Shown one piece after another: positions 1-64,000 of a stretch of DNA of 64,000 nt. The translations under genes were made by a program, and so were the position numbers. The notes beneath the pieces are model-generated. The model worked only from the letters and a program-made list of their open reading frames with translations. It ran no database searches and was not told where the DNA came from. This DNA comes from Kaistia dalseonensis (GTDB taxonomy: Bacteria > Pseudomonadota > Alphaproteobacteria > Rhizobiales > Kaistiaceae), in assembly GCF_030814715.1 (NCBI RefSeq), contig NZ_JAUSVO010000005.1, forward strand, positions 310,001-374,000, in the 5' to 3' direction. Each line of letters begins with the position of its first letter. Position 1 is the stretch's first letter.

Positions 1-500
1 AGGCGGATATCGACATTCTGGAACGCACCCACGGGAATCCAGATCATCAACAAGAGTGTGTTGACGAGTTGCACCACCACCACGCCCGTGAAGGTCCCGA
101 CGAGACCGAGGGAAAAGAAGATCGTGGCAATCGCGATATAGAGGCCGAATTTCGGAAAGGCCTGGATCGTCAGGAACGAGAGGAGCAGCAAGGACTTGCC
201 GGGAAACTCGAGCCGCGCGAAGGCATAGGCCGCCGGCAGGCAGATGATCGCCGAAAGTCCCGTGACGATCACGGAGAGCAGCAGCGACGTCCGGAACGCC
301 TCCCAGACATCGGCCCGGCCCAGCATCATGCCCCAGAAGCGAAAGCCCCATTGCGTCGGCAGGATCGAGGGATAGCGCCAGACCTCGGCGAAGGCCCAGA
401 GGAAGACGCCGGCGATCGGCAGCACGATGAAACCGACCAGGAGCAGCGTGATGAGCGCGCCGGGAAGCTCATGTACCATCTTGCGGAGGATCGCGCTCAA
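1..500 (-). CDS. ABC transporter permease, PotC/type-2 (partial, C-terminus off window)
   Basis: Inner-membrane permease subunit of an ABC importer, of the PotC/MalG type. About 166 residues are visible: a first membrane helix near residues 15-35, a periplasmic stretch, then three further hydrophobic helices (for example around SLLLSVIVTGLSAIICLPAA). The window cuts the gene just before the expected cytoplasmic EAA loop. A TTG start at 500 overlaps the stop of the upstream permease by 4 nt and would be translationally coupled. An in-frame ATG at 479 is the alternative start. It is the third gene after a binding protein and another permease. The substrate is unknown, and any ATPase gene lies outside the window. 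Confidence 0.85.
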   Translation of the reverse strand, partial: MSAILRKMVHELPGALITLLLVGFIVLPIAGVFLWAFAEVWRYPSILPTQWGFRFWGMMLGRADVWEAFRTSLLLSVIVTGLSAIICLPAAYAFARLEFPGKSLLLLSFLTIQAFPKFGLYIAIATIFFSLGLVGTFTGVVVVQLVNTLLLMIWIPVGAFQNVDIR

Positions 501-1375
501 CGGCCCGCCCTCCGGTTCGCGATGATGGTGCGGACATAGATCACGCCGGCGACCGAGCAGCAGAGGAAGGTGATCATGGCCTGCGTCGCCGCCTGCACGG
601 GATCCTGCAGATCGCCGAAAGTGCGCTGCATATAGACGCCCATCGATTCAGGTGAGGCGGGGCCGAGCAGATAGGGCTGCGTGAAGGCGCCGAAGATCCG
701 CAGGAATTCGAGCGAAAGCGCCACGATGATCGAATTCCTGATCAGCGGCAGGATGATGAAGACGAGGATGCGGAGCGGACCGGCGCCGACATCGCGCGCC
801 GCATCGATCGCCGCCTGCGGCACCTGCGACAGGCCCGAGACGAGGACGAGCAGCGTCAGCGGAATTCCCTCCCAGAGCAGGCCGATCACCGGTCCCCATG
901 TGGTCAGATAGGGCGTGCGGTAGCCATGCAACCCGGCGGCATCGAGCAGCGATTGCAGCGTGCCGTTCGGCCCGATGAAGCGGATCAGCGCATAGGCGAC
1001 GATGATGCCCGGCACGAAGAGCGGGAAGGTCGCGATCGCCTGTACGAAGGCGGGAAGCCGGCCGAAGGAAAAGCGCAGATAGAGCGCGAGCGGCAGGCAG
1101 ACCAGGAAGAGCAGCGCCACGGTCGTCGTTGTGAACCAGGCGGTGAAGCGCAGGTTGCGCAGGCTCTGATCATCGGAAAAGAAGCGCGCATAATTGGCGA
1201 GCGAGAACCTGCCGGCGCCCGCGACATCGACATTGAGCGTCGTCGAGAGCGACGACAGGATCGGATAGATGACGAGCGCCACCACGAGGATGACCGGGGC
1301 GGCGACGAGCAGGAGCCCGACGGGAAACCGTCGGGCCCGCTTTTGCCGGCCGAGCGGGGCCGAGAGAGATGTCAT
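497..1375 (-). CDS. ABC transporter permease, PotB/type-1
   Basis: Inner-membrane permease of about 292 residues, partner of the permease that overlaps its stop codon. Hydrophobic helices lie near residues 20-40, 75-95, 115-135, 160-180 and 255-280. The cytoplasmic EAA-type coupling loop is visible late in the protein (IDAARDVGAGPLRILVF), which docks on the ATPase. It belongs to the spermidine/putrescine, ferric-iron and thiamine family of permeases. It starts 10 nt after the binding-protein stop, so the three genes are one operon. The substrate cannot be read from the sequence. A divergent ROK-type regulator next to the operon hints at a sugar-like ligand rather than polyamine or iron. Confidence 0.88.
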   Translation of the reverse strand: MTSLSAPLGRQKRARRFPVGLLLVAAPVILVVALVIYPILSSLSTTLNVDVAGAGRFSLANYARFFSDDQSLRNLRFTAWFTTTTVALLFLVCLPLALYLRFSFGRLPAFVQAIATFPLFVPGIIVAYALIRFIGPNGTLQSLLDAAGLHGYRTPYLTTWGPVIGLLWEGIPLTLLVLVSGLSQVPQAAIDAARDVGAGPLRILVFIILPLIRNSIIVALSLEFLRIFGAFTQPYLLGPASPESMGVYMQRTFGDLQDPVQAATQAMITFLCCSVAGVIYVRTIIANRRAGR

Positions 1376-1385
1376 CGAGGCGCGA

Positions 1386-2534
1386 TCAGCCCCGGTTCAC
1401 ATTCGGGGCGACGTTGCGATACCAGCCATCGACCATGGCCGTCTCCCAGTCGCCGCTCGGGAAGGTCGGGATCGAGGCCGGGATGACGTCGGCATATTGC
1501 GTGCGCAGATCCGCCGGCAGATTGCTCCAGTCGACGCCGGGGAAGCCGCCGAGATCCTTCAGGACCGAGGTCTGCACGGCTTCGGACAGCAGGAATTCCG
1601 CGAATTTCAGCGCGCCGGCCTGGTGCGCCGCATTGGTCGGGATGGTGACGTGGGTGAAGCCGCCGCAGAGGGCGAGATCCTGGAGCTGGACCAGCTTGAT
1701 GGTCGGCGGCAGCACGCCCTGGGCGAGGCCCTGCAGCGCCTGATCAGACCAGGCCGGAACCATGGAGACGGCGCCATTGGCCAGAAGCTGCAGCGTCGGG
1801 GTGTTGCCGGCGGTATAGGCGCCGTTGTCATAGAGGCTCGGCGCCAGATCCGACAGGATCTTCCAGGCGCCCGGCAGCATCTTGTCAGCGGATTCCTTGC
1901 TGAAATTGGCGACCGTGAAGAGCGAGGGATCGCGGCCGTTCGCCTCGTGGATCGCGCGCTTGACGAAGTTCTGGCCCGAGCCGCCCTTGTCAGGACGATT
2001 ATAGATGAACTGGCCCGGATTGGCCTTGATCCAGGCGGTGAGCGCCTCCCAGGTGGTCGGGGCTTCCTTCACCTTGGTCGAATCATAGGCGAGCAAAACC
2101 TGCGAACCGCGATAGGGCAGGCCATAGGCGGTCTCGATGCCGAGCTTGTTGACCTTGCCGTAGGACGGCAGGTTGCTCTCGTCGAACTTGGTCCAGAGGC
2201 CGGCCTCGATCGCGCCCTTCGGGTTCAGCTCGTTGAAGCCCTCGAAGAAATCGACCTGCGGATCCGCCTTCTGCTGGAAGGCCGCGAAGGCGCGGTCGGC
2301 GATCGCCGCGAGGCCGCCGCCACCGGCGCCGCGCGTGATGACGATGTTGATCGTCAGATCCGGATTGGCGGCTTCAAAAGCCGGCTTCACGCTGTTGGCG
2401 ATCCAGTCCGACACGTTCGAATCGCTGCTCGTGAACACGTCGATACGGTCGGCGGCGAAGGCCGAGCGGACCGGCAGGACGCCGAGCGCGCCGAGCGCTG
2501 CGCCGGAGACGAGCAATTGACGGCGGTTGATCAT
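1386..2534 (-). CDS. ABC transporter substrate-binding protein, family 1 (PotD/FbpA-like)
   Basis: Periplasmic solute-binding protein of 382 residues. The N-terminus has a twin-arginine-like signal (NRRQLLVSG, then a hydrophobic stretch ending SAFAAD), suggesting export in folded form. The body (VFTSSDSNVSDW near residue 35; YGLPYRGSQVLLAYD in the middle; a WYRNVAPN tail) fits family-1 extracellular binding proteins that pair with PotB/PotC-type permeases. The reading frame stays open about 1.3 kb upstream, but ATG 2534 precedes a clear signal peptide, so I chose that start. It is first in the operon with the two permeases at the left edge. The ligand is not identifiable. Confidence 0.88.
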   Translation of the reverse strand: MINRRQLLVSGAALGALGVLPVRSAFAADRIDVFTSSDSNVSDWIANSVKPAFEAANPDLTINIVITRGAGGGGLAAIADRAFAAFQQKADPQVDFFEGFNELNPKGAIEAGLWTKFDESNLPSYGKVNKLGIETAYGLPYRGSQVLLAYDSTKVKEAPTTWEALTAWIKANPGQFIYNRPDKGGSGQNFVKRAIHEANGRDPSLFTVANFSKESADKMLPGAWKILSDLAPSLYDNGAYTAGNTPTLQLLANGAVSMVPAWSDQALQGLAQGVLPPTIKLVQLQDLALCGGFTHVTIPTNAAHQAGALKFAEFLLSEAVQTSVLKDLGGFPGVDWSNLPADLRTQYADVIPASIPTFPSGDWETAMVDGWYRNVAPNVNRG

Positions 2535-2699
2535 AACAGAACCTTTTCGGGAGGGATCGATTTCGGCGCGAACGCTAAGGCGCGCATATGACATCCCAAT
2601 GAAGGTTTTTACCCATGGCAAAGACCATTCCCGATTGCGCCGCAGCACAGGTTGAGGGCGCGGACGAACCGGCGGCGTGGTAACGTGACGGCGAAAAAG

Positions 2700-3917
2700 A
2701 TGGAAAGCAGGATGCCATTCGGGCGGGATTATCATCATCGTATTGCAGAGCGGCCGGCGCGTGAAAGCGCCCGCCCGGCGAAGGGCAATGCCGGACGCAA
2801 TCTCGTCCATGCAGCCGACCACAATGCGCGCGTCATCCTCGAAGCGCTCCGACGCCAGAGCGTGCTGACGCGGCAGGAACTCGCGGCTCTGACCGGACTG
2901 ACCGCCCCCGGGATCACCAACATCATCAAGCGGCAGATCGCGGCCGGCCTGATCCACGAGGTGACGCGCATTGCGGCCGGTGCACGTGCCGCGGGCTTCA
3001 CGATCGAGCCGGCGGGCGCGCTCGCCATGGGCGTCGATATCGATGCGGAGATGGTCTCGGCGGTCGTCATCGACTTGGCCGGCCACGTGCTGGTCCGCGA
3101 GCAGGCCAAGGCGGCGTCGACCGCAGGGAGCGATGTGATCGAGGCCGTTCGCGCCGTCATGGCCTCGGCGCGAGCCGCACTTACCGCCGGTCAATCGGAG
3201 CGGCTGCTCGGCGTGGGCGTTGCAGGCGCGGCCGAGCCCGAACGCCTGGCCGAGGCGCTGGCGCCGCTGCCGGTGATCTGCGAGCGCGATACGGCCTGCA
3301 GCGTCATCGGCGAGAGGATCTATGGTGCGCCGCCTCCGGACGGCAGCTTCGTCCAGATCCTGTTCGGCGAGAGCGTGCGCGCGGGCCTGATGATCCGAGG
3401 CACGCTCTATGACGGCACCAGCCACCGCGCCGGCCTCGTGGGCCTGATGCGCACCGGGCAGGATGGCAAGCTGCTCGACGAGGCGGCCTCGCTTGCCGGT
3501 ATCGCGCCGTTGATCGCGCGCCATGAAGCAAGTGGCGTCGATCCAGACCGTTTCATGGAGATGCTCGACGCACCGGGCCGCAAGACGGTCGAGGCCTGGA
3601 TCGACCAGACCGCATCGCACCTGCTCGATGCCATCGTCGCGATCTCCGGCTTCATCGCGCCGACAGTGATCTTCATCGGTGGACGTATTCCCCGCGATCT
3701 CGTCGAGGAACTGGTCGATCGGCTGATGGCGAGCCGGGCGCAGCGCATGCTCGGCCCGTTGATGCCGCGCTGGTTGCCGCCGATCATGCCGGCGACGCTC
3801 GGCCGCGACAGCGTCATCATCGGCGCCTCGGCCCTGCCCTTCCTCGAATATCTCCTGCCCGACCCCAGACGCCCGGCCGATCATCGCGTGATCGTCGACG
3901 AGCCGGCCGACGCCTGA
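2700..3917 (+). CDS. ROK family transcriptional regulator (divergent type)
   Basis: Probable sugar-responsive repressor of about 405 residues. An N-terminal winged helix lies near residues 45-88 (LTRQELAALTGLTAPGITNI), followed by a ROK domain starting at AMGVDIDAEMVS. The ROK core is less canonical than in the neighbouring regulator: the usual glycine-rich GSGLGGG turn is replaced by FGESVRAGLMI and the ENDA motif by ERDTACS, so sugar-kinase activity is unlikely. Starts are possible at TTG 2652, GTG 2685, ATG 2700 and ATG 2712; ATG 2700 gives the usual family length. It is divergent from the left-edge importer operon, which it probably controls, and ends 6 nt from the convergent second ROK gene. 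Confidence 0.85.
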   Translation: MESRMPFGRDYHHRIAERPARESARPAKGNAGRNLVHAADHNARVILEALRRQSVLTRQELAALTGLTAPGITNIIKRQIAAGLIHEVTRIAAGARAAGFTIEPAGALAMGVDIDAEMVSAVVIDLAGHVLVREQAKAASTAGSDVIEAVRAVMASARAALTAGQSERLLGVGVAGAAEPERLAEALAPLPVICERDTACSVIGERIYGAPPPDGSFVQILFGESVRAGLMIRGTLYDGTSHRAGLVGLMRTGQDGKLLDEAASLAGIAPLIARHEASGVDPDRFMEMLDAPGRKTVEAWIDQTASHLLDAIVAISGFIAPTVIFIGGRIPRDLVEELVDRLMASRAQRMLGPLMPRWLPPIMPATLGRDSVIIGASALPFLEYLLPDPRRPADHRVIVDEPADA

Positions 3918-3923
3918 GCCGCC

Positions 3924-5147
3924 TCAGACGGCCGGCGCACCCGCAATATTGCGCAGCCCTGTGAGCGGCGAGCGCGTCCGCTGGACGGGATCATAGGATT
4001 CGAGGCGCAGCGCATCGGCCAGCGGCATGGTCGCCGCGCCGAGCGCCGCAGCATCCTCCGAGCCGGCGGCGCGGTGGATCGGTGGCGCCGGGCGCGGGTC
4101 GAGCGCCAGATGCTCGTGGACATAGCGCAGCAATTCGTCGATCAGCCGAACGGGCAGCCTGCCGCCGATCAGCACCGCATCGGGATCGATCAGGAGCCCG
4201 ATATGGATGGCGGCATCGGCGATATAGCCGGCCGCCCGACGCAGCCAGGCCGAGACCAGCGCCCTCCCCGCCTCGTCCAGCGTCATCAGCTGGGACGGGC
4301 GATCGACGGCAATCCCGTGCCGCGCCAGATAATCATAGAGCAGGAACAGCGAGACGAGCTGGCCGAGCGGTACCACACGGTCGCCTTCGGGCTGGTCGGC
4401 GGCAATGGTCGGCAGCCAGCCGATCTCGCCGGAAAGGCCCGTCACGCCGCGATGGCAGACGCCATCCAGCACGACGCCGCCGCCAAGGCCGGAGCCGATG
4501 AAGATATAGAAGAAGCTGCGGCTCTCGACGCCGAGGCCGTAATTGAGCTCGCCGATCGTGGCGGCCGTCGCATCATTCTCGATATAGATCGGCTGGCTCG
4601 TGATCGCCGCAAAACGACCGCGCACGTCGAAGTCGGTCCATTCGGCATAGGAGGGCGGCATGCCGAGAAACGGGATTTCGCCCAGCCAGTCGGGAATGGC
4701 GAGACCGACGCCGGCCAAGCGGCGCGGATCGATGGTGCGACGACGGCGCAGCGTCGCAAACGCATCCTCGATCCGCTCGAAGACGGCTTCGGGCAGCATG
4801 AAGCGGCTCTCGTGGTGGATGCGGGCACGAACCGTGCCCGTCGCGTCGACGGCCACGATGGTCAGGTGATCGCGCGCAATGCCGACGCCGATCGCATAGC
4901 AGCCGTCGGGATTGATCTCGAGCTCGATCGCCGGCTGGCCGGGCTGACCATGGCGCCGGCGGGCTTCGATGACGAGTTGCTCGTCGATCAGCCGCTCGCT
5001 GATGCGCGCGACGGCCTGCTTGGTAAGGCCGGACCGCCGCGCGAGCTCGGTGCGCGAGATAGGTTGATAGCGCTGGATCGCGCGGAGGATCACGCCGCGA
5101 TTATGGTTCGCGGCGAGTTCGGAGTTGGAACCGGCAAGGTCATTCAT
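3924..5147 (-). CDS. ROK family transcriptional regulator
   Basis: Canonical NagC/XylR-type repressor of 407 residues. The winged helix near residues 28-63 (ISRTELARRSGLTKQAVARI) is followed by a ROK domain with ENDATAATIGE and the glycine-rich GSGLGGGVVLDG. It is the last gene of the minus-strand operon binding protein, permease, permease, alpha-mannosidase, ROK, and starts about 105 nt after the mannosidase stop. It therefore most likely senses the imported mannoside or a breakdown product and regulates the operon. Its 3' end nearly meets the first ROK gene, so two ROK regulators face each other tail to tail. Confidence 0.9.
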   Translation of the reverse strand: MNDLAGSNSELAANHNRGVILRAIQRYQPISRTELARRSGLTKQAVARISERLIDEQLVIEARRRHGQPGQPAIELEINPDGCYAIGVGIARDHLTIVAVDATGTVRARIHHESRFMLPEAVFERIEDAFATLRRRRTIDPRRLAGVGLAIPDWLGEIPFLGMPPSYAEWTDFDVRGRFAAITSQPIYIENDATAATIGELNYGLGVESRSFFYIFIGSGLGGGVVLDGVCHRGVTGLSGEIGWLPTIAADQPEGDRVVPLGQLVSLFLLYDYLARHGIAVDRPSQLMTLDEAGRALVSAWLRRAAGYIADAAIHIGLLIDPDAVLIGGRLPVRLIDELLRYVHEHLALDPRPAPPIHRAAGSEDAAALGAATMPLADALRLESYDPVQRTRSPLTGLRNIAGAPAV

Positions 5148-5252
5148 GGCCGCGGATCATCCATGGCGCAATGCGGGAGGGCAACGCGGCATTCTCGCCC
5201 GCCGCATCGCCCATCCCCGTCGTCTTGATGCCGGTCCGGGGCGGCCGCCCTG

Positions 5253-8200
5253 CTATTTGCCGAGCAGCAGGCTCCTCACCTCGAACGGCAGGATTCCGTG
5301 CGGCTTGTCGCGCGCGACGCTCTCCTCGAGCAGGTTGACATCGCCCTTGACCGACCAGCCGGATGCCGGCTCGACCGTCAGCCCACCACGGCCGCCGGCC
5401 GGCTCGTAAACGCGGAGCACGATGTCGGCGCTGTCTTCCGCCGGCTTCAGGCCAGCCAGCGCGACGGCATGGCCCTGCACGACGAGCGGAACATGCGCGC
5501 CGACCGCCACGCCCGTTGCCTTGCGTGCCAGCAGCGGCTGGTTCAGATCCTCGGCCTCGCGCAGCACGCCACCGGTGAACCAGTCGCCACCATGCGGCAT
5601 GAGCGCATAGACGAAGCTCTGCTCACCTTCATCCGCGAGCGGATCGGGATAGATCGGCGAGCGGAGCAGGCTGAGGCCGAGCACATTGTCATGAACGCTG
5701 TGGCCATACTTGGCATCGTTGAGCAGGGCGACGCCGAAGCCGGGCTCGGCCAGATCGGCAAAGCGGTGACCCGGCACCTCGAACTTCGCCGCATCCCACG
5801 AGGTATTGGTGTGGGTCGGACGGCACACGACGCCGAAGGCGCATTCGAAGGTCGCATAGGCCGAGCGGACGGCGACGGGCGTCAGCGTGCGCAACAGGAC
5901 GCGGCGGTCATGCCAGTCGAGATGCGTCTTGATGTCGATCCGGCCCGCATTGGCCCAGAGCGAATAGGTCTGCGTGATCGTCGAATCGCGGAAGCGCTTG
6001 ACGATCTTGACCGCCGCCCGATGCGGACCGCGCTCGACGATTTCGACGCTCTCGACCTCGGTCAGCTCGATGCCGTGCGCCTCATAGTCGTCCTCGAGGT
6101 CCCAGGCGTCCCAGTTGCGCGGCTTATCCATCGGATAAACCCAGAGCTGGTTGCCGCGGCCCTCGAGCGCCTCGCGGCCGGCCCGCTTGTCGTAGAGGCT
6201 GGCGATCGCGCCGTCCTTGCCGATCTCGACGCGGATATGAGCGTTCTCCAGCAGGCTCTCGCTGACCGTGAGGCCGTGGCTCGCGACAATCCCATGCGCG
6301 CCGATCACGGCGACACCCAGGGGGGCGACGGTCGCGTCGGTCGCCAGCGGACCGTCCGCTGTCTCGACGCGGAACGGCCGCTCCGAGAGCGATGGATTGA
6401 CCGCGACGATCACGTCATGGGCTTCGCCCTTCGGCAGTCTGGCGATCAGCGCGTCGAGCGCGTCCCGCTGGCGGGCAAGGCCGACATCGCGCGCTTCGGC
6501 AAGCTCGTTTTCCGCGTCGACATAGACTTCGCGAATGCCCGAACCCGGCAGGATGTCGTGGAACTCGTTCTTGAGTACGGCCCGCCAGGCCGTCTCCAGG
6601 CTTTCGGGCTTGTCGGCACCGAACAGCATGGCGAGCGATGAGATCGTTTCGGCCGTGATCAGCGCGCGCTCGGCCTCGCGATGCTTCTTCTTCGTGCCGC
6701 TCTGGGTGGTGAGCGTGGCGCGATGGAGCTCCAGATAGATCTCGCCGGACCAGACCGGCAGGGTCTTGGCCGGGATCTCATGCGCACGGGCGAAGAAATC
6801 CTCGACGCGGGCGCCCGTGAGCGCCGGAACGGCCGGGAAGTCGGCGAGTTGGGCTTGCCGGCGCAGCATTTCCGGCGTTACGCCGCCGCCGCCATCGCCA
6901 TATCCGATGGCGAGAAGGCTCTCGTCATAGATGACCTTGCCACGGAAATTCTTCCACGTGCCGATGATCGCCTCGGGCTCGGTGGAGCCATTATAGCCCC
7001 GCACGGGATTATCGAATGTGTGGGCCAGCACGCGGCTGCCGTCGAGGCCTTCCCACCAGAAGAGGTCATGGGGAAACTTGTTGGTCTCCGACCAGTTGAC
7101 CTTGATCGTGAAGAAGGAGTCGACGCCGGCCTGTTGCAGCAATTGCGGCAGCGCGCCGGAGAAGCCGAAGCAATCCGGCAGCCAGCAGACCCGATGGCGG
7201 ACTCCGAACTTCTTCTCGAAATAGCGCTGGCCGTAAAGCAACTGGCGCACGAAGCTCTCGCCGGTCGGCATGTTGGTGTCCGGCTCGACCCACATCGCGC
7301 CGACCGTTTCCCACTGGCCGTTCTTAACCTGCGCCTGGATCGCCTTGAACAGCGCCGGATCATCCTCCTCGATCTGCGCGTAATAGGCGGCGGTCGACTG
7401 GTTGAAGACGAAATCCGGGAAGGCCTCCATCAGCTGGAGCGCGGTGTGGAACGTGCGCCGCGCCTTGCGGCGGGTCTCCGCGTAGGGCCAGAGCCAGGCG
7501 AGATCGATATGGGCATGGCCCGTGATGGCGAGCTTGCCCTGCTGCGGATAGCGGGCCTTCAGCTGCACGAGCTTCTCCCGCAGGCTCGCAAAGGCCGCGA
7601 CGACGCTGGCGCGCTGGTCCTGGCGCAATCCGGCCGGATTGGGCTTCAGCGGCGGCAATTGCCAAATCTTCTGCTGCCCGCGCTGCGGCGCGGTGCGCGA
7701 TACGTAATCCTCGGTGGCCGACGGCCAGTCGAGCGCGGCGAAAGTCTGCTCGGCCGCGGCGATCAGATGCGGCACGACCTCGTGATCGCCGAGGAAGTGC
7801 GCGGCCTCCGCCACCTGGCGCAGCAGCAGCTCCAGATCCTCCACCGGCCGATCGACCAGCAGCAGGAAAGCCCTGGTCAGACGCGGCTCGCGCACTGGCT
7901 CGCCGAAGGGCAGCCGCGCAACGGCGTCGATCAGGATATCGAAACGATGGGCGGGAACCGGGAATTCCTGATGGAACGGATCAAGGCCGAAGCGCTCCGC
8001 GGCCGTGCTGCCTTCCGGCTGCAACGCGATCAGGCTCTCGCCACCGACATCGAGGCTGAGGCGGGTATCCTCAAGCGACCAATGCTCCGGCACAACGGCC
8101 TTCGCATCGAGCTTCAGCACGCCTTCCTTCTTCGGCCAGAAGGCGCCGAGCGCGATCGGCGCGCCCTCGAAATTCCAGCCATCGATCGCGACGACCTCGC

Positions 8201-8273
8201 GATCACGCCAGAAGCCCAGTTCCTCGACGCGCACATTGATGCGATCCAGCCTCTGCTGGAGGGTGAGCGACAT
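5253..8273 (-). CDS. Alpha-mannosidase, glycoside hydrolase family 38
   Basis: Cytoplasmic alpha-mannosidase of 1006 residues with no signal peptide, releasing mannose from alpha-mannosides. The GH38 metal motif GHAHIDLAW is near residue 250. The nucleophile motif WLPDCFGFSG near residue 367 carries the catalytic Asp. ETVGAMWVEPD lies between them, and C-terminal beta-sandwich domains follow. Length matches bacterial GH38 enzymes. ATG 8273 was chosen because GGAG lies 10 nt upstream; the frame continues 69 nt further without a good ribosome site. It follows two CUT1 permeases and a binding protein and precedes a ROK repressor, so the importer probably supplies short alpha-mannosides or mannosylated compounds that are hydrolysed inside the cell. 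Confidence 0.95.
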   Translation of the reverse strand: MSLTLQQRLDRINVRVEELGFWRDREVVAIDGWNFEGAPIALGAFWPKKEGVLKLDAKAVVPEHWSLEDTRLSLDVGGESLIALQPEGSTAAERFGLDPFHQEFPVPAHRFDILIDAVARLPFGEPVREPRLTRAFLLLVDRPVEDLELLLRQVAEAAHFLGDHEVVPHLIAAAEQTFAALDWPSATEDYVSRTAPQRGQQKIWQLPPLKPNPAGLRQDQRASVVAAFASLREKLVQLKARYPQQGKLAITGHAHIDLAWLWPYAETRRKARRTFHTALQLMEAFPDFVFNQSTAAYYAQIEEDDPALFKAIQAQVKNGQWETVGAMWVEPDTNMPTGESFVRQLLYGQRYFEKKFGVRHRVCWLPDCFGFSGALPQLLQQAGVDSFFTIKVNWSETNKFPHDLFWWEGLDGSRVLAHTFDNPVRGYNGSTEPEAIIGTWKNFRGKVIYDESLLAIGYGDGGGGVTPEMLRRQAQLADFPAVPALTGARVEDFFARAHEIPAKTLPVWSGEIYLELHRATLTTQSGTKKKHREAERALITAETISSLAMLFGADKPESLETAWRAVLKNEFHDILPGSGIREVYVDAENELAEARDVGLARQRDALDALIARLPKGEAHDVIVAVNPSLSERPFRVETADGPLATDATVAPLGVAVIGAHGIVASHGLTVSESLLENAHIRVEIGKDGAIASLYDKRAGREALEGRGNQLWVYPMDKPRNWDAWDLEDDYEAHGIELTEVESVEIVERGPHRAAVKIVKRFRDSTITQTYSLWANAGRIDIKTHLDWHDRRVLLRTLTPVAVRSAYATFECAFGVVCRPTHTNTSWDAAKFEVPGHRFADLAEPGFGVALLNDAKYGHSVHDNVLGLSLLRSPIYPDPLADEGEQSFVYALMPHGGDWFTGGVLREAEDLNQPLLARKATGVAVGAHVPLVVQGHAVALAGLKPAEDSADIVLRVYEPAGGRGGLTVEPASGWSVKGDVNLLEESVARDKPHGILPFEVRSLLLGK

Positions 8274-8378
8274 TTGAAGAATTCTCCGTAAGGTCAGTTG
8301 ACGTGGTGCCGCGCGGAGGGAGTTCCGGCGGCGAAACTTCAATGATGAGCACCGTTGGCAATGATAGCGCCATGGCCG

Positions 8379-9221
8379 TCACCCCTTGACGGCGCCAGCC
8401 GTGAGCGCACCCACGATCATGCGTTGCAGTAGCAGGAACGCGACGATGGCCGGGACCACGGCGACAAGGCAAGCCGCCGCGAGCACCTGCGTCGATGAGG
8501 CATTCGACGTGCCGGCGAAGGCAAAGATCGCGACCGAGATCGGCAGCTTGGAGTCGCTGCTGAGCAGCAGGAACGGAATGAGGAACTGCGACCAGTTCAG
8601 GATCATGATCAGGATGAAGGCCGACGCGATGCCCGGCCCGATCAGGGGCAGCGTGATGCGCCGGAAAATGCCGAAGCGCGAGCATCCATCGATCTGCGCT
8701 GCCTCTTCGAGCGACTTCGGAATGCCGTCGATCGAGCTCTTCAACAGCCAGACCGCCATCGGCACGCTGACGGCGATATAGATCATCGTGACGCCGAAAT
8801 GGCCGTCGAGAAGGCCGAGCGTCGCCATGTAGCGATAGAGCGGCACGAGGATGACGAGCGGCGATACCATCTGGAACGCCAGGATCGACATCATCAGCGA
8901 GTTGCGGCTCGAAAAGTGGAAGCGCGAAAAGGCGTAGGCCGCCGGCGCCGCCACGATCAGGCAGCCGATGCCGCCGAGCGCCGACAGCTTCAGACCGTTC
9001 CAGAGATAGTTGATGAAGGCTGGATCGGAGAGAATCTGCTCGAAATTGGCGATCGTCGGATGTTTCGGAATGAAGCGGCTGGCGCCGAGATAAACTTCCT
9101 GCCGCGTGCGCAGCGAGAGCGACAACAGCCACAGAAGCGGGATGAGGAAGAAGGCGGCAATGACGATCGCGATGATATAGGTCGCGATGTCGCCAAGCTT
9201 TTCACGGGTTTCCGAGCTCAT
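8379..9221 (-). CDS. Carbohydrate ABC transporter permease, MalG-type (CUT1)
   Basis: Inner-membrane permease of 280 residues with six predicted helices. The EAA loop (IPKSLEEAAQIDGCSRFGIF, about residues 168-187) is the MalG-type form. Its ATG overlaps the stop of the upstream MalF-type gene by 4 nt (ATGA), so the two permeases are translationally coupled and probably form the heterodimeric pore. No ATPase lies in the operon; CUT1 systems often borrow a shared MsmK/UgpC-type ATPase encoded elsewhere. The downstream alpha-mannosidase points to a mannose-containing substrate. Confidence 0.93.
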   Translation of the reverse strand: MSSETREKLGDIATYIIAIVIAAFFLIPLLWLLSLSLRTRQEVYLGASRFIPKHPTIANFEQILSDPAFINYLWNGLKLSALGGIGCLIVAAPAAYAFSRFHFSSRNSLMMSILAFQMVSPLVILVPLYRYMATLGLLDGHFGVTMIYIAVSVPMAVWLLKSSIDGIPKSLEEAAQIDGCSRFGIFRRITLPLIGPGIASAFILIMILNWSQFLIPFLLLSSDSKLPISVAIFAFAGTSNASSTQVLAAACLVAVVPAIVAFLLLQRMIVGALTAGAVKG

Positions 9222-10159
9222 TCGTTTGGCTCCCGACGCGGCAGGAACGAGGCATAGCCGACCGCGAGCACGAGGCTGATCAGCAGCATCAGAAGCGAGA
9301 GCACGCTGCCGCCGGCAAGGTCGAGGTTCCTGAACACGGTGTTGAAGGTATAGAGCGACAGCACCTCCGTGGCGCGGCCCGGGCCGCCGCCGGTCAGCGA
9401 GATGATCGCATCGAAGGTGTTGAGCGTCGCGATGGTGATGAGGATCGAATTGACGAGGATGGCCGGGCGCAACTGCGGCAGCGTGATGTAGCGGAATTTC
9501 TGCCAGCCGCTGGCGCCATCGACACTCGCCGCCTCATAGAGCGTGACGTCGATCACCTTCAGGGCGGCATAGAGCACGATCATCGAGAAGGCCGTGCCGC
9601 GCCAGACGTTGGAGATGATCGCCGAAATCATCGCGATGCCCGGATCGGACAGCCAGGCGACCGGCGCGATGTGCAGCATCCGCAGCACGCTGTTCATGGC
9701 GCCGAACGGTGCCTCGCTGAACAGCATCTGCCAGATCAGGCCGTTGGCGATACCGGGGATCACCCAGGCGATCAGCACGATGGTCCTGAGCGCCGTCATG
9801 CCGTAAAGGCGCCTGCGTTCGCCGCGCATCACCAGAACGGCGATGCCGAGACCGAAAAGCTGCTGGCCAAGGACGCTGCCCGCCGTGAAGATGAAGGTCG
9901 TCCAGAGGATGTCGGGCAGCACCGGATTGGCGATGAGCGCGACGAAGGAATTGAACGTGTAGTGCTCCTCGCCGCCGCGCAGGCTGGCATTGGTGAAGGC
10001 GAGGCGCAGGACGTCGAAAATCGGGTAGAGGTAGAAGATACCGAGCAGGATCGCGACCGGCAGCAGCCAGGAGAATGGATTCTCCTCAAGACGGCGCCAG
10101 ATGCTCGAGCGCGAGCCTCCTTCATTCCGGCGCGCTAGGGCCGCTTCACTCATCGCCAT
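9218..10159 (-). CDS. Carbohydrate ABC transporter permease, MalF-type (CUT1)
   Basis: Inner-membrane permease of 313 residues. A cytoplasmic N-terminus rich in Arg and Glu is followed by six hydrophobic helices and the EAA loop (LYEAASVDGASGWQKFRYIT, late in the protein). It is the MalF-like partner of the overlapping MalG-type gene. It lies about 107 nt after the binding-protein stop, with a hairpin and T-run in between that probably lowers permease expression relative to the binding protein. Confidence 0.93.
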   Translation of the reverse strand: MAMSEAALARRNEGGSRSSIWRRLEENPFSWLLPVAILLGIFYLYPIFDVLRLAFTNASLRGGEEHYTFNSFVALIANPVLPDILWTTFIFTAGSVLGQQLFGLGIAVLVMRGERRRLYGMTALRTIVLIAWVIPGIANGLIWQMLFSEAPFGAMNSVLRMLHIAPVAWLSDPGIAMISAIISNVWRGTAFSMIVLYAALKVIDVTLYEAASVDGASGWQKFRYITLPQLRPAILVNSILITIATLNTFDAIISLTGGGPGRATEVLSLYTFNTVFRNLDLAGGSVLSLLMLLISLVLAVGYASFLPRREPNE

Positions 10160-10207
10160 GCCGCAGGCCTCCTCGCCGAGCCGCCGTCGAAATACGCTGC
10201 TTCCAAG

Positions 10208-10244
10208 ATAAAAGGTCCCGGACAGGCTCCTCCCGGCCGGGACC
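10208..10244 (-). terminator. Hairpin with T-run between binding protein and permease
   Basis: On the minus strand GGTCCCGG and CCGGGACC form a perfect 8-bp stem (10214-10221 with 10237-10244), followed by TTTTAT. It sits just after the binding-protein stop, so it probably acts as a partial terminator or 3' stabiliser that sets a high binding-protein to permease ratio. Confidence 0.65.
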
Positions 10245-10266
10245 CTCTTTCATGGCTCTGCGATGC

Positions 10267-11565
10267 CTAGAGGCGGGCGTAAGCAGCCTGGACCGCGGCA
10301 TTGGCCGCGTCGAGCGCCTGTTCCGGCGTCTTCGCGCCCGTCAGGACATCGCCCATCATCACCTGGATCTGGTTCGAGATCTCGGGATAGATCGGCACGC
10401 CCGGACGGGCCTGGCCATCGACCAGCGCGGCGGCGAAGGCCTTGTTGGCGTCGGACTTGAACACATCATACTTGCCGAACAACGCCTTCGAGGTCGGAAG
10501 CTGCTGCTGCAGGGCATTACCGGCACCGGAGTAGATCTCCTTGGCAATGCCGGCGCACATGGCGACCTTTTCAGGGTCCGACGAGAACGCGCCGATCGTC
10601 CAGCCGCCCGTGCCCGTCGAGCGCTCGTCCTTCGTCGGACCGGGAATGGCCGAGAAGGTCCACTTCGCGAACTCTTCGGGCTCCAGCGTGCTCTTCAGCT
10701 GGGCGAGCTGCCAGTTGCCGCCGATGAACAGCGCCGTCGTGCCGGCCGCGGCGGCCGCGTTGAACTCGTCATAGTTGACGATGGTGGCGATACGCTTCGG
10801 AGCGGCGCCGGAATCGACCAGATCCTTGAAGTAGTTGACGGCCTTCAGGAACTTCGCCCGGTTTTCACCCTCGGCGAAGATCGGCTTGCCGCTGTCGTCG
10901 ACGAGGCTGCCGCCCTGGGCCCAGAAATTGGCCAGCCAGTCGAACGTCGTGCCTTCCCAGCGGCCGCCATTGACGAGCACGCCTTCCATGCCCTTGTCCT
11001 TGGAGGCGATGGCGGCTGCCTTCAGCTCATCCCAGGTCTGCGGTGCGTCGGCAACGATCTCCTTGTTGCGGTAGAGCACGCGCAGATCGGTATCCCACCA
11101 CCACGCATAGATCTTGCCATCCTTGCCCGTGATGCCCGAGCGGACGAACGGGAACAGATCGGCGATTTCGTCGTCGCTGAAATACTCGTTGAGCGGCTTC
11201 AGAACGCCGGCATTCATGAACAGCGCGAGCACGAAACTGTCGACAGCGGCGCAGTCAGGGCCCGAGCCGGACTTGGTCTGCTCCAGCATGCGGGCCTGTT
11301 CCTGGCCGATGTTGTCCGACATGCGCTCCAGCTTGATCTGCCAGCCGGGATGCTTCTGGATGAAGTCGACGAACAGCTTCTGGTAGCCTTCGGCCACGGC
11401 CGGATCGGTGTTGCCGGGGCCATCGCCCGTGAGGCGGAAGCTCAGCACCTTGGGGGCGTCAGCCGGACCGACGCGGTCCTTGGTAATCATGTCATCGGCG
11501 AAGGCCGAACCGATAAAGCACGAGGCTACGGTCGCCAGCAGGGCGACACGGATCGATGCTCTCAT
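10267..11565 (-). CDS. Carbohydrate ABC transporter substrate-binding protein (CUT1)
   Basis: Periplasmic sugar-binding protein of 432 residues. The Sec signal peptide (hydrophobic segment ending IGSAFADD near residue 25) is followed by a family-1 fold, with VYAWWWDTD-like and GGWTIGAFSSDPEK segments typical of sugar-binding members. ATG 11565 was chosen because of the signal peptide and GGGAGAA upstream; the open frame continues about 570 nt further but is antisense to the next gene. It is first in the operon with the two CUT1 permeases, GH38 alpha-mannosidase and ROK regulator. The ligand is inferred to be an alpha-mannoside. Confidence 0.92.
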   Translation of the reverse strand: MRASIRVALLATVASCFIGSAFADDMITKDRVGPADAPKVLSFRLTGDGPGNTDPAVAEGYQKLFVDFIQKHPGWQIKLERMSDNIGQEQARMLEQTKSGSGPDCAAVDSFVLALFMNAGVLKPLNEYFSDDEIADLFPFVRSGITGKDGKIYAWWWDTDLRVLYRNKEIVADAPQTWDELKAAAIASKDKGMEGVLVNGGRWEGTTFDWLANFWAQGGSLVDDSGKPIFAEGENRAKFLKAVNYFKDLVDSGAAPKRIATIVNYDEFNAAAAAGTTALFIGGNWQLAQLKSTLEPEEFAKWTFSAIPGPTKDERSTGTGGWTIGAFSSDPEKVAMCAGIAKEIYSGAGNALQQQLPTSKALFGKYDVFKSDANKAFAAALVDGQARPGVPIYPEISNQIQVMMGDVLTGAKTPEQALDAANAAVQAAYARL

Positions 11566-11880
11566 AGCTGAGATTCTCCCTTGAACGTTTCCCAACCCTT
11601 TGGAAGACCTGCTTTTTGCGGCTTCCCACACGCCCGTTTCAGCGGCGCTTGAAAGAGAGTAAATCACTTTGCTTTCGTCACGGCAACGGGGCATTTGCGA
11701 ATGATTCGCCCTCGATGGCCTGCGCCGGCGGCCTGCGATGGGCCAGTGAGGTGTCGTTTGCGCTTCGCCCGATGCATAGCCCCTTGTGCTGCATCGGCAT
11801 TCCGGGGAGATTTCCCGCGCCCCAACGCGACCATCCGCCATCGCGGGACCAAGGCGCGCAGACGCCAGCAGGAGAGAAAC
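11566..11880. promoter_or_regulatory. Divergent promoter region, CUT1 operon / epimerase-like gene
   Basis: This 315-nt region without a gene separates the mannoside importer operon (minus) from the epimerase-like gene (plus). It must hold both promoters and probably the ROK operator. I see a locally AT-richer stretch around 11655-11680 but no convincing palindrome. GGAGAG at 11871-11876 is the ribosome site of the gene at 11881. Confidence 0.4.
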
Positions 11881-12987
11881 GTGACCGAGACCGATTTCCA
11901 TTCCTTTGCCGCCGAAGGCATTCGCGTGAGCGTTGATCTTCGCGGCGGCCACGTCAGGCAGCTCCAGGTCGAGCAAGGCGGCCGGACGATCGAGCCGATC
12001 CATACGGCGCCCTGGGTCGAGGATGCAGCGATTGCCGGCGACGAGGCGATCGTCCCCAATCTGCGCTTCCTCTCGGGTGATTTCTTCTGTGCGCCGTTCG
12101 GCTTCACCGAGCCCGGCGAAGGCCCGCCACATGGCTGGCCGGCCAATTCACGCTGGCGCCTGCTGGGTGTCGAGACCATCGCGGCCGGCGGCCGGGTGGC
12201 GCGCTACGAACTCGCACATGACGTTGCCGGTGCCCGGCTCATCAAGGAATTCACGCTGCGCGACGGCCACCCCTTCCTCTACCAGCGCCACATCTTCTTC
12301 GGCGGCGAAGGACCGATTCCCGTCGCAAACCACGGCATGACGCGCTTCGATGCGCCGGGCCGAATCTCCTTCTCGCCCAAGCTCTACGGCATGACGCCGG
12401 CAAATTCGCTCGAGCCGGATCCCGCCATCGGCCGCTCCGTCCTCGCCTATCCGGCCCGGTTCGACGATCCCGCCAGGGTCCCGCTGGCCGATGGCACCTC
12501 GGTCGATATCACCGCCTATCCCTTTGCCAGCCGGCACGAGGATTTCGTGATGATGATCGAGGACCCCGCCAATCCGCTCGGCTGGGCGACGGCCGCTCGG
12601 CCCGACAAGGGCGACATCTTCGTGTCCTTGAAGAGCCCGGCCGATTACCCCGTCACCATGTTCTGGTTCTCCAATGGCGGACGCGACTACGCGCCCTGGA
12701 ACGGCCGCCATGTCGGCGTGCTCGGGATCGAGGAAGGTCGGACCTATGCCGGCATGGGCCGCGCCGCCTCGATCGCGCCCAATCCGTTGAATGAAGCCGG
12801 GATTGCGACGACGCTCGATCTGGTGCCGAACGGAGAGGCGTCCGTTCGCAACGTGATCGGTGGATTGCCGCTGCCGGAGGGCTGGACCCGCGTCGCGCAG
12901 GTGGAAGCCAGCGACGGCGTCCTGACCCTCCGCAATGACCAGGGCGAGCATGTCTCGGTGCCCTTCGATACGGGCTTCCTCGCCTGA
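11881..12987 (+). CDS. Aldose 1-epimerase-like (galactose mutarotase superfamily) protein
   Basis: Putative cytoplasmic sugar-binding beta-sandwich protein of 368 residues. Mutarotase-type features are HGWPANSRW near residue 85 and ANHGMTRFD near residue 150, where epimerases carry catalytic histidines, then WFSNGGRDYAPWNGRH around residue 260. GTG 11881 is preceded by GGAGAG. The open frame runs 186 nt upstream without a better ribosome site. It is divergent from the mannoside importer operon, so it may interconvert anomers of the released sugar. The match is at superfamily level, and it could instead be a non-enzymatic or hexose-6-phosphate epimerase relative. Confidence 0.65.
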   Translation: MTETDFHSFAAEGIRVSVDLRGGHVRQLQVEQGGRTIEPIHTAPWVEDAAIAGDEAIVPNLRFLSGDFFCAPFGFTEPGEGPPHGWPANSRWRLLGVETIAAGGRVARYELAHDVAGARLIKEFTLRDGHPFLYQRHIFFGGEGPIPVANHGMTRFDAPGRISFSPKLYGMTPANSLEPDPAIGRSVLAYPARFDDPARVPLADGTSVDITAYPFASRHEDFVMMIEDPANPLGWATAARPDKGDIFVSLKSPADYPVTMFWFSNGGRDYAPWNGRHVGVLGIEEGRTYAGMGRAASIAPNPLNEAGIATTLDLVPNGEASVRNVIGGLPLPEGWTRVAQVEASDGVLTLRNDQGEHVSVPFDTGFLA

Positions 12988-13102
12988 GCGGATGCTACGC
13001 CTGACAGCGGAGCCGCACCGGGGCCTTGACCCTGGGCGGCGCGTCGCCGATAGCACGGACCGTTCCTTTCATATCCGGAATTGACCCACAGGAGTTTCCA
13101 GC

Positions 13103-13453
13103 ATGACGACGATCACCCGCATCGAGCCCGGCGCACGCATGAGCCAGGCCGTGGTCTATGGCGACATGGTCTATCTCGCCGGCCAGGTCGGCCCGACCGG
13201 TGACGACGTTGCGAGCCAGACCAAATCGGCGCTGGCCGAGGTCGATCGGCTGCTCGCGCTCGCCGGCTCCGACAAGTCGCGCATCCTCTCGGCCACGATC
13301 TGGCTCGCCGACATCAACGATTTCGCCGAGATGAATTCGGTCTGGGACGTCTGGGTCGACAAGTCGAATCCGCCGGCCCGCGCGACCGGCGAGGCGAAGC
13401 TCGCCGCCCCGAAATACAAGGTCGAGATCATCATCGTCGCCGCCAAGGCGTAA
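13103..13453 (+). CDS. RidA family protein
   Basis: Small cytoplasmic trimeric enaminase/iminase-type protein of 116 residues, the normal RidA length. RidA members hydrolyse reactive 2-aminoacrylate or related imines. Visible family features are LAGQVG near residue 25, ATIWLADINDF near residue 64, the catalytic Arg93 in PARATGEA and Glu108 in KVEIIIVAAKA. AGGAG lies upstream of ATG 13103. It follows the epimerase-like gene by 115 nt and is not clearly part of a pathway here. Subfamily (true RidA or Rid1-7) is uncertain. Confidence 0.9.
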   Translation: MTTITRIEPGARMSQAVVYGDMVYLAGQVGPTGDDVASQTKSALAEVDRLLALAGSDKSRILSATIWLADINDFAEMNSVWDVWVDKSNPPARATGEAKLAAPKYKVEIIIVAAKA

Positions 13454-13468
13454 GGACCTTTATGGTCT

Positions 13469-13493
13469 CGGCACCGCTCAGACCGCGGTGCCG
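13469..13493. terminator. Bidirectional hairpin between RidA and VIT genes
   Basis: CGGCACCGC (13469-13477) pairs perfectly with GCGGTGCCG (13485-13493) around a 7-nt loop. It lies at the convergent 3' ends of the RidA and VIT genes and overlaps the VIT stop. There is no long T-run, so terminator function is inferred from position and stem strength. Confidence 0.55.
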
Positions 13494-14179
13494 AATATGG
13501 CGCCGATGCCGGCGGTGATCGCCATGGCGAGAGCGCCCCAGAAGGTCACGCGCACCGTGGCCTTCACAATATCGGCCCCGCCGGCCTTGGCGCCGATCGC
13601 CCCCAGCAGCGCCAGGAAGGCGAGCGAAGCCACCGATACGGCCGGCACGACGTAGGGCGTGGGTGCAACCACCGCCATCAGCAGCGGCATAGCCGCACCG
13701 ATCGAGAAGGTCGCAGCCGACGTCAGCGCCGCCTGGATCGGCCGCGCGGTCGTGATCTCGGAAATGCCGAGTTCATCGCGGGCATGGGCGCCGAGCGCAT
13801 CCTTGGCCATCAACTGTTCGGCGACCTGCCTGGCCAGCGCCGGATCAAGGCCCCGCCCGACATAGATATTGGCGAGTTCCTGCCGCTCGGCCTCGATGTC
13901 GGTGGCAAGTTCGGTCCTTTCGCGGGCGAGATCGGCCTGCTCCGTGTCCGATTGCGAACTGACCGAGACATATTCACCCGCCGCCATCGACATCGCGCCG
14001 GCAACGAGTCCGGCGACGCCGGCGAGCAGAACCTCGCTCGGCCCGGTCGCGGCAGCCGCGACGCCGACGATCAGGCTCGACGTCGAGACAATGCCGTCAT
14101 TGGCGCCGAGGACGGCGGCGCGCAGCCAACCGATCCGCTGCACGAGGTGGTTCTCGCGATGCGTAAGTGAGCGGGGCAT
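13478..14179 (-). CDS. VIT family (VIT1/CCC1-like) iron/manganese transporter
   Basis: Inner-membrane protein of 233 residues related to vacuolar iron transporters. The N-terminus RENHLVQRIGWLRAAVLGAN is followed by DGIVSTSSLIVGVA in the first helix, AMSMAAGEYVSVSSQ in the second, a charged Glu-rich cytoplasmic insert near residues 85-140 and three C-terminal helices. The acidic insert is the metal-binding region in this family. ATG 14179 was chosen for AAAGGA upstream. It stands alone between RidA and the SDR gene. Fe(II)/Mn(II) export is a family-level inference. Confidence 0.88.
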   Translation of the reverse strand: MPRSLTHRENHLVQRIGWLRAAVLGANDGIVSTSSLIVGVAAAATGPSEVLLAGVAGLVAGAMSMAAGEYVSVSSQSDTEQADLARERTELATDIEAERQELANIYVGRGLDPALARQVAEQLMAKDALGAHARDELGISEITTARPIQAALTSAATFSIGAAMPLLMAVVAPTPYVVPAVSVASLAFLALLGAIGAKAGGADIVKATVRVTFWGALAMAITAGIGAIFGTAV

Positions 14180-14273
14180 TCGGCGTCCTTTCAATACGGC
14201 AGATGTTGGCCGCGATGCGCCGAATGTACCAGCTTGCGGGCCAACCCGCTCCGCGACCCTTGGCCCGCCTCAA

Positions 14274-15107
14274 TCATCCCTTGGGCGGGAACGCCTGTCG
14301 CATGAAGTCGATATAGTCCTGAGGCGCCATCATCTGCTTCGCCTTGATGAATCCGCGCGCATCGTCACCGACCAGATAGCGCAGTTGATCCGTCCCGTCG
14401 GTGGCCGCCCCGTATATGACGGCCGCGACGTCATCGGAACTCATGGAGCGGGCGTTCGTCATGCGGCCGAAGGCGGCATTGGTCCGCGCGACGAAAGCGC
14501 TGTAGTCGGTCAATGTTGGATCCTGCGCCTGCCGGTCAGCCTGGCTTTCGCTGAACCGCGTCGCCGTCACGCCACCATGCGGGATGACGAGCTTCACCGC
14601 GATATCCTGCGAGCCGAGTTCATAGGAGAGCGCCTCGCTGAAGCCTTCCAACGCGAACTTGCTGGCGCAGTAGAGCGAGATCATCGGCAGCGTGAAGAGC
14701 CCCGCGCCGGAACTGACATTGACGATCACGCCACGTCCCGCAGCGCGGAAATGCGGCAGGACCGCCCGCGTGACATCCATGACGCCGAAGACGTTGACGT
14801 CGAACTGGGCCTGGACCTGCTCCCGGCTGATCGCTTCGAACAGGCCATACTGGCCATAGCCGGCATTGTTGACGAGGGCGTCTATCCGTCCAAAGCGGGC
14901 GAGCCCGGCCGCGATCGCGGCATCGATGCTGGCGGGCTCACTCACGTCGAGCCGCGTGACGAGCACGGTGCCCAACGCGGCGAGGTCGTTGCCGTCTTCG
15001 GGATTGCGCATCGTGGCGACGACGTTCCAGCCCTGCGCGGCGAAGAGGCGTGCGGTGGCGGCGCCGATGCCGGAGGAGGCACCAGTGATCAGGACGGTCT
15101 TCTTCAT
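14274..15107 (-). CDS. SDR family oxidoreductase
   Basis: Cytoplasmic NAD(P)-dependent short-chain dehydrogenase of 277 residues. The cofactor motif TGASSGIG is at residues 8-15, NNAGYG at 80-85, the catalytic Ser near 132 and YCASK at 146-150 (Tyr146, Lys150). These are classical-SDR features with a C-terminal extension. ATG 15107 was chosen because TGASSGIG follows at the normal distance; the frame is open 246 nt further upstream. It is divergent from a LysR regulator 114 nt away, the usual arrangement for a LysR-controlled target. The substrate is unknown. Confidence 0.9.
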   Translation of the reverse strand: MKKTVLITGASSGIGAATARLFAAQGWNVVATMRNPEDGNDLAALGTVLVTRLDVSEPASIDAAIAAGLARFGRIDALVNNAGYGQYGLFEAISREQVQAQFDVNVFGVMDVTRAVLPHFRAAGRGVIVNVSSGAGLFTLPMISLYCASKFALEGFSEALSYELGSQDIAVKLVIPHGGVTATRFSESQADRQAQDPTLTDYSAFVARTNAAFGRMTNARSMSSDDVAAVIYGAATDGTDQLRYLVGDDARGFIKAKQMMAPQDYIDFMRQAFPPKG

Positions 15108-15221
15108 GAAAGTGAGCCTTTGGGAAACGAGGCGCCAAGCGCCGATCCACGGCAGATAGGCCCCTTCCACTGCTGTGATAATCAGCATATTTCCGGATGA
15201 TCTCATGCAGGAAACCGCACA

Positions 15222-16124
15222 ATGTCCCAAGCTGGGCTCTTCGAGCTGAACGCCGTCGCCGCCGTGGCATCGCATCGGAGCTTCCGGGCTGCGGCGGCCG
15301 AACTCGGTGTTTCGCCCTCTGCACTCAGCCACGCGATCGCAGCGCTCGAACAACGCCTCGGCGTTCGGCTCTTCAACCGCACCACACGCAGCGTCGGCCT
15401 CTCGGAGGCCGGCGAGCAGTTCCTCGCCAGGATCCGCCCGGCGCTGCGCGAAATCACGGACGCGATGGAAGCCGTCAACGCCTTTCGCGACACGCCAATC
15501 GGCACGCTGCGCATCAACACATCCGAAGGCGCGGCGCGGCGCATCATGACGCCGGTCGTGCTCGAATTCATGGCGCGCTATCCGGATATGCGGGTCGATC
15601 TTGTAACGGAAGGCCGGCTGGTCGACATCGTCGCCGACGGGTTCGATGCCGGCATACGCCTTGCCGAGGCCGTGCCGCGCGACATGATCGCCGTGCCCTG
15701 CAGCCCCGATCTGCGTTTTGCGGTCGTCGGCTCACCTGATTATTTCGCGAATAACCCGCCGCCGATCGTCCCGGCCGATCTGCTCAGCCATCGCTGCATC
15801 CGCACCCGCATGCCCAGCGGGACGGTCTTTCGCTGGGAGTTCGAGAAGCATGGCGAGGCGATCGCGCTCGACGTGGACGGGCCACTGACGCTCGACAATC
15901 ACAATCTGATGCTCGAGGCAGCGGTCGGCGGCGCGGGACTCGCCTGGATGAGTGAATGGTCGGTTGCAACCGAGATCGCGACAGACCGGCTCGTGCGTGT
16001 GCTCGACGACTGGACGCCGCCCTATCCGGGCCTCAGGCTCTATTACCCTATGAACCGCCATGTGCCGGCGGGTTTGCGGGCCTTCATCGATCTCGTGAAG
16101 GAAACAATGGCGCGGCGCGCCTGA
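15222..16124 (+). CDS. LysR family transcriptional regulator
   Basis: DNA-binding regulator of 300 residues. The N-terminal winged helix ([20 protein letters not shown], near residues 20-40) has the LysR consensus, followed by [16 protein letters not shown] and a two-lobed effector domain from about residue 90. It is divergent from the SDR gene, which it very likely controls through the 114-nt gap between them. The effector is not identifiable. It belongs to the large subgroup often annotated as YafC/DsdC-like regulators of SDR genes. Confidence 0.92.
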
Positions 16125-16128
16125 AGCG

Positions 16129-16755
16129 CTACCGAGCCTCCCAGATCAGCCGCAGGCCGAGCACGCCGATGACCGCGCCAGCGGCGCGGTCGATCCAGAC
16201 CTTGGCGCGGAGATAGAAGGCCCGGGGCCGGGGCGAGGAGAAGGCGAACGCAACCAGCGCATACCAGGCGGTTTCCTGCAGGAAGATCAGCGGCGGCAGA
16301 GCGAGATCGAGCCAGCGCGGATGATCCGGCGGCAGCAAGGCCGCGAAGATCGCGCCGAAGACGGCGACGATCTTGGGATTGCTCAACTGTGTGAGCAGCC
16401 CCATGGCGAAGGAGCGGAACGGCGTGGCGCGCACCGCGCCTTCGAGCGAGGCCACCGCGACCGGCTCGCCAGCACCGCGCCAGATCCGATAGGCGAGATA
16501 GACCAGATAGAGGCCACCGGCGATCCGCAGCACCCGGTAGAGCTCGGCCGCCTCGGTCATCAGCGTCCTGAGGCCGAGCAATGCGAGAGCGCCGAAGATC
16601 ATCGCGCCGACCCCCATGCCGACGGCGCCCGCGAGGCCGTCGACGCGCGACCGGGCGACCGATGTTCGTACGACATAGACAAAGCTCGGCCCCGGGCTGA
16701 TCGCGCCGATCAGCAAGGCGCCGAGAATAGCAAAGAGTGCACCAGATGCGGTCAT
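16129..16755 (-). CDS. LysE family translocator
   Basis: Inner-membrane amino-acid or homoserine-lactone exporter of the LysE/RhtB family, 208 residues with about six helices. The N-terminal motif GAISPGPSFVYVV (near residues 17-29) is the family signature. A cytoplasmic loop with MTEAAELYRVLRIAGGLYL and a C-terminal helix pair follow. Its 3' end is 4 nt from the convergent LysR stop. The substrate is unknown; family members export small amino acids or derivatives. Confidence 0.9.
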   Translation of the reverse strand: MTASGALFAILGALLIGAISPGPSFVYVVRTSVARSRVDGLAGAVGMGVGAMIFGALALLGLRTLMTEAAELYRVLRIAGGLYLVYLAYRIWRGAGEPVAVASLEGAVRATPFRSFAMGLLTQLSNPKIVAVFGAIFAALLPPDHPRWLDLALPPLIFLQETAWYALVAFAFSSPRPRAFYLRAKVWIDRAAGAVIGVLGLRLIWEAR

Positions 16756-16947
16756 GGCCGGCTCCCACCGACGAAGAATTCTACTTTACGGCAACGATAG
16801 CGTGCGACGCTTCCATTTCCTATTGCGCTCCACCCGCCGGAATTTCTCGGGTCAGCCTTGCGCAACGGGCGGGGCACCGTAATCTGCGAACCCCGATCAG
16901 GGAGGCCGGATCGGCAGCATTTTTCGCTGCTCCGCTCGGGGTCTTCC

Positions 16948-16990
16948 TTGACAGGATCGGCCATTCGCAAGATCGTTGATGGTCTAACAA
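16948..16990 (+). promoter_or_regulatory. Promoter and putative operator of the DUF1185 operon
   Basis: TTGACA (16948-16953) looks like a consensus -35 box. Seventeen nt later GATCGTTGATGGTCTAACAA (16971-16990) overlaps the expected -10 region. Read on the other strand this is TTGTTAGACCATCAACGATC, which matches a site in front of the BMP importer operon at 18 of 20 positions. The gene-free region 16756-17036 holds nothing else I can name. Confidence 0.6.
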
Positions 16991-17036
16991 GTTTGCACCC
17001 ACTAAAGCGCCATCGCCAGCCAGCCGGAGGTTCCTC

Positions 17037-17621
17037 ATGGTCGACATCAAGGTCAGGAAATTCGTCACCGTCGTCGAGGAAATCCTCCATGAAGGCGGTC
17101 CGCCTGTGGATGTTCCGCCGAAGCGCGCGGCCATCGCGGCCGTGATCGAGAACCCCTTCGCGGGCCGTTTCGTCGAGGACATTGTCGGCCTGATGGACGA
17201 TCTGAAGCCGCTCGGCCTGGACATGGCCGGGCGCCTGGTCGATGCGCTGGGCGGTGATCCCAAGGTCGTCGAGGGCTATGGCAAGGGCGCGATCGTTGGC
17301 GAGGCCGGCGAAATCGAGCATGGTGCGCTCTGGCATGTGCCCGGCGGCTATGCCATGCGCGAACTGCTCGGCGGCGCCAAGGCGATCGTTCCCTCGGCCA
17401 AGAAGGTCGGCACGCTCGGCACCAAGATCGACATTCCCATCACCCATATCGATGCTTCCTATGTGCGCAGCCATTTCGACGCGCTGGAGATCGGCATTGC
17501 CGATGCGCCGCGCCGCGACGAGATCGTGCTGGTGCTGGTGATGACCACAGGTCCGCGCGTGCATGCCCGCGTCGGCGGTCTCGCGGTCGCGGACATCAAG
17601 GTCGGGGACGGCCTGCGGTGA
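17037..17621 (+). CDS. Amino acid synthesis family protein (DUF1185), copy 1
   Basis: Cytoplasmic protein of 194 residues in Pfam family PF06684 (DUF1185), which is known structurally as a variant chorismate-mutase-like fold but has no established reaction. Family features are KFVTVVEEILHEGG at the N-terminus, AVIENPFAGRFVED near residue 35, GYGKGAIVGEAGEIEHGA near residue 80 and SYVRSHFDALE near residue 140. A strong GGAGG lies 6 nt before the ATG. Its stop overlaps the start of a second family member. The promoter carries the site shared with the nucleoside operon, so a role in the same pathway is inferred. Confidence 0.88.
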   Translation: MVDIKVRKFVTVVEEILHEGGPPVDVPPKRAAIAAVIENPFAGRFVEDIVGLMDDLKPLGLDMAGRLVDALGGDPKVVEGYGKGAIVGEAGEIEHGALWHVPGGYAMRELLGGAKAIVPSAKKVGTLGTKIDIPITHIDASYVRSHFDALEIGIADAPRRDEIVLVLVMTTGPRVHARVGGLAVADIKVGDGLR

Positions 17622-18202
17622 GCGCGCGCATCCGGAAGATCATCACCATCGTCGAGGAAACGCTGATCGAGGGCGGCAAGGCGGTTTCGCCGCCCACCCG
17701 GCGCGCCGCGGCTCTCGCGGTCATCGAGAACCCCTATGCGGGGCAATATGTCGAGGACCTGTCGCCGCTCTATGAGATCGGCGAGGAGCTGGGCGGCCTG
17801 CTTTCGGCCCGCGCCGTAGCCGCGCTCGGCGTTCCCGGCTCGAGCGTCGAGAGCTATGGCAAGGCCGCGGCGATCGGCGCCGATGGGGAGCTGGAGCACG
17901 GCGCCGCCATACTACACCCGAAGCTCGGCGCGCCGTTCCGCAAGGTGCTCGGCAAGGGCGCCGCGCTCATCCCCTCCTCCAAGAAGCGCACCGGTCCCGG
18001 CGCGCCGCTCGATATCCCGCTCGGCCACAAGGATGCGGCCTTTGTGCGGAGCCATTTCGACGGCATGGAGGTCAGCGTATCGGACGCGCCCCGTGCCGAC
18101 GAGATCCTCGTCGCCGTCGCCGTGACCGATTCCGGGCGCCCGCATGCGCGCGTGGGCGGTCTGAAGAAGGACGAGATCAAGGGCGAGGACGGCCTGCGAT
18201 AG
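17618..18202 (+). CDS. Amino acid synthesis family protein (DUF1185), copy 2
   Basis: Second DUF1185 protein, exactly the same length (194 residues) as the gene before it. It starts with GTG 17618 in a 4-nt GTGA overlap, so it is translationally coupled. The same blocks are conserved: KIITIVEETLIEGG, AVIENPYAGQYVED, SYGKAAAIGADGELEHGA, AFVRSHFDGME and a C-terminal HARVGGL...DGLR. The pair looks like an old tandem duplication that kept both copies, which suggests a hetero-oligomer. It ends 74 nt from the convergent ketopantoate-reductase-like gene. The reaction is unknown. Confidence 0.87.
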   Translation: MSARIRKIITIVEETLIEGGKAVSPPTRRAAALAVIENPYAGQYVEDLSPLYEIGEELGGLLSARAVAALGVPGSSVESYGKAAAIGADGELEHGAAILHPKLGAPFRKVLGKGAALIPSSKKRTGPGAPLDIPLGHKDAAFVRSHFDGMEVSVSDAPRADEILVAVAVTDSGRPHARVGGLKKDEIKGEDGLR

Positions 18203-18276
18203 AAGCCCGACGCGATGCCCGGCCTCGTCACGGGGCCGGGTCTCGCGCGGCGGCCCTACGGAACAAGCCGCACCTG

Positions 18277-19188
18277 TCAGGCTGCGTGCTTCGCCTGCGC
18301 CGCCTTGAGTTCGACCAGCTTCACCAGCACGTGCAGGGTTCGGTTGGCTGGTGTCGGAACGCCGAGTTCCTCGCCTTTCGCGACGACATAGCCGTTCAGA
18401 TGGTCGATTTCGCTCGTCCTGCCGCGGGCGAGATCCTGCGCGGTCGAGGAATACTGGCCGGGCATGGTCGCGGGAAGAGCCGCAACGATATCCCAGATAT
18501 TCGCCGGGACCGCGACGCCGGCGCGAGCCGCGACCGCGCGACACTCATCGACGACTTCCCGCATCAGCGCCGTGACGCCGGGCGCGACGGAGAACGTGCC
18601 ATAGGGCAGCTGCGAAATCGCCGAAATGGCGTTGAAGGTGCAGTTGATGATCAGCTTGGTCCAGAGCGCCGCAGCGACATCGTCTGAAATGCGGGTCGGA
18701 ATGCCGGCCTCTGCGAAGGCGGCCGCGATCGCGTCGTGTCCGGGGCCGGGACTGGCGACCAGTTCGCCGCGGCCGTGATGGCGCACATGGCCGGGCCCCG
18801 CCATTTCCGAGGCCACATAGACGACCACCGGAACAACGGGACGCCCCAGGACCGCCGCCAGCCGCTCGGCATTGTCGACACCGTTCTGTAGGCTCCACAG
18901 CGCCGTATCGGCGGCAAGGAACGGCGCGATATGTCGGCCGGCCTCGGCCGTATCGGTCGACTTGACGCAGAACAGCACGATGTCGGCGCCCGCGACACCG
19001 GCCGGCTCGCTTGTGGCCGTCACGGCGAGGCGCTCCGTCCTGCCCGCCATTTCGAGCACGAGGCCGTCGCTATTGATCGCCGCGACATGCCGGGGCCGGG
19101 CAATCAATGTTACGGAATGCCCCGCCCTGGCGAGCATGGCGCCATAGAAACAGCCGACCGCGCCGGCACCCATAACCGTGATTTTCAC
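18277..19188 (-). CDS. Ketopantoate reductase (PanE/ApbA) family protein
   Basis: NAD(P)H-dependent 2-oxoacid or aldehyde reductase of 303 residues. The dinucleotide motif GAGAVG is at residues 7-12 and the catalytic Lys at about 178 (ALWTKLIINCTFNAIS), followed by a helical C-terminal domain. It is the last gene of the nucleoside operon, 116 nt after the enamidase-like gene. PanE-family enzymes in catabolic operons are often not true PanE. If the enamidase call is right, it could reduce a formyl-dicarboxylate product such as 2-formylglutarate, a step known to use a related fold in nicotinate fermentation. That is inference; housekeeping pantothenate synthesis cannot be excluded. Confidence 0.85.
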   Translation of the reverse strand: MKITVMGAGAVGCFYGAMLARAGHSVTLIARPRHVAAINSDGLVLEMAGRTERLAVTATSEPAGVAGADIVLFCVKSTDTAEAGRHIAPFLAADTALWSLQNGVDNAERLAAVLGRPVVPVVVYVASEMAGPGHVRHHGRGELVASPGPGHDAIAAAFAEAGIPTRISDDVAAALWTKLIINCTFNAISAISQLPYGTFSVAPGVTALMREVVDECRAVAARAGVAVPANIWDIVAALPATMPGQYSSTAQDLARGRTSEIDHLNGYVVAKGEELGVPTPANRTLHVLVKLVELKAAQAKHAA

Positions 19189-19304
19189 ACTATCCCTCCC
19201 TCGAAGCCTGGGGCGGGATCTTATCGCCGCCGGCGCAGCCCGGCTCCGTCACGCCCGCATCGCGGCCATGACGAGAACGCATGACCGCGATGGGAGTGTC
19301 GTCG

Positions 19305-20498
19305 CTAGACGACCACCGCCATGGTGCTCGAAGGCGGCGTATTGCGCGAACGGCCGGTGCGGACGACACCGTCGATGATCGTCATGCTGATGCCGGGAAT
19401 ATCGCCGAGGCGGATGGCGTCCAGCAGCGTCGTGCCGGCCGAATGCTGGGGCTTGTCCATCAGCACGAAATCGGCCGAGCGGCCGATTTCGATCAATCCG
19501 CAATCGAGATCGCGCATGCGGGCGGTATTGCCGGTGGCAAAGCAGAACGCGATTTCCGGCGGGAGATTTCCGAGCGCCGCGAGATGCGCAATCGTGCGGA
19601 TGATGCCGAGCGGCTGCACGCCGGAGCCCGCGGGGCCATCGGTTCCGAGAATGATGCGGTCGAGCTGACCGAGTTCGCGCGCCGTGTTCAGCGTCAGGAG
19701 CGCCGCGCGGAGGTTGCCGTTATGGACGATCTCCAGGCCGCGGCCGCACTGCTCGCAGAGGCAGACGATCTGGTCGTCGGGCAGTGCCGTATGGCCGCCA
19801 TTGATATGGCCGATCACGTCCGTGTCGGCGGCGAGCACGACATCCTTGTCGATCAGTCCGGAGCCGGGGATCGAGGGGCCGCCGGTATGAATCGTCGAGA
19901 TCATGCCGTATTTGCGCGCCCAGGCGACCATCTGGCGCGCCGTCTCGCCATCCTTGACCGAGCCGAGCCCGACTTCACCCAGCATCTTGACGCCGGCACT
20001 GGCGAGATCGCGGAAATCCTCCTCGACCATGCCCTTTTCGATGATCGGCGCGCCGGCATGGACCTTCACGCCGGATGGGCGAAAGGCCGAAAACTGGCGT
20101 TGTGCCGAAATTGCGAGCGCCTTCAGGCCAATAATGTCGGTCGGCCGGCCGGGCGTATGGGCCTCGCCGGCGGAGATCATGGTGGTGACGCCGCCATGCA
20201 GCGTCGAATCGATCCAGCCGATCTGGTTCTGGCGCGGCGTCCAGTCGCCGGCGACCGGGTGGACGTGGCTGTCGATCAGACCCGGCGTGATCGGGGACCC
20301 CTTGGCGTCGACCAGCGTGGTCGCGCCCTCGATGTCGAGGTCCTTCTCGCGGCCGAAGGCGGTGATCCGGCCGTTCTCGGCAATGATCGTGTCGGCATCG
20401 AGGATCGGATTGGTGATATCGCCCGAGAGCATGAGGCCGATATTCTTGATGACGAGCTTGGTCGGTCCACCATTCGCGGCCGGTGCATCATGACTCAT
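19305..20498 (-). CDS. Enamidase-like amidohydrolase
   Basis: Metal-dependent amidohydrolase of 397 residues. The HxH metal motif is at residues 78/80 (LIDSHVHP), followed by GEVGLGSVK (likely bridging acidic residue), HTGGPSIPGSG, GHINGGHTALPDD and GTDGPAGSG near the C-terminus. These blocks and the SRNTPP tail resemble enamidase, which opens the ring of 6-oxo-tetrahydronicotinate to 2-formylglutarate and ammonia. ATG 20498 was chosen because the strand pattern of the small beta-sandwich begins directly after it. It lies between a MarR gene and a ketopantoate-reductase-like gene in the nucleoside operon. Another cyclic amide substrate is possible. Confidence 0.75.
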   Translation of the reverse strand: MSHDAPAANGGPTKLVIKNIGLMLSGDITNPILDADTIIAENGRITAFGREKDLDIEGATTLVDAKGSPITPGLIDSHVHPVAGDWTPRQNQIGWIDSTLHGGVTTMISAGEAHTPGRPTDIIGLKALAISAQRQFSAFRPSGVKVHAGAPIIEKGMVEEDFRDLASAGVKMLGEVGLGSVKDGETARQMVAWARKYGMISTIHTGGPSIPGSGLIDKDVVLAADTDVIGHINGGHTALPDDQIVCLCEQCGRGLEIVHNGNLRAALLTLNTARELGQLDRIILGTDGPAGSGVQPLGIIRTIAHLAALGNLPPEIAFCFATGNTARMRDLDCGLIEIGRSADFVLMDKPQHSAGTTLLDAIRLGDIPGISMTIIDGVVRTGRSRNTPPSSTMAVVV

Positions 20499-20540
20499 GG
20501 CAGTTCCTTTCGATCGCACGCCGCGCGGAAGGGCGCAGCA

Positions 20541-21092
20541 CTAATTGTCCGTGTTCGGTTCGCCATCGGCGACGCGAACCAGCATTTCCATGAACAGGGC
20601 GCGCTCGCTCGGCTTCAGCGGCGCGAGCACGCGGCGCCCGGCCTCGACGCTCTTGGCGAGAAGCGGCGCGGTGTAGCGCAGGCCCGCCTCCGACAGGCGG
20701 ATCAGCGACAGCCGCTGGTCCTCCGCAGAGGCAGATCGCTCGACGAGGCCGTTCTTGGCGAGCTTGCGGATCACGATGCTGATCGTGGATGGATCCATCG
20801 CGGTCAGCCGCCCGAGCTGGTTCTGCGAGACCTCGCCATGGCGCATGATCGTCGCGAGCGCGGCCATCTGCGTCGGCGTCAGGTCGTGCTCGCCCATGAC
20901 CTCCTGAAAGTGCATCGTCGCGCGCTGATGCGCCCGGCGGATAACGTGGGCAGGGTGGACGGTGAGCTCATAGCCGGACGAAGCGAACGCGTCCTGGACC
21001 CAGGCTTCCGAAAGCGCGGCCTCGGTCGCGCCGGAGGGTCCGTCCTCGTCCGGAACCATCGTCTCCGCCGCCACCTGCTTCTTCAATGCCAT
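20541..21092 (-). CDS. MarR family transcriptional regulator
   Basis: Dimeric winged-helix regulator of 183 residues. The DNA-binding core is MRHGEVSQNQLGRLTAMDPS, followed by TISIVIRKLAKNGLVERSAS and the wing EDQRLSLIRLSEAG. A 35-residue acidic N-terminal extension precedes the first helix. ATG 21092 has AAGGA 7 nt upstream. It sits inside the nucleoside operon between the amidase and enamidase genes, like the MarR-type regulators of nicotinate degradation clusters. It is the best local candidate to bind the 20-bp site found in front of three neighbouring transcription units. Confidence 0.9.
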   Translation of the reverse strand: MALKKQVAAETMVPDEDGPSGATEAALSEAWVQDAFASSGYELTVHPAHVIRRAHQRATMHFQEVMGEHDLTPTQMAALATIMRHGEVSQNQLGRLTAMDPSTISIVIRKLAKNGLVERSASAEDQRLSLIRLSEAGLRYTAPLLAKSVEAGRRVLAPLKPSERALFMEMLVRVADGEPNTDN

Positions 21093-21150
21093 CCGCCCGT
21101 CCTTGCATGCCATTCGGCGCGGCCTTCCGGCCGTCCGCGTCTTCGATCGT

Positions 21151-21795
21151 TCAAGCCGCGATCTGCTCGTTCTCGATCACCAGCCCCGATGTCAGGGCCG
21201 CCACGACGGCGGCGCTGTCGCTGACGACGCCGAAATGGGTGGCGATATCGTACAGCGTCGATTCCTGCTCGCGGGGGCCCGTGGCCGCGCAGCAATCGCG
21301 CGGCACCACGACCTCATAGCCGTTGAAGAAAGCGTCGTGAACCGTCGATCGCACGCAAATATTGGTCACGACCCCGAACACCACCAGTTGGTCGACGAGC
21401 ATGTCCTTCAGCACCAGGTCGAGATCGGTCTGGAAGAAGCTCGAATAGCGATGCTTGATGACGTGGATCTCGTCCTCGCGCGCGCCGAGGTCCTCGATGA
21501 TCTCGGTTGCCCAGGTGCCCTCGACGCCGTGCGGCGTGCGCTTCACCCATTCGCGGTCGCGGCGCATGTTCTTGCGATGGCTGTCATGGACCCAGATGAC
21601 CGGCGCGCCGACCTTGCGCGCGGCGTCGATCACGGCGAGCTGGGGGCCGACCAGCGTCTCGTAGCCGGGCAGGACCATCCGGCCGCCCGGCTTGCAGAAC
21701 TCGTTGATCATGTCGACCACGATCACCGCAGTGCGGGCGGGATCGAGCTTCGCCTGTTCGGCGTTCATGTGGGACGAGAAGACGTCGACGGACAT
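21151..21795 (-). CDS. Isochorismatase family cysteine hydrolase (amidase)
   Basis: Cysteine hydrolase of 214 residues. The catalytic triad is visible as Asp28 (VVDMINEF), Lys114 (VIKHRYSSF) and Cys147 (VVTNICVRST). The cis-peptide region GVVTNICV is typical. The family covers isochorismatase, nicotinamidase, maleamate, ureidoacrylate and N-carbamoylsarcosine amidohydrolases. The neighbours (nucleoside importer, nucleoside hydrolases, enamidase) favour an amidase on a base-derived compound, for example a nicotinamide- or maleamate-type step. There is no menaquinone or siderophore context. Exact substrate unknown. Confidence 0.85.
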   Translation of the reverse strand: MSVDVFSSHMNAEQAKLDPARTAVIVVDMINEFCKPGGRMVLPGYETLVGPQLAVIDAARKVGAPVIWVHDSHRKNMRRDREWVKRTPHGVEGTWATEIIEDLGAREDEIHVIKHRYSSFFQTDLDLVLKDMLVDQLVVFGVVTNICVRSTVHDAFFNGYEVVVPRDCCAATGPREQESTLYDIATHFGVVSDSAAVVAALTSGLVIENEQIAA

Positions 21796-21871
21796 TTTGG
21801 CTCCTCAGGTGAGTGTGCGTCAGTGGGTGATGCGAAGCTTAGGGCGCCAAATCACGTCCGCAACCCAAGCT

Positions 21872-21956
21872 CCGTCATCCCCGCGAAAGCGGGGATCCAT
21901 CAAGGCCTGAGACGCCTCAGGACTTGATGGATCCCGGGTCAAGCCCGGGATGACGG
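21872..21956. repeat. Dispersed palindromic repeat, class A, copy 1
   Basis: A paired element: CCGTCATCCCCGCGAAAGC... on the left and ...AAGCCCGGGATGACGG on the right. It forms a long cruciform with two internal hairpins and a central palindrome (GGCCTGAGACGCCTCAGG-like). It fills the 188-nt gap between the isochorismatase and nucleoside hydrolase genes. The same CCGTCAT...ATGACGG ends recur at 37394, 58898 and (as a variant) 61731. Confidence 0.85.
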
Positions 21957-21983
21957 CGTGTGGGTGAACGGACATAGCGTCAC

Positions 21984-22937
21984 CTAGTCTCGCAGCAGAG
22001 AATAAAGCAGATCGAAGAAGCGATCGGCATCGACTTCCTTCGCGATCTGGGCGTTGGGCGGCAGGCCGCGCTCGTTCCAGAAATCAGCCACCGTTGCGCC
22101 GAAGGTGTAGGTGCCAGTCAGGTCGACGCCGATATGGGCCGGGCGCGAGCGCACCAGAGTCGGATCGATGATCAGCGCCAGCGCCAGCGGATCGTGCAAC
22201 GCGCCGCCGACACCCATGGAATCGCGATGCAGCTTCTCGTAGAAGCGCAGCCAATCGAGCACGACGCGGCCGAGCTCGCTGTCGATCTTCTCAAATTCGG
22301 CATATTGCGGCTCCTCGACGAGCACCTGCATGGTGACATCGAGGCCGACCATGGTGATCGGCACGCCGCTGTCGAGCACGATCTTCAGCGCCTCCGGATC
22401 GCAGAAGGCGTTGAACTCGGTCGGCGTGATGATCTCGCTCTTGCGCCAGAAGACGCCGCCCATCCAGGTGATGTCTTTGATCTTCGGCAGCAGCTCGGGA
22501 TATTTCAGTACGAAGAGGCCGAGATTGCAGAGCGGGCCGGTCGCCACGATACGCAGCGGCTCGTCGCGCTCGCGCAGCGTCTTGGCGATGAAATCGACCG
22601 CATGCAGCTTCTCGACCGTCTTGGTTGCCTGCGGCAGATAGGGCGAGCCCTCGAGGCCGCTCGGGCCGTCGGCGGTGCCGAGCACCAGCGGGCGGGCGAG
22701 CGGGCGCACGCAGCCGGCCGCGACCGGGACATCGCCGGCGCCGATGAATTCCAGGATGCGCAGCGTGTTGGATACCGTCTTTTCCGGCTCGGCATTGCCG
22801 CAGACGACGGTGACGCCGAGAAGATCGATCGCCTTGGAGCGATGCGCCATCACAAGCGCGATCGCGTCGTCATGGCCGGGATCACAATCGAGGATGATCG
22901 GGGTCGGGCGGGTGGTGGTCATATCGGTATTCGTCAT
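21984..22937 (-). CDS. Nucleoside hydrolase (IUNH family), copy 1
   Basis: Calcium-dependent N-ribohydrolase of 317 residues that splits ribonucleosides to ribose and base. The N-terminal Asp cluster is DCDPGHDDAIAL (Asp17, Asp19, Asp23, Asp24); TGPLCNLGLF and WMGGVFW follow, with FNAFCDPEA in the middle and a C-terminal LHDPLALALII with the metal Asp. ATG 22937 has AGGGA upstream and lies 10 nt after the preceding nucleoside hydrolase. Of the two paralogous copies this one is the more canonical. The pair acts on the compound brought in by the operon's own BMP-type importer. Confidence 0.92.
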   Translation of the reverse strand: MTNTDMTTTRPTPIILDCDPGHDDAIALVMAHRSKAIDLLGVTVVCGNAEPEKTVSNTLRILEFIGAGDVPVAAGCVRPLARPLVLGTADGPSGLEGSPYLPQATKTVEKLHAVDFIAKTLRERDEPLRIVATGPLCNLGLFVLKYPELLPKIKDITWMGGVFWRKSEIITPTEFNAFCDPEALKIVLDSGVPITMVGLDVTMQVLVEEPQYAEFEKIDSELGRVVLDWLRFYEKLHRDSMGVGGALHDPLALALIIDPTLVRSRPAHIGVDLTGTYTFGATVADFWNERGLPPNAQIAKEVDADRFFDLLYSLLRD

Positions 22938-22947
22938 TTCCCTGCCC

Positions 22948-23958
22948 TCACGCGGCCGACTGATAGCGGACGATCGTGTCCTTGAAGAGCTGCATGAAGC
23001 GGCGTCCATCGACATCGGTGCACACGCGGGTGGTCTTCGGCCCGCCGCCCGGCAACAACTGGCGTCCGCGATAGGCGACCGTCTGGCCGCGTGCGATTCC
23101 CGGGTTGAGCACGATATCGACGAACATCGGCTCGCTCATGGTGCAGAGCGTCGGATCGAAGGCGAGCGCGACGGTGATGATATCGTCCATCGGGAAGCCG
23201 ACGAGATCGAAGAACTCGCGCCAGATGTCGATATAGATCGGAAAGCTGTCCTGCAGCATGGCGAGCACCGGATGATCGCCAGCGTCCTTCAGATCGGCCA
23301 GATCATCGCGGGTCAGCATGCTCGCCGCCGCGCGATTATCCTCGCAGACGTCGAGCGGCACCAGGATGGTCTCGACACCCTGGTTGAGTACGACGCGGGC
23401 GGCCTCAGGATCGGCCCAGATATTGTATTCGGAGAGCGGCGTGATGTTGCCGGGGGTGACGAAATTGCCGCCGAGCAGGACCATGCGCTTCAGCGCCGGG
23501 CCGATCTTCGGCTCCTGCAGGAACGCCATGGCGAGATTGGTCATCGGGCCGGTCACGACCATGGTGATCTCGCCGGGCGAACCCAGAACCGTGTCGATGA
23601 TGAAATCGACCGCATGCTTGTCGATGACCTTCAAGGTCGGCGTTGGCGCGGGCGGGTTGAACTTCTTCAGCCGGTCGCCGAAGCGCGCGACGAGCCGCTT
23701 CTCGAAATGAACCGGGGCCTCCATATCGGCCTTCGAATTGCCCACGATCGGGCGCCAGGCCCCTTTGGCGACCGGAATATCGCCACGGCCTGCCAGCGCC
23801 AGCGTGTTGAGCACGACATTGGTGACCTGCTCGATCGGACCGGCGGCACCAGTGCAGGTGGTGACGCCTTCGAGCTTGATCGACGGCGAAACCGCCGCGA
23901 AGAGCACCGCCAGAATGTCGTCGCCTGCGGAATCGACGTCGAGAATGATGCGTTCCAT
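22948..23958 (-). CDS. Nucleoside hydrolase (IUNH family), copy 2
   Basis: Second N-ribohydrolase, 336 residues. The metal cluster reads DVDSAGDD (Asp7, Asp9, Asp13, Asp14), so all four acidic residues are kept although the usual Pro-Gly turn is replaced by Ser-Ala-Gly. VVTGPMTNLAMAF, LLGGNF and YNIWADPEAA are family features. An insert rich in Lys and Pro near residues 80-105 (RFGDRLKKFNPPAPTP) is longer than in copy 1. It sits 2 nt after the upstream permease stop and 10 nt before copy 1. Two diverged copies suggest two related substrates or a modified nucleoside. Confidence 0.9.
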   Translation of the reverse strand: MERIILDVDSAGDDILAVLFAAVSPSIKLEGVTTCTGAAGPIEQVTNVVLNTLALAGRGDIPVAKGAWRPIVGNSKADMEAPVHFEKRLVARFGDRLKKFNPPAPTPTLKVIDKHAVDFIIDTVLGSPGEITMVVTGPMTNLAMAFLQEPKIGPALKRMVLLGGNFVTPGNITPLSEYNIWADPEAARVVLNQGVETILVPLDVCEDNRAAASMLTRDDLADLKDAGDHPVLAMLQDSFPIYIDIWREFFDLVGFPMDDIITVALAFDPTLCTMSEPMFVDIVLNPGIARGQTVAYRGRQLLPGGGPKTTRVCTDVDGRRFMQLFKDTIVRYQSAA

Positions 23959-23959
23959 T

Positions 23960-24952
23960 TTATCCCCTCGTCACGGCTTTTTCGGCGTCCGTGGCGGCGT
24001 TTGGTTTGACGGAAAGAGCGCGGCCCATCGAGGCGAGAGTTTCCTGGATGATGCGCGGACGCGCCCGGTAGGAGAGAGCGAACAGCGCAATCAGCGCCAC
24101 GAGATAGGGAACGGCGAGCACGAGATAGGACGAGATGCCGAAGGTCTGCAGGCGCAGCGACAGCGCATCCGAGAAACCGAACAGCAGGCATCCAAGCAGG
24201 ATCTTGAGCGGATCGCCATTGGAGAAGATCAGGATCGCCACGGCCATAAAGCCGCGGCCGGACGACATGTTCTCGGTGAACATGGTCGTGTAGCCGAGCG
24301 AAAGATGCGCGCCGGCAAGGCCCGCGAGCAGGCCGCAGAGCAGCGAGGAGACATAGCGGATGCGCGCGATCGAAATGCCGAGCGCTTCGGCCGCCTCCGG
24401 CTTCTCGCCGACGACGCGGATATAAAGTCCGAGCCGCGAGCGATTGTAGAACAGGATCAGCACCGGAACGAGGATGAAGGCGACATAGACGAGCGGCGTA
24501 TAGCCCGAGATCATCTGGCCGAACCAGCCGAGATCGCGCGCATTGGGCAGCCGTAGCACCGGCAGGCCGACCAGGCCGTGGCCGAAGATCGAGCCGCGCG
24601 TGCCGAAGATCGCCTTGAGGAGCGAGACCGTCATGCCGCCCGCCAGGATATTGAGGGCGAGGCCGACCACGACCTCGTTCGCCTTGAAGGTGACGACGAG
24701 GAGCGCGAAGACGAAGGCGAGCACGAGGGCCGCCGCCACGCCACAGAGCACGCCGATCCAGGGCGAACCGGTGAAGATCGTGCCGATCACAGCGAAGAAG
24801 GCGCCGACCAGCATCTGGCCTTCAAGCCCGATATTGAAGATGCCGGCCTTGGTGGTAAACGAGCCGCCGAGGGCGACGAGCAGGATCGGCGCGGTGGTGC
24901 GCAAGGTTGCGACCACGAGGGCGACATTGAAGAGACGTTCTAGAACTTCCAT
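23960..24952 (-). CDS. ABC transporter permease, BMP/nucleoside type (NupC/YufQ-like)
   Basis: Inner-membrane permease of 330 residues with about 8-9 hydrophobic helices. FTTKAGIFNIGLEGQMLVGA (near residue 35) and VVGEKPEAAEALGISIARIR (near residue 185) are conserved motifs of the nucleoside/riboflavin/BMP importer permeases. It overlaps the partner permease gene by 13 nt. Its stop is 2 nt from the nucleoside hydrolase start, tying transport directly to hydrolysis. Confidence 0.92.
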   Translation of the reverse strand: MEVLERLFNVALVVATLRTTAPILLVALGGSFTTKAGIFNIGLEGQMLVGAFFAVIGTIFTGSPWIGVLCGVAAALVLAFVFALLVVTFKANEVVVGLALNILAGGMTVSLLKAIFGTRGSIFGHGLVGLPVLRLPNARDLGWFGQMISGYTPLVYVAFILVPVLILFYNRSRLGLYIRVVGEKPEAAEALGISIARIRYVSSLLCGLLAGLAGAHLSLGYTTMFTENMSSGRGFMAVAILIFSNGDPLKILLGCLLFGFSDALSLRLQTFGISSYLVLAVPYLVALIALFALSYRARPRIIQETLASMGRALSVKPNAATDAEKAVTRG

Positions 24953-25983
24953 CGCCGCTCCCCCGCCGTCGAATCCGAAGCGCGTCGTTTGATCGTGATC
25001 TGTGCTGAAACCGCGAGGATGATCAGGGCCTGGATGACCGTGATGATCTCGCGCGAGGCGGTGGTGTCGACTTCGAGCAGAAGCGAGCCGCTCCTCAGCG
25101 CGCCGAAGAAGAGCGCCGTGAAGATCGTGCCGATCGGGCTGCCATTGGCGAGCAGCGCCGCGATCACGCCATCGAAGCCAAAGCCCGGCGCGAAGCCTTC
25201 CATGAAGCGGTGATGCACGCCGAGCGCCTCGACGCCACCGGCAAGGCCACCGACGGCGCCCGATGCGAGCAGCACGACGAAGATCTGCCGCTTGATGTCG
25301 ATGCCGCCATATTCGGCGAATTTCGGGTTGGCCCCCATCTCGCTCACCGCATAGCCGCGCGACATGCGCGTGAAGAAGAAATGCACGGCGCAGGCCAGCA
25401 CCAGGCCGATGATCAGCCCCCAGTTCAGACGCGAGAACGAGAACAGTTCCGGCAGATAGGCGCTCTCATGGATCGGCGGCGTCTCGGAAAGGCCGCCGGG
25501 GCGCTTGAAGATGTTGATGGTCAGGTAAGAGGTGACCAGGATCGCGACATAGTTCGCCAGGATCGTCGAGACGACCTCGTTGGTGTTGTAGCGGGCACGG
25601 AAGAAGGCCGGGATCGCAATCCAGGCCATGCCGGCGATAATCGCGACCGCCATGGCCAGCAGCAGATGCAGCACGGGCGGCAGGTTGAACGAGAAACCGA
25701 CCCAGGTCGCCCAGAAGCCGCCCATGAAGAGCTGGCCCTCAATGCCGATATTGAACAGGCCGGCACGGAGCGAGATGCAGGCGGCGATGCCGCAGATCAG
25801 GATTGGCGTCGTCTGCAACAGCGTGCCGGCGATGCGCTCGGGATTGCCGAAGGCGCCGTTCAAGAGCGTGACGAGGACGCGCAGGGGGCTCTCGTCGACC
25901 GTCAGGATGACGATCGCGCCGAGTCCGAGCGCGAAGAGAATGGCCAGCGCCTGGCCCAGAAGGCTGTCAATGCGATCCGACAT
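24940..25983 (-). CDS. ABC transporter permease, BMP/nucleoside type (NupB/YufP-like)
   Basis: Inner-membrane permease of 347 residues, partner of the overlapping gene. SLRAGLFNIGIEGQLFMGGF (near residue 70) and AVSEMGANPKFAEYGGIDI (near residue 220) mark the family. Its ATG shares one base with the ATPase stop (TGATG), showing translational coupling. With the ATPase, the second permease and the BMP-type binding protein it makes a complete importer. Confidence 0.92.
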   Translation of the reverse strand: MSDRIDSLLGQALAILFALGLGAIVILTVDESPLRVLVTLLNGAFGNPERIAGTLLQTTPILICGIAACISLRAGLFNIGIEGQLFMGGFWATWVGFSFNLPPVLHLLLAMAVAIIAGMAWIAIPAFFRARYNTNEVVSTILANYVAILVTSYLTINIFKRPGGLSETPPIHESAYLPELFSFSRLNWGLIIGLVLACAVHFFFTRMSRGYAVSEMGANPKFAEYGGIDIKRQIFVVLLASGAVGGLAGGVEALGVHHRFMEGFAPGFGFDGVIAALLANGSPIGTIFTALFFGALRSGSLLLEVDTTASREIITVIQALIILAVSAQITIKRRASDSTAGERRWKF

Positions 25984-27521
25984 CAGGCGGCTCCCCGCGC
26001 TGAGGCGCCGGAGCCGGGGCGCACGCCGGCCATCAGCATGCCGATTTCCTCCTCGTCGACACGGTCGCCCGGCAATTCGCCCATGACGGTGCCGTTGAAC
26101 ATCACGAGGATGCGGTCGGCGAGCGCGGAGAGCTCGTCGAGCTGGACCGAGATCAGCAGGATCGCCTTGCCGGCCTCGCGCTGGCGCATGATCTCGCCAT
26201 GGATCGCCTCCTGCGCGCCAATGTCGACGCCGCGCGTCGGCTGGTCGATCAGCAGAAAGCCGGCATCGCCGGAAAATTCGCGGGCGAGCACCACCTTCTG
26301 GATATTGCCGCCGGAGAGGCTCTTCACCGGCGATTCCGGGCCTCGGGCGCGGATGTCGAAACGCTTGATCAGCGCCGTCGTCTGTTCCGTCAGGTAGCGG
26401 TGATCGATAATGCCGCTTCGCGACCAGGGCTTCTGGTCCTGCCGACCCATCAACATGTTGAGCGCGATCGAGGCGTTGCGATCGACGCCACGCACGAGGC
26501 GGTCGCCCGGCACATGCGCAATGCCGGCAGCGCGGATGGCACGCGCCGAAAGCCCGGTGATCGGTCGTCCCTGCAGCCTGATCGCGCCATGACTGGATGG
26601 ACGCAGGCCCGACAGCACTTCAGCGAGTTCGGTCTGGCCGTTGCCCGCGACGCCGGCAATGCCAACGATCTCGCCCGCCCTGACCTTGAACGAGACGCCG
26701 CGCAGCGCCTGGACCCGGCGCTCGTCGCGACACCAGAGGTCCTCGACCTCGAGCACGGTCTTGCCCGATGTCGGCGGACGGGGGCGGCGATCGAAGGAGA
26801 CGAAGCGGCCGACCATCATCTGAACGAGATCGGACTTGGTCAGTTCGGCCGTCGGCCGCGTCGCGACTTCCTTGCCATGGCGCAGCACCGTGACCGTATC
26901 GGAGACCTCCATCACCTCTTCCAGATGATGCGAGATGAACAGCACCGTCATGCCCTGGGCGACAAAGCCGCGAAGTGTCTGGAAGAGTTCGCGGCTTTCC
27001 TGCGGCGTCAGCACGGCCGTCGGCTCGTCGAGAATGATCGTCCGCGCGCCGCGCACCAGCACCTTGAGGATCTCGATCCTCTGTTCAATGCCGACGGAGA
27101 GAAGCCCGACGCGCTCACTCGGATCGACCTGCAGGCCGAATTGCTTCGAGAGGGATGCCGTCCTTTCGATCTGCGCCTTGTGGTCGATCAGCCCACCCTT
27201 GCGGATCTCCATGCCGAGGAAGACATTTTCAGCCACCGTCAGCGACGGCACGAGCTTGAAGTGCTGGTGCACCATGCCGATCCCGGCGGCGATGGCGGCT
27301 GCCGGATTGGGCAGGATCTTCTTCTCGCCATCGATCCAGATCTCGCCCTCATCGGGCTGCAACAGGCCGAAGAGCACATTCATCAGTGTCGTCTTGCCGG
27401 CGCCGTTCTCGCCAATGATCGCGTGAATCCGGCCGCGTTCGACGGCGAGGTTCACGCCTTCATTGGCGACGAACGAACCGAACCGCTTGGTGATCGATTT
27501 GAGCTCGATGGCGAAGGGCAT
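25983..27521 (-). CDS. ABC transporter ATPase, BMP/nucleoside type (NupA/YufO-like)
   Basis: Cytoplasmic double-domain ATPase of 512 residues. NBD1 has Walker A GENGAGKT at 37-44, signature LSVGIEQRIEIL and Walker B TIILDEPTAVL. NBD2 starts near residue 255 and has a degenerate P-loop (GVAGNGQTE) with signature LSGGNIQKVVLAR. This asymmetry is normal for the family. It powers the two downstream permeases. A 202-nt gap with a palindromic repeat separates it from the upstream binding-protein gene. Confidence 0.93.
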   Translation of the reverse strand: MPFAIELKSITKRFGSFVANEGVNLAVERGRIHAIIGENGAGKTTLMNVLFGLLQPDEGEIWIDGEKKILPNPAAAIAAGIGMVHQHFKLVPSLTVAENVFLGMEIRKGGLIDHKAQIERTASLSKQFGLQVDPSERVGLLSVGIEQRIEILKVLVRGARTIILDEPTAVLTPQESRELFQTLRGFVAQGMTVLFISHHLEEVMEVSDTVTVLRHGKEVATRPTAELTKSDLVQMMVGRFVSFDRRPRPPTSGKTVLEVEDLWCRDERRVQALRGVSFKVRAGEIVGIAGVAGNGQTELAEVLSGLRPSSHGAIRLQGRPITGLSARAIRAAGIAHVPGDRLVRGVDRNASIALNMLMGRQDQKPWSRSGIIDHRYLTEQTTALIKRFDIRARGPESPVKSLSGGNIQKVVLAREFSGDAGFLLIDQPTRGVDIGAQEAIHGEIMRQREAGKAILLISVQLDELSALADRILVMFNGTVMGELPGDRVDEEEIGMLMAGVRPGSGASARGAA

Positions 27522-27553
27522 GGGGTGACGATCCGTGCGGGCGAACGCTTTCT

Positions 27554-27710
27554 AAACCTCCCCCTTGAGGGGAGGTCGAAGGCGCCGAGCGAAGCGACAG
27601 CGGCTTCGGGAGGGGGGTGCTTCTGCGAAAGGGCCGAAGCCTTCGCCGGCCAAGAGCCCCCTCCCCAAAACCGCAACGCGGTTTTGACCCTCCCTCAAGG
27701 GGAGGGTTTA
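27554..27710. repeat. Dispersed palindromic repeat, class B, copy 1
   Basis: The left part starts AAACCTCCCCCTTGAGGGGA and the right part ends CTCAAGGGGAGGGTTTA, so the ends are inverted repeats. Inside the right part AAAACCGC (27667-27674) pairs with GCGGTTTT (27678-27685) around AAC. It lies between the BMP binding-protein gene and its ATPase gene. The right half is nearly identical to the element at 37269 apart from this inner stem. Confidence 0.85.
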
Positions 27711-27723
27711 GAAAGAAAGAGTA

Positions 27724-28734
27724 CTACTTCACCGTCGCGACCGTGATCTTGCCGTCGATCACATCGGTCTTGAGTGCTTCGAGCCTGGCCTTCACATCGG
27801 CCGGAATCTTGTCCACCACCTGCGGGCAGAGCAGCAATTCGACGCCGCCCGACTTCAGATCATAAGTGTGGATGCTGCCCGGCTCGATGCCCTTGCCGTC
27901 GACCACGTCCTTGACCAGGCTGTAGACGGCCACGTCGGCCTTCTTGAGCATGCTCGCCATGACATGGCCCGGTGCGACGTTGCACTGGTCGATATCGACG
28001 CCGATCGAGTATTTGTCGGCCGCAGCGCTCGCCTGCAGCACGCCCTCGCCGGTCGGGCCGGCGACGTTGTAGACAATGTCGGAGCCCTGGCCGTAGAGCG
28101 CCATGGTCAGTTCGCTGCCCTTGGCGGGATCGTCGAAGGTACCGGCAAAGACGGAATCAAGCCTGATATCGGGAGCCGCGGTCTTGGCGCCCTGCTCATA
28201 GCCGGCGAGGAAGTCGCGGATCACGGGGATGTCGCGGCCGCCAACAAAGCCGATCGCCTTGCCATCGCCGAGGCCCTCGACCGCGCTGCCCTTCTCGGCC
28301 ATCAGCGCTGCGAGCGCGCCCGCCATGAACGAACCCTGGTTCTGGGCGAAATTGGCGTAGATGATCTGCTTGGAATCCAGCACGCCGTCGATAAAGACGA
28401 ATTTGGTATTCGGATAGGCGGCGGCGGTTTTCTGCAGCGCGTCGACAAGTTCCCAGCCCATCACGAAGACCAGGTCATACTCGCCGCTTTTGGCGATGTT
28501 GTTGAACTGCTCTTCATAATCGAGCGCACGATTGCCCGTGTCGACGAGCTTCACTTTGACGCCGAGATCCTTCTCGGCCTTCTTCAGGCCATTGACGATC
28601 GATACGCCGAAGCCTTGGGCGAAATAGCCCGAGATGGCGGCGATATGGACGTCCTTGGCGAGCGCGGCCTGGCTTGCGAGCGCAAAGGCCGTGGCGCCGC
28701 AGAGCGCGACAAGACGACGGGACCAACTGGACAT
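27724..28734 (-). CDS. BMP family ABC transporter substrate-binding protein
   Basis: Periplasmic binding protein of 336 residues in the BMP/PnrA-like family, which binds nucleosides or related compounds. A Sec signal peptide (cleavage after SQAALA, near residue 26) is followed by KDVHIAAISGYFAQGFG, VFVMGWELVDALQK, FIDGVLDSKQ, GFVGGRDIPVIRDFLAGYEQ and IVYNVAGPTGEGVLQA. There is no lipobox. ATG 28734 was chosen because of the signal peptide. It is first in the ten-gene operon, and a 20-bp putative operator lies about 100 nt upstream. It is clearly diverged from the other two BMP proteins here, so its ligand probably differs. Confidence 0.9.
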   Translation of the reverse strand: MSSWSRRLVALCGATAFALASQAALAKDVHIAAISGYFAQGFGVSIVNGLKKAEKDLGVKVKLVDTGNRALDYEEQFNNIAKSGEYDLVFVMGWELVDALQKTAAAYPNTKFVFIDGVLDSKQIIYANFAQNQGSFMAGALAALMAEKGSAVEGLGDGKAIGFVGGRDIPVIRDFLAGYEQGAKTAAPDIRLDSVFAGTFDDPAKGSELTMALYGQGSDIVYNVAGPTGEGVLQASAAADKYSIGVDIDQCNVAPGHVMASMLKKADVAVYSLVKDVVDGKGIEPGSIHTYDLKSGGVELLLCPQVVDKIPADVKARLEALKTDVIDGKITVATVK

Positions 28735-28833
28735 GATGACCCAAACCCCTGGAGTTGGAGAGCACATTCTTCGTCGAAGGTGTCCATCCCGACCTGCCCG
28801 GAGCGCGGTCATTTTCCCTGCACCGCTGCACCG

Positions 28834-28880
28834 GATCGTTGATGGTCATACAATCCTGCGCGAGTTTGAAATTTTGTCAA
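28834..28880 (-). promoter_or_regulatory. Promoter and putative operator for the BMP importer operon
   Basis: On the minus strand TTGACA (28880-28875) is followed 21 nt later by TTGTATGACCATCAACGATC (28853-28834). AGGATT at the 17-nt spacing could be the -10 box, so the site would lie over the start of transcription. The match to the site at 29174 is 17 of 20, and to the DUF1185 promoter site 18 of 20. Confidence 0.6.
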
Positions 28881-29144
28881 TCGGCTTGGCGCGATCAGAA
28901 TTTAGTCAGACCCCGATGAATTTCCCACGCAGCGATGGCACATGAAAAAGCGCGGGATCCCTGCGTGACCGACATCCGGCAATCGCAGGTCAGCTCGATC
29001 GAGCACCGCGGCAATCCTGACATTGCAGCCTTGGCCGTCATTGCTGCCGCTCCCGTGACGCATATGGCGACTTTTGGCCCAACGTGACCAGACATTGGGC
29101 TCCCGTCTCCTCATCATGCCTATTATGAGCGCAGGAATACGTGA

Positions 29145-29193
29145 TTGACAAAGAGCGAAACCGGCGCTCAGACTTGTATGATCATCAATGATA
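29145..29193 (+). promoter_or_regulatory. Promoter and putative operator for the epimerase-SDR operon
   Basis: TTGACA (29145-29150) is followed 23 nt later by TTGTATGATCATCAATGATA (29174-29193), which contains the perfect palindrome ATGATCAT (29178-29185). The site mirrors the one at 28834-28853 and points towards the epimerase gene. Confidence 0.58.
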
Positions 29194-29318
29194 TTTGCGT
29201 TGATGCAATGGCACGCAGCTTGCTGACAGCCCAGCCGAAGACGAGGGACGGAATTGACAGGGCGCCCGCCGGATGAAAGGCGCACGCCGATGTCCTTTTC
29301 AACATTCAAGGAGATTCC

Positions 29319-30155
29319 ATGATCGTCGCGGTGACTGGATCGAGCGGACTTCTCGGACGCGCGATCGTGGATGCCCTGATGGCGGCCGGACATGAGGTGC
29401 GCGGCATAGACACCGTGCCGGCACGCACCGCCGTCACCTCGCACCTGACCGCCGACCTGACCGATTTCGGCGAGATGGTCATGGCGCTCAAGGGCGCCGA
29501 TGTCGTCGTCCATGGCGCCGCTATTCCGCGGCCAACGGGACGAACGGCGACGGACGTGTTCTCGACCAATATCGCGCTCGCCTACAATGCCGTCGAAGCC
29601 TGCGTCGTGCTCGGCATCAGGCGGTTGATCTATGCTTCGTCCTTCAGCGTGCTCGGCTTTCCCTTCTTCGTGAAGCCGATCGACATTCATTACCTGCCGG
29701 TCGACGAGGCACATCCCAACGCGCCGCAGGATGCCTATGCGCTGTCGAAGACGCTCGGCGAGGACATCATCGACGCGGCCGTGCGGCGCGGCGCGCTGGA
29801 CGCTGTGAGCCTGCGCATGCCGTGGATCCAGAGCGCCGAGACCTTCCTGAGGGAAGTCGGTCCACGCCGCGCCGGCAAGGATTCGGGCCGCGACCTCTGG
29901 AGCTATATCGATGCGCGCGATGCCGCCGCCGCCTTTTTGGCCGCAGTCGAGGGCAAGACGACGGGCCATGTCCGCCTCTTCCTGAGCGCCGCCGACACTT
30001 ATAGCGAGACGCCGACCGCCGATCTCATCCAGGCCGCCTTTGGCAATCTTCCCCTCAAGAAGCCGTTGCCCGGCCACGCGGCCGTAATCGATACCGATGC
30101 GGCGCGCGCGGCGATCGGCTTTGTACCCAAGCATTCCTGGCGGGAGTATCAGTGA
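29319..30155 (+). CDS. NAD(P)-dependent epimerase/dehydratase (extended SDR)
   Basis: Cytoplasmic NAD(P)-binding enzyme of 278 residues. TGSSGLLG is at residues 6-13, HGAAIPRPTG near 63, the catalytic region SSFSVLG near 106 and YALSK near 145 (Tyr and Lys). This is the extended-SDR pattern of UDP-sugar epimerases and related sugar dehydrogenases. A strong AAGGAG ribosome site precedes it. It is coupled to the SDR gene by a TGATG junction and divergent from the nucleoside operon. It may act on the released sugar or a side-chain product; the substrate is unknown. Confidence 0.88.
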   Translation: MIVAVTGSSGLLGRAIVDALMAAGHEVRGIDTVPARTAVTSHLTADLTDFGEMVMALKGADVVVHGAAIPRPTGRTATDVFSTNIALAYNAVEACVVLGIRRLIYASSFSVLGFPFFVKPIDIHYLPVDEAHPNAPQDAYALSKTLGEDIIDAAVRRGALDAVSLRMPWIQSAETFLREVGPRRAGKDSGRDLWSYIDARDAAAAFLAAVEGKTTGHVRLFLSAADTYSETPTADLIQAAFGNLPLKKPLPGHAAVIDTDAARAAIGFVPKHSWREYQ

Positions 30156-30979
30156 TGGCGAACGGACGTTTCGACGGCAAGGTCGTTCTGGTCACGGGCG
30201 GCGCGGGCGCGATCGGATCGGCCGCATGCCGCCGCTTCGCCTCGGAAGGTGCGACCATTGTCGTGGTGGACCGCGACGGCACGCGAGCCGAGGAAACCGC
30301 CCAAGCGCTGCGCGCATCGGGCTATAATGCGATCGGTGTCGCCGCCGATGTCGGAGACGAGATCGAGGCCGAGGCCGCGATCGCAGCCGCCATATCTGCC
30401 TTCGGGCGGCTCGATATCGTCTTCAACAATGCCGGCATTTCCGGCAAGGTCGCGCCCGTCTACGAACTCTCCATCGCCGACTGGGACGAGATCGTGCGGA
30501 TCAATCTGCGCGGCATATTCCTGATCCAGCGCTTCGCCCTTCGCGCCATGATCGAAGCCAAGACCCGCTGCGGGTCGATCATCAACATGTCGTCTTCGAT
30601 GGCCGGTTGGGACGTGCTCGCCGGCGGCGCCGGCTATGCCTCGACCAAGCATGCTGTTCTGGGGTTGACCAAGGTCGCGGCCTTCGACGTCGCGCGTTAT
30701 GGCATCCGCGTCAACGCGGTCTGCCCCGGCGTGATCGAGACGACACTCGGCGTTCCGGCCGAGGACCAGGCGGGCTATCGTGCGGGGATAGAGCGCTTCG
30801 CCAACCGCATTCCGCTGCGACGGATCGGCCAGCCGGGGGATGTCGCAGGCCTCGTTGCCTTCCTTGCCTCCGATGATGCGCTGCACATTACCGGCGCCGG
30901 CTATCTGATCGATGGCGGCCAGACCATGCAGAGCTGGGCCAACGCGCCGGAGGCCGACGCCTATCCGCTGGTGCGGTAA
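30155..30979 (+). CDS. SDR family oxidoreductase (glucose-dehydrogenase-like)
   Basis: Classical short-chain dehydrogenase of 274 residues. TGGAGAIG is near residue 13, NNAGISG near 91, the catalytic Ser near 149 and YASTK near 163. The C-terminus ends in the usual ...GAGYLIDGGQTM. The ATG overlaps the stop of the epimerase-like gene (TGATG), so both are made together. A GTG 3 nt earlier is also possible. As part of the divergent operon facing the nucleoside importer, it probably oxidises or reduces an intermediate of the same pathway. Substrate unknown. Confidence 0.9.
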   Translation: MANGRFDGKVVLVTGGAGAIGSAACRRFASEGATIVVVDRDGTRAEETAQALRASGYNAIGVAADVGDEIEAEAAIAAAISAFGRLDIVFNNAGISGKVAPVYELSIADWDEIVRINLRGIFLIQRFALRAMIEAKTRCGSIINMSSSMAGWDVLAGGAGYASTKHAVLGLTKVAAFDVARYGIRVNAVCPGVIETTLGVPAEDQAGYRAGIERFANRIPLRRIGQPGDVAGLVAFLASDDALHITGAGYLIDGGQTMQSWANAPEADAYPLVR

Positions 30980-31001
30980 GGCGGCGGCTGGCTCCGCGTA
31001 A

Positions 31002-31020
31002 CCTCTCTCGCGAGGAGAGG
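31002..31020. terminator. Near-palindromic hairpin between convergent SDR and permease genes
   Basis: CCTCTCTCGCGAGGAGAGG is an almost perfect palindrome located 22 nt after the SDR stop and 15 nt from the convergent permease stop. It is a likely bidirectional terminator by position; no clear T-run. Confidence 0.45.
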
Positions 31021-31034
31021 GGTTGAGACCGGTG

Positions 31035-32021
31035 CTACCGCTTGCGACGGCGCAACTGGTCGAAATAGACGATGATGATGATCAGCCCGCCGGTGATGAT
31101 GTACTGCCAGAACGAATTGACGTTCAGCAGGTTGGCGCCATTGCGGATCGTCGCCAGAATGAAGGCGCCGAGGAGCGGCCCCCAGACCGTGCCGACCGCG
31201 CCGAACAGGCTGGTGCCGCCGATGACCGACGAGGCGATCGCCTGCAATTCCCAGCCATTCGCCTGGGTCGCATTGCCCGTGCCGGTGCGGGAAGCGAGCA
31301 TGACGCCGACGACGGCCGCGCAGAGCGCCGACAGGATATAGGCGGTGTAGATCACGCCACGGACGTTGACGCCGGACAGGCGCGCGGCCTCCGGATTCGA
31401 TCCGACCGCATAGAGATAGCGGCCATATTTACTGAAATGCAGGTAGATCACGGCTGGCACCGCCACCACGATCACGATCCAGAACAGATTGGGGATGCCC
31501 AGGAACTCGCCACGCGAGAAGCCGGTGAAATCGTCATTGGTGATGTTGATCGTCGAGCCATTGGTGATCAACAGGCCGACGCCCTGCAGCGCGGTCAGCG
31601 TCGCCAGCGTGATGATGAAGGGCGGCAGGCCCATGCGCACGATGCCGAAGCCATGAAACGCGCCGATCGCTACGCCGACGAGCAGCGTGATCGTGATCGC
31701 GATCGGAACCGGCACGCCGCCCTCGATCAGGAGCGAGACGATGACGGTCGTGAAGCCGACGATCGCGCCGACCGACAGGTCGATGCCGGCGGTGATGATG
31801 ACGAAGGTCTCGCCGACGGCGAGGATCGCGATCATCGCGCCCTGGCGCGCGAGATTGGAAATGTTGCCGGGGGTCGCGAATGTCGTCGTCGCGATCGACA
31901 GCAGGATGAACATCAGCAGCAGCACGGCCACCAGCGAGAGGCTGAGCAGATTGTTGAAGTTCAGCTTGCGTCGCGGCGCGATCTCACCCTGTGTCGTGGT
32001 CTTCTGGCTCATGGACCGCAT
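31035..32021 (-). CDS. Sugar ABC transporter permease, RbsC-type (CUT2)
   Basis: Inner-membrane permease of 328 residues with about 8-10 helices. The CUT2 signature ITAGIDLSVGAIVGFTTVI is near residue 85, and YAVGSNPEAARLSGVNV near residue 210. It ends in a basic tail (QLRRRKR). It forms a homodimeric pore with the ATPase encoded 66 nt upstream. It is last in the three-gene operon binding protein, ATPase, permease. Confidence 0.93.
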   Translation of the reverse strand: MRSMSQKTTTQGEIAPRRKLNFNNLLSLSLVAVLLLMFILLSIATTTFATPGNISNLARQGAMIAILAVGETFVIITAGIDLSVGAIVGFTTVIVSLLIEGGVPVPIAITITLLVGVAIGAFHGFGIVRMGLPPFIITLATLTALQGVGLLITNGSTINITNDDFTGFSRGEFLGIPNLFWIVIVVAVPAVIYLHFSKYGRYLYAVGSNPEAARLSGVNVRGVIYTAYILSALCAAVVGVMLASRTGTGNATQANGWELQAIASSVIGGTSLFGAVGTVWGPLLGAFILATIRNGANLLNVNSFWQYIITGGLIIIIVYFDQLRRRKR

Positions 32022-32087
32022 TTCCTCTGGACTGTTCTTTTCGGCGCGCTTTGTTGATGGAGAGAGCGTCCCATGCGGGAAGCCGCA

Positions 32088-33614
32088 CTAGACGCCGATC
32101 GCCTCGCTCAGGATCTGTTCGTGTGAAACGGCCTTGAAGCCGTGCGTCGCGACCTGCCGGCCGGCGCGAAAGACGTGAAACTGGTCGGCCAGCTCATAAA
32201 CCTCGGGCAAGTAGGACGAGATCAGGATGATCCCCGCCCCCTTCGCCAGCAGCGCCGAAAACAGCCGGTAGATCTCGGCCTTGGTGCCGACATCGACGCC
32301 CACCGTCGGCTCATCGAAGATGAAGAGCTTGGCGCCGTGGTTCAGCCATTTGCCGATCACGATCTTCTGCTGGTTGCCGCCGGACAGGCTGAGCGCGAGC
32401 GCATTGCGGCTTTGCGTCTTGATGCGCAGATCCTGGATCTGGCGGTCGGCATGTTCCTTCTCCATCCGTGCGGAGATGGTCACGCCCTTGGTCAGCCGGT
32501 CATAGACCGGCAGGTTTATGTTGTGGCCGACGCCCAGATTGAGGCAGAGCCCCTGGTCGCGCCGGCTCTCTGGCGCAAGCGCGATGCCGAGATTGATCGC
32601 ATCGCGCTCGTTGCGGATCCTGACGGGCCTGCCCTCCCAGACGACCTCGCCGCTCTTGATCGGATGGCGGCCGAAAAGGCTGGTGACGAACTCGCTGCGG
32701 CCTGCGCCGATCAGGCCGTAGAGGCCGACGATCTCGCCCGCGCGCACGCTGAGCGAAATGTCCTCGAACCCCTCGCCCGAGAGGTTCTTTGCCTCGATCA
32801 GCGTGGCCCCGAGCGGGATGGTGTCCTTGTGATAGACCTGCTCGATCGAGCGGTTGATCATCATGGCGATCAACTCGTTCTCGTCGGTCGCGTCGATATC
32901 GCGTGTGCCGACGAGTTGGCCATCGCGCAGCACCGAGACGCGGTCGGCGAGCTCGAACACTTCTTCCATGCGATGACTGATATAGACGATGGTGACGCCC
33001 TCGGCCTTCAGCCGGCGGATCAGCGCGAAGAGCTGCGCCGCTTCCTGGCGGGTCAGATAGGCGGTGGGCTCGTCGAAGATCAGGAATTTGGTGCCGCGCG
33101 TCGCGGCGCGCGCGGTTGCGATCAGCTGTTGCTGGCCGATCGTAAGATCCGAGAGCAGCACCCCGGCCGGCAGGTTGAAGCCCAGTTCGTCCAGGACCTT
33201 CTGCGCATCGGCCACCATCTGCCGATTCTTGAGCAGGCCGTAGCGCACTTCCTCGTCGCCGAGGAACATGTTGGCCGCGACCGTCAGATGCGGGCAGAGC
33301 ACGACTTCCTGGTGCACGGCATTGATGCCGAGCGCGATCGCCTCATGCGGGGTGGAGAGTGGTACGGTCGCGCCCAGCCAGACGAGTTCGCCCGACGTGC
33401 GCGGATGAACGCCGGTCAGGAGCTTGATCAGCGTCGACTTGCCGGCGCCGTTTTCACCGACGATGGCGTGGATTTCGCCACGCCTGAAGGAGAGATCGAC
33501 CGACTTCAGGGCGTGGGTGCCCGTAAAGCGCTTGTCGAGCTTCCTGAGTTCAAGGATAGGCACGCTCGACGGAGCGATGCCGCCCGCGGCTTCGGCGACG
33601 TTCAACGCATTCAT
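32088..33614 (-). CDS. Sugar ABC transporter ATPase, RbsA-type (CUT2)
   Basis: Double-domain ATPase of 508 residues. NBD1 has Walker A GENGAGKST near residue 53, signature LTIGQQQLIATARA and Walker B FLIFDEPTAYLT. NBD2 has a degenerate P-loop (GLIGAGRSE), signature LSLSGGNQQKIVIGKWL and FIFDEPTVGVDVGTK. This is the usual CUT2 layout. A very strong hairpin with a T-run lies between it and the upstream binding-protein gene. Substrate is probably a monosaccharide. Confidence 0.94.
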   Translation of the reverse strand: MNALNVAEAAGGIAPSSVPILELRKLDKRFTGTHALKSVDLSFRRGEIHAIVGENGAGKSTLIKLLTGVHPRTSGELVWLGATVPLSTPHEAIALGINAVHQEVVLCPHLTVAANMFLGDEEVRYGLLKNRQMVADAQKVLDELGFNLPAGVLLSDLTIGQQQLIATARAATRGTKFLIFDEPTAYLTRQEAAQLFALIRRLKAEGVTIVYISHRMEEVFELADRVSVLRDGQLVGTRDIDATDENELIAMMINRSIEQVYHKDTIPLGATLIEAKNLSGEGFEDISLSVRAGEIVGLYGLIGAGRSEFVTSLFGRHPIKSGEVVWEGRPVRIRNERDAINLGIALAPESRRDQGLCLNLGVGHNINLPVYDRLTKGVTISARMEKEHADRQIQDLRIKTQSRNALALSLSGGNQQKIVIGKWLNHGAKLFIFDEPTVGVDVGTKAEIYRLFSALLAKGAGIILISSYLPEVYELADQFHVFRAGRQVATHGFKAVSHEQILSEAIGV

Positions 33615-33632
33615 GGCACGACCCGATCTGAG

Positions 33633-33662
33633 AAAAAGCCGGCGCGCATGGTGCGCGCCGGC
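33633..33662 (-). terminator. Rho-independent terminator/attenuator after RbsB-like gene
   Basis: On the minus strand a perfect 11-bp stem (GCCGGCGCGCA with TGCGCGCCGGC) and 3-nt loop are followed directly by TTTTT. It lies between the binding-protein stop and the ATPase start in the same operon, so it should reduce read-through and give more binding protein than ATPase and permease. Confidence 0.85.
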
Positions 33663-33680
33663 CCGTTTGTCAGGCCTCGA

Positions 33681-34673
33681 TCACTTGACCTTGGGATTGA
33701 GGAGCTCCTGCGAACGGGGCTCCTTCATGTTGGCGGTCGTGATCAGATTGGCGCCCGTATCGACGAAGGGGGCGACCTTCTCGCCCTTGGACGCGGCCAG
33801 CGCGGTCTTCACGCCGTCATAGCCCATGCGGTAGGGGTCCTGGACCACGAGCGCGGCGATCACGCCGTCGCCGAGGAACTTCACCAGCTTGTCGTCGCTG
33901 TCGAAGCCGACCAGCTTGACCTTGTCCTGCGCCTTGTTCTCGGCGACGGCCTGTCCGGCGCCCTGGGCCTGGATCAGGTTGGACGCGAAAATGCCGCGCA
34001 GGTTCGGGAACGCGGTCAGAAGGTCGGTCGTGATGTTGAGGCCGCCATTGGCCGTGCCATCCGAAACCTTGTCGGCCACGAGCTTGATGCCAGGATATTT
34101 GGCGGCGAGCTCTTCCTTGAAGCCCTTGGCGCGCTCGTCGAGCGAGCCGACACCCGGCAGATGAGTGATGAGGGCGACTTCACCCTCGGGCTTGCCGTAC
34201 TTCTCGGCGATCGCCGCAGCGAGCCCGTCCGCGGCGATGCGCCCGCCCTGCACGTTGTCGGTGGTCAGGAACGAGGTGAAGGCCTTGGAATCGGCGGCGG
34301 AATCGATGCCGATGATCTTGACCGACTTCGCAGCCTCGTCGATCGGCTTGCCGAGAGCGGCGCGCTGGGTCGGCGAGATCACGATCGCGGCCGGCTTGCC
34401 GGCGACGGCATTCTCCAGAATGGTGATCTGGCCGTTGATGTCGGCTTCGGACTGGGCGCCGAGTTCCGGCACGTTGACGTTCAGATCCTTGCCTGCGGCG
34501 CGGGCGCCGGCGAGCACGATCTGCCAGTAGAACGACGTCGTATCCTTGACGATGATCGGGATCGTGACCTCGGCGGCGCTGGCCGGAACGGCCGCGAGCC
34601 CCGTGGCGATGACCGCCGCGCCGGCCATGAGGCCAAAGCCACGACGAGTCAGAATCCTAGCGTTGAATGACAT
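33681..34673 (-). CDS. Sugar ABC transporter substrate-binding protein, RbsB-type, Tat signal
   Basis: Periplasmic binding protein of 330 residues (Peripla_BP_4 type). The N-terminus carries a clear twin-arginine motif (TRRGFGLMAG) and an AVPASAAE cleavage site, so it is probably exported folded through Tat, less usual for this family. TTSFYWQIVLAGARAAGKDL, IVISPTQRAALG, IIGIDSAADS and GFDSDDKLVKFL are family features. ATG 34673 was chosen for the signal peptide. It is first in the operon and divergent from a GntR regulator. Ligand unknown; a pentose, polyol or similar monosaccharide is likely. Confidence 0.92.
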   Translation of the reverse strand: MSFNARILTRRGFGLMAGAAVIATGLAAVPASAAEVTIPIIVKDTTSFYWQIVLAGARAAGKDLNVNVPELGAQSEADINGQITILENAVAGKPAAIVISPTQRAALGKPIDEAAKSVKIIGIDSAADSKAFTSFLTTDNVQGGRIAADGLAAAIAEKYGKPEGEVALITHLPGVGSLDERAKGFKEELAAKYPGIKLVADKVSDGTANGGLNITTDLLTAFPNLRGIFASNLIQAQGAGQAVAENKAQDKVKLVGFDSDDKLVKFLGDGVIAALVVQDPYRMGYDGVKTALAASKGEKVAPFVDTGANLITTANMKEPRSQELLNPKVK

Positions 34674-35020
34674 TTCCGATTCCCCTCCCAGAGAAAGCGC
34701 GATCTCGAACGAAGCCACCAGCAACACAGCGCCATCGTCGCCGGCGTCTTTTATCGTTATTAGACATTCGACATGAGCAGATTAGACACAGGCCCAGCGT
34801 GATGGCAACTGCCATCCCAAGACCTCGATGGCGCTGCCGAGACTTTCTCGATTGCACCATGTCGCGCATCCGGTATCTTATCCATAATGGACTGCTCTCG
34901 CCTGCTCAGCGATTTGGCTGTCGCCGCTTCAGCCCAAAGAATGAGCACCCGGAATCAATCGTCACCGGGTAGCTGAAGCCTTTCTGATCCAACGACGCGA
35001 ACCAATCGGCCCGATCCCGC
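34674..35020. promoter_or_regulatory. Divergent region between RbsB-type operon and GntR gene
   Basis: A 347-nt gene-free region that must hold both promoters. ATTAGACA occurs twice as a direct repeat (34759-34766 and 34781-34788), 22 bp apart, i.e. two helical turns on the same DNA face, which suggests a regulator site. No good ribosome-site match precedes the GntR ATG at 35021. Confidence 0.4.
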
Positions 35021-35953
35021 ATGACCAAGCCGAACACGCTCTTCAAGGAGGCCTACAACAGCTGCCTCGGCATGCTGTCCATGGACGCAAGCCTGCCGTC
35101 GGAGACGGAACTAAGCGCAAGGCTGAAGGTGAGCCGGACGACGGTGCGCTCCGTGCTCACCGCCATGGTCGATGCCGGCCTGCTCCATTGGGAGAAGACC
35201 TCCAAGCAGGTGATCCGCCTGCCGGTTGCGGCCGACTATTTCCCGGACAGCGAGACGGATTCGATCTCGTCGGTGATCGAGCGCGCCTTCATGGCACGCA
35301 TTCTGTCCGGCAGGATGACAATGGGCGACCGCATCAGCGAAGCCGACCTCGCTCGCGATATCGGCGTGAGCACCTCCGCCGTGCGGGAGTTTCTCATTCG
35401 CTTCTCGCGCTTCGGCATCATCGAGAAGCAGCGCAATCGGCACTGGGTGCTCAAGGGCTTCACCGAGGAATTCGCGCTCGAACTGTTCGAGGTGCGCGAA
35501 ATGTTCGAGATCCGCTCGACCCACGCCTTCATCCGCCTGCCGGCGCAGCATCCAGCCTGGACGGCGCTCGAGCGAATCGAGGCGGAGCATCGCGCGCTGC
35601 TCGAGGCGATCGACACGCGCTATCGCGATTTCTCCGAGCTCGACGAGCGCTTCCACCGGCTCATCCACAACGCCTCGCAGAACCGCTTCATCCTCGAATT
35701 CTACGAGATCATCTCGATGATCTTTCACTACCATTACCAATGGAACAAGGCGGGCGAGAAGGAGCGCAATCGCGTCGCCATCGAAGAGCACCTGCGCTAT
35801 GTCGAGGGTCTCCGATCACGCTCGCTGATCGATGCCGAATATCTCTGCCGCAAGCACCTGATCTCGGCACGGCAGACACTGTTGACCTCGCTCGAACAGC
35901 CGACGCCCTCGAGCGAAGTCCGCAAGCGGCTGCGTCCTGCGCTGATCGCCTGA
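35021..35953 (+). CDS. GntR family regulator with two winged-helix domains and FCD domain
   Basis: Regulator of 310 residues with an unusual layout. A first GntR-type winged helix at residues about 10-68 contains LPSETELSARLKVSRTTVRS. A second at about 80-145 contains ISEADLARDIGVSTSAVREF. An all-helical FCD-type ligand domain runs from about 150 to 285 and includes FHRLIHNASQNRFILEF with metal-type histidines. Ordinary FadR/FCD regulators have one DNA-binding domain. It lies between two CUT2 sugar importers, divergent from one and upstream of the other, and probably controls one or both. Confidence 0.88.
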   Translation: MTKPNTLFKEAYNSCLGMLSMDASLPSETELSARLKVSRTTVRSVLTAMVDAGLLHWEKTSKQVIRLPVAADYFPDSETDSISSVIERAFMARILSGRMTMGDRISEADLARDIGVSTSAVREFLIRFSRFGIIEKQRNRHWVLKGFTEEFALELFEVREMFEIRSTHAFIRLPAQHPAWTALERIEAEHRALLEAIDTRYRDFSELDERFHRLIHNASQNRFILEFYEIISMIFHYHYQWNKAGEKERNRVAIEEHLRYVEGLRSRSLIDAEYLCRKHLISARQTLLTSLEQPTPSSEVRKRLRPALIA

Positions 35954-36204
35954 AGCGCCGTTCGATCTTACGGCCCGGCTCTCTCCCCAGCCCCCATCAG
36001 ATGCCTCCGCTTTTTAGGCAACGAACAACCTTCCATCTCGACAATTTTGGAATTTCATTCCTTATTGCGCCCGCGCGCTCTGGCTAGTTTCGGCTCGTCA
36101 AGACCATGACCGCGGCTGTCCCACCGGCGCGCGACGGGTGGAAAAGAAACCGGAGCGGCGAGCGATCGACCGCACGGTTCGTGCGTTCCGAGAAGGACAA
36201 GAAA

Positions 36205-37245
36205 ATGAAGACGACGTTTCTCTCATTGGCTCTCGCGGCCGGGCTGACCGCGCTCGCTTCGGGCGCCTCGGCGGAGGGTCTGGCAGGCGCGCCGGCCCCG
36301 TTCGACAAGGGTGGGGTCAAGATCGCCGTGGTGAGCTTCCTCGGCTCCGGCGATTGGCTGCAGGCCTTCGAGGCGGGCGTGAAGCGCCAAGCCGAGGCGC
36401 TCGGCATTGAGGCCAACATCTCGCAGGCTCGCAACGACATCAACCAGGAGCGCGAGCTGATCCAGCAGGCGATCAATCTCGGCGTGAAGGGCATCATCAT
36501 CAATAACGGCCAGCCGGAAGCGCTGAAGGACGTCGCGCAGGCGGCCATCGACGCCGGCATCCCGGTCGTCGCCTATGACGTCAACATCGACAATCCGAAG
36601 ATCCCCCAGATCGAGCAGTCCGATGCCGACATGGCCCGCCTCGTGCTCGAGCAGGCGATCAAGGACCAGGGCGAGACCTTCGATGGCGGCGTCGTGTATG
36701 TCGCCGGCTTCGCACCGCTCGACCGCCGCTATGCGGTCTGGAAGGACTTCCAGAAGAAGTACCCCGGCATCAAGGAAATCGCGACCTGGGGCGTGGTGAA
36801 CGACACAGTCGCCGCCTCCGTCGCCGACCAGACCAAGGCCGTGCTGGCTGCCAATCCGTCGCTCAAGGTCGTGTTCACACCGTGGGACGAATTTGCCCGC
36901 GGCGTGAAGCTCGCCATCGACGAGGCCGGCGTCGCCGACAAGGTCAAGATCTACGGCGTCGACATCTCGACTTCGGACATCCAGGCCATGCGCGAACCCA
37001 ACAGCCCCTGGCTTGCCACCGCCGCCACCAATCCGGCCGTCGTCGGCGAAGTCTCGGTCCGCGCCCTGGCGCAGCTGATCGCCGGCGAAGATCCGGGCCA
37101 TAGCGTGCTGATCCAACCGACGCTCGTCACGCAGAAGACCCTGATCGACAACGACATCAAGACGATCGAGGAACTACAGGCCAAGTTCCCGGCCTTCAAG
37201 GACAGCGACGCGGCCAAGAAAGACTGGATTCCAGCCGCGAAGTAA
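36205..37245 (+). CDS. Sugar ABC transporter substrate-binding protein (CUT2), paralog 1
   Basis: Periplasmic binding protein of 346 residues. A Sec signal peptide (cleavage near residue 23, SGASAEG) leads into EGLAGAPAPFDKGGVK, a start shared almost exactly with the binding protein at 44266-45315. GIIINNGQPEALKDVAQAAI, YVAGFAPLDRR and VFTPWDEFARGVKLAIDE are also shared. ATG 36205 has AGAAGGA upstream; the longer frame lacks a signal peptide. GGAATTTCATTCC at 36049-36061 is an inverted repeat in its upstream region. It is first in a unit with the LVIVD protein, ATPase and permease. Context suggests methylthioribose or a similar 5-modified pentose. Confidence 0.92.
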   Translation: MKTTFLSLALAAGLTALASGASAEGLAGAPAPFDKGGVKIAVVSFLGSGDWLQAFEAGVKRQAEALGIEANISQARNDINQERELIQQAINLGVKGIIINNGQPEALKDVAQAAIDAGIPVVAYDVNIDNPKIPQIEQSDADMARLVLEQAIKDQGETFDGGVVYVAGFAPLDRRYAVWKDFQKKYPGIKEIATWGVVNDTVAASVADQTKAVLAANPSLKVVFTPWDEFARGVKLAIDEAGVADKVKIYGVDISTSDIQAMREPNSPWLATAATNPAVVGEVSVRALAQLIAGEDPGHSVLIQPTLVTQKTLIDNDIKTIEELQAKFPAFKDSDAAKKDWIPAAK

Positions 37246-37268
37246 GGCGGAAAGCCTCGTCCTTTCTT

Positions 37269-37320
37269 AAACCCTTCCCTTGAGGGAGGGTCAAAAGTGC
37301 GCAGCACTTTTGGGGAGGGG
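37269..37320. repeat. Dispersed palindromic repeat, class B, copy 2
   Basis: AAACCCTTCCCTTGAGGGAGG starts a copy of the right half of the 27554 element. The inner stem here is AAAAGTGC/GCACTTTT (37293-37300 with 37304-37311), whereas the other copy has AAAACCGC/GCGGTTTT, i.e. paired changes on both sides of the stem. It lies just after the binding-protein stop. Confidence 0.85.
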
Positions 37321-37393
37321 CGCTTGAAGCCCCGGGACGGGGAAGAACGCTTCGGCTTGCCGAAGCTATCTTCTCCGGCCATAGCCCCCTCAA

Positions 37394-37476
37394 CCGTCAT
37401 CCCGGGCTTGACCGGGGATCCATTCAGCGGTGAACGGTTGCGGCTGCATGGATCCCCGCTTTCGCGGGGATGACGG
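37394..37476. repeat. Dispersed palindromic repeat, class A, copy 2
   Basis: CCGTCATCCCGGGCTTGACC at the left and CGCTTTCGCGGGGATGACGG at the right, with an inner inverted pair GGATCCAT/ATGGATCC. It is the same element as at 21872, in the opposite orientation. Together with the class B copy it fills the 342-nt gap between the binding-protein and LVIVD genes, which otherwise holds nothing I recognise. Confidence 0.85.
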
Positions 37477-37587
37477 ATGGGACGGGGATGGTGCATGGAG
37501 TGGAATGGCCGACACGCTGATGAAAGCCGAACTGCCGGGCATGGCCCGGCCGTTTCAATCAAGACCAACTGAAAAGCCGCGAAACAA

Positions 37588-38841
37588 ATGCCCCTTCCGA
37601 CACCCGACTATGCCCGCAACATCCGCCTGATCGGCCATTCCGACCAGGGCGGACGGCCAGATGCGCTGCAGGTCATGGTGCATCGGGGCTTCGCCTATGT
37701 CGCGCATCCCTGGTCGCAGGGGTTTTCCATCATCGATGTGCGCGACCCGAGGAAGCCGGGCGAGACTGTCTTCGTTCCCGCGCCGCCGAACACCTGGACG
37801 ATCCATCTGCAGACGCATGAGGATCTGCTGCTGGTCATCCACGCGCGCGATCTCTTCGCCGATGCCGCCTTCGCGGTCGACGAGAAGGTCTATTACACCA
37901 AGTCGGTCGGCGAGACGGTCGGCACCGCGTCCGGGGCGAAAGCCGCGCGGAACTGGTCGGCCGGCATGGCGATCTACGACATCTCCAAGCCGACCGCGCC
38001 GCGGCCAATCGGCTTCTTCCCGGTCGACGGCGTCGGCATCCATCGCATCTGGTATGTGGGCGGCCGCTACGCCTATGTCTCGGCGCTGGTCGACGGCTAT
38101 AGCGACTATATCTTCATGATCGTCGATCTCGACGACCCGACCAAGCCGGTCGAAGCCGGGCGCTGGTGGATCCCCGGCATGCATCTCGCCGGCGGCGAAG
38201 AGCCCAGCTGGGGCGAAGGCCGGCGCTTCGCGCTGCATCACGGCCTTGTCGAGGGCGATACGGCCTATGCCTGCTGGCGCGATGGCGGCCTGACCATACT
38301 CGACATCGCCGACAAGGCCGCGCCGAAGCTGATCACCCACCGGAACTGGTCGCCGCCCTATGGCGGCGGCACCCATTCCGCCCTCCCTTTGCCGAAGCGC
38401 GATCTTCTAGTCGTCGCGGACGAGGCCGTGCTCGACCATGAGGAAGACGGCCGCAAGCGGACCTGGATCTTCGACATCCGCGATCCCGGCAACCCGATCT
38501 CGATCGCGACGCTGCCGACCCCCGCCGAGACCGACTATAGCGCCAAGGGCGGGCATTTCGGCCCGCATAATCTGCATGAGAACCGGCCGGGCAGCTTCGT
38601 CTCGGACACGCTGATCTTCGCGACCTACCAGAATGCCGGCGTGCGGGTCTTCGACATCTCCAATGCCTATGAGCCGAAGGAGACGGGCGCGCTCGTTCCC
38701 GCCGCGCCGGAGCGAATGGTCGACAAGCGCGGAAACCGCCCGCGCGTGATCCAGTCGGCCGATCTCTTTGTCGACGCGAACGGCATCATCTATTCGACCG
38801 ACTACAATGCCGGCCTCGCGATCATGGAGTATGGCGGCTGA
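37588..38841 (+). CDS. LVIVD-repeat beta-propeller protein, function unknown
   Basis: Protein of 417 residues built of repeated beta-propeller-like blades that end in motifs such as FSIIDVRDPRKPGE, MAIYDISKPTAPRP, FMIVDLDDPTKPVE, LTILDIADKAAPK, TWIFDIRDPGNPI and VRVFDISNAYEPKE. These six LVIVD-type repeats are clear. No signal peptide is seen, so it is probably cytoplasmic, which is unusual for LVIVD proteins. Conserved His-rich stretches (GHFGPHNLHENRPG) could bind metal. It is encoded between the binding protein and the ATPase of a CUT2 importer, with repeats on both sides. I cannot assign a reaction; a lactonase- or lyase-like enzyme is conceivable. Confidence 0.8.
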   Translation: MPLPTPDYARNIRLIGHSDQGGRPDALQVMVHRGFAYVAHPWSQGFSIIDVRDPRKPGETVFVPAPPNTWTIHLQTHEDLLLVIHARDLFADAAFAVDEKVYYTKSVGETVGTASGAKAARNWSAGMAIYDISKPTAPRPIGFFPVDGVGIHRIWYVGGRYAYVSALVDGYSDYIFMIVDLDDPTKPVEAGRWWIPGMHLAGGEEPSWGEGRRFALHHGLVEGDTAYACWRDGGLTILDIADKAAPKLITHRNWSPPYGGGTHSALPLPKRDLLVVADEAVLDHEEDGRKRTWIFDIRDPGNPISIATLPTPAETDYSAKGGHFGPHNLHENRPGSFVSDTLIFATYQNAGVRVFDISNAYEPKETGALVPAAPERMVDKRGNRPRVIQSADLFVDANGIIYSTDYNAGLAIMEYGG

Positions 38842-38890
38842 TCAGCGGCAAACCGCCCTTATTCGACCCATCCTCGTCCTTTTCTTCCCC

Positions 38891-39018
38891 CTCCCCCTTG
38901 TGGGGAGGGTCAGGGAGGGGGTACCGACGCCGATCTCGGGGAATGGGTCGGCAATTCCAGAGCGCCAAACCCGGTAGACCGAGCCGGCCCCCTCCCTGGC
39001 CCGTCCCACAAGGGGGAG
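38891..39018. repeat. Long inverted repeat, class B-like, copy 3
   Basis: The left arm CTCCCCCTTGTGGGGAGGGT... (38891-38921) pairs with the right arm ...CGTCCCACAAGGGGGAG (38988-39018) with only a few mismatches over 31 bp. The spacer has no gene. It fills the gap between the LVIVD and ATPase genes and resembles the class B elements in its CTCCCCCTTG(A/T)GGGGAG ends. Confidence 0.8.
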
Positions 39019-39079
39019 GAATTCTACCGAATCCGACCCAAACGACCGAAATAGAACTGACGAACCGAAGCTGAGCACC

Positions 39080-40618
39080 GTGTCCCTCGCCTCCCCCTCT
39101 CCCGCCAAGATCGCCGTCTCCGTTTCGGGGATCGAGAAAGCGTTCGGGCCGACACGAGCGCTGGCCGGCGCCGATCTCGTGGTCGAGGCCGGCGAGATCG
39201 TTGCGCTGATGGGGGCGAACGGCGCCGGCAAATCGACGCTGGTCAAAATCCTGTCGGGCTCGATCAGCGCCGATGCCGGCACGATCACGCTGGGCGGCAA
39301 GACGGTGTCCTTCGCCTCGCCAAGCGAGGCGCAGGCCGCCGGCATCGCGACCGTGCATCAGGCGACCGACCAGGCGGGCGCCGCCGGCCTCACCGTCGCC
39401 GAGAACCTGACGCTGAACGAACTCTGCGGCACCGGCAATTTCTTCGTCTCGGGCCGTTCGATCCGCAAACGAGCGCAGGAAATCGCCGCGGCGATCGATC
39501 TCGACCTGCCGCTCGACCGCGATTTCATCGATCTTCGTCCGGCCGAACGCCAGTTGATCGCGATTGCCCGCGCGGTCGCCGCCAAGGCGTCGGTGCTGAT
39601 TCTCGACGAGCCGACATCGAGCCTGTCCTCGACCGAAGCCGAACGGCTTTTTGCCGTGCTGCGCCGCCTGAAGGCGAGCGGCATTGCGATCCTCTATATC
39701 TCGCACCGGACCGGCGATCTCGCCGCGATTGCCGATCGCGCCGTGGTACTGCGTGGTGGACGGGTCGTCGCATCCTTCGCCAGGCCGATTGATTTTTCCG
39801 CCGCCGTCGCCGCGATGATCGGGCGCACGCTCGACGCCAGCGCCCATGACGGCAAGCCTTCCAGTGCGCCGATCCTCGCCTCGGTCAAGCGCGCCGTGCT
39901 CGTTCCCGGCGCCCGCCCCTTCGATCTCGACCTTCGCTCCGGCGAAGTGGTCGCGATCACTGGAACGCTTGGCTCCGGCAAGAGCCGCCTGTTGCGCGCC
40001 CTGTTCGGGCTCGAGACGCTGGTCGAAGGCGGCTTCACGATCGACGGAAAGCCCTGGCTTTCGACCGGTCCGTCCTATTCGATCGTGCGCGGCGTGTTCA
40101 TGGTGGCCGAGGATCGCTGGGCGTCCTCGCTGCTGCCGCCGGAGATTCCCGGCGCCACGATCGCGGGCACGATCGCGCTGCCACATCTGCCGCGCTGGTT
40201 CCCCTCCGGCATCTTGAACACGACGCGCGAGCGCCTTGCGGCGACGCAGGCGATCAGCCGTCTCGGCATCAAGGCGCGCGGGCCCGACGATACGCTCGAC
40301 CAGCTATCGGGCGGCAACCAGCAGAAGGTCGTGCTTGCCCGCTGGCAGGCGGCGCCGTGCCGGCTGCTCCTGCTCGACGAGCCGTTCCAGGGCGTCGATG
40401 TCGGCGCCAGGGCCGACCTGATCGCGGCGATCCGCGGCAGCCAGAGCGGCTCCGCCACGCTGATCGCCACCAGCGACACGGAAGAAGCGCTGGAGGTTGC
40501 CGACCGCATCCTCGTGATGCGCGACCATTCACTTTACGAGGCCGATGGCAGCCATGGTTCGCTCGCAGCAGCGATCGGCAGCGTCGAGGCCGCCGAAACC
40601 GGGAACGTCACGTCATGA
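39080..40618 (+). CDS. Sugar ABC transporter ATPase (CUT2)
   Basis: Double-domain ATPase of 512 residues with a GTG start. NBD1 has Walker A GANGAGKST near residue 47, signature LRPAERQLIAIARA (degenerate) and Walker B VLILDEPTSSLS. NBD2 has an intact-looking P-loop GTLGSGKSR near residue 297, signature LSGGNQQKVVLARW and LLLLDEPFQGVDVG. In most CUT2 ATPases the second P-loop lacks the lysine, so this arrangement is notable. Its stop overlaps the permease ATG by 4 nt. It may serve both paralogous binding proteins (36205 and 44266), since no other ATPase/permease pair is near the second. Confidence 0.93.
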   Translation: MSLASPSPAKIAVSVSGIEKAFGPTRALAGADLVVEAGEIVALMGANGAGKSTLVKILSGSISADAGTITLGGKTVSFASPSEAQAAGIATVHQATDQAGAAGLTVAENLTLNELCGTGNFFVSGRSIRKRAQEIAAAIDLDLPLDRDFIDLRPAERQLIAIARAVAAKASVLILDEPTSSLSSTEAERLFAVLRRLKASGIAILYISHRTGDLAAIADRAVVLRGGRVVASFARPIDFSAAVAAMIGRTLDASAHDGKPSSAPILASVKRAVLVPGARPFDLDLRSGEVVAITGTLGSGKSRLLRALFGLETLVEGGFTIDGKPWLSTGPSYSIVRGVFMVAEDRWASSLLPPEIPGATIAGTIALPHLPRWFPSGILNTTRERLAATQAISRLGIKARGPDDTLDQLSGGNQQKVVLARWQAAPCRLLLLDEPFQGVDVGARADLIAAIRGSQSGSATLIATSDTEEALEVADRILVMRDHSLYEADGSHGSLAAAIGSVEAAETGNVTS

Positions 40619-41631
40619 CCGAACAGACCGCCACGCAGGCCAGGCCAACATCGAGCCTCGCCGAGACGGCCCGGCGCTATGCGCTCTTCGTCCTGCTCGC
40701 GCTGATGCTGGTCGGATTCTGGATCGCCCAGCCCGCCTTCATCAATTCGGCCAATCTGTTCTCGATCCTGCAGGCCGTCTCCGTCGTCGCGATCCTCGGC
40801 GTCGGCGTCTCGATCACCATGTCAGCCGGCGGCTTCGACCTCTCGGTCGGCAGCGTCGCGGCATCGTCGGTGATGGCGGCGAGCTATCTGATGGTCGTGC
40901 TGCAGATGAACGCCATCGAGACCATGCTGCTCGTGCTGGCCATGGGTGCGCTGATCGGGCTCGCCAACGGCCTGCTGATCGTGCGCGTCGGTGTGCCGGA
41001 CCTGCTGGCGACGCTCGCCACCATGTTCCTGCTCGCGGGCCTGCAGCTGATTCCGACCGGCGGCCGCTCGATCACCGCTGGCATGATGCTGCCCGATGGT
41101 ACTACGGCGCTCGGCGCCTATGATCCGGCCTTCCTGATCCTCGGCCGCGCGCGCCTCTTCAACACGATCCCCTACCCCGTCATCGTCATGGCGCTGGTCG
41201 CCGTGATCGCGTGGTTCCTGATGGAGCGGACGCGCTGGGGCCGCGTGTTCTACGCCATTGGCGGCAATGAAACGGCGGCCCATCTCGCCGGTGCGCCCAC
41301 CAAGGCCTACCGCCTCTGGGCCTATATCCTGTCGGGAACGCTCGCCTCGCTCGGCGGTCTGATCGTCGCCTCGCGCGTCGGGCGCGGCGATGTCTCTGCC
41401 GGCAATTCGCTCCTGCTCGACGCCGTCGCCGCCTCGCTGATCGGCTTTGCCGTGCTCGACAAACGCCGTCCGCACGTGCTCGGCACGGTGCTCGGTGCGA
41501 TCTTCGTCGGCGTGCTGCTGAACGGGCTGACGATGCTGAACGCACCCTATTATACGCAGGATTTCGTCAAGGGCGTGGTGCTGGTCGGCGCGCTGGCGCT
41601 GACCTTCGGGCTCGGCAAGCGGAAGCGATAG
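40615..41631 (+). CDS. Sugar ABC transporter permease (CUT2)
   Basis: Inner-membrane permease of 338 residues with about nine helices. The CUT2 signature ITMSAGGFDLSVGSVAASSV is near residue 65, and YAIGGNETAAHLAGAPTKAY near residue 213. The ATG lies in the ATGA overlap with the ATPase; the open frame upstream is inside the ATPase gene and is not used. It completes the importer with the ATPase and the binding protein at 36205. It ends 6 nt from the convergent small porin-like gene. Confidence 0.93.
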   Translation: MTEQTATQARPTSSLAETARRYALFVLLALMLVGFWIAQPAFINSANLFSILQAVSVVAILGVGVSITMSAGGFDLSVGSVAASSVMAASYLMVVLQMNAIETMLLVLAMGALIGLANGLLIVRVGVPDLLATLATMFLLAGLQLIPTGGRSITAGMMLPDGTTALGAYDPAFLILGRARLFNTIPYPVIVMALVAVIAWFLMERTRWGRVFYAIGGNETAAHLAGAPTKAYRLWAYILSGTLASLGGLIVASRVGRGDVSAGNSLLLDAVAASLIGFAVLDKRRPHVLGTVLGAIFVGVLLNGLTMLNAPYYTQDFVKGVVLVGALALTFGLGKRKR

Positions 41632-41637
41632 ACGCGA

Positions 41638-41931
41638 TCAGCGGCGGTAGAGCGAGCCGCCGCCGAAGGACGTGCCGAACTTGACGAAGCCGCCGATCTT
41701 CACGCAGACGCCATTCGCCGCATAGACGAAGCCCTCGCCAAAGGCGTCGCAGATCTTCTTGTAGCTCTCGTCATCGGGCTGAAGATTGGCGGTGGTGGTC
41801 TCGTCGGCCTTTGACGAGCCGGCTTTGGAGCCGTTCAGCGTGCCATTCCCGAGCGAGAATCCGTCGGCGGCGAGCGCATGGCCGCTCGCCAGCGTCGAGG
41901 CGAGAAGCAAAGTGGCAGCCATGAGTCTCAT
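41638..41931 (-). CDS. Small secreted protein resembling the N-terminal module of Porin_2
   Basis: Predicted exported protein of 97 residues. The signal peptide (hydrophobic residues 3-16, cleavage near GHALAAD) is followed by a Gly/Ser/Thr-rich linker and CDAFGEGFVYAANGVCVKIG near residues 61-80. This matches the start of alphaproteobacterial Porin_2 proteins, where a Cys-DA(Y/F)G...C(L/V)KIGG stretch begins the barrel. The rest of a porin is absent, and there is no leftover porin frame beside it. The two cysteines could form a disulfide. GGAGA lies 10 nt before ATG 41931. It may be a porin remnant or a stand-alone small outer-membrane-associated protein. Confidence 0.65.
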   Translation of the reverse strand: MRLMAATLLLASTLASGHALAADGFSLGNGTLNGSKAGSSKADETTTANLQPDDESYKKICDAFGEGFVYAANGVCVKIGGFVKFGTSFGGGSLYRR

Positions 41932-42040
41932 CGCCCATCGATCTCCATGATGGAAGAGCATCTCGTCACGCGTTCCGAGCGGGACTCAAGCCTGGCTCCA
42001 ATGTGCCGGCCTGTTCATGGCCAGACGATGTCCGCCCGTC

Positions 42041-43303
42041 TCAAATAGCCCGCGCCGCCGCCACGATGTCCGCCGCCGTCCGGAAGCTCTCCGGCTCGAG
42101 CAGGAAGCGCCGCGCGAGCTGGATCGATTTCGTCTCCAGCGGGGCGCGCTTCGCGTGGTCGGTGATCCGCTCGAAATCGGCGTTGTGGGCGAAGCCGAGG
42201 ATGCGGCGGATCGTCTTGACGCCGGCATAGGCGACGGCATCGCCGAAGATCTTGTCCAGGATCGCGCGGCGTTGGGTGGCCAGCGCCTGCTGGTCGGCCG
42301 GGCTGGTGAAGAGGCCGGCCGTATAGACATCGCCACGCGAGCCGGTCTCCAGCAGGGATAGGAAGCGGCTCTCGAACGCGTCCCAGAACACGGGCACCTG
42401 GTCGAGAACCCAGTCGGCCTGCGCGCGACGATCATCGGATGCGGAAGCATGGCCGGGCTGGGCGAAGAAGTTCATCACGAGATTGGCGATGAAGGCGCCG
42501 ACATCAAAGCCGATCGGCCCGACGAAGGAGAATTCGGGGTCCATGACGCGCGTGTCGGTCTCGGTGACCATCACCGAGCCGCTATGGAGATCACCATGGA
42601 TCAGCGCTTCGCCATTGGTCAGGAAACGCCAGCCCCAATCGGCGACCGTGGCCTTGAGCGCCGAGTCCGCCCGGAAGGTCCTGGCGAGGTCGTCGAGCTC
42701 GGGACTGGTCCAGCGATTGCGCGGCGAGGTGCTGAGCGGATCGGTAAAGACCACCTCGGCCGTGATGCGGATCAGCGAGGTGTTGCGGGCGAAGGTCGCG
42801 TTGAGCTCTGCCTTCTCCTCGATCGTCAGGCCAAAATCCGAGGTCGCGAAGCAGGCCCGCGCGGCATAGTCGCCGACATGGCGCGCAACATCAGGATAGC
42901 GCCTTCCTTCGATCAGGCCGCGCCGCAGGATGATATGCGGCGAGAGCTTCTCCATGACGAGCGCATAGAGGGCCGGCTCGTAATAATAGAAGTGCGGCGT
43001 CAGCCCCTCAACGTGTGGCCCTACGGCCCGGTAATAGGCCTGCTCGTAGAAGGCGCGGTCGAGCGGCAGCGGCCAGCTCTCGCCGGCGGCGCGCACATAG
43101 GGAAGAGACTGCTTCACGCAGAGCGAGCCGTCCGGCCCGTCGACGAGGAAGACCATATTGAGGTTTCCATCGCCCACTTCCTGCACGGCCCAACTCTCCG
43201 GCGAACCGCCGAGCCGGGCGCGCAGATCGGGCACGCCATCGAGAAAATCGAGGACCGTGCGTTCGTCGAGGGCGTGGTAACCGGCGGGCGTGGAAAGCGA
43301 CAT
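42041..43303 (-). CDS. mtnK: S-methyl-5-thioribose kinase
   Basis: Cytoplasmic kinase of 420 residues that phosphorylates 5-methylthioribose to its 1-phosphate in methionine salvage; some homologues also use 5-deoxyribose. Family motifs are VGDGNLNMVFLV near residue 43, the catalytic loop LIHGDLHSGSVMV near residue 233 and the metal motif VMDPEFSFVGPIGFDVG near residue 252. Full family length. AAGG precedes the ATG. It is downstream of a secreted protein and a CUT2 binding protein on the same strand. mtnB and mtnD are just beyond; mtnA and mtnC are not in the window. Confidence 0.94.
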   Translation of the reverse strand: MSLSTPAGYHALDERTVLDFLDGVPDLRARLGGSPESWAVQEVGDGNLNMVFLVDGPDGSLCVKQSLPYVRAAGESWPLPLDRAFYEQAYYRAVGPHVEGLTPHFYYYEPALYALVMEKLSPHIILRRGLIEGRRYPDVARHVGDYAARACFATSDFGLTIEEKAELNATFARNTSLIRITAEVVFTDPLSTSPRNRWTSPELDDLARTFRADSALKATVADWGWRFLTNGEALIHGDLHSGSVMVTETDTRVMDPEFSFVGPIGFDVGAFIANLVMNFFAQPGHASASDDRRAQADWVLDQVPVFWDAFESRFLSLLETGSRGDVYTAGLFTSPADQQALATQRRAILDKIFGDAVAYAGVKTIRRILGFAHNADFERITDHAKRAPLETKSIQLARRFLLEPESFRTAADIVAAARAI

Positions 43304-43406
43304 GGAACCTTGCTCATGCGAGCGGGAAAGGAATGCGGTAGCTTCAGATAGATGATCGGGCGCGCAGGCAGCAAGCCCACGCGCCCAAGGGATGGTCGGA
43401 TGAAGC

Positions 43407-44249
43407 CTATTTCCAGCCGTACTTGGCGGCGGCCTCGTCGATCAGCTTGGCATAATCGGCCTCGACCGCATCGAGCGCCTTGACGACATCGGAGCCTGCG
43501 CCGCCGAGACGGGCGATATAGCCATCGCCTGCCGGCTGCTTGTCCCAGTCATTATCGACGAAGCGTGCCGCCGCGGTGCCGGAATCGGCGACCTTCAGCT
43601 TCTGCGGCTCGAAGCTATCGGCGGCCTTCTGCAGGCCGGCGAGGAAGGCCGCATTATCGAGGCCGCTATAGGGCTTGCCGTCGGAATCGGTGACGTTCAG
43701 GAAGATCTGCTCGTCGCCAAAGGCCGTGTAGCCGCCGCCGAGACCCTTGTCGACCGATGCGGCCTTCTCGAAGAAGCTCTGCGCAAGAGCCGCATCGAGC
43801 TTGTCCTTCGGGAACTCGACCGTCACGAAGCCGGTCTTGCCGCTCGGATCGTCGAGGCGCGAGACGAGGACGCTGTACTGGCGGAAGACATAGCCGAGAC
43901 CGGCCGCGAACTTGTCGGCGGTCGCGTCGTCAATGTCGGCTTCGCTCTGCAGCGAGGCGTTGGTCTTCAGCAGATAGCCGCCCGGCGTCACTTCGCTCGC
44001 GAGCTTGGAAGCATCCACCCCGACCGCCGCCGCGATCTTCGGCACGATGGCGGTCAGCGCCTGCTCGGCAAAGGCCGCGCGCTCGGCATAGCCGGCATCC
44101 TTGAGCTTCGGCAGGTCGTATCCCGCCGAAGGCGTCGCCTCGTAGGAAATCAGCACGGGCTCGGCTGCATGGCCGATCGTGCTCGCCATCACGAAGAAAG
44201 CGGCCCCGAGGGCCGCTTTCGCAAATATGTTCCGCATGTGCAAGGTCAT
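43407..44249 (-). CDS. Secreted protein of unknown function in the methylthioribose cluster
   Basis: Predicted periplasmic protein of 280 residues (or 276 if Met5 is used). The signal peptide (FAKAALGAAFFVMAS, cleavage after GHA) is followed by a soluble domain with no motif I recognise. Landmarks are SYEATPSAGYDLPKL at the start, VFRQYSVLVSRLDDPSGKTG in the middle, a Gly-rich GKGLGGGYTAFG-like turn and an Ala/Glu-rich C-terminal helix (VEADYAKLIDEAAAKYGWK). Codon use is like its neighbours. It starts 16 nt after the binding-protein stop and precedes mtnK, so it is in the same operon. It may be an accessory ligand-binding or enzyme subunit. Confidence 0.7.
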   Translation of the reverse strand: MTLHMRNIFAKAALGAAFFVMASTIGHAAEPVLISYEATPSAGYDLPKLKDAGYAERAAFAEQALTAIVPKIAAAVGVDASKLASEVTPGGYLLKTNASLQSEADIDDATADKFAAGLGYVFRQYSVLVSRLDDPSGKTGFVTVEFPKDKLDAALAQSFFEKAASVDKGLGGGYTAFGDEQIFLNVTDSDGKPYSGLDNAAFLAGLQKAADSFEPQKLKVADSGTAAARFVDNDWDKQPAGDGYIARLGGAGSDVVKALDAVEADYAKLIDEAAAKYGWK

Positions 44250-44265
44250 TGCATGCCTTCTGTTA

Positions 44266-45315
44266 CTACTGGGTCGGAGCCGGGATCCACGGTGCCGTCG
44301 CCGCGTCGCTCTTGCCGAAGGCCGGGAGCTTGGCGTTCAGGTCCTCGACGGTCTTGATGCCATTGTCGCGCAGGTCCTTCTGCGTGATCAAGACCGGCTT
44401 CACGACGATGTTGTGGCCGGGATCCTCGCCGGCGATCAGCTTGGCGGCGGCGCGGACAGAGACGGCGCCGACCACGGCCGGATTGGTGGCAGCGGTGGCG
44501 ACCCAGGGGCTGCCCTCGGCGGCGATCTCGGTGATGTCGGCGGTCGAAACGTCGGCCGAATAGATCTTCACCTTGTCGGAAACGCCGATCTCGTCGGTCG
44601 CGAGCTTCACGCCGCGCGCGAATTCGTCATAAGGCGCGAAGACGACGGTGATGTCGGGATTGGCCTGGAAGGCGGCCTTGGTCTGGTCGGCGACGGAAGC
44701 GGCGGTGGTATCGTTGACCGCGCCCCAACGTGCCTTCTCGGCGATGCCCGGATTGGCCTTCTTGGTTTCTTCCCAGACCTCGTTGCGGCGGTCGAGCGGC
44801 GCGAAGCCGGCAACATAGACATAGCCGGCGTTGAACGAGGTGCCGTTGTCGGCGATCGCCTGTCCAAGTGCCGCCTTGGCGAGCTCATGGTCGGACTGCT
44901 CGACCTGCGGGATCGCGGGATTGCCGAGATCGACGTCGAAGGCGACGACCTTGATGCCGGCATCGAGAGCCTTCTGGGCGACGTCCTTCAGCGCTTCCGG
45001 CTGGCCGTGGTCGATGATGATCGCCTTGACGCCGAGATTGATCGCCTGCTCGACCTGCTCGCGCTGCGCTGCTGCGTCCTGGCGGCCGGAGAAGATCTGG
45101 AGGTCGATGCCGAGATCCTTAGCCTGCTTCTGCGCGCCGGCCTGATAGGCCTGGAAGAAGTCGCCAGCCGAGATGAAGGTGACCAGCGCGACCTTGACGC
45201 CGCCCTTGTCGAACGGCGCCGGCGCGCCGGCGATGCCCTCGGCGAAGGCCGGAGCGCCGACCAGCGCGCCCGAAAGGAACGCGGCCGCCGCGAGGCCGAG
45301 AATGGAACGCTTCAT
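44266..45315 (-). CDS. Sugar ABC transporter substrate-binding protein (CUT2), paralog 2
   Basis: Periplasmic binding protein of 349 residues, a close paralog of the protein at 36205: EGIAGAPAPFDKGGVKVAL after the signal peptide, IIIDHGQPEALKDVAQKALD, YVYVAGFAPLDRRNE and FAPYDEFARGVKLATDE all have direct counterparts. ATG 45315 has GGGGAGAA upstream and a Sec signal with APAFAEG cleavage. It heads the operon binding protein, secreted protein, mtnK, without its own ATPase or permease, so it probably uses the pair at 39080-41631. Methylthioribose is the likely ligand from the mtnK neighbour, by inference only. Confidence 0.92.
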   Translation of the reverse strand: MKRSILGLAAAAFLSGALVGAPAFAEGIAGAPAPFDKGGVKVALVTFISAGDFFQAYQAGAQKQAKDLGIDLQIFSGRQDAAAQREQVEQAINLGVKAIIIDHGQPEALKDVAQKALDAGIKVVAFDVDLGNPAIPQVEQSDHELAKAALGQAIADNGTSFNAGYVYVAGFAPLDRRNEVWEETKKANPGIAEKARWGAVNDTTAASVADQTKAAFQANPDITVVFAPYDEFARGVKLATDEIGVSDKVKIYSADVSTADITEIAAEGSPWVATAATNPAVVGAVSVRAAAKLIAGEDPGHNIVVKPVLITQKDLRDNGIKTVEDLNAKLPAFGKSDAATAPWIPAPTQ

Positions 45316-45565
45316 GTCTTGTTCTCCCCAGATCCCTCTTTGAGGCTGCGCTCGGGCCTTTGCGGCCGTCGTTCCTGCGCCTTGAAAGAGGTGAAGTCGC
45401 AATGGAATTTTGATACAGCGGCTCACGAGGCGTGTGGAACGAAGGATTTTCTCTTTCAGCGCGATGGATTGGGAAATTCTGCCTCCCGCAGGCCGGTCGG
45501 AGAAGCTTAGGACTCATGGGCGCGGGATGCGATCCCGCGAAGCCCGGATTTGACGGAGCGGCGCC

Positions 45566-46225
45566 TTGGCGCAGACGATACATTTGACAAGCGAGCAGGA
45601 CAGCGTGAGCGCACGGGCGGCGGCCGTCGGGGCCGTGATCGAGGCCGGGCGAACCGCATCGATCCGCCATTGGGTGCCGGCAACATCGGGCAATTTCTCG
45701 GTTCGCATCGATGCCGAGACCGTCGCGATCACGCGCTCCGGCGTCGACAAGGGCGATCTGAAGCCGGCCGACATCCTGATCCAGCCGCTGGAGCAGCCGC
45801 TCTTGCCCGGCTCCTCGGCGGAAGCGGAGTTGCATACGGCGCTCTACCGGAAACATCCGGCGATCGGTGCGATATTCCACGTGCACAGCCCGGCGGCGAC
45901 CGTGTTCTCACGCCTTGCCGTGTCGACCGACAGCCTGACGCTGACCGGCTGGGAACTGCAGAAGGCACTGTCGGGCGTCAAGACGCATGAGGCGATCGTC
46001 GACGTCCCGGTCTTCGCCAATGACCAGGATATCGGCGCCTTGTCGCGACGTGTCGACGCGCGCTTGTCGCGTGCGGTCGACGGCGCCATCTCTGCACCGG
46101 GATATCTTCTGGCCGGACACGGCCTTTATGCCTGGGGCGCCTCGCCGGCCGAGGCCGCCCGCCATCTCGAAGCGCTCGAAACGCTGTTCGAATTCGAGCT
46201 TTCCTACAGGAGGTTCACGCCATGA
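45566..46225 (+). CDS. mtnB: Methylthioribulose-1-phosphate dehydratase
   Basis: Class-II-aldolase-fold dehydratase of 219 residues, converting 5-methylthioribulose-1-phosphate to the 2,3-diketo compound in methionine salvage. The zinc site is visible as HVH in GAIFHVHSPAATVFS near residue 110 and the later His in LLAGHGLYAWG near residue 190; WVPATSGNFSVR near residue 37 is the phosphate-binding region. The start is probably TTG 45566 with GGAG 9 nt upstream; GTG 45605 is an alternative. It overlaps mtnD by 4 nt and is divergent from the binding protein/mtnK operon. Confidence 0.93.
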   Translation: MAQTIHLTSEQDSVSARAAAVGAVIEAGRTASIRHWVPATSGNFSVRIDAETVAITRSGVDKGDLKPADILIQPLEQPLLPGSSAEAELHTALYRKHPAIGAIFHVHSPAATVFSRLAVSTDSLTLTGWELQKALSGVKTHEAIVDVPVFANDQDIGALSRRVDARLSRAVDGAISAPGYLLAGHGLYAWGASPAEAARHLEALETLFEFELSYRRFTP

Positions 46226-46779
46226 CGACGCTGACGATCTATCCCGACAAGGACCCCGCCCATCCCGACGTCGTGACGAGCGACCCGGCCGAGATCACCG
46301 CGCTGCTCGATAAGGTCGGCGTTCATTACGAGCGCTGGAAGGCCGACGCCGTGCTGGCGCCCGATGCCAGCCATGCCGACATTCTCGCCGCCTACAAGAC
46401 CGAGATCGATCGCCTGTCGAGCGCCGCCGGCTACCAGAGCGTCGACGTGATCCGCATCACGCCGGATAATCCCAACAAGGACGCACTCCGCACCAAGTTT
46501 CTCGACGAGCACACGCATGACGAGGACGAGGTCCGTTTCTTCGTCGAAGGCTCGGGCGCGTTCTATCTGCATCTCGGCGACAAGGTCTACCAGGTCGTCT
46601 GCACGCGCGACGACCTGCTCTCGGTCCCGGCCGGTACGCTGCATTGGTTCGACATGGGTCCGGAGCCTTTCTTCACGGCGGTCCGCCTCTTCATCTCGCC
46701 CGATGGCTGGGTTGCGAACTTCACCGGCGACAAGATCTCGTCCAGCATTCCCCGCTTCGGCGAGAAGGTCGCGGCGTAA
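46222..46779 (+). CDS. mtnD: Acireductone dioxygenase
   Basis: Metal-dependent cupin of 185 residues that oxidises acireductone to 2-oxo-4-methylthiobutyrate and formate in the last oxidative step of methionine salvage. All four metal ligands are present: His97, His99 and Glu103 in EHTHDEDEVRF, and His141 in PAGTLHWFDMG. Length is normal. It overlaps mtnB through ATGA. The enolase/phosphatase MtnC that should act between MtnB and MtnD is not encoded in this window. Confidence 0.95.
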   Translation: MTTLTIYPDKDPAHPDVVTSDPAEITALLDKVGVHYERWKADAVLAPDASHADILAAYKTEIDRLSSAAGYQSVDVIRITPDNPNKDALRTKFLDEHTHDEDEVRFFVEGSGAFYLHLGDKVYQVVCTRDDLLSVPAGTLHWFDMGPEPFFTAVRLFISPDGWVANFTGDKISSSIPRFGEKVAA

Positions 46780-46799
46780 CGCCACCGGCCCAGACGGAC

Positions 46800-46830
46800 C
46801 GCCCTCTCCCCGGCAACCGGAGAGAGGGCG
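46800..46830 (+). terminator. Strong hairpin after mtnD
   Basis: CGCCCTCTCCCCGG (46800-46813) pairs with CCGGAGAGAGGGCG (46817-46830) with one mismatch and a CAA loop. It starts 20 nt after the mtnD stop. No T-run follows, so it may stabilise the 3' end or terminate weakly. Confidence 0.55.
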
Positions 46831-46985
46831 ATGCGGGCTAGGGACGACGGTCATTCGATCGGCGCGGGCGTCATGCCAGCCGCCAAACCGAACATTTCGA
46901 GGCGCATTGCCGACAAACGCGGCTTGCGCCCCGGTGAAATCATGCGAATCTGGCGGCCCTTTTCAGAGCCGATCCGGATTTCCGC

Positions 46986-48329
46986 ATGACACGACAGCTT
47001 CTCCACAGCGCCACGATCCTGACCGTCGATCCGCACGACCGGGTCATCGAGAATGGATGGCTTGTGATCGAGGACGATCGGATCGGCGCGATCGGCGGCG
47101 CGGCAGACCAGCCCTCACCGGCCGGTTTCGACAGCGTGACGGATCTGTCCGGGCATCTGCTCATGCCGGGTCTCGTCAATGCGCATACGCACAGCGCGAT
47201 GGTGCTGTTTCGCGGCCATGCCGAGGGCCACAGCCTCCTCACCATGGAGGGCTGGTACAATACGATTCGCGAGCCTGAGCTCGCCATGATCGCCGAGGAT
47301 ATGGCGCCGGCCGTGGCGCTTTCCTGCGCCGAAATGGTGCTTTCCGGCACGACGACCTTCTGCGACCAGTATTTCTTCGCCGAGGAGATCGCCGCAGCGG
47401 CGGCCCGGGCCGGCATTCGTGCCGTCATCGCCTATGGCATCGTCCAGCTCGGCGACGAGGTGCGCGGCGACGAGGAACTCGCCAAGGCCTCGGCCTTCGT
47501 CGAGGGCCAGCGCTCGGCTGATGGCCGCATCATTCCCTGGTTCGGGCCACATGCGCCCTATGTCGATAATTCCGAGGCGCTGCTGCTCAAAGAAGTAGCA
47601 GTCGCAAACCGGCTCGGCTGCGGCATCCACCTGCATATGGCCTGCGGTCCCGAGGACAATGTCGATACGCTCGCCCGCTATGGCACGACGGCTTCCGTCG
47701 CGCTCGAAAAGGCGGGCTTCTTCAATGGCCGCATCCACGCCGCCCACTGCCTCGATCTCTCCGACGAAGACATTGCGGTGTTCGCGCGGGCGGAGGCCGC
47801 CTCGGTCGCCCATTGCGCCTCGGCCGGGCTTCGCTCCGGCCGCGAGGCGATCTGCCCCGTCGTGCCGCTGAGGCAGGCGGGCGTCACCGTCGCGCTCGGC
47901 ACCGACAATGTCGCAGCCAACAACAGCTATGACATGGTCTCGGAAATGCGCGTGGCGGGCCTCGTCGCCTCGCATCGCGAGGGCCGTGCCCAGCCGATTT
48001 CCTCGCGCGAACTCGTCCGCATGGCGACCATTGAAGGCGCCCGGGCGCTCGGGCTCGACCATGAGATCGGCAGCATCGAAATCGGCAAGGCGGCGGACCT
48101 GGCGGCGATCGACATATCGGGGCCGGGCTATTCGACGACGCCCGATGTCGCGACGCTGCTCGTCTATTCGGGCTCCGGCCGCGACACGCGCCATGTCTGG
48201 GTCGCCGGCGAGCAACTCGTCAGGGACCGCGCGCTGACGCGCCGGCCCTTTGCCGATATCCGTGCCGATTACAACGTCGGCTACCGCACCTTCTGGGAGC
48301 GGGTCGCACTCACCAGGAAGGTCGCCTGA
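46986..48329 (+). CDS. Amidohydrolase, MTA/SAH deaminase-like (AtzA/TrzN-type)
   Basis: Metal-dependent deaminase of 447 residues. The HxH motif is at His67/His69 (LVNAHTHS), with GTTTFCDQYFF near 120, HLHMACGPED near 215, AAHCLDLSDEDI near 250 and ALGTDNVAANN near 303. Overall layout fits 5-methylthioadenosine/S-adenosylhomocysteine deaminases. However, the usual acidic Glu pair after the second His motif (HxAET type) is replaced by ACGPED, so the substrate could be another amino-purine, cytosine or triazine. It is followed 1 nt later by a nucleoside hydrolase, which supports a nucleoside substrate such as MTA. Confidence 0.78.
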   Translation: MTRQLLHSATILTVDPHDRVIENGWLVIEDDRIGAIGGAADQPSPAGFDSVTDLSGHLLMPGLVNAHTHSAMVLFRGHAEGHSLLTMEGWYNTIREPELAMIAEDMAPAVALSCAEMVLSGTTTFCDQYFFAEEIAAAAARAGIRAVIAYGIVQLGDEVRGDEELAKASAFVEGQRSADGRIIPWFGPHAPYVDNSEALLLKEVAVANRLGCGIHLHMACGPEDNVDTLARYGTTASVALEKAGFFNGRIHAAHCLDLSDEDIAVFARAEAASVAHCASAGLRSGREAICPVVPLRQAGVTVALGTDNVAANNSYDMVSEMRVAGLVASHREGRAQPISSRELVRMATIEGARALGLDHEIGSIEIGKAADLAAIDISGPGYSTTPDVATLLVYSGSGRDTRHVWVAGEQLVRDRALTRRPFADIRADYNVGYRTFWERVALTRKVA

Positions 48330-48330
48330 C

Positions 48331-49287
48331 ATGACACGCAAGCTTCTCGTCGATACGGATGGCGGCACGGACGACGCGCTCGCCCTCGCTTTGCTGGCAG
48401 CATCCGGCCGCGCGCCCGATTATGTCACCACGGTCTTCGGCAATGTCTCGCTCGCGCAGGCCACGGACAATATACTGGCGACGCTTTCGGTGCTCGATGT
48501 CAATGCGCCGGTCCATGCCGGGGCCGATCGCCCGCTTCTTGGCGAAGCGATCAACGCCACCGAATTCCATGGCGAGGACGGGCTCGGCGGCGCGCCACGC
48601 CCGTCCCGGATCGCCAGCATCGTTTCGCATAATGGTGTCGGCTTCCTGATCGAGACGCTGCGCGATGCCGTCAAGGCGGATGCGCCGATCGACATATTGG
48701 CGCTCGGCCCGCTCACCAATCTGGCGCTCGCCTTCCGCTCCGAGCCCCGCCTCATCGCCGGCATCGGTACGCTCTTCATCATGGGCGGCACGGTGTGGGG
48801 GCGCGGCAACGTGACCGGCGCGGCCGAATTCAACATACTGGCCGATCCAGAAGCGGCGGGGGTCGTGCTCGGCGAGGCCCTGGATACCGTGCTGGTACCC
48901 TGGGAGCCTTGCATCGACGCCGCGATCGCCGGGGCCGATCTGGACGCGCTGTTCAGCCGGGCCGGTGCCGGGCCGCGCCGCGATTTCTTGGAGGCCCTCG
49001 TCAATCAGCATCGTCGCGTCAGCATTGCCTATGGCGAAGGCGACAGGCTGGCGCCGGCCGATCCGCTGGCGGCGGCGGTCCTGCTCGACCGCGCGATCGC
49101 GACCGGCTCGGTCAAGGCGGGCGTCGCCGTCGAATGCGGCGGACGCTATGCGCGCGGCGCGACCATTCTGGACCTGCCGGGGAAATGGGGCCTGCCGCCG
49201 CTGGAGACCGTGGAGACGGTCGACGCCGCGCGCTTCCAGGCCCTGTTCGAGGGCGCGATCGAGCGGCTCTGCTCCGCCACCGATTGA
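48331..49287 (+). CDS. Nucleoside hydrolase (IUNH family), copy 3
   Basis: N-ribohydrolase of 318 residues. The metal cluster is VDTDGGTDDALAL (Asp8, Asp10, Asp14, Asp15), with LGPLTNLALAF and IMGGTVWGRG in the middle and FNILADPEAAGVVL after. ATG 48331 follows the deaminase stop directly; the open frame upstream is inside the deaminase gene. The active site lies close to a variant Gly-Gly-Thr turn instead of Pro-Gly. Coupled to an MTA-deaminase-like gene and near mtnK/mtnB/mtnD, it could hydrolyse 5-methylthioinosine to methylthioribose and hypoxanthine. Inosine or another purine nucleoside is the simpler alternative. Confidence 0.9.
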   Translation: MTRKLLVDTDGGTDDALALALLAASGRAPDYVTTVFGNVSLAQATDNILATLSVLDVNAPVHAGADRPLLGEAINATEFHGEDGLGGAPRPSRIASIVSHNGVGFLIETLRDAVKADAPIDILALGPLTNLALAFRSEPRLIAGIGTLFIMGGTVWGRGNVTGAAEFNILADPEAAGVVLGEALDTVLVPWEPCIDAAIAGADLDALFSRAGAGPRRDFLEALVNQHRRVSIAYGEGDRLAPADPLAAAVLLDRAIATGSVKAGVAVECGGRYARGATILDLPGKWGLPPLETVETVDAARFQALFEGAIERLCSATD

Positions 49288-49333
49288 GCATTCCGAAAGC
49301 GTGCATACTGAGCCGGCTGCCCGCAATTTGCGC

Positions 49334-49385
49334 TTGCGACATTTCGGGGCGAGGCTATTGTCCATGATCATGTAAAGCGCTTTAC
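49334..49385 (+). promoter_or_regulatory. LacI-family operator and promoter of the regulator gene
   Basis: GTAAAGCGCTTTAC (49372-49385) is a perfect 14-bp palindrome of the LacI/GalR type (central CG). TTGCGA (49334-49339) and TATTGT (49356-49361) are a plausible promoter with 16-nt spacing, which puts the operator over the transcription start, 17 nt before the regulator's ATG. This indicates autoregulation. Confidence 0.78.
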
Positions 49386-49402
49386 CAATCGCTCGAGGCC
49401 CG

Positions 49403-50425
49403 ATGGTCAGCCACAGGAAAATCGCGACCTTGAGGGATGTGGCCGAGGCGACCAATCTCTCCGTGGCCACGGTGTCGCGCCATATCAACGGCTCCATCAA
49501 GCTGCCGCGCGACACGATGGAGCGAATCGACAGCGCGATCCAGCGACTGAACTACCGGCCCAATCCGCATGCGCGCAGCCTCAGCCTCGGCCGGACGGAA
49601 TCGATCGGCGTCGTCATCCCCGATATTGCAAACCCCTTCTTCGCCCGTCTCGCGGCGGCGGTGGAGCGCGCCGCGGCCGCCTATGGGCTCGGCGTCATGC
49701 TGTGCGCGACGCTGAACCAGAAGGAACGCGAACTCGACTATCTGCAGCGCCTCGCCCGCAACCATGTCGACGGGCTGATCTTCGTGACCAACCGGGTGGA
49801 TGACGGCGAGGTCGCCCGCGCGATCAATGCCGCAAAGGCCGTGGTCGTCATGGACGAGGACGTGGACGGCACGACGGCCTCGAAAATCTTCGCCGACAAT
49901 GAGCGCGGCGGCGCGCTCGCCGCGCGGCACCTGATCGCGGCGGGACATCGGCGCATGGCCTATCTGGGCGGCGCCGCATCGCTGATGAGCACGCGCGAGC
50001 GGCTCCGCGGCTTCCAGTCGGCAATCGACGAGGCAGGGCTCGACCCCGCCCTGACCGCCGGATTCTTCGGCAGCTACACGATCGCCCATGGGCTGGAGGC
50101 GGCGCGCGCCATGCTGGATGCGCCCGAGCCGCCCACCGCAGTCTTTGCCGCCAGTGACGAGATCGCGCTCGGCGTCCTGACGGTCTGCCGCGATCGCGGC
50201 ATCCGCATCGGCCGCGACCTGTCGCTGGTCGCCTTTGACGATGTCGGGCCGCTCGATCTCTTCGACCCGCCTTTGACCGCCATTCGCCAGGACGTCGATT
50301 CGATGGGCTGGCAGAGCGTCGTGCGCATGCTCGACGCGATCAAGGGCGAAGACCACCAGGCCGCGCCGCAGCGCGTTCCGGTCGAACTCATCGTGCGCGC
50401 CTCCGTCGGCCCGCCGGTCCGTTGA
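49403..50425 (+). CDS. LacI family transcriptional regulator
   Basis: Repressor of 340 residues. The N-terminal LacI helix-turn-helix and hinge (TLRDVAEATNLSVATVSRHI, then RLNYRPNPHARSL) is followed by a periplasmic-binding-protein-like effector domain: GVVIPDIANPFFARL, DGLIFVTNRVDDG, HRRMAYLGGAASL, AVFAASDEIALGVL and LVAFDDVGPLDLF. A perfect operator lies just upstream of its own start, and an 11/14 match lies in front of the BMP importer operon at 52300. It therefore probably represses that importer and itself in response to a nucleoside or ribose-like effector. Confidence 0.93.
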   Translation: MVSHRKIATLRDVAEATNLSVATVSRHINGSIKLPRDTMERIDSAIQRLNYRPNPHARSLSLGRTESIGVVIPDIANPFFARLAAAVERAAAAYGLGVMLCATLNQKERELDYLQRLARNHVDGLIFVTNRVDDGEVARAINAAKAVVVMDEDVDGTTASKIFADNERGGALAARHLIAAGHRRMAYLGGAASLMSTRERLRGFQSAIDEAGLDPALTAGFFGSYTIAHGLEAARAMLDAPEPPTAVFAASDEIALGVLTVCRDRGIRIGRDLSLVAFDDVGPLDLFDPPLTAIRQDVDSMGWQSVVRMLDAIKGEDHQAAPQRVPVELIVRASVGPPVR

Positions 50426-50446
50426 CGTCAATCGAGGAAACACACC

Positions 50447-51223
50447 ATGTCGAAGAAGAAAGTGCTGCTGGTCGGCGAAAGCTGGATGTCGAGCGCCACG
50501 CACTATAAGGGGTTCGACCAGTTCGGCAGCGTCACCTTCCATCTCGGCGCCGAGCCGCTGGTCAAGGTGCTGAAGGACAGCCCGTTCGAACTGACCTACA
50601 TGCCCTCGCATGAAGCGGTGACGAACCTGCCCTTCACGCTCGAAGGACTGGCCGCCTATGACGCGATCATCCTGTCGGATATCGGCTCCAACTCGATCCT
50701 GCTGCATCCCGATGTCTGGCTGCACGGCAAGACGGTGCCGAACCGGATCAAGCTGCTGCGCGACTATGCCAGGGCCGGTGGCGGTCTCGTCATGATCGGT
50801 GGCTATTTCACCTTCCAGGGCATTGACGGCAAGGGCCGCTGGCACAAGACGGCCGTCGAGGACGCGCTGCCGGTCAGCTGCCTGCCCTATGATGATCGCA
50901 TCGAGGTGCCGGAAGGGTTCCAGGCCGAAATCGTGGGCGACCGGACGCATCCGCTGCTGGCCGGCCTCGACGGCGAATGGCCGGCGCTCCTCGGCGCCAA
51001 CGAAGTCGTCCTGCGCGAACGCGACGACGTCGTGCTGCATGCGCGCCTGCCGGAGAGCGAGGGCGGCCATCCGCTGCTGGTCTCGGGAGAATTTGGCGAG
51101 GGCCGCACCGTCGCCTGGACCTCGGATATCGGCCCGCACTGGTTGCCCAACAGCTTCGTCGAATGGCCGGGCTATGCGACGCTCTGGAAGAACGTTCTGA
51201 GCTGGGTCACGAAGGCGAGCTGA
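50447..51223 (+). CDS. GATase1-like (DUF1355/PF07090) cytoplasmic protein
   Basis: Protein of 258 residues with a flavodoxin/class-I glutamine-amidotransferase-like fold: KKVLLVGESWMSSATHYKG at the start, YDAIILSDIGSNSIL near residue 71, LRDYARAGGGLVMIGGYFTF near 104, and THPLLAGLDGEWPALLG and GRTVAWTSDIGPHW late. The usual Cys nucleophile after GG is absent (GGYFTF), so glutaminase activity is unlikely. It follows the LacI gene by 21 nt and is probably co-transcribed. The family is known next to sugar importers, but its role is not established. Confidence 0.82.
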   Translation: MSKKKVLLVGESWMSSATHYKGFDQFGSVTFHLGAEPLVKVLKDSPFELTYMPSHEAVTNLPFTLEGLAAYDAIILSDIGSNSILLHPDVWLHGKTVPNRIKLLRDYARAGGGLVMIGGYFTFQGIDGKGRWHKTAVEDALPVSCLPYDDRIEVPEGFQAEIVGDRTHPLLAGLDGEWPALLGANEVVLRERDDVVLHARLPESEGGHPLLVSGEFGEGRTVAWTSDIGPHWLPNSFVEWPGYATLWKNVLSWVTKAS

Positions 51224-51280
51224 GCCGCCTCCGAAATCGTGTGGATGCCCGGCCGAACCACGCGGCCGGGCGCTTCCGTC

Positions 51281-51883
51281 TCAGACGAGGCCTGTCAGGA
51301 GTCCGACGCCGGCGACGGCGGCAAGAGCGCCCGTCGTACGAACGACGGCCTGGCCATGCGTTTCGGAAATCTTGCCGATCAGGAAGCCCACGCCGATGCC
51401 GGCGACATGCAGGGCGGCGGTGGCGAGCATGAAGCCGGCCGCATAAGCGAGACCGCCGGCGCTCTCGGGCATTTCCGCGCCATGCGCATAGCCGTGGAAG
51501 ACGGCGAAGAGGCCGACAATGCCCATCGCGGCGGCGACCGGCGCCTTGACGCCAAAGGCGACAATCGCGCCGAGCACGACGACCGAAAGGGCGATGCCGA
51601 TCTCGACGAAGGGCAGGTTGATGCCGGCCATGCCGAGCCCGCCGCCGAGCGCCATGACGGTGACGAAGGTCGCGGGGACGAGCCAGAGCGCGCGACCACC
51701 GAGCTGCCAGGCGAAGATGCCGACCAGCACCATGGCCAGGATATGATCGAGGCCGCTGATCGGGTGGGCAAAGCCGTGGACGAAGCCATGCGCCTCGGGT
51801 CCGCCGGGATGGGCGAAGGCGAGCGTGGGAGCGAGAGCCAGCGACGATGCGATCGCGAGCCTGCCGAGAGCCGATTTGACCAT
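51281..51883 (-). CDS. HupE/UreJ family nickel/cobalt transporter
   Basis: Membrane protein of 200 residues. A cleavable signal peptide ends at LAFA, giving the mature N-terminus HPGGPEAHGF with the family motif HGFAHPISGLDHILAM near residue 38. Six hydrophobic helices follow, with FHGYAHGAEMPE near residue 130. The two His-rich motifs are the metal-binding signatures of HupE/UreJ. ATG 51883 has GGGGAA upstream. No urease or hydrogenase genes are in the window, so it stands alone between the LacI block and the BMP importer. Confidence 0.9.
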   Translation of the reverse strand: MVKSALGRLAIASSLALAPTLAFAHPGGPEAHGFVHGFAHPISGLDHILAMVLVGIFAWQLGGRALWLVPATFVTVMALGGGLGMAGINLPFVEIGIALSVVVLGAIVAFGVKAPVAAAMGIVGLFAVFHGYAHGAEMPESAGGLAYAAGFMLATAALHVAGIGVGFLIGKISETHGQAVVRTTGALAAVAGVGLLTGLV

Positions 51884-52299
51884 TTTGAGAATTCCCCGAT
51901 CAGCCGCCCGATTTCGGGCGTTGCCGATATTCTTGGCACATTCGCCGCTATGAGCAAATATGGAAAACCTCATACCGCCGCTCCGCTACCGGAAATGGCC
52001 ACGGTGACCGCCCGCGCAGAGCGAAGTCCAGCGAGCCGCGACGGCACCCCGCCGCCAGATCATTCCCCTGTTCCGTCAGGGAACGAACATTGCGTTCGCC
52101 AGTCGGTCACGCCGCGGAAAGGGCCCACTCTTTATCCGGTGAAGGGACAGATTTTGAGCTTGCACAGAAAATGCGCCAATCTAGGATCAAGCGGTTTACC
52201 AATTGGCCTGCCGCCGCTTTTGGGCGGTGCAATGCGGGCAAGCCTTCCGAATCGTGTCGGTGATCGCCGCCACGCCCAAGCGACAGGGGAGACTACGAG
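51884..52299. promoter_or_regulatory. Divergent region, HupE gene / BMP importer operon
   Basis: A 416-nt gene-free region. Apart from the promoter and LacI-type site at 52160-52199 described separately, I recognise nothing in it. GGGGA near 52288 is the ribosome site of the BMP gene. Confidence 0.45.
52160..52199 (+). promoter_or_regulatory. Promoter with LacI-type operator for the BMP importer operon
   Basis: TTGCAC (52160-52165) and TAGGAT (52182-52187) have a 16-nt spacing. The site ATCAAGCGGTTTAC (52186-52199) overlaps the -10 box and matches the regulator's own palindrome at 11 of 14 positions; both copies continue as TTTACCAAT. A repressor here would block RNA polymerase. Confidence 0.65.
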
Positions 52300-53358
52300 A
52301 TGAACAAGACGATCAAGACGCTGACGCGGACAGCGGCGGCGCTGACCATGGCGGCGGGCGTGAGCTCGGCTGCCATTTCTGCCGCTTCGGCGCAGACCTA
52401 CACCAAGGACAATCCGCTGAAGGTCGCATTGGTGCTCAACGGCACGCTGGGCGACAAGGCTTTCTTCGATTCGGCGCAGGACGGCATGAACCGCGCCATG
52501 AAGGACCTTCCGGTCACCGTGAAGACGATCGAGGCCGGCTATAATCGCGCCAGCTGGGAGCCCGCTCTCGCCGACGCCGCCGAAGGCGACTACGACGTGA
52601 TCATCGCCGGCACCTTCGACATGGCCGATCCGATGGCTGAGGTCGCCCCGGAGCACCCCGACAAGAAGTTCGTCTATTTCGACAATGTGATGGACTATTC
52701 GAAGGGCTTCGAGAACGTTCTCTCGGTGCAGTACCGCACCTCGACGGCGGCCTACCTCGCCGGCTACGCAGCCGCCAGCGTCTCGAAGACGGGCACGCTC
52801 GGCCAGATCCTCGGCACCGAAGGTTCCGTGATCCTCGAGTTCGTCGTCGGCTTCGAGCAAGGCGCCAAGGCTGCCAAGCCCGACATCAAGCTGCTGCGCG
52901 CGACCGTCAACTCGGCTAACCCCTTCAGCGACCCGGCCAAGGGCAAGGAACTCGCTCTCGCCCAGATCCAGCAGGGCGCGGACGTGATCTTCCCGATCGC
53001 CGGCGGCACGGGCATCGGCGCGCTGCAGGCGGCGCGCGACTCCAAGGTCATGGCCATCGGCGTCGACGCCGACCAGGCGACGATCTTCTCGGCGACCGAC
53101 GAAGCCCAGGCCGATGTCATCATCACCTCGGTCGAGAAGCGCGTCGGCGACTCGCTCTACGTCATCCTGAAGCAGGCCGTCGACGGCACCGCCAAGTATG
53201 GCACCGCCTCGACCCTCGGCCTGCAGGAAGGTTCGACCGGCATCTCGAAGAACAAGTGGTATGACGGCTTCGTCCCGGCCGACGTCCGCGCCAAGATCGA
53301 TCAGGCCGAGCAGGATATCATCTCCGGCAAGATCAAGGTCGACACGACCATGCAGTAA
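52300..53358 (+). CDS. BMP family ABC transporter substrate-binding protein
   Basis: Periplasmic binding protein of 352 residues in the BMP/PnrA-like group. The signal peptide has a hydrophobic core at residues 10-30 and an AASAQT cleavage site. Family stretches are LVLNGTLGDKAFFDSAQDGM, FDMADPMAEVAPEHPDKKFVY, YLAGYAAASVSKTGTLG, GFEQGAKAAKPDI and IFPIAGGTGIGALQAARDS. There is no lipobox. It is first in the operon with an ATPase and two permeases. A LacI-type site overlaps its promoter. The ligand is probably a purine-type nucleoside or base; the sequence differs clearly from the other two BMP proteins here. Confidence 0.93.
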   Translation: MNKTIKTLTRTAAALTMAAGVSSAAISAASAQTYTKDNPLKVALVLNGTLGDKAFFDSAQDGMNRAMKDLPVTVKTIEAGYNRASWEPALADAAEGDYDVIIAGTFDMADPMAEVAPEHPDKKFVYFDNVMDYSKGFENVLSVQYRTSTAAYLAGYAAASVSKTGTLGQILGTEGSVILEFVVGFEQGAKAAKPDIKLLRATVNSANPFSDPAKGKELALAQIQQGADVIFPIAGGTGIGALQAARDSKVMAIGVDADQATIFSATDEAQADVIITSVEKRVGDSLYVILKQAVDGTAKYGTASTLGLQEGSTGISKNKWYDGFVPADVRAKIDQAEQDIISGKIKVDTTMQ

Positions 53359-53364
53359 GGCCTT

Positions 53365-53400
53365 TCGCCGCCCCGCCCGCGACCGCAGGCGGGGCGGCGA
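53365..53400 (+). terminator. 13-bp perfect hairpin between BMP gene and ATPase
   Basis: TCGCCGCCCCGCC (53365-53377) pairs perfectly with GGCGGGGCGGCGA (53388-53400), starting 7 nt after the binding-protein stop. Only a short TCTTC follows, so it is more likely an mRNA stabiliser or partial terminator, giving more binding protein than ATPase. Confidence 0.6.
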
Positions 53401-53463
53401 TCTTCATGTTCGCCGCGCGTCCAGACCGGACCTGCGTCCAAACCAACAAGCATCCTGGCCGAC

Positions 53464-55014
53464 ATGACCCCTTTTCTCCAAGCGATTGGCATCGACAAGA
53501 CATATCCGGGCGGCGTTCATGCCAATCAGGGCATCGACCTCTCGGTGGCGCGTAGCACCGTCCATGCCGTCGTCGGCGAGAACGGCGCGGGCAAGTCGAC
53601 ACTGATGAAGATCCTGTTCGGCGTCGAACAGCCGAACGCCGGCGAGATCCGCCTCGAAGGCAACCCGATCGTCCTGCCCTCGCCGCGTGCAGCCATTGCT
53701 GCCGGCATCGGCATGGTGTTCCAGCATTTTTCCCTCGTGCCCTCCTTCACGGTGGCCGAGAATGTCGTGCTCGGCGGCGAACCGCGTGCCGGCTTGAAGC
53801 TCGATCGCAAGAAGGCGTCCGACACGGTGCGCGAACTTGCCGAACGCTTCCGCCTGCCCGTCGACGTCGATGTTCCCGTCGAGCAATTGCCCGTCGGCCA
53901 GCAACAGCGCGTCGAGATCCTGAAGGCGCTCTATCGCGACGCCCGCCTGCTCATCCTCGACGAACCCACCGCCGTTCTGGCGCCGCAGGAAGTCGTCGAG
54001 CTTTTCGCCGCCGTCCGCTCGCTCACCTCGCAGGGCCGGACCATCCTCTTCATCGCCCACAAGTTGCCGGAAGTGCTGGAGATTTCCGACACGATCTCCG
54101 TCATGCGCGGCGGCAAGATGGTGGGCACGGTCGCGGCCAAGGACGCGACTGAGAAGAGCCTGGCGCGCATGATGGTCGGGCGCGATGTCGCGCTGAAGAT
54201 CAACCGCGCGGCGCCCGGCATTCCCCATACCCATCTCTGCCGCATCTCGGACCTGACCGTGAAGAACGACCACGGTCTGAATGCGGTCTCGGACGTCAAC
54301 CTGATCCTGCGGACCGGCGAGATCGTCGGCATTGCCGGCGTCGAGGGCAACGGCCAGAGCGAACTCTTCGACGCCATTGGCGGTCTCAGGCCGATTGCCA
54401 GCGGCTCGGTCGAGCTCGGCAAGACGGACATCACCCATATCAGCGTGCTCGAGCGTCGCGCCGCCGGCATGGCCAACATTCCCGAGGACCGCATCGCGAC
54501 CGGCAGCGCCGGCGGCGCGACGGTCGCGGAGAACATCGTCGCGACCGAGCTGACCGACACGCGCTTCGTGCGCCACGGCCTGCTCGACCTGAAGAGCATC
54601 CGCGCTCATGCGGTCAAGCTGATCGAGAAGTTCAGCGTCCGCGTCCAGGGGCCGGAATCGGCGATCGGGACGCTTTCGGGCGGCAATATGCAGAAAGTGG
54701 TCGTCGCGCGCGAATTGTCGTCGGAGCCGAGCCTCCTACTGGTGTCGCATCCCACACGCGGCGTCGATCTCGGCGCCACCGAATTCATCTGGCAGAACAT
54801 CGCCAAAGCGCGCGACGCCGGCGCGGCGGTGCTGCTGACATCGGCAGATCTTTCCGAGATTCTCGCTCTGGCCGATCGCATGATCGTTCTCTATCGCGGC
54901 CGCATCGTCGCAGCCTTCGTCAATTCGGAAGAGGTCACGCCGGAAGTGCTTGGTAGCTACATGCTCGGATTTGCCGAACAATCGGCCGAAGAACGCAACG
55001 CGGCGCTCGCATGA
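53464..55014 (+). CDS. ABC transporter ATPase, BMP/nucleoside type
   Basis: Double-domain ATPase of 516 residues. NBD1 has Walker A GENGAGKST near residue 40, signature LPVGQQQRVEILKA and Walker B LLILDEPTAVLAP. NBD2 has a degenerate P-loop (GVEGNGQSE), signature LSGGNMQKVVVARE and LLVSHPTRGVDLG, where the usual Asp-Gln/Glu of Walker B is His. The asymmetry is typical of this family. The stop overlaps the first permease ATG by 4 nt. Confidence 0.93.
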   Translation: MTPFLQAIGIDKTYPGGVHANQGIDLSVARSTVHAVVGENGAGKSTLMKILFGVEQPNAGEIRLEGNPIVLPSPRAAIAAGIGMVFQHFSLVPSFTVAENVVLGGEPRAGLKLDRKKASDTVRELAERFRLPVDVDVPVEQLPVGQQQRVEILKALYRDARLLILDEPTAVLAPQEVVELFAAVRSLTSQGRTILFIAHKLPEVLEISDTISVMRGGKMVGTVAAKDATEKSLARMMVGRDVALKINRAAPGIPHTHLCRISDLTVKNDHGLNAVSDVNLILRTGEIVGIAGVEGNGQSELFDAIGGLRPIASGSVELGKTDITHISVLERRAAGMANIPEDRIATGSAGGATVAENIVATELTDTRFVRHGLLDLKSIRAHAVKLIEKFSVRVQGPESAIGTLSGGNMQKVVVARELSSEPSLLLVSHPTRGVDLGATEFIWQNIAKARDAGAAVLLTSADLSEILALADRMIVLYRGRIVAAFVNSEEVTPEVLGSYMLGFAEQSAEERNAALA

Positions 55015-56084
55015 CCCAGGGACGCCTCATCCTCTCCGAGACCGGCCGCATCGTGATGGCCGCGATCTTCGCCCTCGCCGTCACGCTGGTCATCATCTTC
55101 TTCGCCTCGAAGACGCCATGGGCAACCTTCGAGACCTTCGTGACCTCGCCGCTATCGAGCAAGCGCACGATCGGCATCTGGATCGACGATTCCGTCAAGC
55201 TGGCGCTCGCCGGCCTCGCCTTCAGCCTCGTCTTCCAGGCACGCCAGTTCGCGCTCGGTGTCCAGGGCCAGGTCTATATTGGCGGCCTGTTCGCGACTTT
55301 GGTCGCCTTCTCGCCGCTCGGCACGACATGGATCGCGCTGCCGGCGGGCATTCTCGCCGCCATGATCGGCGGCGCCGTCATCGGCTTCATTCCCGGCTAT
55401 GCGAAGTCGAAGCTCGGCGCGAACGAAATCGTCTCGTCGCTGATGCTCAATTATATCGCCTATGACGTCTGCAACTATGTCCTGCGCGTCTATCTCGCCT
55501 CGCTGGAAAGCGGCCTGACGACCTCGGCGTCGTTCCCGCCGCAGTCGATCTACCCCGCCTTCATCCCGCGCACCCGCGTCGACTTCGGTATTGTCGTGGC
55601 GCTCGCCACGACGCTGGTGGTCTGGTTCCTGCTCTATCGCACCGCCTGGGGCCTCAAGCTGCGCCTCACCGGCCACAATGCCCGCTTCGCCGCCTATTCC
55701 GGCATCCGTTCGAGCTTCATCATGGTCAGCGCCATGACGGCAGCCGGCGCGATCGGCGGCCTGCTCGGCGCGGTGTTCGTGCAGGGCACCGCCTATGGCA
55801 AGCTCTCGATCGGCTTCGAGGCCGGCATGGCGTTCGAAGGCATCCTGATCACGATCGTGGCCCGCAACCGGCCATTGGCCATTCCCTTCGTCGCGCTCGG
55901 CTATGGCTATCTGCGCCAGGGCGCGGCGCTGATGAACTATCGCGCCGACGTGCCGGCCGAAGTCATCGGAATCGTGCAGGGCATCGTCATCCTGCTGGTC
56001 GCCTCCTCCTTCACGGTTCCCGGCAAGGCGATGCTCGCCCGCTTGATGGGTAACCGCACTGCTGCATCGCGGGCCACATCATGA
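55011..56084 (+). CDS. ABC transporter permease, BMP/nucleoside type
   Basis: Inner-membrane permease of 357 residues with about 8-9 helices. FQARQFALGVQGQVYIGGLF near residue 75 corresponds to the conserved (F/L)NIG(I/L)EGQ segment, here altered to ALGVQGQ. LGANEIVSSLMLNYIAYD near residue 130 and LTGHNARFAAYSGI near residue 220 fit the family. It is coupled by ATGA overlaps to the ATPase before it and the second permease after it. Confidence 0.92.
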   Translation: MTQGRLILSETGRIVMAAIFALAVTLVIIFFASKTPWATFETFVTSPLSSKRTIGIWIDDSVKLALAGLAFSLVFQARQFALGVQGQVYIGGLFATLVAFSPLGTTWIALPAGILAAMIGGAVIGFIPGYAKSKLGANEIVSSLMLNYIAYDVCNYVLRVYLASLESGLTTSASFPPQSIYPAFIPRTRVDFGIVVALATTLVVWFLLYRTAWGLKLRLTGHNARFAAYSGIRSSFIMVSAMTAAGAIGGLLGAVFVQGTAYGKLSIGFEAGMAFEGILITIVARNRPLAIPFVALGYGYLRQGAALMNYRADVPAEVIGIVQGIVILLVASSFTVPGKAMLARLMGNRTAASRATS

Positions 56085-57004
56085 ACGAGATCATCGCCAC
56101 GATCCTGTCCGCGACCTTCGTCGCGGCGGTCATCCGTACCACGACGCCGATCCTGTTCGCGTCGCTGGGCGGCCTCCTCTCCGATCTCGTCGGATCGCTC
56201 AATGTCGCGCTCGAAGGCATCATGCTGATCGGCGCCTTGACGGCCGTGATCGTGTCGGCCCATGCGCCCTGGTATATCGGCGTGCTGGCGGGCCTCGCCG
56301 CCGGCGGCTTGCTCGGCGCGGTGATGGCGCTGTTCCACTTGCGCTTCAAGGCCGACATCATCCTGGTCGGCTTCGCCATCAACATCATTGCAGCCGGCGG
56401 CACCGTGACGGTGCTGACCTATGCGACGGGTGGCGACAAGGGCACCTCGATCAATATCCCCTCCAAGGCCGTTCCGGCGCTGGACCTGTCGTTCCTGGGC
56501 AATATCCCGGCGATCGGGCCCTTCCTGCGCGAGGTGCTCTCGGGCCATTCCTACCTGACTTGGCTCGCGGCCTTCATGGTCTATGCGATCTGGTACTTCC
56601 TCTACCGCACGCCGGAAGGCCTTCGCTTCCGCGCCGTCGGCGAATATCCGCCGGCAGCCGAGGCCGCGGGCATCGCGCCGAACCGGCTGCGCACCTATGG
56701 CCTGATCGCCTCGGGCTGCCTCGCCGGCCTCGGTGGCGCGCAGCTCGCCATGTTCTCCTTCGTCGGCTTCACGCGCGACATGACAGCGGGCCGCGGCTTC
56801 ATCGCGCTCGGCGCCGTGCTGCTCGGCCGACGCCACCCGATCGGGACCATGATCGCGGCGGTCCTGTTCGGCTTCTTCGAAGCGCTCTCGATCGCGCTGC
56901 CGGGTATCCTGAAATGGATGCCGGGCGAGTTGATCCACACGATCCCGTTCGTCGTGACCGTGCTGGCGCTGATGCTGTCCTCGCGGCGCAAGGTAACGGC
57001 GTAA
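56081..57004 (+). CDS. ABC transporter permease, BMP/nucleoside type
   Basis: Second inner-membrane permease of 307 residues. GSLNVALEGIMLIGALTAV near residue 42 and AVGEYPPAAEAAGIAPNRLR near residue 187 are the family's conserved stretches; AGRGFIALGAVLLGRRHPIG follows. It completes the importer. The operon ends here, followed by two hairpins before the convergent creatininase-family gene. Confidence 0.92.
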   Translation: MNEIIATILSATFVAAVIRTTTPILFASLGGLLSDLVGSLNVALEGIMLIGALTAVIVSAHAPWYIGVLAGLAAGGLLGAVMALFHLRFKADIILVGFAINIIAAGGTVTVLTYATGGDKGTSINIPSKAVPALDLSFLGNIPAIGPFLREVLSGHSYLTWLAAFMVYAIWYFLYRTPEGLRFRAVGEYPPAAEAAGIAPNRLRTYGLIASGCLAGLGGAQLAMFSFVGFTRDMTAGRGFIALGAVLLGRRHPIGTMIAAVLFGFFEALSIALPGILKWMPGELIHTIPFVVTVLALMLSSRRKVTA

Positions 57005-57029
57005 GAGACAGGCACAGGCCCTTCCTTCC

Positions 57030-57123
57030 CCCTCGCCCGCTTCGCGGGAGAGGGTCGGGGTGAGGGTCTTTGCTTTGATGAGGGGCTTGCTTTCTTCCCT
57101 AAACCCGCCCCTGCGGGCGGGTT
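57030..57123. terminator. Two hairpins between convergent permease and creatininase genes
   Basis: CCCTCGCCCGC (57030-57040) pairs with GCGGGAGAGGG (57044-57054) with one mismatch. AACCCGCCC (57102-57110) pairs perfectly with GGGCGGGTT (57115-57123). They lie in the 133-nt convergent gap and could terminate both operons. The first also resembles a dispersed repeat. Confidence 0.6.
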
Positions 57124-57137
57124 AACAAGGAGCCCGC

Positions 57138-57878
57138 TCAGCCCAATTTCGCGAGGAACAGCCGGATCATCTTCACGCTTTCTTCCGCGATGCCGGCGAT
57201 CAGGATCTCGCCCTTTTCCGCCGTTGCGGGGCGCGGGTCGCCAAACACGCCCGATCGATTGAAGCTGTCGAGGCCGATCGGCTCGGTGCCGAAACCGGCC
57301 GGAAACACCGGATATTCCGGCGCAGCCTTCTCCATCCGCACCAGGTCCGGCGCCAGCGCCAGCATCATCGAGGTCTCGACCTCGTCGGCGTGATAGAAGG
57401 TCGGCGCGGCGGGCTCGCTGTCGCAGATCTCGCCCGCGATCCGCTCCATGCCCGGATAATCGAGATGCATGACCGGGAAGCCGATCTCGGCCTTCAGCAT
57501 GCGGGCGGCGAGCGCGATCGGCTCACGATTGCCGAAATGGCCGTTGACGATGATCAGCGCCTTGAAGCCCGAACGGGCCAAACCCCGTCCGAGATCGAGG
57601 AAGATGGCGCGCATCGTATCGGGCGAGAGCGAGAGCGTGCCGGCGAAGCCCTCATTGTTCCAGGCGTCGCCATAGGCGATCGGGGGGAGCAGCAGGCCGT
57701 CGATCGCACCCGCGATCCGCCGCGCCACGCCCTGCGACATCACCGTATCGGTGGAGAGCGGCAGATGCGCGCCGTGCTGCTCCTGCGCGCCGACCGCGAG
57801 CACGGCAACGGCACCCTTTTCGATCGCGGACTTCACTTCGGGCGAGGTGGCGGCGTGGAGGTCGAGCATGTCAGTCAT
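57138..57878 (-). CDS. Creatininase family protein
   Basis: Metal-dependent amidohydrolase-like protein of 246 residues. Metal ligands are visible in GAQEQHGAHLPLSTDT (Glu33, His35, Asp44), NGHFGN near residue 117 and HADEVETSMML near residue 164. The family includes creatininase, formylpyrimidine deformylases and related ring-opening or deamidating enzymes. ATG 57878 overlaps the end of the upstream permease by 8 nt, so it is the last gene of a BMP importer operon. It probably acts on the imported nucleobase or a product of it. The exact reaction is unknown. Confidence 0.88.
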   Translation of the reverse strand: MTDMLDLHAATSPEVKSAIEKGAVAVLAVGAQEQHGAHLPLSTDTVMSQGVARRIAGAIDGLLLPPIAYGDAWNNEGFAGTLSLSPDTMRAIFLDLGRGLARSGFKALIIVNGHFGNREPIALAARMLKAEIGFPVMHLDYPGMERIAGEICDSEPAAPTFYHADEVETSMMLALAPDLVRMEKAAPEYPVFPAGFGTEPIGLDSFNRSGVFGDPRPATAEKGEILIAGIAEESVKMIRLFLAKLG

Positions 57879-58821
57879 CCTTTCCCGATCGCCCGCGCCG
57901 GAACGGCACGCCCAACGCCGCCGGAGCGCTGTTGCGCCCGACAAAGCCGGCGAGGACGATGATCGTAAGCACATAGGGCAGCATCAGCAGGAACTGGAAC
58001 GGCACGCCGGTCGGCAGGATCTGCGCCCGCAATTGCAGTGCATCCGCCGCCCCGAACAGGAGGGCGGCGAGCAGCACGCCGATCGCGTGGCGGCGCCCGA
58101 GGATCAGGATGGCGAGCGCAATATAACCGCGCCCCGCCGTCATATTGTCGAGGAAGACGCCCGTCGCCGAAAGCGACAGGAACGCGCCGCCGAGCCCGGC
58201 GAGGCCGCCGGAAAGGCCGATCGCGACATAGCGGATATGCTGGACATCGACGCCGAGCGTCTCGGCCGCCTGCGGATGCTCGCCGACCGCGCGGACATTG
58301 AGCCCGAAGCGCGTCTTTGCCATCACGAACCATGTGACGAGGATCAGCCCGAGACCGAGATAGGCGAGCGCATCCTGCCGGAAGAGCAACGGCCCGATGA
58401 CCGGAATATCGACGAGCGGGCCGAGATCGAGCGGCGTGAAGGAATCGATGCGAGGCCTGTCCGTCCCGGCGCCGAATGCCATCCGGTAGAAGAAGGAGGT
58501 GACACCGACCGCGAGCAGGTTCATGGCGATACCGACCACCACCTGGTTGGCGCCGAGCGTGATCGTATAGAAGCCGAGGATCAGGCCGAACACCATGCCG
58601 GCGAGCACGGCGATGATCACGCCGATCCAGAGCTGCCCGGTCCAGAACGTCGCGACGAAGCCGACAAAGGCGCCGACCAGCATCATGCCCTCGAGGCCGA
58701 TATTGAGCACGCCGGAACGCTCGGCAAAGAGCCCGCCCAGGGCCGCCAGCATGATCGGGATGGCGAGCCGCATCGAGGCGGAGAGGAAACCGACAAAGGT
58801 CGGATCTGTCAGGAAGGTCAA
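57871..58821 (-). CDS. ABC transporter permease, BMP/nucleoside type
   Basis: Inner-membrane permease of 316 residues. FAERSGVLNIGLEGMMLVGA near residue 35, LGANQVVVGIAMNLLAVG near residue 85 and AVGEHPQAAETLGVDVQHIR near residue 175 are conserved family stretches. The start is probably TTG 58821 with GGAGG 7 nt upstream; the open frame goes further but runs into a palindromic repeat. It is coupled by overlap to the creatininase-family gene and belongs with the upstream permease and ATPase. Confidence 0.9.
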   Translation of the reverse strand: MTFLTDPTFVGFLSASMRLAIPIMLAALGGLFAERSGVLNIGLEGMMLVGAFVGFVATFWTGQLWIGVIIAVLAGMVFGLILGFYTITLGANQVVVGIAMNLLAVGVTSFFYRMAFGAGTDRPRIDSFTPLDLGPLVDIPVIGPLLFRQDALAYLGLGLILVTWFVMAKTRFGLNVRAVGEHPQAAETLGVDVQHIRYVAIGLSGGLAGLGGAFLSLSATGVFLDNMTAGRGYIALAILILGRRHAIGVLLAALLFGAADALQLRAQILPTGVPFQFLLMLPYVLTIIVLAGFVGRNSAPAALGVPFRRGRSGKDD

Positions 58822-58897
58822 GGCGCGGCCTCCCCGCTCGGGATGGTCCGCTCGGTCGCGCCGCTCTCCTCGCAACGGTACGAAACCCGCCCCGTTT

Positions 58898-59012
58898 CCG
58901 TCATCCCGGGCGAAGCGAAGCGAAGACCCGGGACCCATTCAGCCGAAGCCGCTGTCGTCGTAATCACCAGCAATTGCGGCTGGATGGGTCCCCGCTTTCG
59001 CGGGGATGACGG
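58898..59012. repeat. Dispersed palindromic repeat, class A, copy 3
   Basis: CCGTCATCCCGGGCGAAGC at the left and CGCTTTCGCGGGGATGACGG at the right, with ACCCATTCAGC and GCTGGATGGGT as an inner inverted pair. It lies between the two permease genes of the third BMP importer, in a 250-nt gap. The right end is identical to that of copy 2 over 20 bases. Confidence 0.85.
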
Positions 59013-59071
59013 CCTGTGAATTGGGACGGGCTGGTGTGCTGTTCTGTAACGAACCGAGAGAAACGCATTCA

Positions 59072-60148
59072 TCACCGCCCTCCCCCAAAACGCCGGCCGA
59101 ACCAGTCGCGGATCAGCGGCAAGGCGGCGCGGCCGATCAGGAACAGCACCACGAGGCCCTGGATGACTGTCGTGAGCGTGCTCGGCACGCCGGCCGCCGA
59201 TTCCATCGTCGAGGCGCCGATCTGCAGGGCCGCGAACAGGAAGGCCGCGGCGAGCACGCCGAAGGGATTGGTCTGGCCGAGCAGCGCCACGATGATCGCC
59301 GTATAGCCAAAGCCCGGCGAGAGGTTCTCGATCATGCGCCGCTGCACACCGGCGACCTCGGCAAAGCCTGCCAGGCCCGCCAGCGCGCCGCAGACCAGGA
59401 AGCCGAACAGGATCGTGCCGCGCACATTCATGCCGGCATTTTCCGCCGCGCGCGGGTTGAGCCCAACGACGCGTAGCCGGAAGCCATTGGTGCGCTTCCA
59501 GAGGAAGAGATGCGCCAGCACCACCGCGACCAGCACGATCAGTATGCCGGCATGAAGCCGCGTGCCGCCGAGCAGCACCGGCAGGCGCGCATCCGCCGTC
59601 AGCCGGGCGGTCTGCGCCAGCGCGCCGTTCGGGTCCTTGAGCGGGCCGTGCAGCAGGAAGGAGACGAGATGGATCGCCACATAATTCAGCATGATCGTGG
59701 TGATCAGCTCGTCGGAACGGAAGCGGAGCTTGAGCCAGGCGGCGAGGCCCGACCAGAGCGCTCCGGCGGCCATCGCGGCAAGCGCCATGGCCGGGAGCAG
59801 GACCAAGGCGGGCAGACCCGCACCGGCGACGCCGACCGCGCCCGCCGCCGTGCCGCCGAGGAAGAGCTGGCCTTCGGCGCCGACATTGAACACGCCGGCG
59901 CGAAAGGCGAGCGCGATGCCGAGGCCGCAAAGCGCGAGCGGCACCGTGCGCACGAGTGTCTCGGCAAGGCCGTTCTTCGTGCCGAGCGCGGCCTCGAACA
60001 AGGCGCCATAGGCGGTGAGCGGATTGACACCAACGGCAGCGATCAGCACCGCGCCGACGAGGAAGGCGGCGATGACCGCCGCGATGCTGCCGGAGAGCGC
60101 CGGCGGCAGGCGGAAGCGCGGCGCGCGCGTGAGTTCGGTCGTGCTCAT
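59072..60148 (-). CDS. ABC transporter permease, BMP/nucleoside type
   Basis: Inner-membrane permease of 358 residues. FRAGVFNVGAEGQLFLGGTA near residue 82, LRFRSDELITTIMLNYVAIH near residue 140 and VVGLNPRAAENAGMNVRG near residue 230 mark the family. Its ATG overlaps the ATPase stop by 4 nt. A class A palindromic repeat separates it from the second permease gene. Confidence 0.92.
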   Translation of the reverse strand: MSTTELTRAPRFRLPPALSGSIAAVIAAFLVGAVLIAAVGVNPLTAYGALFEAALGTKNGLAETLVRTVPLALCGLGIALAFRAGVFNVGAEGQLFLGGTAAGAVGVAGAGLPALVLLPAMALAAMAAGALWSGLAAWLKLRFRSDELITTIMLNYVAIHLVSFLLHGPLKDPNGALAQTARLTADARLPVLLGGTRLHAGILIVLVAVVLAHLFLWKRTNGFRLRVVGLNPRAAENAGMNVRGTILFGFLVCGALAGLAGFAEVAGVQRRMIENLSPGFGYTAIIVALLGQTNPFGVLAAAFLFAALQIGASTMESAAGVPSTLTTVIQGLVVLFLIGRAALPLIRDWFGRRFGGGR

Positions 60149-61707
60149 GCCGCGCGCCCCGCCATCATCAGGCCGAGCCTTTCGACGGTCACATCGGCGC
60201 GGGCGAGTTCGCCGACAATGCCGCCCTTGAACATCACGACGATCCGGTCGGATAGCGCCAGGATCTCGTCGAGCTCGGTCGAGACGAGCAGGACGCCAGC
60301 ACCGGCGGCACGGCGGGCGAGCAACTGGCGATGGACGAAAGCGGTGGCGCCGACATCGAGCCCACGCGCCGGCTGGACCGCGACGAGCAGGCTCGGATCG
60401 CGCGACAGCGCGCGGCCGAGCACCACCTTCTGCTGGTTGCCGCCGGACAGCGTGCCGACAGGCTGATCCGGCCCGCTGGCGCGGACGTCGAAATCGCGGA
60501 TGATCGCGGCCGTCAGCCCGTCGATGGCCTGCCGGTCGATCCAGCCGCCCTTTGAAAACGGTGCATCGCCGATCCGCTCCAGTACGGCGTTGTCGCGGAT
60601 CGACATGGGCTCGACCAACGCCGTGCGGTGCCGGTCCTCCGGAATATGGGCGAGGCCGAGCGCGATGCGGCGCGCGACATTCGCCCGTGTCACATCCTCG
60701 CCCTCGATCGCGATCGTTCCGCTCTCGGCGGACCGCAGACCGACGATCGCCTCGGCCAGTTCCTGCTGACCGTTGCCATCGACGCCCGCCACACCGACGA
60801 TCTCGCCCGCCTTCACGACGAGGTTGACACGATCGACGCGGACGGGGCCGCGCGGATTACGGCAGATCAGATCGGTGACGGACAGGATGGGGTCACGCTC
60901 AGCCCAAACCTCCCCCTTGAGGGGACCGTTTGCAGCTTCAGCGATGAGAACATCCTCCAGCTTCGGCAGGTTGATCTCGGCGCCGACCATCATGCGCGCC
61001 AGCCCACGGGCGTCGGTTTCGGCCGTCACGGCAGTTGCCACAACCTTGCCGAGGCGCAGCACCGTAACCTTCGATGTCAGCGCCATGACCTCGTTCAGCT
61101 TGTGGCTGATGAAGATGATCGCGGTTCCCTGCGCCGCGAGCGAACGCAAGATGCGAAAGAGGCCCTCGGCCTCCTGCGGCGTCAGCACGGCGGTCGGCTC
61201 GTCGAGGATCAGGATACGGGCGCCGCGATAGAGCGCCTTCAGGATCTCCACGCGCTGCTGCCCGGCGATCGAGAGATCGGCGATGCGCGCATTCGGATCG
61301 ATATCGAGGCCGTAGGTCTTCGCCAGCTCGCGGATCTTTGCCGCGGCGGTTTTCAGGTCGGGGATGAAACGGCCCGTCGAAGCGAGGCCGAGGCAGACAT
61401 TCTCGGCGACGGTCAATGTCGGCACGAGCATGAAATGCTGATGCACCATGCCGATGCCAAGCCGCATCGCCTCATGGGCGGAACCGATCGGCTCGATCTT
61501 GCCGTCGATGCGGATTTCGCCCGCAGCCGGCACGAGCAGGCCGGCGAGGACCCGCATCAGCGTCGACTTGCCTGCGCCATTCTCGCCCAGCAGGGCATGG
61601 ATTTCCCCGGCCGCCACGGCGAGATCAACCGCGTCATTGGCGACGAAGCTGCCAAAGGTGACGCGAATGCCGCGCATGTCGAGAAGGGGGATCGAAGAAC
61701 TATTCAT
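60145..61707 (-). CDS. ABC transporter ATPase, BMP/nucleoside type, with repeat-derived insert
   Basis: Double-domain ATPase of 520 residues. NBD1 has Walker A GENGAGKST near residue 41, signature LSIAGQQRVEILKA and Walker B ILILDEPTAVLTP. NBD2 has a degenerate P-loop (GVDGNGQQE), signature LSGGNQQKVVLGRA. Between MMVG and the first strand of NBD2 it has about 13 more residues than the two paralogs in the window, and the extra segment (ANGPLKGEVWAE) is coded by a copy of a dispersed repeat sequence. ATG 61707 was chosen because the family N-terminus begins there; the frame upstream runs into a palindromic repeat. Confidence 0.92.
   Translation of the reverse strand: MNSSSIPLLDMRGIRVTFGSFVANDAVDLAVAAGEIHALLGENGAGKSTLMRVLAGLLVPAAGEIRIDGKIEPIGSAHEAMRLGIGMVHQHFMLVPTLTVAENVCLGLASTGRFIPDLKTAAAKIRELAKTYGLDIDPNARIADLSIAGQQRVEILKALYRGARILILDEPTAVLTPQEAEGLFRILRSLAAQGTAIIFISHKLNEVMALTSKVTVLRLGKVVATAVTAETDARGLARMMVGAEINLPKLEDVLIAEAANGPLKGEVWAERDPILSVTDLICRNPRGPVRVDRVNLVVKAGEIVGVAGVDGNGQQELAEAIVGLRSAESGTIAIEGEDVTRANVARRIALGLAHIPEDRHRTALVEPMSIRDNAVLERIGDAPFSKGGWIDRQAIDGLTAAIIRDFDVRASGPDQPVGTLSGGNQQKVVLGRALSRDPSLLVAVQPARGLDVGATAFVHRQLLARRAAGAGVLLVSTELDEILALSDRIVVMFKGGIVGELARADVTVERLGLMMAGRAA
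60906..60925. repeat. Class B repeat fragment inside an ATPase gene
   Basis: AAACCTCCCCCTTGAGGGGA here is identical over 20 bases to the left end of the intergenic class B repeat at 27554-27573. It lies in frame in the ATPase coding sequence at a linker between the two nucleotide-binding domains. Confidence 0.75.
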
Positions 61708-61730
61708 CGATATTGTGATCGACCACTCCG

Positions 61731-61839
61731 CCGTCACGGCCGGGCTTGTCCCAGGCATCCACGACTTGCCTCCACCGGCAGCGACCGGCCCAGCAACCAA
61801 ACAAGACGTGGATGGCCGGGACAAGCCCGGCCATGACGG
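61731..61839. repeat. Dispersed palindromic repeat, class A variant, copy 4
   Basis: CCGTCACGGCCGGGCTTGTCC at the left is the inverted partner of GGACAAGCCCGGCCATGACGG at the right, with GGCATCCACG/CGTGGATGGCC inside. It fills the gap between the third BMP gene and its ATPase. It differs from copies 1-3 in the GGCCGGG arms. Confidence 0.8.
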
Positions 61840-61865
61840 CTGTGGTTTCCGAGGCGGCTCTTCGC

Positions 61866-62846
61866 CTATTCCGCGTTGGTCGTATCGAGCGGCACGACAA
61901 ACGCGCCCGACTTGATCGCCTCGAACTTCGCCTCAACCGCCTTCAGCACCTCCGGCGGCACGCCGGCGTCGAGGCCATGGAAATCGGCGAGCTTCACCGA
62001 GCCCTCCGGAATGCCGTAGGACCAGTTCTCGCTCTTCCAGCTCTTGTCCTCGACGGCCTTGCCGACAGCGGTCACGAGCGGACCGAGATCCCAGGTCACG
62101 CTGGTCAGCACGACCTTGGGGCCGAGGTGGTTCTGGTCGGTCATGGCACCGAGCGCGAAGACGTTCTTGGCGATGGCCGCGTCGATGACGCCGACGCCCT
62201 GCGCCGAGAGAACGTCGGCGCCCTGCTCGACCTGCGCGATCGCGGCCTCCTTGGCCTTGGGCGGATCGAACCAGGAGCCGATGAAGGTGTGCAGCACTCT
62301 GGCGTCCGGCACCATTTCCTTGGCGCCCGCCTCATAGGCGTGGAGGTTCGCCAGCATGTTCGGTGCCGGCATGCCGCCGACCCAGCCGATCGTCTTGGTC
62401 TTGGAAGCACCCGCGCCGAGCATGCCGGCGAGATAGGCGCCCTGATAATCCGGGTTGGAATAGGTGCCGAGATTGGGTGCCAGTTCCTTGGCCGTGCCAG
62501 CCATGAAAGTCGTGTCGGGGAAGTCCTCGGCGACGTTGAGCGCCGCATCGCCATAGGAGAAGGAATGGGCGAAGATCAGCCCATAACCGCGCGAGGCATA
62601 GTCGCGCAGGATGCGCTCGGCGTCGGCGTCGGAGATATTCTCCGAATAGGCGACTTCGACACCCAGCGCCTTGGCGGCGGCCTGCAGGCCATTATAGCCG
62701 ACCGAGTTCCAATCATTGTCGCTGATCGGCCCCGGCAGAACCATCGCGATCTTGAGGCCCTCGGCCTCGGCCATGGCAGTTCCGCCCAGCGCCAGAGGCA
62801 CGGCCAAGGCCGCAATCCGCAAACCCTGCTTCAGTCTCTTCAACAT
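61866..62846 (-). CDS. BMP family ABC transporter substrate-binding protein
   Basis: Periplasmic binding protein of 326 residues. A short signal peptide (hydrophobic residues 12-22, GTAMAEAEG) leads into KIAMVLPGPISDNDWNSVGY, the usual BMP/PnrA start. FAHSFSYGDAALNVAEDFPD, GWVGGMPAPNMLANLHAYEAG and TFIGSWFDPPKAKEAAIAQV follow. This is the Med/PnrA-like subgroup associated with purine nucleosides. It heads the operon binding protein, ATPase, permease, permease, creatininase-family gene. The adenine deaminase gene lies just upstream on the same strand. Confidence 0.93.
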   Translation of the reverse strand: MLKRLKQGLRIAALAVPLALGGTAMAEAEGLKIAMVLPGPISDNDWNSVGYNGLQAAAKALGVEVAYSENISDADAERILRDYASRGYGLIFAHSFSYGDAALNVAEDFPDTTFMAGTAKELAPNLGTYSNPDYQGAYLAGMLGAGASKTKTIGWVGGMPAPNMLANLHAYEAGAKEMVPDARVLHTFIGSWFDPPKAKEAAIAQVEQGADVLSAQGVGVIDAAIAKNVFALGAMTDQNHLGPKVVLTSVTWDLGPLVTAVGKAVEDKSWKSENWSYGIPEGSVKLADFHGLDAGVPPEVLKAVEAKFEAIKSGAFVVPLDTTNAE

Positions 62847-62973
62847 GATCGTCCTCGCTTCCCTGCAAGCTCGTCCTCACCAACTGATCTAGTTGAAGCA
62901 CAAATTTTAGCCAGCCTAAATAGGCAGCTGTCCACGGCGCGATGTGCGGATCAAGGGTCGAGCGCTGTGCGCA

Positions 62974-64000
62974 CTACCACACCACCGGATGGGTCTCGCC
63001 GGTCGAGACATTCACGAAGCCCTCCGGCGCCAGCGGCGACGGCGCCACCAGCACCCAGCGCCAGGGCGCGCAGGTGAGCGTCGCAAAGGACAGCCGCTCC
63101 GGGAATCCCGGCCACCAGCGCGGCGAGAAGGTCGGCTCGTACATCCAGTCGATCCCGGCCGCCTCGGCATAGAGCGCCTGCATCTCGGCATCGAGTTGGT
63201 GCGCCGGCCGCGCCGTCATCAGCCCGCCGACCTCATAGAGCACGCGCGCCACAACCTTGCCGCCCGAGACCAGAGCCCAGCCGCCCTGCTGCTCGGCGAG
63301 CGCATTCGCCACCAGCGCCATGGCCTCGTCCGACGAGCCGCAGACCCAGATATTGTGCTTGTCATGGCCGAGCGTGCTGCCGACCGCCGTGTCGGGCGTG
63401 CGCGGTCCCGTGCCGAGCCAGAACATCTTCGACACCTTCGCCTCGCCCGAGAAGCGATCGACGATCGAGAATTTCGTCACATTGCGGGCGGTATCGCGCT
63501 GGACGGCACCGTCCGCGACCGGCAAATCCATGGTGATGAAATTGTCGTCCCAATGGAACGGCCGCAACAGGGCCGCCTTGGCGGTGGGCGTGTCGCCCGG
63601 CGCGGCAATGCGGAAATCCTCCGCCGTGACGGTCCGCTGGATGTTGACCGTTCTGGTGGCCCAGTCCGGCCATGCGATCTGCGGCAGTTCGCCGATGAAG
63701 GCGCCCGCCTCGGCCGCCGGCCTGCCATCGGCCCAGACCTTGGCGATCGACAAGGTCGAGACATCGTCGAGCAGCACGATATCGGCGAAACGGCCCGGCG
63801 CGATCGAGCCGACCCAGGGCGTCAGCCGCATGTGCCGCGCCGGATTGATCGTCACGCACTGGATCGCGATCTCGGGCGCGAGGCCGTTCTCGATCGCGAG
63901 GCGCATATTGTAGTCGGTCGCGCCGAGCTTCAGCGTGTCCGTCGCGCTGCGATCATCGGTCACGAAGGCGATCTGCGACCAGTCGGTCAGGCCCTTGGCG
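62974..64000 (-). CDS. Adenine deaminase (partial, N-terminus off window)
   Basis: C-terminal 341 residues of adenine deaminase, which converts adenine to hypoxanthine and ammonia. Visible are IAFVTDDRSA (metal Asp region), NPARHMRLTPWVGSIAPGRF, the composite domain with VLLDDVSTLSI, and the Ade-specific STLGHDKHNIWVCG followed by LPLSPEGF-like end motifs (SPLAPEGFVNV). The gene begins beyond the right edge. It lies 127 nt upstream of the BMP binding-protein gene on the same strand, so the importer probably supplies adenine or adenosine-type purines. Confidence 0.92.
   Translation of the reverse strand, partial: AKGLTDWSQIAFVTDDRSATDTLKLGATDYNMRLAIENGLAPEIAIQCVTINPARHMRLTPWVGSIAPGRFADIVLLDDVSTLSIAKVWADGRPAAEAGAFIGELPQIAWPDWATRTVNIQRTVTAEDFRIAAPGDTPTAKAALLRPFHWDDNFITMDLPVADGAVQRDTARNVTKFSIVDRFSGEAKVSKMFWLGTGPRTPDTAVGSTLGHDKHNIWVCGSSDEAMALVANALAEQQGGWALVSGGKVVARVLYEVGGLMTARPAHQLDAEMQALYAEAAGIDWMYEPTFSPRWWPGFPERLSFATLTCAPWRWVLVAPSPLAPEGFVNVSTGETHPVVW

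Follow-up and report, generated by a model that had tools for sequence, protein, structure and literature searches.

Which compound is taken up and degraded by an operon that combines a nucleoside importer and two nucleoside hydrolases with a homologue of the ring-opening enzyme enamidase? The question is raised by a locus of Kaistia dalseonensis lying in the 64,000-nucleotide stretch of DNA that was analysed here (the window). Ten ORFs, all on the minus strand, occupy positions 18277–28734, and the ORF list of the window confirms the one-strand operon, gene order and coordinates given in a preliminary description. From the binding protein onwards, these ORFs encode the BMP/PnrA-like periplasmic nucleoside-binding protein (27724–28734; Pfam Bmp, 191.5 bits; PDB 7x0r, 143.2 bits, and 2fqw, 109.3 bits), the ABC ATPase (25983–27521), permease A (24940–25983) and permease B (23960–24952) of a BMP-type importer, two nucleoside hydrolases, NH1 (22948–23958) and NH2 (21984–22937; the pair has IU_nuc_hydro scores of 294.3 and 244.4 bits), an isochorismatase-fold amidase, ISO (21151–21795; Isochorismatase, 148.4 bits), a MarR-family regulator (20541–21113; MarR_2, 54.1 bits), the enamidase homologue ENA (19305–20519; Amidohydro_1, 45.5 bits) and KPR, a member of the ketopantoate-reductase family (18277–19188; ApbA/ApbA_C, 131.1/115.8 bits; TIGR00745, 262.2 bits with a cutoff of 141.35). 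Pfam was run on seven of the ten genes and confirmed all seven, while the ATPase and the two permeases were assigned by translations and synteny, so that the importer comprises a Bmp domain protein (Pfam and PDB matches), an ATPase and two permeases (ORFs and synteny). Gaps and overlaps are short, the longest gaps being 202 bp (BMP to ATPase) and 188 bp (NH2 to ISO). The window also carries two more BMP-type importers and another nucleoside hydrolase.

The operon core named in the preliminary description is conserved (see below), but two conserved gene pairs just outside the interval, which belong to the same system, had been left out. On one side lie, on the plus strand, the tandem PF06684 (AA_synth/DUF1185) paralogues AAS1 (17037–17621; 244.6 bits) and AAS2 (17618–18202; 251.5 bits). 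On the other side, also on the plus strand, are EPI (29319–30155), an extended SDR and proposed C6 dehydrogenase (PDB 4id9, 74.0 bits; uronate dehydrogenase 6mfh, 48.0 bits), and its partner SDR (30152–30979), a classical short-chain dehydrogenase by its PDB relatives.

As had been proposed, ENA falls in the enamidase branch and not among unrelated amidohydrolases. It aligns end to end with the enamidase 2VUN (381.7 bits over residues 20–401, the next PDB match reaching 31.4 bits) and keeps HVH, the E of GEVGLG, HTGG, HINGG and D, which we take to be the metal and active-site residues of enamidase. The ENA genes of related bacteria are part of Azorhizobium-type nicotinate clusters, where they accompany a homologue of 6-hydroxynicotinate reductase (HNR); these clusters also carry ferredoxin-reductase genes and, in some cases, nicotinate-hydroxylase-like genes. 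AAS1 adjoins ENA or stands near it in many nicotinate-type clusters and is a candidate for the step after ring opening.

The other catalytic genes are less uniform. NH2 is RihA-like (about 239 bits to 1yoe/3g5i), has both DxDxxxDD and the catalytic His-Asp, and shows DCDPGHDD and LHDP throughout its alignment (19 of 19 rows). NH1 still belongs to the IU_nuc_hydro fold family by Pfam and has FPMDD[IV] in 20 of 20 rows, with no catalytic His before the conserved Asp; relative to 6ba0 (128.6 bits), Asp replaces the catalytic His of xHDP and Ala a conserved Asn, residues that presumably have catalytic or conserved roles in nucleoside hydrolases. With the usual catalytic His missing, NH1 may not be a hydrolase at all. 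ISO scores below the nicotinamidase (PncA) cutoff (PRK11609, 52.1 versus 174 bits), its best NCBIfam model being RutB (114.9 bits, cutoff 377.95). The preliminary description had KPR reducing the aldehyde product; KPR adjoins ENA in only four of the 13 Kaistia ENA loci read (G000, which is K. dalseonensis, G001, G006 and G013), and we dropped it from the core.

The order from the BMP gene to ENA is complete in six other Kaistia (G001, G004, G005, G006, G008 and G013) and in G015 and G022, which represent other genera of the same family; this recurrence in eight further genomes places the arrangement far beyond chance and bears out its predicted conservation. NH1 lies at a separate locus in six, probably seven, Kaistia, and the co-occurrence of importer, nucleoside hydrolase, amidase and enamidase holds even where the genes are unlinked. 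Homology searches of 101 genomes, all of which were kept in the co-occurrence counts, found a close ENA (at least 68%) in 24, an AAS2 match in all 24 of these and in 18 others, NH1 in 16, ISO orthologues in 17 and EPI (E ≤ 1e-50) in 16, so that EPI is present in 16 of 17 genomes with ISO versus none of 84 without it. The ENA, AAS2 and EPI counts refer to candidates scored, which for some genomes were part of the first-look candidates, as in the hydroxylase and class-wide NH1 searches below; the relatives' genes came from an in-house codon-usage caller, with approximate starts and some short or odd genes possibly missing. ENA (at least 44% identity), NH1, ISO, AAS2 and EPI were not found at the thresholds used in 11 other family members. 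A class-wide search, in which up to five candidates from each genome were scored, found NH1 in K. dalseonensis only (1 of 385 genomes), and thus no NH1 lineage outside the family. SDR adjoins EPI in nine of ten further genomes in which the EPI locus was read, the exception being G017, and EPI is mostly found among sugar-transport genes, which speaks against the catabolic reading given below.

These operons also have a predicted operator in common. One 20-bp palindrome is shared by the promoters of the importer/hydrolase operon (28835–28854; 26.4 bits, a perfect pattern match), of AAS1–AAS2 (16972–16991; 24.4 bits, one mismatch), both in the training set, and of the divergent EPI–SDR operon (29173–29192; 18.2 bits, outside the training set), and we propose that the MarR-family protein reads it. 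In four species it also precedes an operon for an acyl-CoA dehydrogenase and a glutarate-type CoA-transferase (GCDH–SugCT; G001, G006, G008 and G013), whose promoters had contributed no site to the matrix. Sites outside the training set were likewise found at unlinked BMP operons in six species (G007 being only probably unlinked). All 15 perfect pattern matches in ten genomes lie at regulon promoters. The motif reached an EM score of 182.6 versus 31.3–36.9 in three simple letter shuffles, run from 60 starting seeds versus 150 for the real set; part of the real score comes from orthologous promoters within the 32 regions, and it is the sharing between different operons that matters. No site above 11 bits was seen at the GCDH promoter of G015 or the NH1 locus of G010, and the only GCDH site of G004 lies inside a gene. 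With two mismatches allowed, the pattern gave 7–30 sites per genome in 13 Kaistia versus 1–10 in the control, and such sites were rejected as new regulon members because they are too noisy; of those listed for four genomes, the one near the nicotinate hydroxylase was followed up (see below).

From the computed gene set, distribution, linkage, operator and indistinguishability of ENA (below), we infer, with a probability of about 0.58, one MarR-type regulon for the breakdown of a nucleoside derived from nicotinamide, via enamidase and towards glutarate; the substrate and each of the reactions are part of this inference. By its family, the BMP-type ABC importer would take up the nucleoside; EPI and SDR may raise C6 to the oxo level, converting a cyclic hemiaminal into a lactam; NH1 and/or NH2, again by family, would release ribose; and ISO, by family and context, would hydrolyse the carboxamide. 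ENA would then convert 6-oxo-1,4,5,6-tetrahydronicotinate to 2-formylglutarate, as close homology and context suggest, and AAS1/AAS2 could act on the open-chain product. Finally, glutarate would be activated by a succinate-glutarate-type CoA-transferase and oxidised by a glutaryl-CoA-type acyl-CoA dehydrogenase. The L037 proteins are putatively of this glutarate type, with scores below the curated cutoffs: 594.6 bits versus 750 for the transferase and, for the dehydrogenase, 226.2 versus 470 for glutaryl-CoA dehydrogenase, its best model being FadE (252.6 versus 600). A homologue of the L037 transferase was found in 13 of 14 Kaistia at E ≤ 1e-100, the exception being G007.

Does the ring arrive aromatic? 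The co-occurrence of 6-hydroxynicotinate reductase that the preliminary description had suggested looking for holds in K. dalseonensis, which has an HNR homologue on another contig (C1) and a cytochrome-fused nicotinate hydroxylase (63%) elsewhere on C1, and fails in the 13 other Kaistia, G015 and G022, where HNR gave no match at E ≤ 1e-10. Overall, HNR was found in nine of the 24 close-ENA genomes and in 18 genomes in total, seven of which have no ENA at 44% or above. HNR itself matches no Pfam or NCBIfam model, and we identify it provisionally by context and from PMC3511419 rather than by the Eubacterium barkeri sequence. The hydroxylase search, which covered the cytochrome-fused type and left out G022, found none in the 13 other Kaistia, apart from a 37% match to the cytochrome part in G004. 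NH1 and ISO are present in all 15 genomes with ENA and no HNR; for NH1 this compares with one of nine genomes that have both ENA and HNR (Fisher p = 1.2e-5, uncorrected for kinship), but since the 15 genomes come from one family and 13 of them from one genus, the contrast represents hardly more than one or two evolutionary events. Among 80 named loci, many of which end at contig ends, HNR was present in 56, PF06684 in 63 and NH1 in five, and HNR and NH1 never occurred together.

Thus, plain nicotinamide or nicotinate riboside appears insufficient in the sister genomes unless other enzymes prepare the ring, and the missing HNR homologue suggests that in 13 of 14 Kaistia and the two other genera the ring arrives reduced or is reduced while ribosylated. 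We take NAD(P)H-hydrate-type nucleosides as the leading candidate substrate, the likeliest natural input being the nucleoside that corresponds to NAD(P)H hydrate (NADHX) or to dihydronicotinamide. The alternative that fares best starts from an aromatic pyridine nucleoside (nicotinamide, nicotinate or 6-oxo-nicotinamide riboside), which would pass through nucleoside hydrolase and ISO, then through an unrelated hydroxylase and reductase, to ENA. An unrelated 6-hydroxynicotinate reductase may exist in the HNR-lacking genomes, G017 has ISO and EPI clustered with a Mo hydroxylase and HNR, and in K. dalseonensis a third nucleoside hydrolase with an operator-like site (18.6 bits) adjoins the nicotinate hydroxylase, whose promoter has one of 16.9 bits. 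Operator-like sites before the hydroxylase genes, together with HNR and the hydroxylase, suggest that in this species ENA may act in ordinary nicotinate breakdown as well. However, with HNR and the cytochrome-fused hydroxylase missing from the same 13 Kaistia, and with EPI, SDR and a Gfo/Idh protein as the only oxidoreductases besides acyl-CoA dehydrogenase at the operator promoters examined (the K. dalseonensis hydroxylase aside), this route seems doubtful.

It is unlikely that ENA has shifted to another N-heterocycle, so that the nucleoside would not be pyridine-derived while its ring fragment still led to glutarate or a close relative. Enamidase is one branch of the versatile amidohydrolase superfamily, and distant ENA homologues (45–46%; L041 and L043) do have different neighbours. 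Yet no alignment column separates the 59 HNR-linked from the 14 HNR-lacking ENA rows (G007 left out, loci of one species fetched twice counted among the rows), a separating column being one with at most two residue types per group, none shared, and no gaps, and ENA is co-regulated with glutaryl-CoA-type genes in four species. Ordinary purine or pyrimidine salvage beside a nicotinate remnant, which would fit the resemblance of NH2 to the pyrimidine hydrolase RihA and the additional importers and hydrolase of the window, is very improbable given that NH1, ISO and ENA accompany one another in genomes where they are unlinked too, under one common operator, and that the 11 family members mentioned above lack all five genes at the thresholds used.

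Catabolism of a nicotinamide-derived nucleoside thus remains our preferred reading. Tentatively, and at well under even odds, Kaistia might degrade the nicotinamide ring while it is ribosylated: since a ribosyl-pyridinium is already activated, ordinary dehydrogenases could reduce and hydrate it, SDR and EPI acting at NAD(P)H potential by way of 6-hydroxy- and then 6-oxo-tetrahydronicotinamide riboside, with ribose and ammonia removed afterwards. The Mo hydroxylase and ferredoxin-dependent reductase would then be replaced, and damaged NAD(P)H (NADHX) would be a nutrient. More generally, a vitamin-B3-type nucleoside is apparently taken up by these soil bacteria, which would remove its sugar and open its ring with the enzyme that acts on niacin in other bacteria, mostly in the absence of the two ring-preparing enzymes. 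This suggests that NAD breakdown products are consumed by a route not yet described. A literature search limited to open-licence papers yielded no described pathway with this gene set, and to our knowledge no bacterial route has been described in which nucleosides derived from nicotinamide are consumed by way of enamidase. If correct, our reading would explain what becomes of the NAD(P)H hydrates and the reduced nicotinamide ribosides that dying cells release, would reveal a bypass of both ring-preparing enzymes of nicotinate breakdown, and would place two orphan dehydrogenases and the PF06684 family in a testable context.

How does this system compare with known ones? ENA is homologous over its full length to the E. 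barkeri enamidase (2VUN), but the anaerobic E. barkeri pathway runs via 2-hydroxymethylglutarate, whereas Kaistia carry CoA genes of putative glutarate type. Of the two hydrolases, NH2 has all the motifs checked of the inosine-uridine nucleoside hydrolases (RihA, 3g5i; 6ba0), from which NH1 departs at the His and Asn positions described above. NADHX repair by NAXD/NAXE (PMC11715087) deals with hydrated NAD(P)H and acts on the intact cofactor, whereas the proposed Kaistia regulon would consume the nucleoside. The closest likeness is to the nicotinate cluster of Azorhizobium/Bradyrhizobium (Kitts 1992, cited through PMC3511419), which, like the SG-6C cluster and its route via glutarate, is outlined in PMC3511419: ENA, PF06684 genes, a MarR-type regulator and, putatively, the glutarate route are shared. 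Those clusters contain HNR and the hydroxylase, in many cases along with an ABC importer of the branched-chain type, whereas the Kaistia feeder consists of a BMP nucleoside importer, two nucleoside hydrolases and an amidase, in sister genomes that lack HNR and the hydroxylase.

The ten genes at 18277-28734 of the window were confirmed as minus-strand open reading frames in the order of the preliminary description: the nucleoside-binding protein (BMP) of an ABC importer, its ATPase and two permeases, a diverged (NH1) and a RihA-like (NH2) nucleoside hydrolase, an isochorismatase-fold amidase (ISO), a MarR regulator, an enamidase homologue (ENA) and a PanE-like enzyme. Pfam and NCBIfam bore out the named families for seven of the ten; the ATPase and the two permeases were assigned from translations and synteny. 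Two PF06684 genes (AAS1 and AAS2, 17037-18202) face the end of this operon, and a dehydrogenase pair (EPI and SDR, 29319-30979) lies divergently beyond its start. The proposed pathway keeps its outline of import, sugar removal, deamidation and ring opening with an originally incomplete membership, and the PanE step probably does not belong to it. Judging from translations, the window of this genome (5.18 Mb, 11 contigs) also holds another nucleoside-hydrolase-like gene (48331-49287), two further BMP-type importers (52300-57004 and 57871-62801) and amidohydrolase-like genes at 46986-48329 and 62974-63999.

ENA aligned end to end with the enamidase 2VUN at 381.7 bits, the next PDB sequence scoring 31.4 bits, which places it in the enamidase branch, as had been proposed, and not among generic amidohydrolases. 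It is 73-77% identical to proteins of Xanthobacter, Afipia, Bradyrhizobium and Chelatococcus, whose common neighbours are PF06684 genes, a MarR gene, a ferredoxin reductase and a ∼490-residue 'DACPVMCYI' protein (HNR); some of these clusters also carry [2Fe-2S] and cytochrome-fused molybdenum hydroxylase genes. A further common neighbour is presumably a UPF0280-like protein. Neither Pfam nor NCBIfam returned a match to HNR at the chosen thresholds; from its annotation we take it to be a 6-hydroxynicotinate reductase homologue. The name also draws on PMC3511419, which reports a homologue of this kind (42%).

Searches of 101 genomes (the source genome, G000, and 100 relatives) with ENA, AAS2, HNR, NH1, ISO and EPI found a close ENA (at least 68% identity) in 24 genomes, all of them among the 42 with PF06684 proteins. 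Three genomes (G031, G046 and G082) had only a distant ENA (44-46%), G064 an additional distant copy and G097 broken pieces. HNR was present in 18 genomes, together with a close ENA in nine (G000, G017, G061, G064, G073, G076, G084, G093 and G095) and with a distant one in two (G031 and G046). The other seven (G037, G045, G058, G063, G089, G090 and G094) lacked an ENA at 44% or more, so that HNR does not accompany ENA in every genome. NH1, ISO and EPI occurred in 16, 17 and 16 genomes, respectively, EPI being confined to ISO-positive genomes and missing among them only from G007, a 720-contig assembly. All 15 genomes with a close ENA and no HNR, which are the sister Kaistia G001-G013 and two other genera of the family (G015 and G022), encode NH1 and ISO; among the nine with both ENA and HNR, NH1 is found only in G000 and ISO only in G000 and G017. 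The expected co-occurrence with a 6-hydroxynicotinate reductase homologue is seen in G000 and not in those 15 relatives. This complementary distribution of HNR and NH1 is one of our two strongest new results, although it rests on one family, and its Fisher's exact p of 1.2e-5 is no fair probability because 13 of the 15 HNR-lacking genomes belong to one genus. The 11 other family members lacked the whole set at the cutoffs applied, and across the class NH1 was seen in one of 385 genomes, the source genome itself, among the best five or fewer candidates scored per genome.

Comparison of 59 HNR-linked ENA sequences with 14 from HNR-lacking genomes (14 of the 15, G007 being left out) showed 160 of 397 positions invariant in both groups and no column that separated them, which argues that the Kaistia enzyme would act on the same compound, 6-oxo-1,4,5,6-tetrahydronicotinate. 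For the second, distant ENA class (45-46%; L041:8941-10726 and L043:8404-10191), near which one PF06684 gene and an EthD-like protein are encoded, a different ring substrate is possible.

An expectation-maximization search of 32 upstream regions yielded the palindrome ATTGTT.GA..TC.AACAAT, of which MarR is the proposed reader, with a score of 182.6; three shuffles of the letters scored 33.6, 31.3 and 36.9, although they had fewer starting seeds (60 vs 150) and orthologous promoters inflate the real score. A matrix built from 13 of its sites and scanned over 39 loci (788,962 positions) found 60 sites above 16 bits, of which 47 are distinct because loci from the same genome share sequence. All 60 precede BMP, AAS1, ISO, ENA, the divergent CUT1-EPI-SDR operon or an acyl-CoA dehydrogenase gene putatively of the glutaryl-CoA type (GCDH). 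BMP operon sites that had not been used in the matrix scored 19.5 (G002), 19.9 (G003), 19.5 (G009), 18.2 (G011), 15.7 (G012) and 15.1 bits (G007); G002, G003 and G011 were in the search set, while G009, G012 and G007 were in neither set but are close relatives. The NH1 locus of G010 had no site above 11 bits. Across ten whole genomes (∼49 Mb), all 15 perfect matches to the degenerate pattern fell at regulon promoters, as did 30 of the 40 matches with one mismatch or fewer; the reversed pattern matched once. Matches at the BMP, AAS1, ISO and ENA promoters were expected because the pattern was made from those sites; the new findings are the lack of perfect matches anywhere else in the ten genomes and the matches at promoters of GCDH and a putative succinate-glutarate-type CoA-transferase gene (SugCT), perfect in G006 and G013 and with one mismatch in G001 and G008, as confirmed by gene calls. 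G009, outside the ten, had one perfect match (C1:767030) that was assigned to none of these promoters. The stretch fetched around SugCT had no site above 11 bits in G015 and a single one, inside a gene, of 12.9 bits in G004. The other strong new result is this predicted common operator, which would place the nucleoside importer under one control with the ring-opening genes and, in four species, with glutaryl-CoA-type genes as well. A different palindrome (ATCGTTAAAATTGGAACGAT) is common to two Kaistia, G001:C5:314260 and G008:C28:76556 (a one-mismatch match).

NH1 is unlinked to ENA and ISO in six Kaistia (G002, G003 and G009-G012), being on a different contig or hundreds of kb away, and the same is probably true of the very fragmented G007. 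The unit of BMP, ATPase, two permeases, NH1 and NH2 surrounded NH1 in all four loci read (G002, G003, G009 and G011), and G007 has the same BMP-to-NH2 order on a truncated contig in which the ATPase is partly masked. In those six genomes ENA, the PF06684 pair and ISO are found together with GCDH and SugCT. The best model for the G003 SugCT was succinate-glutarate CoA-transferase (594.6 bits, cutoff 750), and its GCDH scored 252.6 against FadE (cutoff 600) and 226.2 against glutaryl-CoA dehydrogenase (cutoff 470); since no model reaches its cutoff, the glutarate role is put forward as an inference, which fits the known pathway. Just 5' of GCDH-SugCT in G001, G006, G008 and G013 are three genes classed from translations (L158:5065-7749 and L189:9101-11937) as membrane desaturase-like, Rieske ferredoxin-like and FAD reductase-like; the operator there either touches the end of the third gene or overlaps it.

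The source genome has a second set of feeder genes. Its HNR lies with GCDH/SugCT genes at C1:1.036-1.044 Mb, a separate cluster with weaker operator variants at the HNR and ferredoxin-reductase promoters (13.7 bits each), and its nicotinate hydroxylase at C1:1.26 Mb has an operator-like promoter site (16.9 bits) and adjoins a third nucleoside hydrolase, also with such a site (18.6 bits). Hence G000 may also consume ordinary nicotinate or nicotinate nucleosides, and this keeps alive the alternative of an aromatic nucleoside, nicotinamide or nicotinate riboside, as the imported substrate, with the ring prepared by an unrelated hydroxylase and reductase. Among 31 genomes, which did not include G022, G000 was the only Kaistia with the cytochrome-fused hydroxylase (63%) at E ≤ 1e-60, apart from a G004 sequence that matches the cytochrome part at 37%. 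The third hydrolase (L188:5810-8818) is 77% identical to one inside the G001 EPI operon, and amidase-like and nucleoside-deoxyribosyltransferase-like genes, recognized from translations, also stand beside the hydroxylase.

If ENA needs a tetrahydro-oxo ring and the HNR homologue is absent, as in the 15 relatives, the ring would either enter reduced or be reduced by another enzyme. The favoured candidate input is a nucleoside of the NAD(P)H-hydrate type; hydrates of NAD(P)H contain a 6-hydroxy-1,4,5,6-tetrahydronicotinamide ring. Repair of NADHX is the subject of PMC11715087. NH2 keeps the canonical motifs, and in NH1, a candidate hydrolase, all 20 of the sequences aligned have Asp in place of the catalytic His. 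ISO, although below the curated cutoffs of the nicotinamidase, RutB and biuret hydrolase models, fits carboxamide removal. Conversion of 6-hydroxy to 6-oxo, the step then lacking, would be oxidation of a cyclic hemiaminal.

EPI shares an operon with sugar-type transport genes in 8 of the 11 genomes whose EPI loci were read and may for this reason act on a sugar. It is kept without them in G000, G003 and G017, adjoining ISO in the latter two, which speaks for the ring pathway, short of proof. In its usual form (L162:2876-9939 and L170:2311-10264; members from translations) the operon encodes a CUT1 sugar-type binding protein, a TIM-barrel protein, two permeases and a Gfo/Idh protein, with EPI-SDR usually at its end, divergent to BMP or ISO; only EPI-SDR remain in G000 and G003, and only EPI in G017. 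Five PDB relatives of EPI were found at E ≤ 1e-10, the best being an unspecified SDR (4id9, 74.0 bits) and the second a uronate dehydrogenase (6mfh, 48.0 bits); 3ay3 (46.1 bits), titled epimerase/dehydratase, is presumably another uronate dehydrogenase. Uronate dehydrogenases convert a cyclic hemiacetal to a lactone, a reaction that would be a close chemical parallel to the proposed hemiaminal oxidation.
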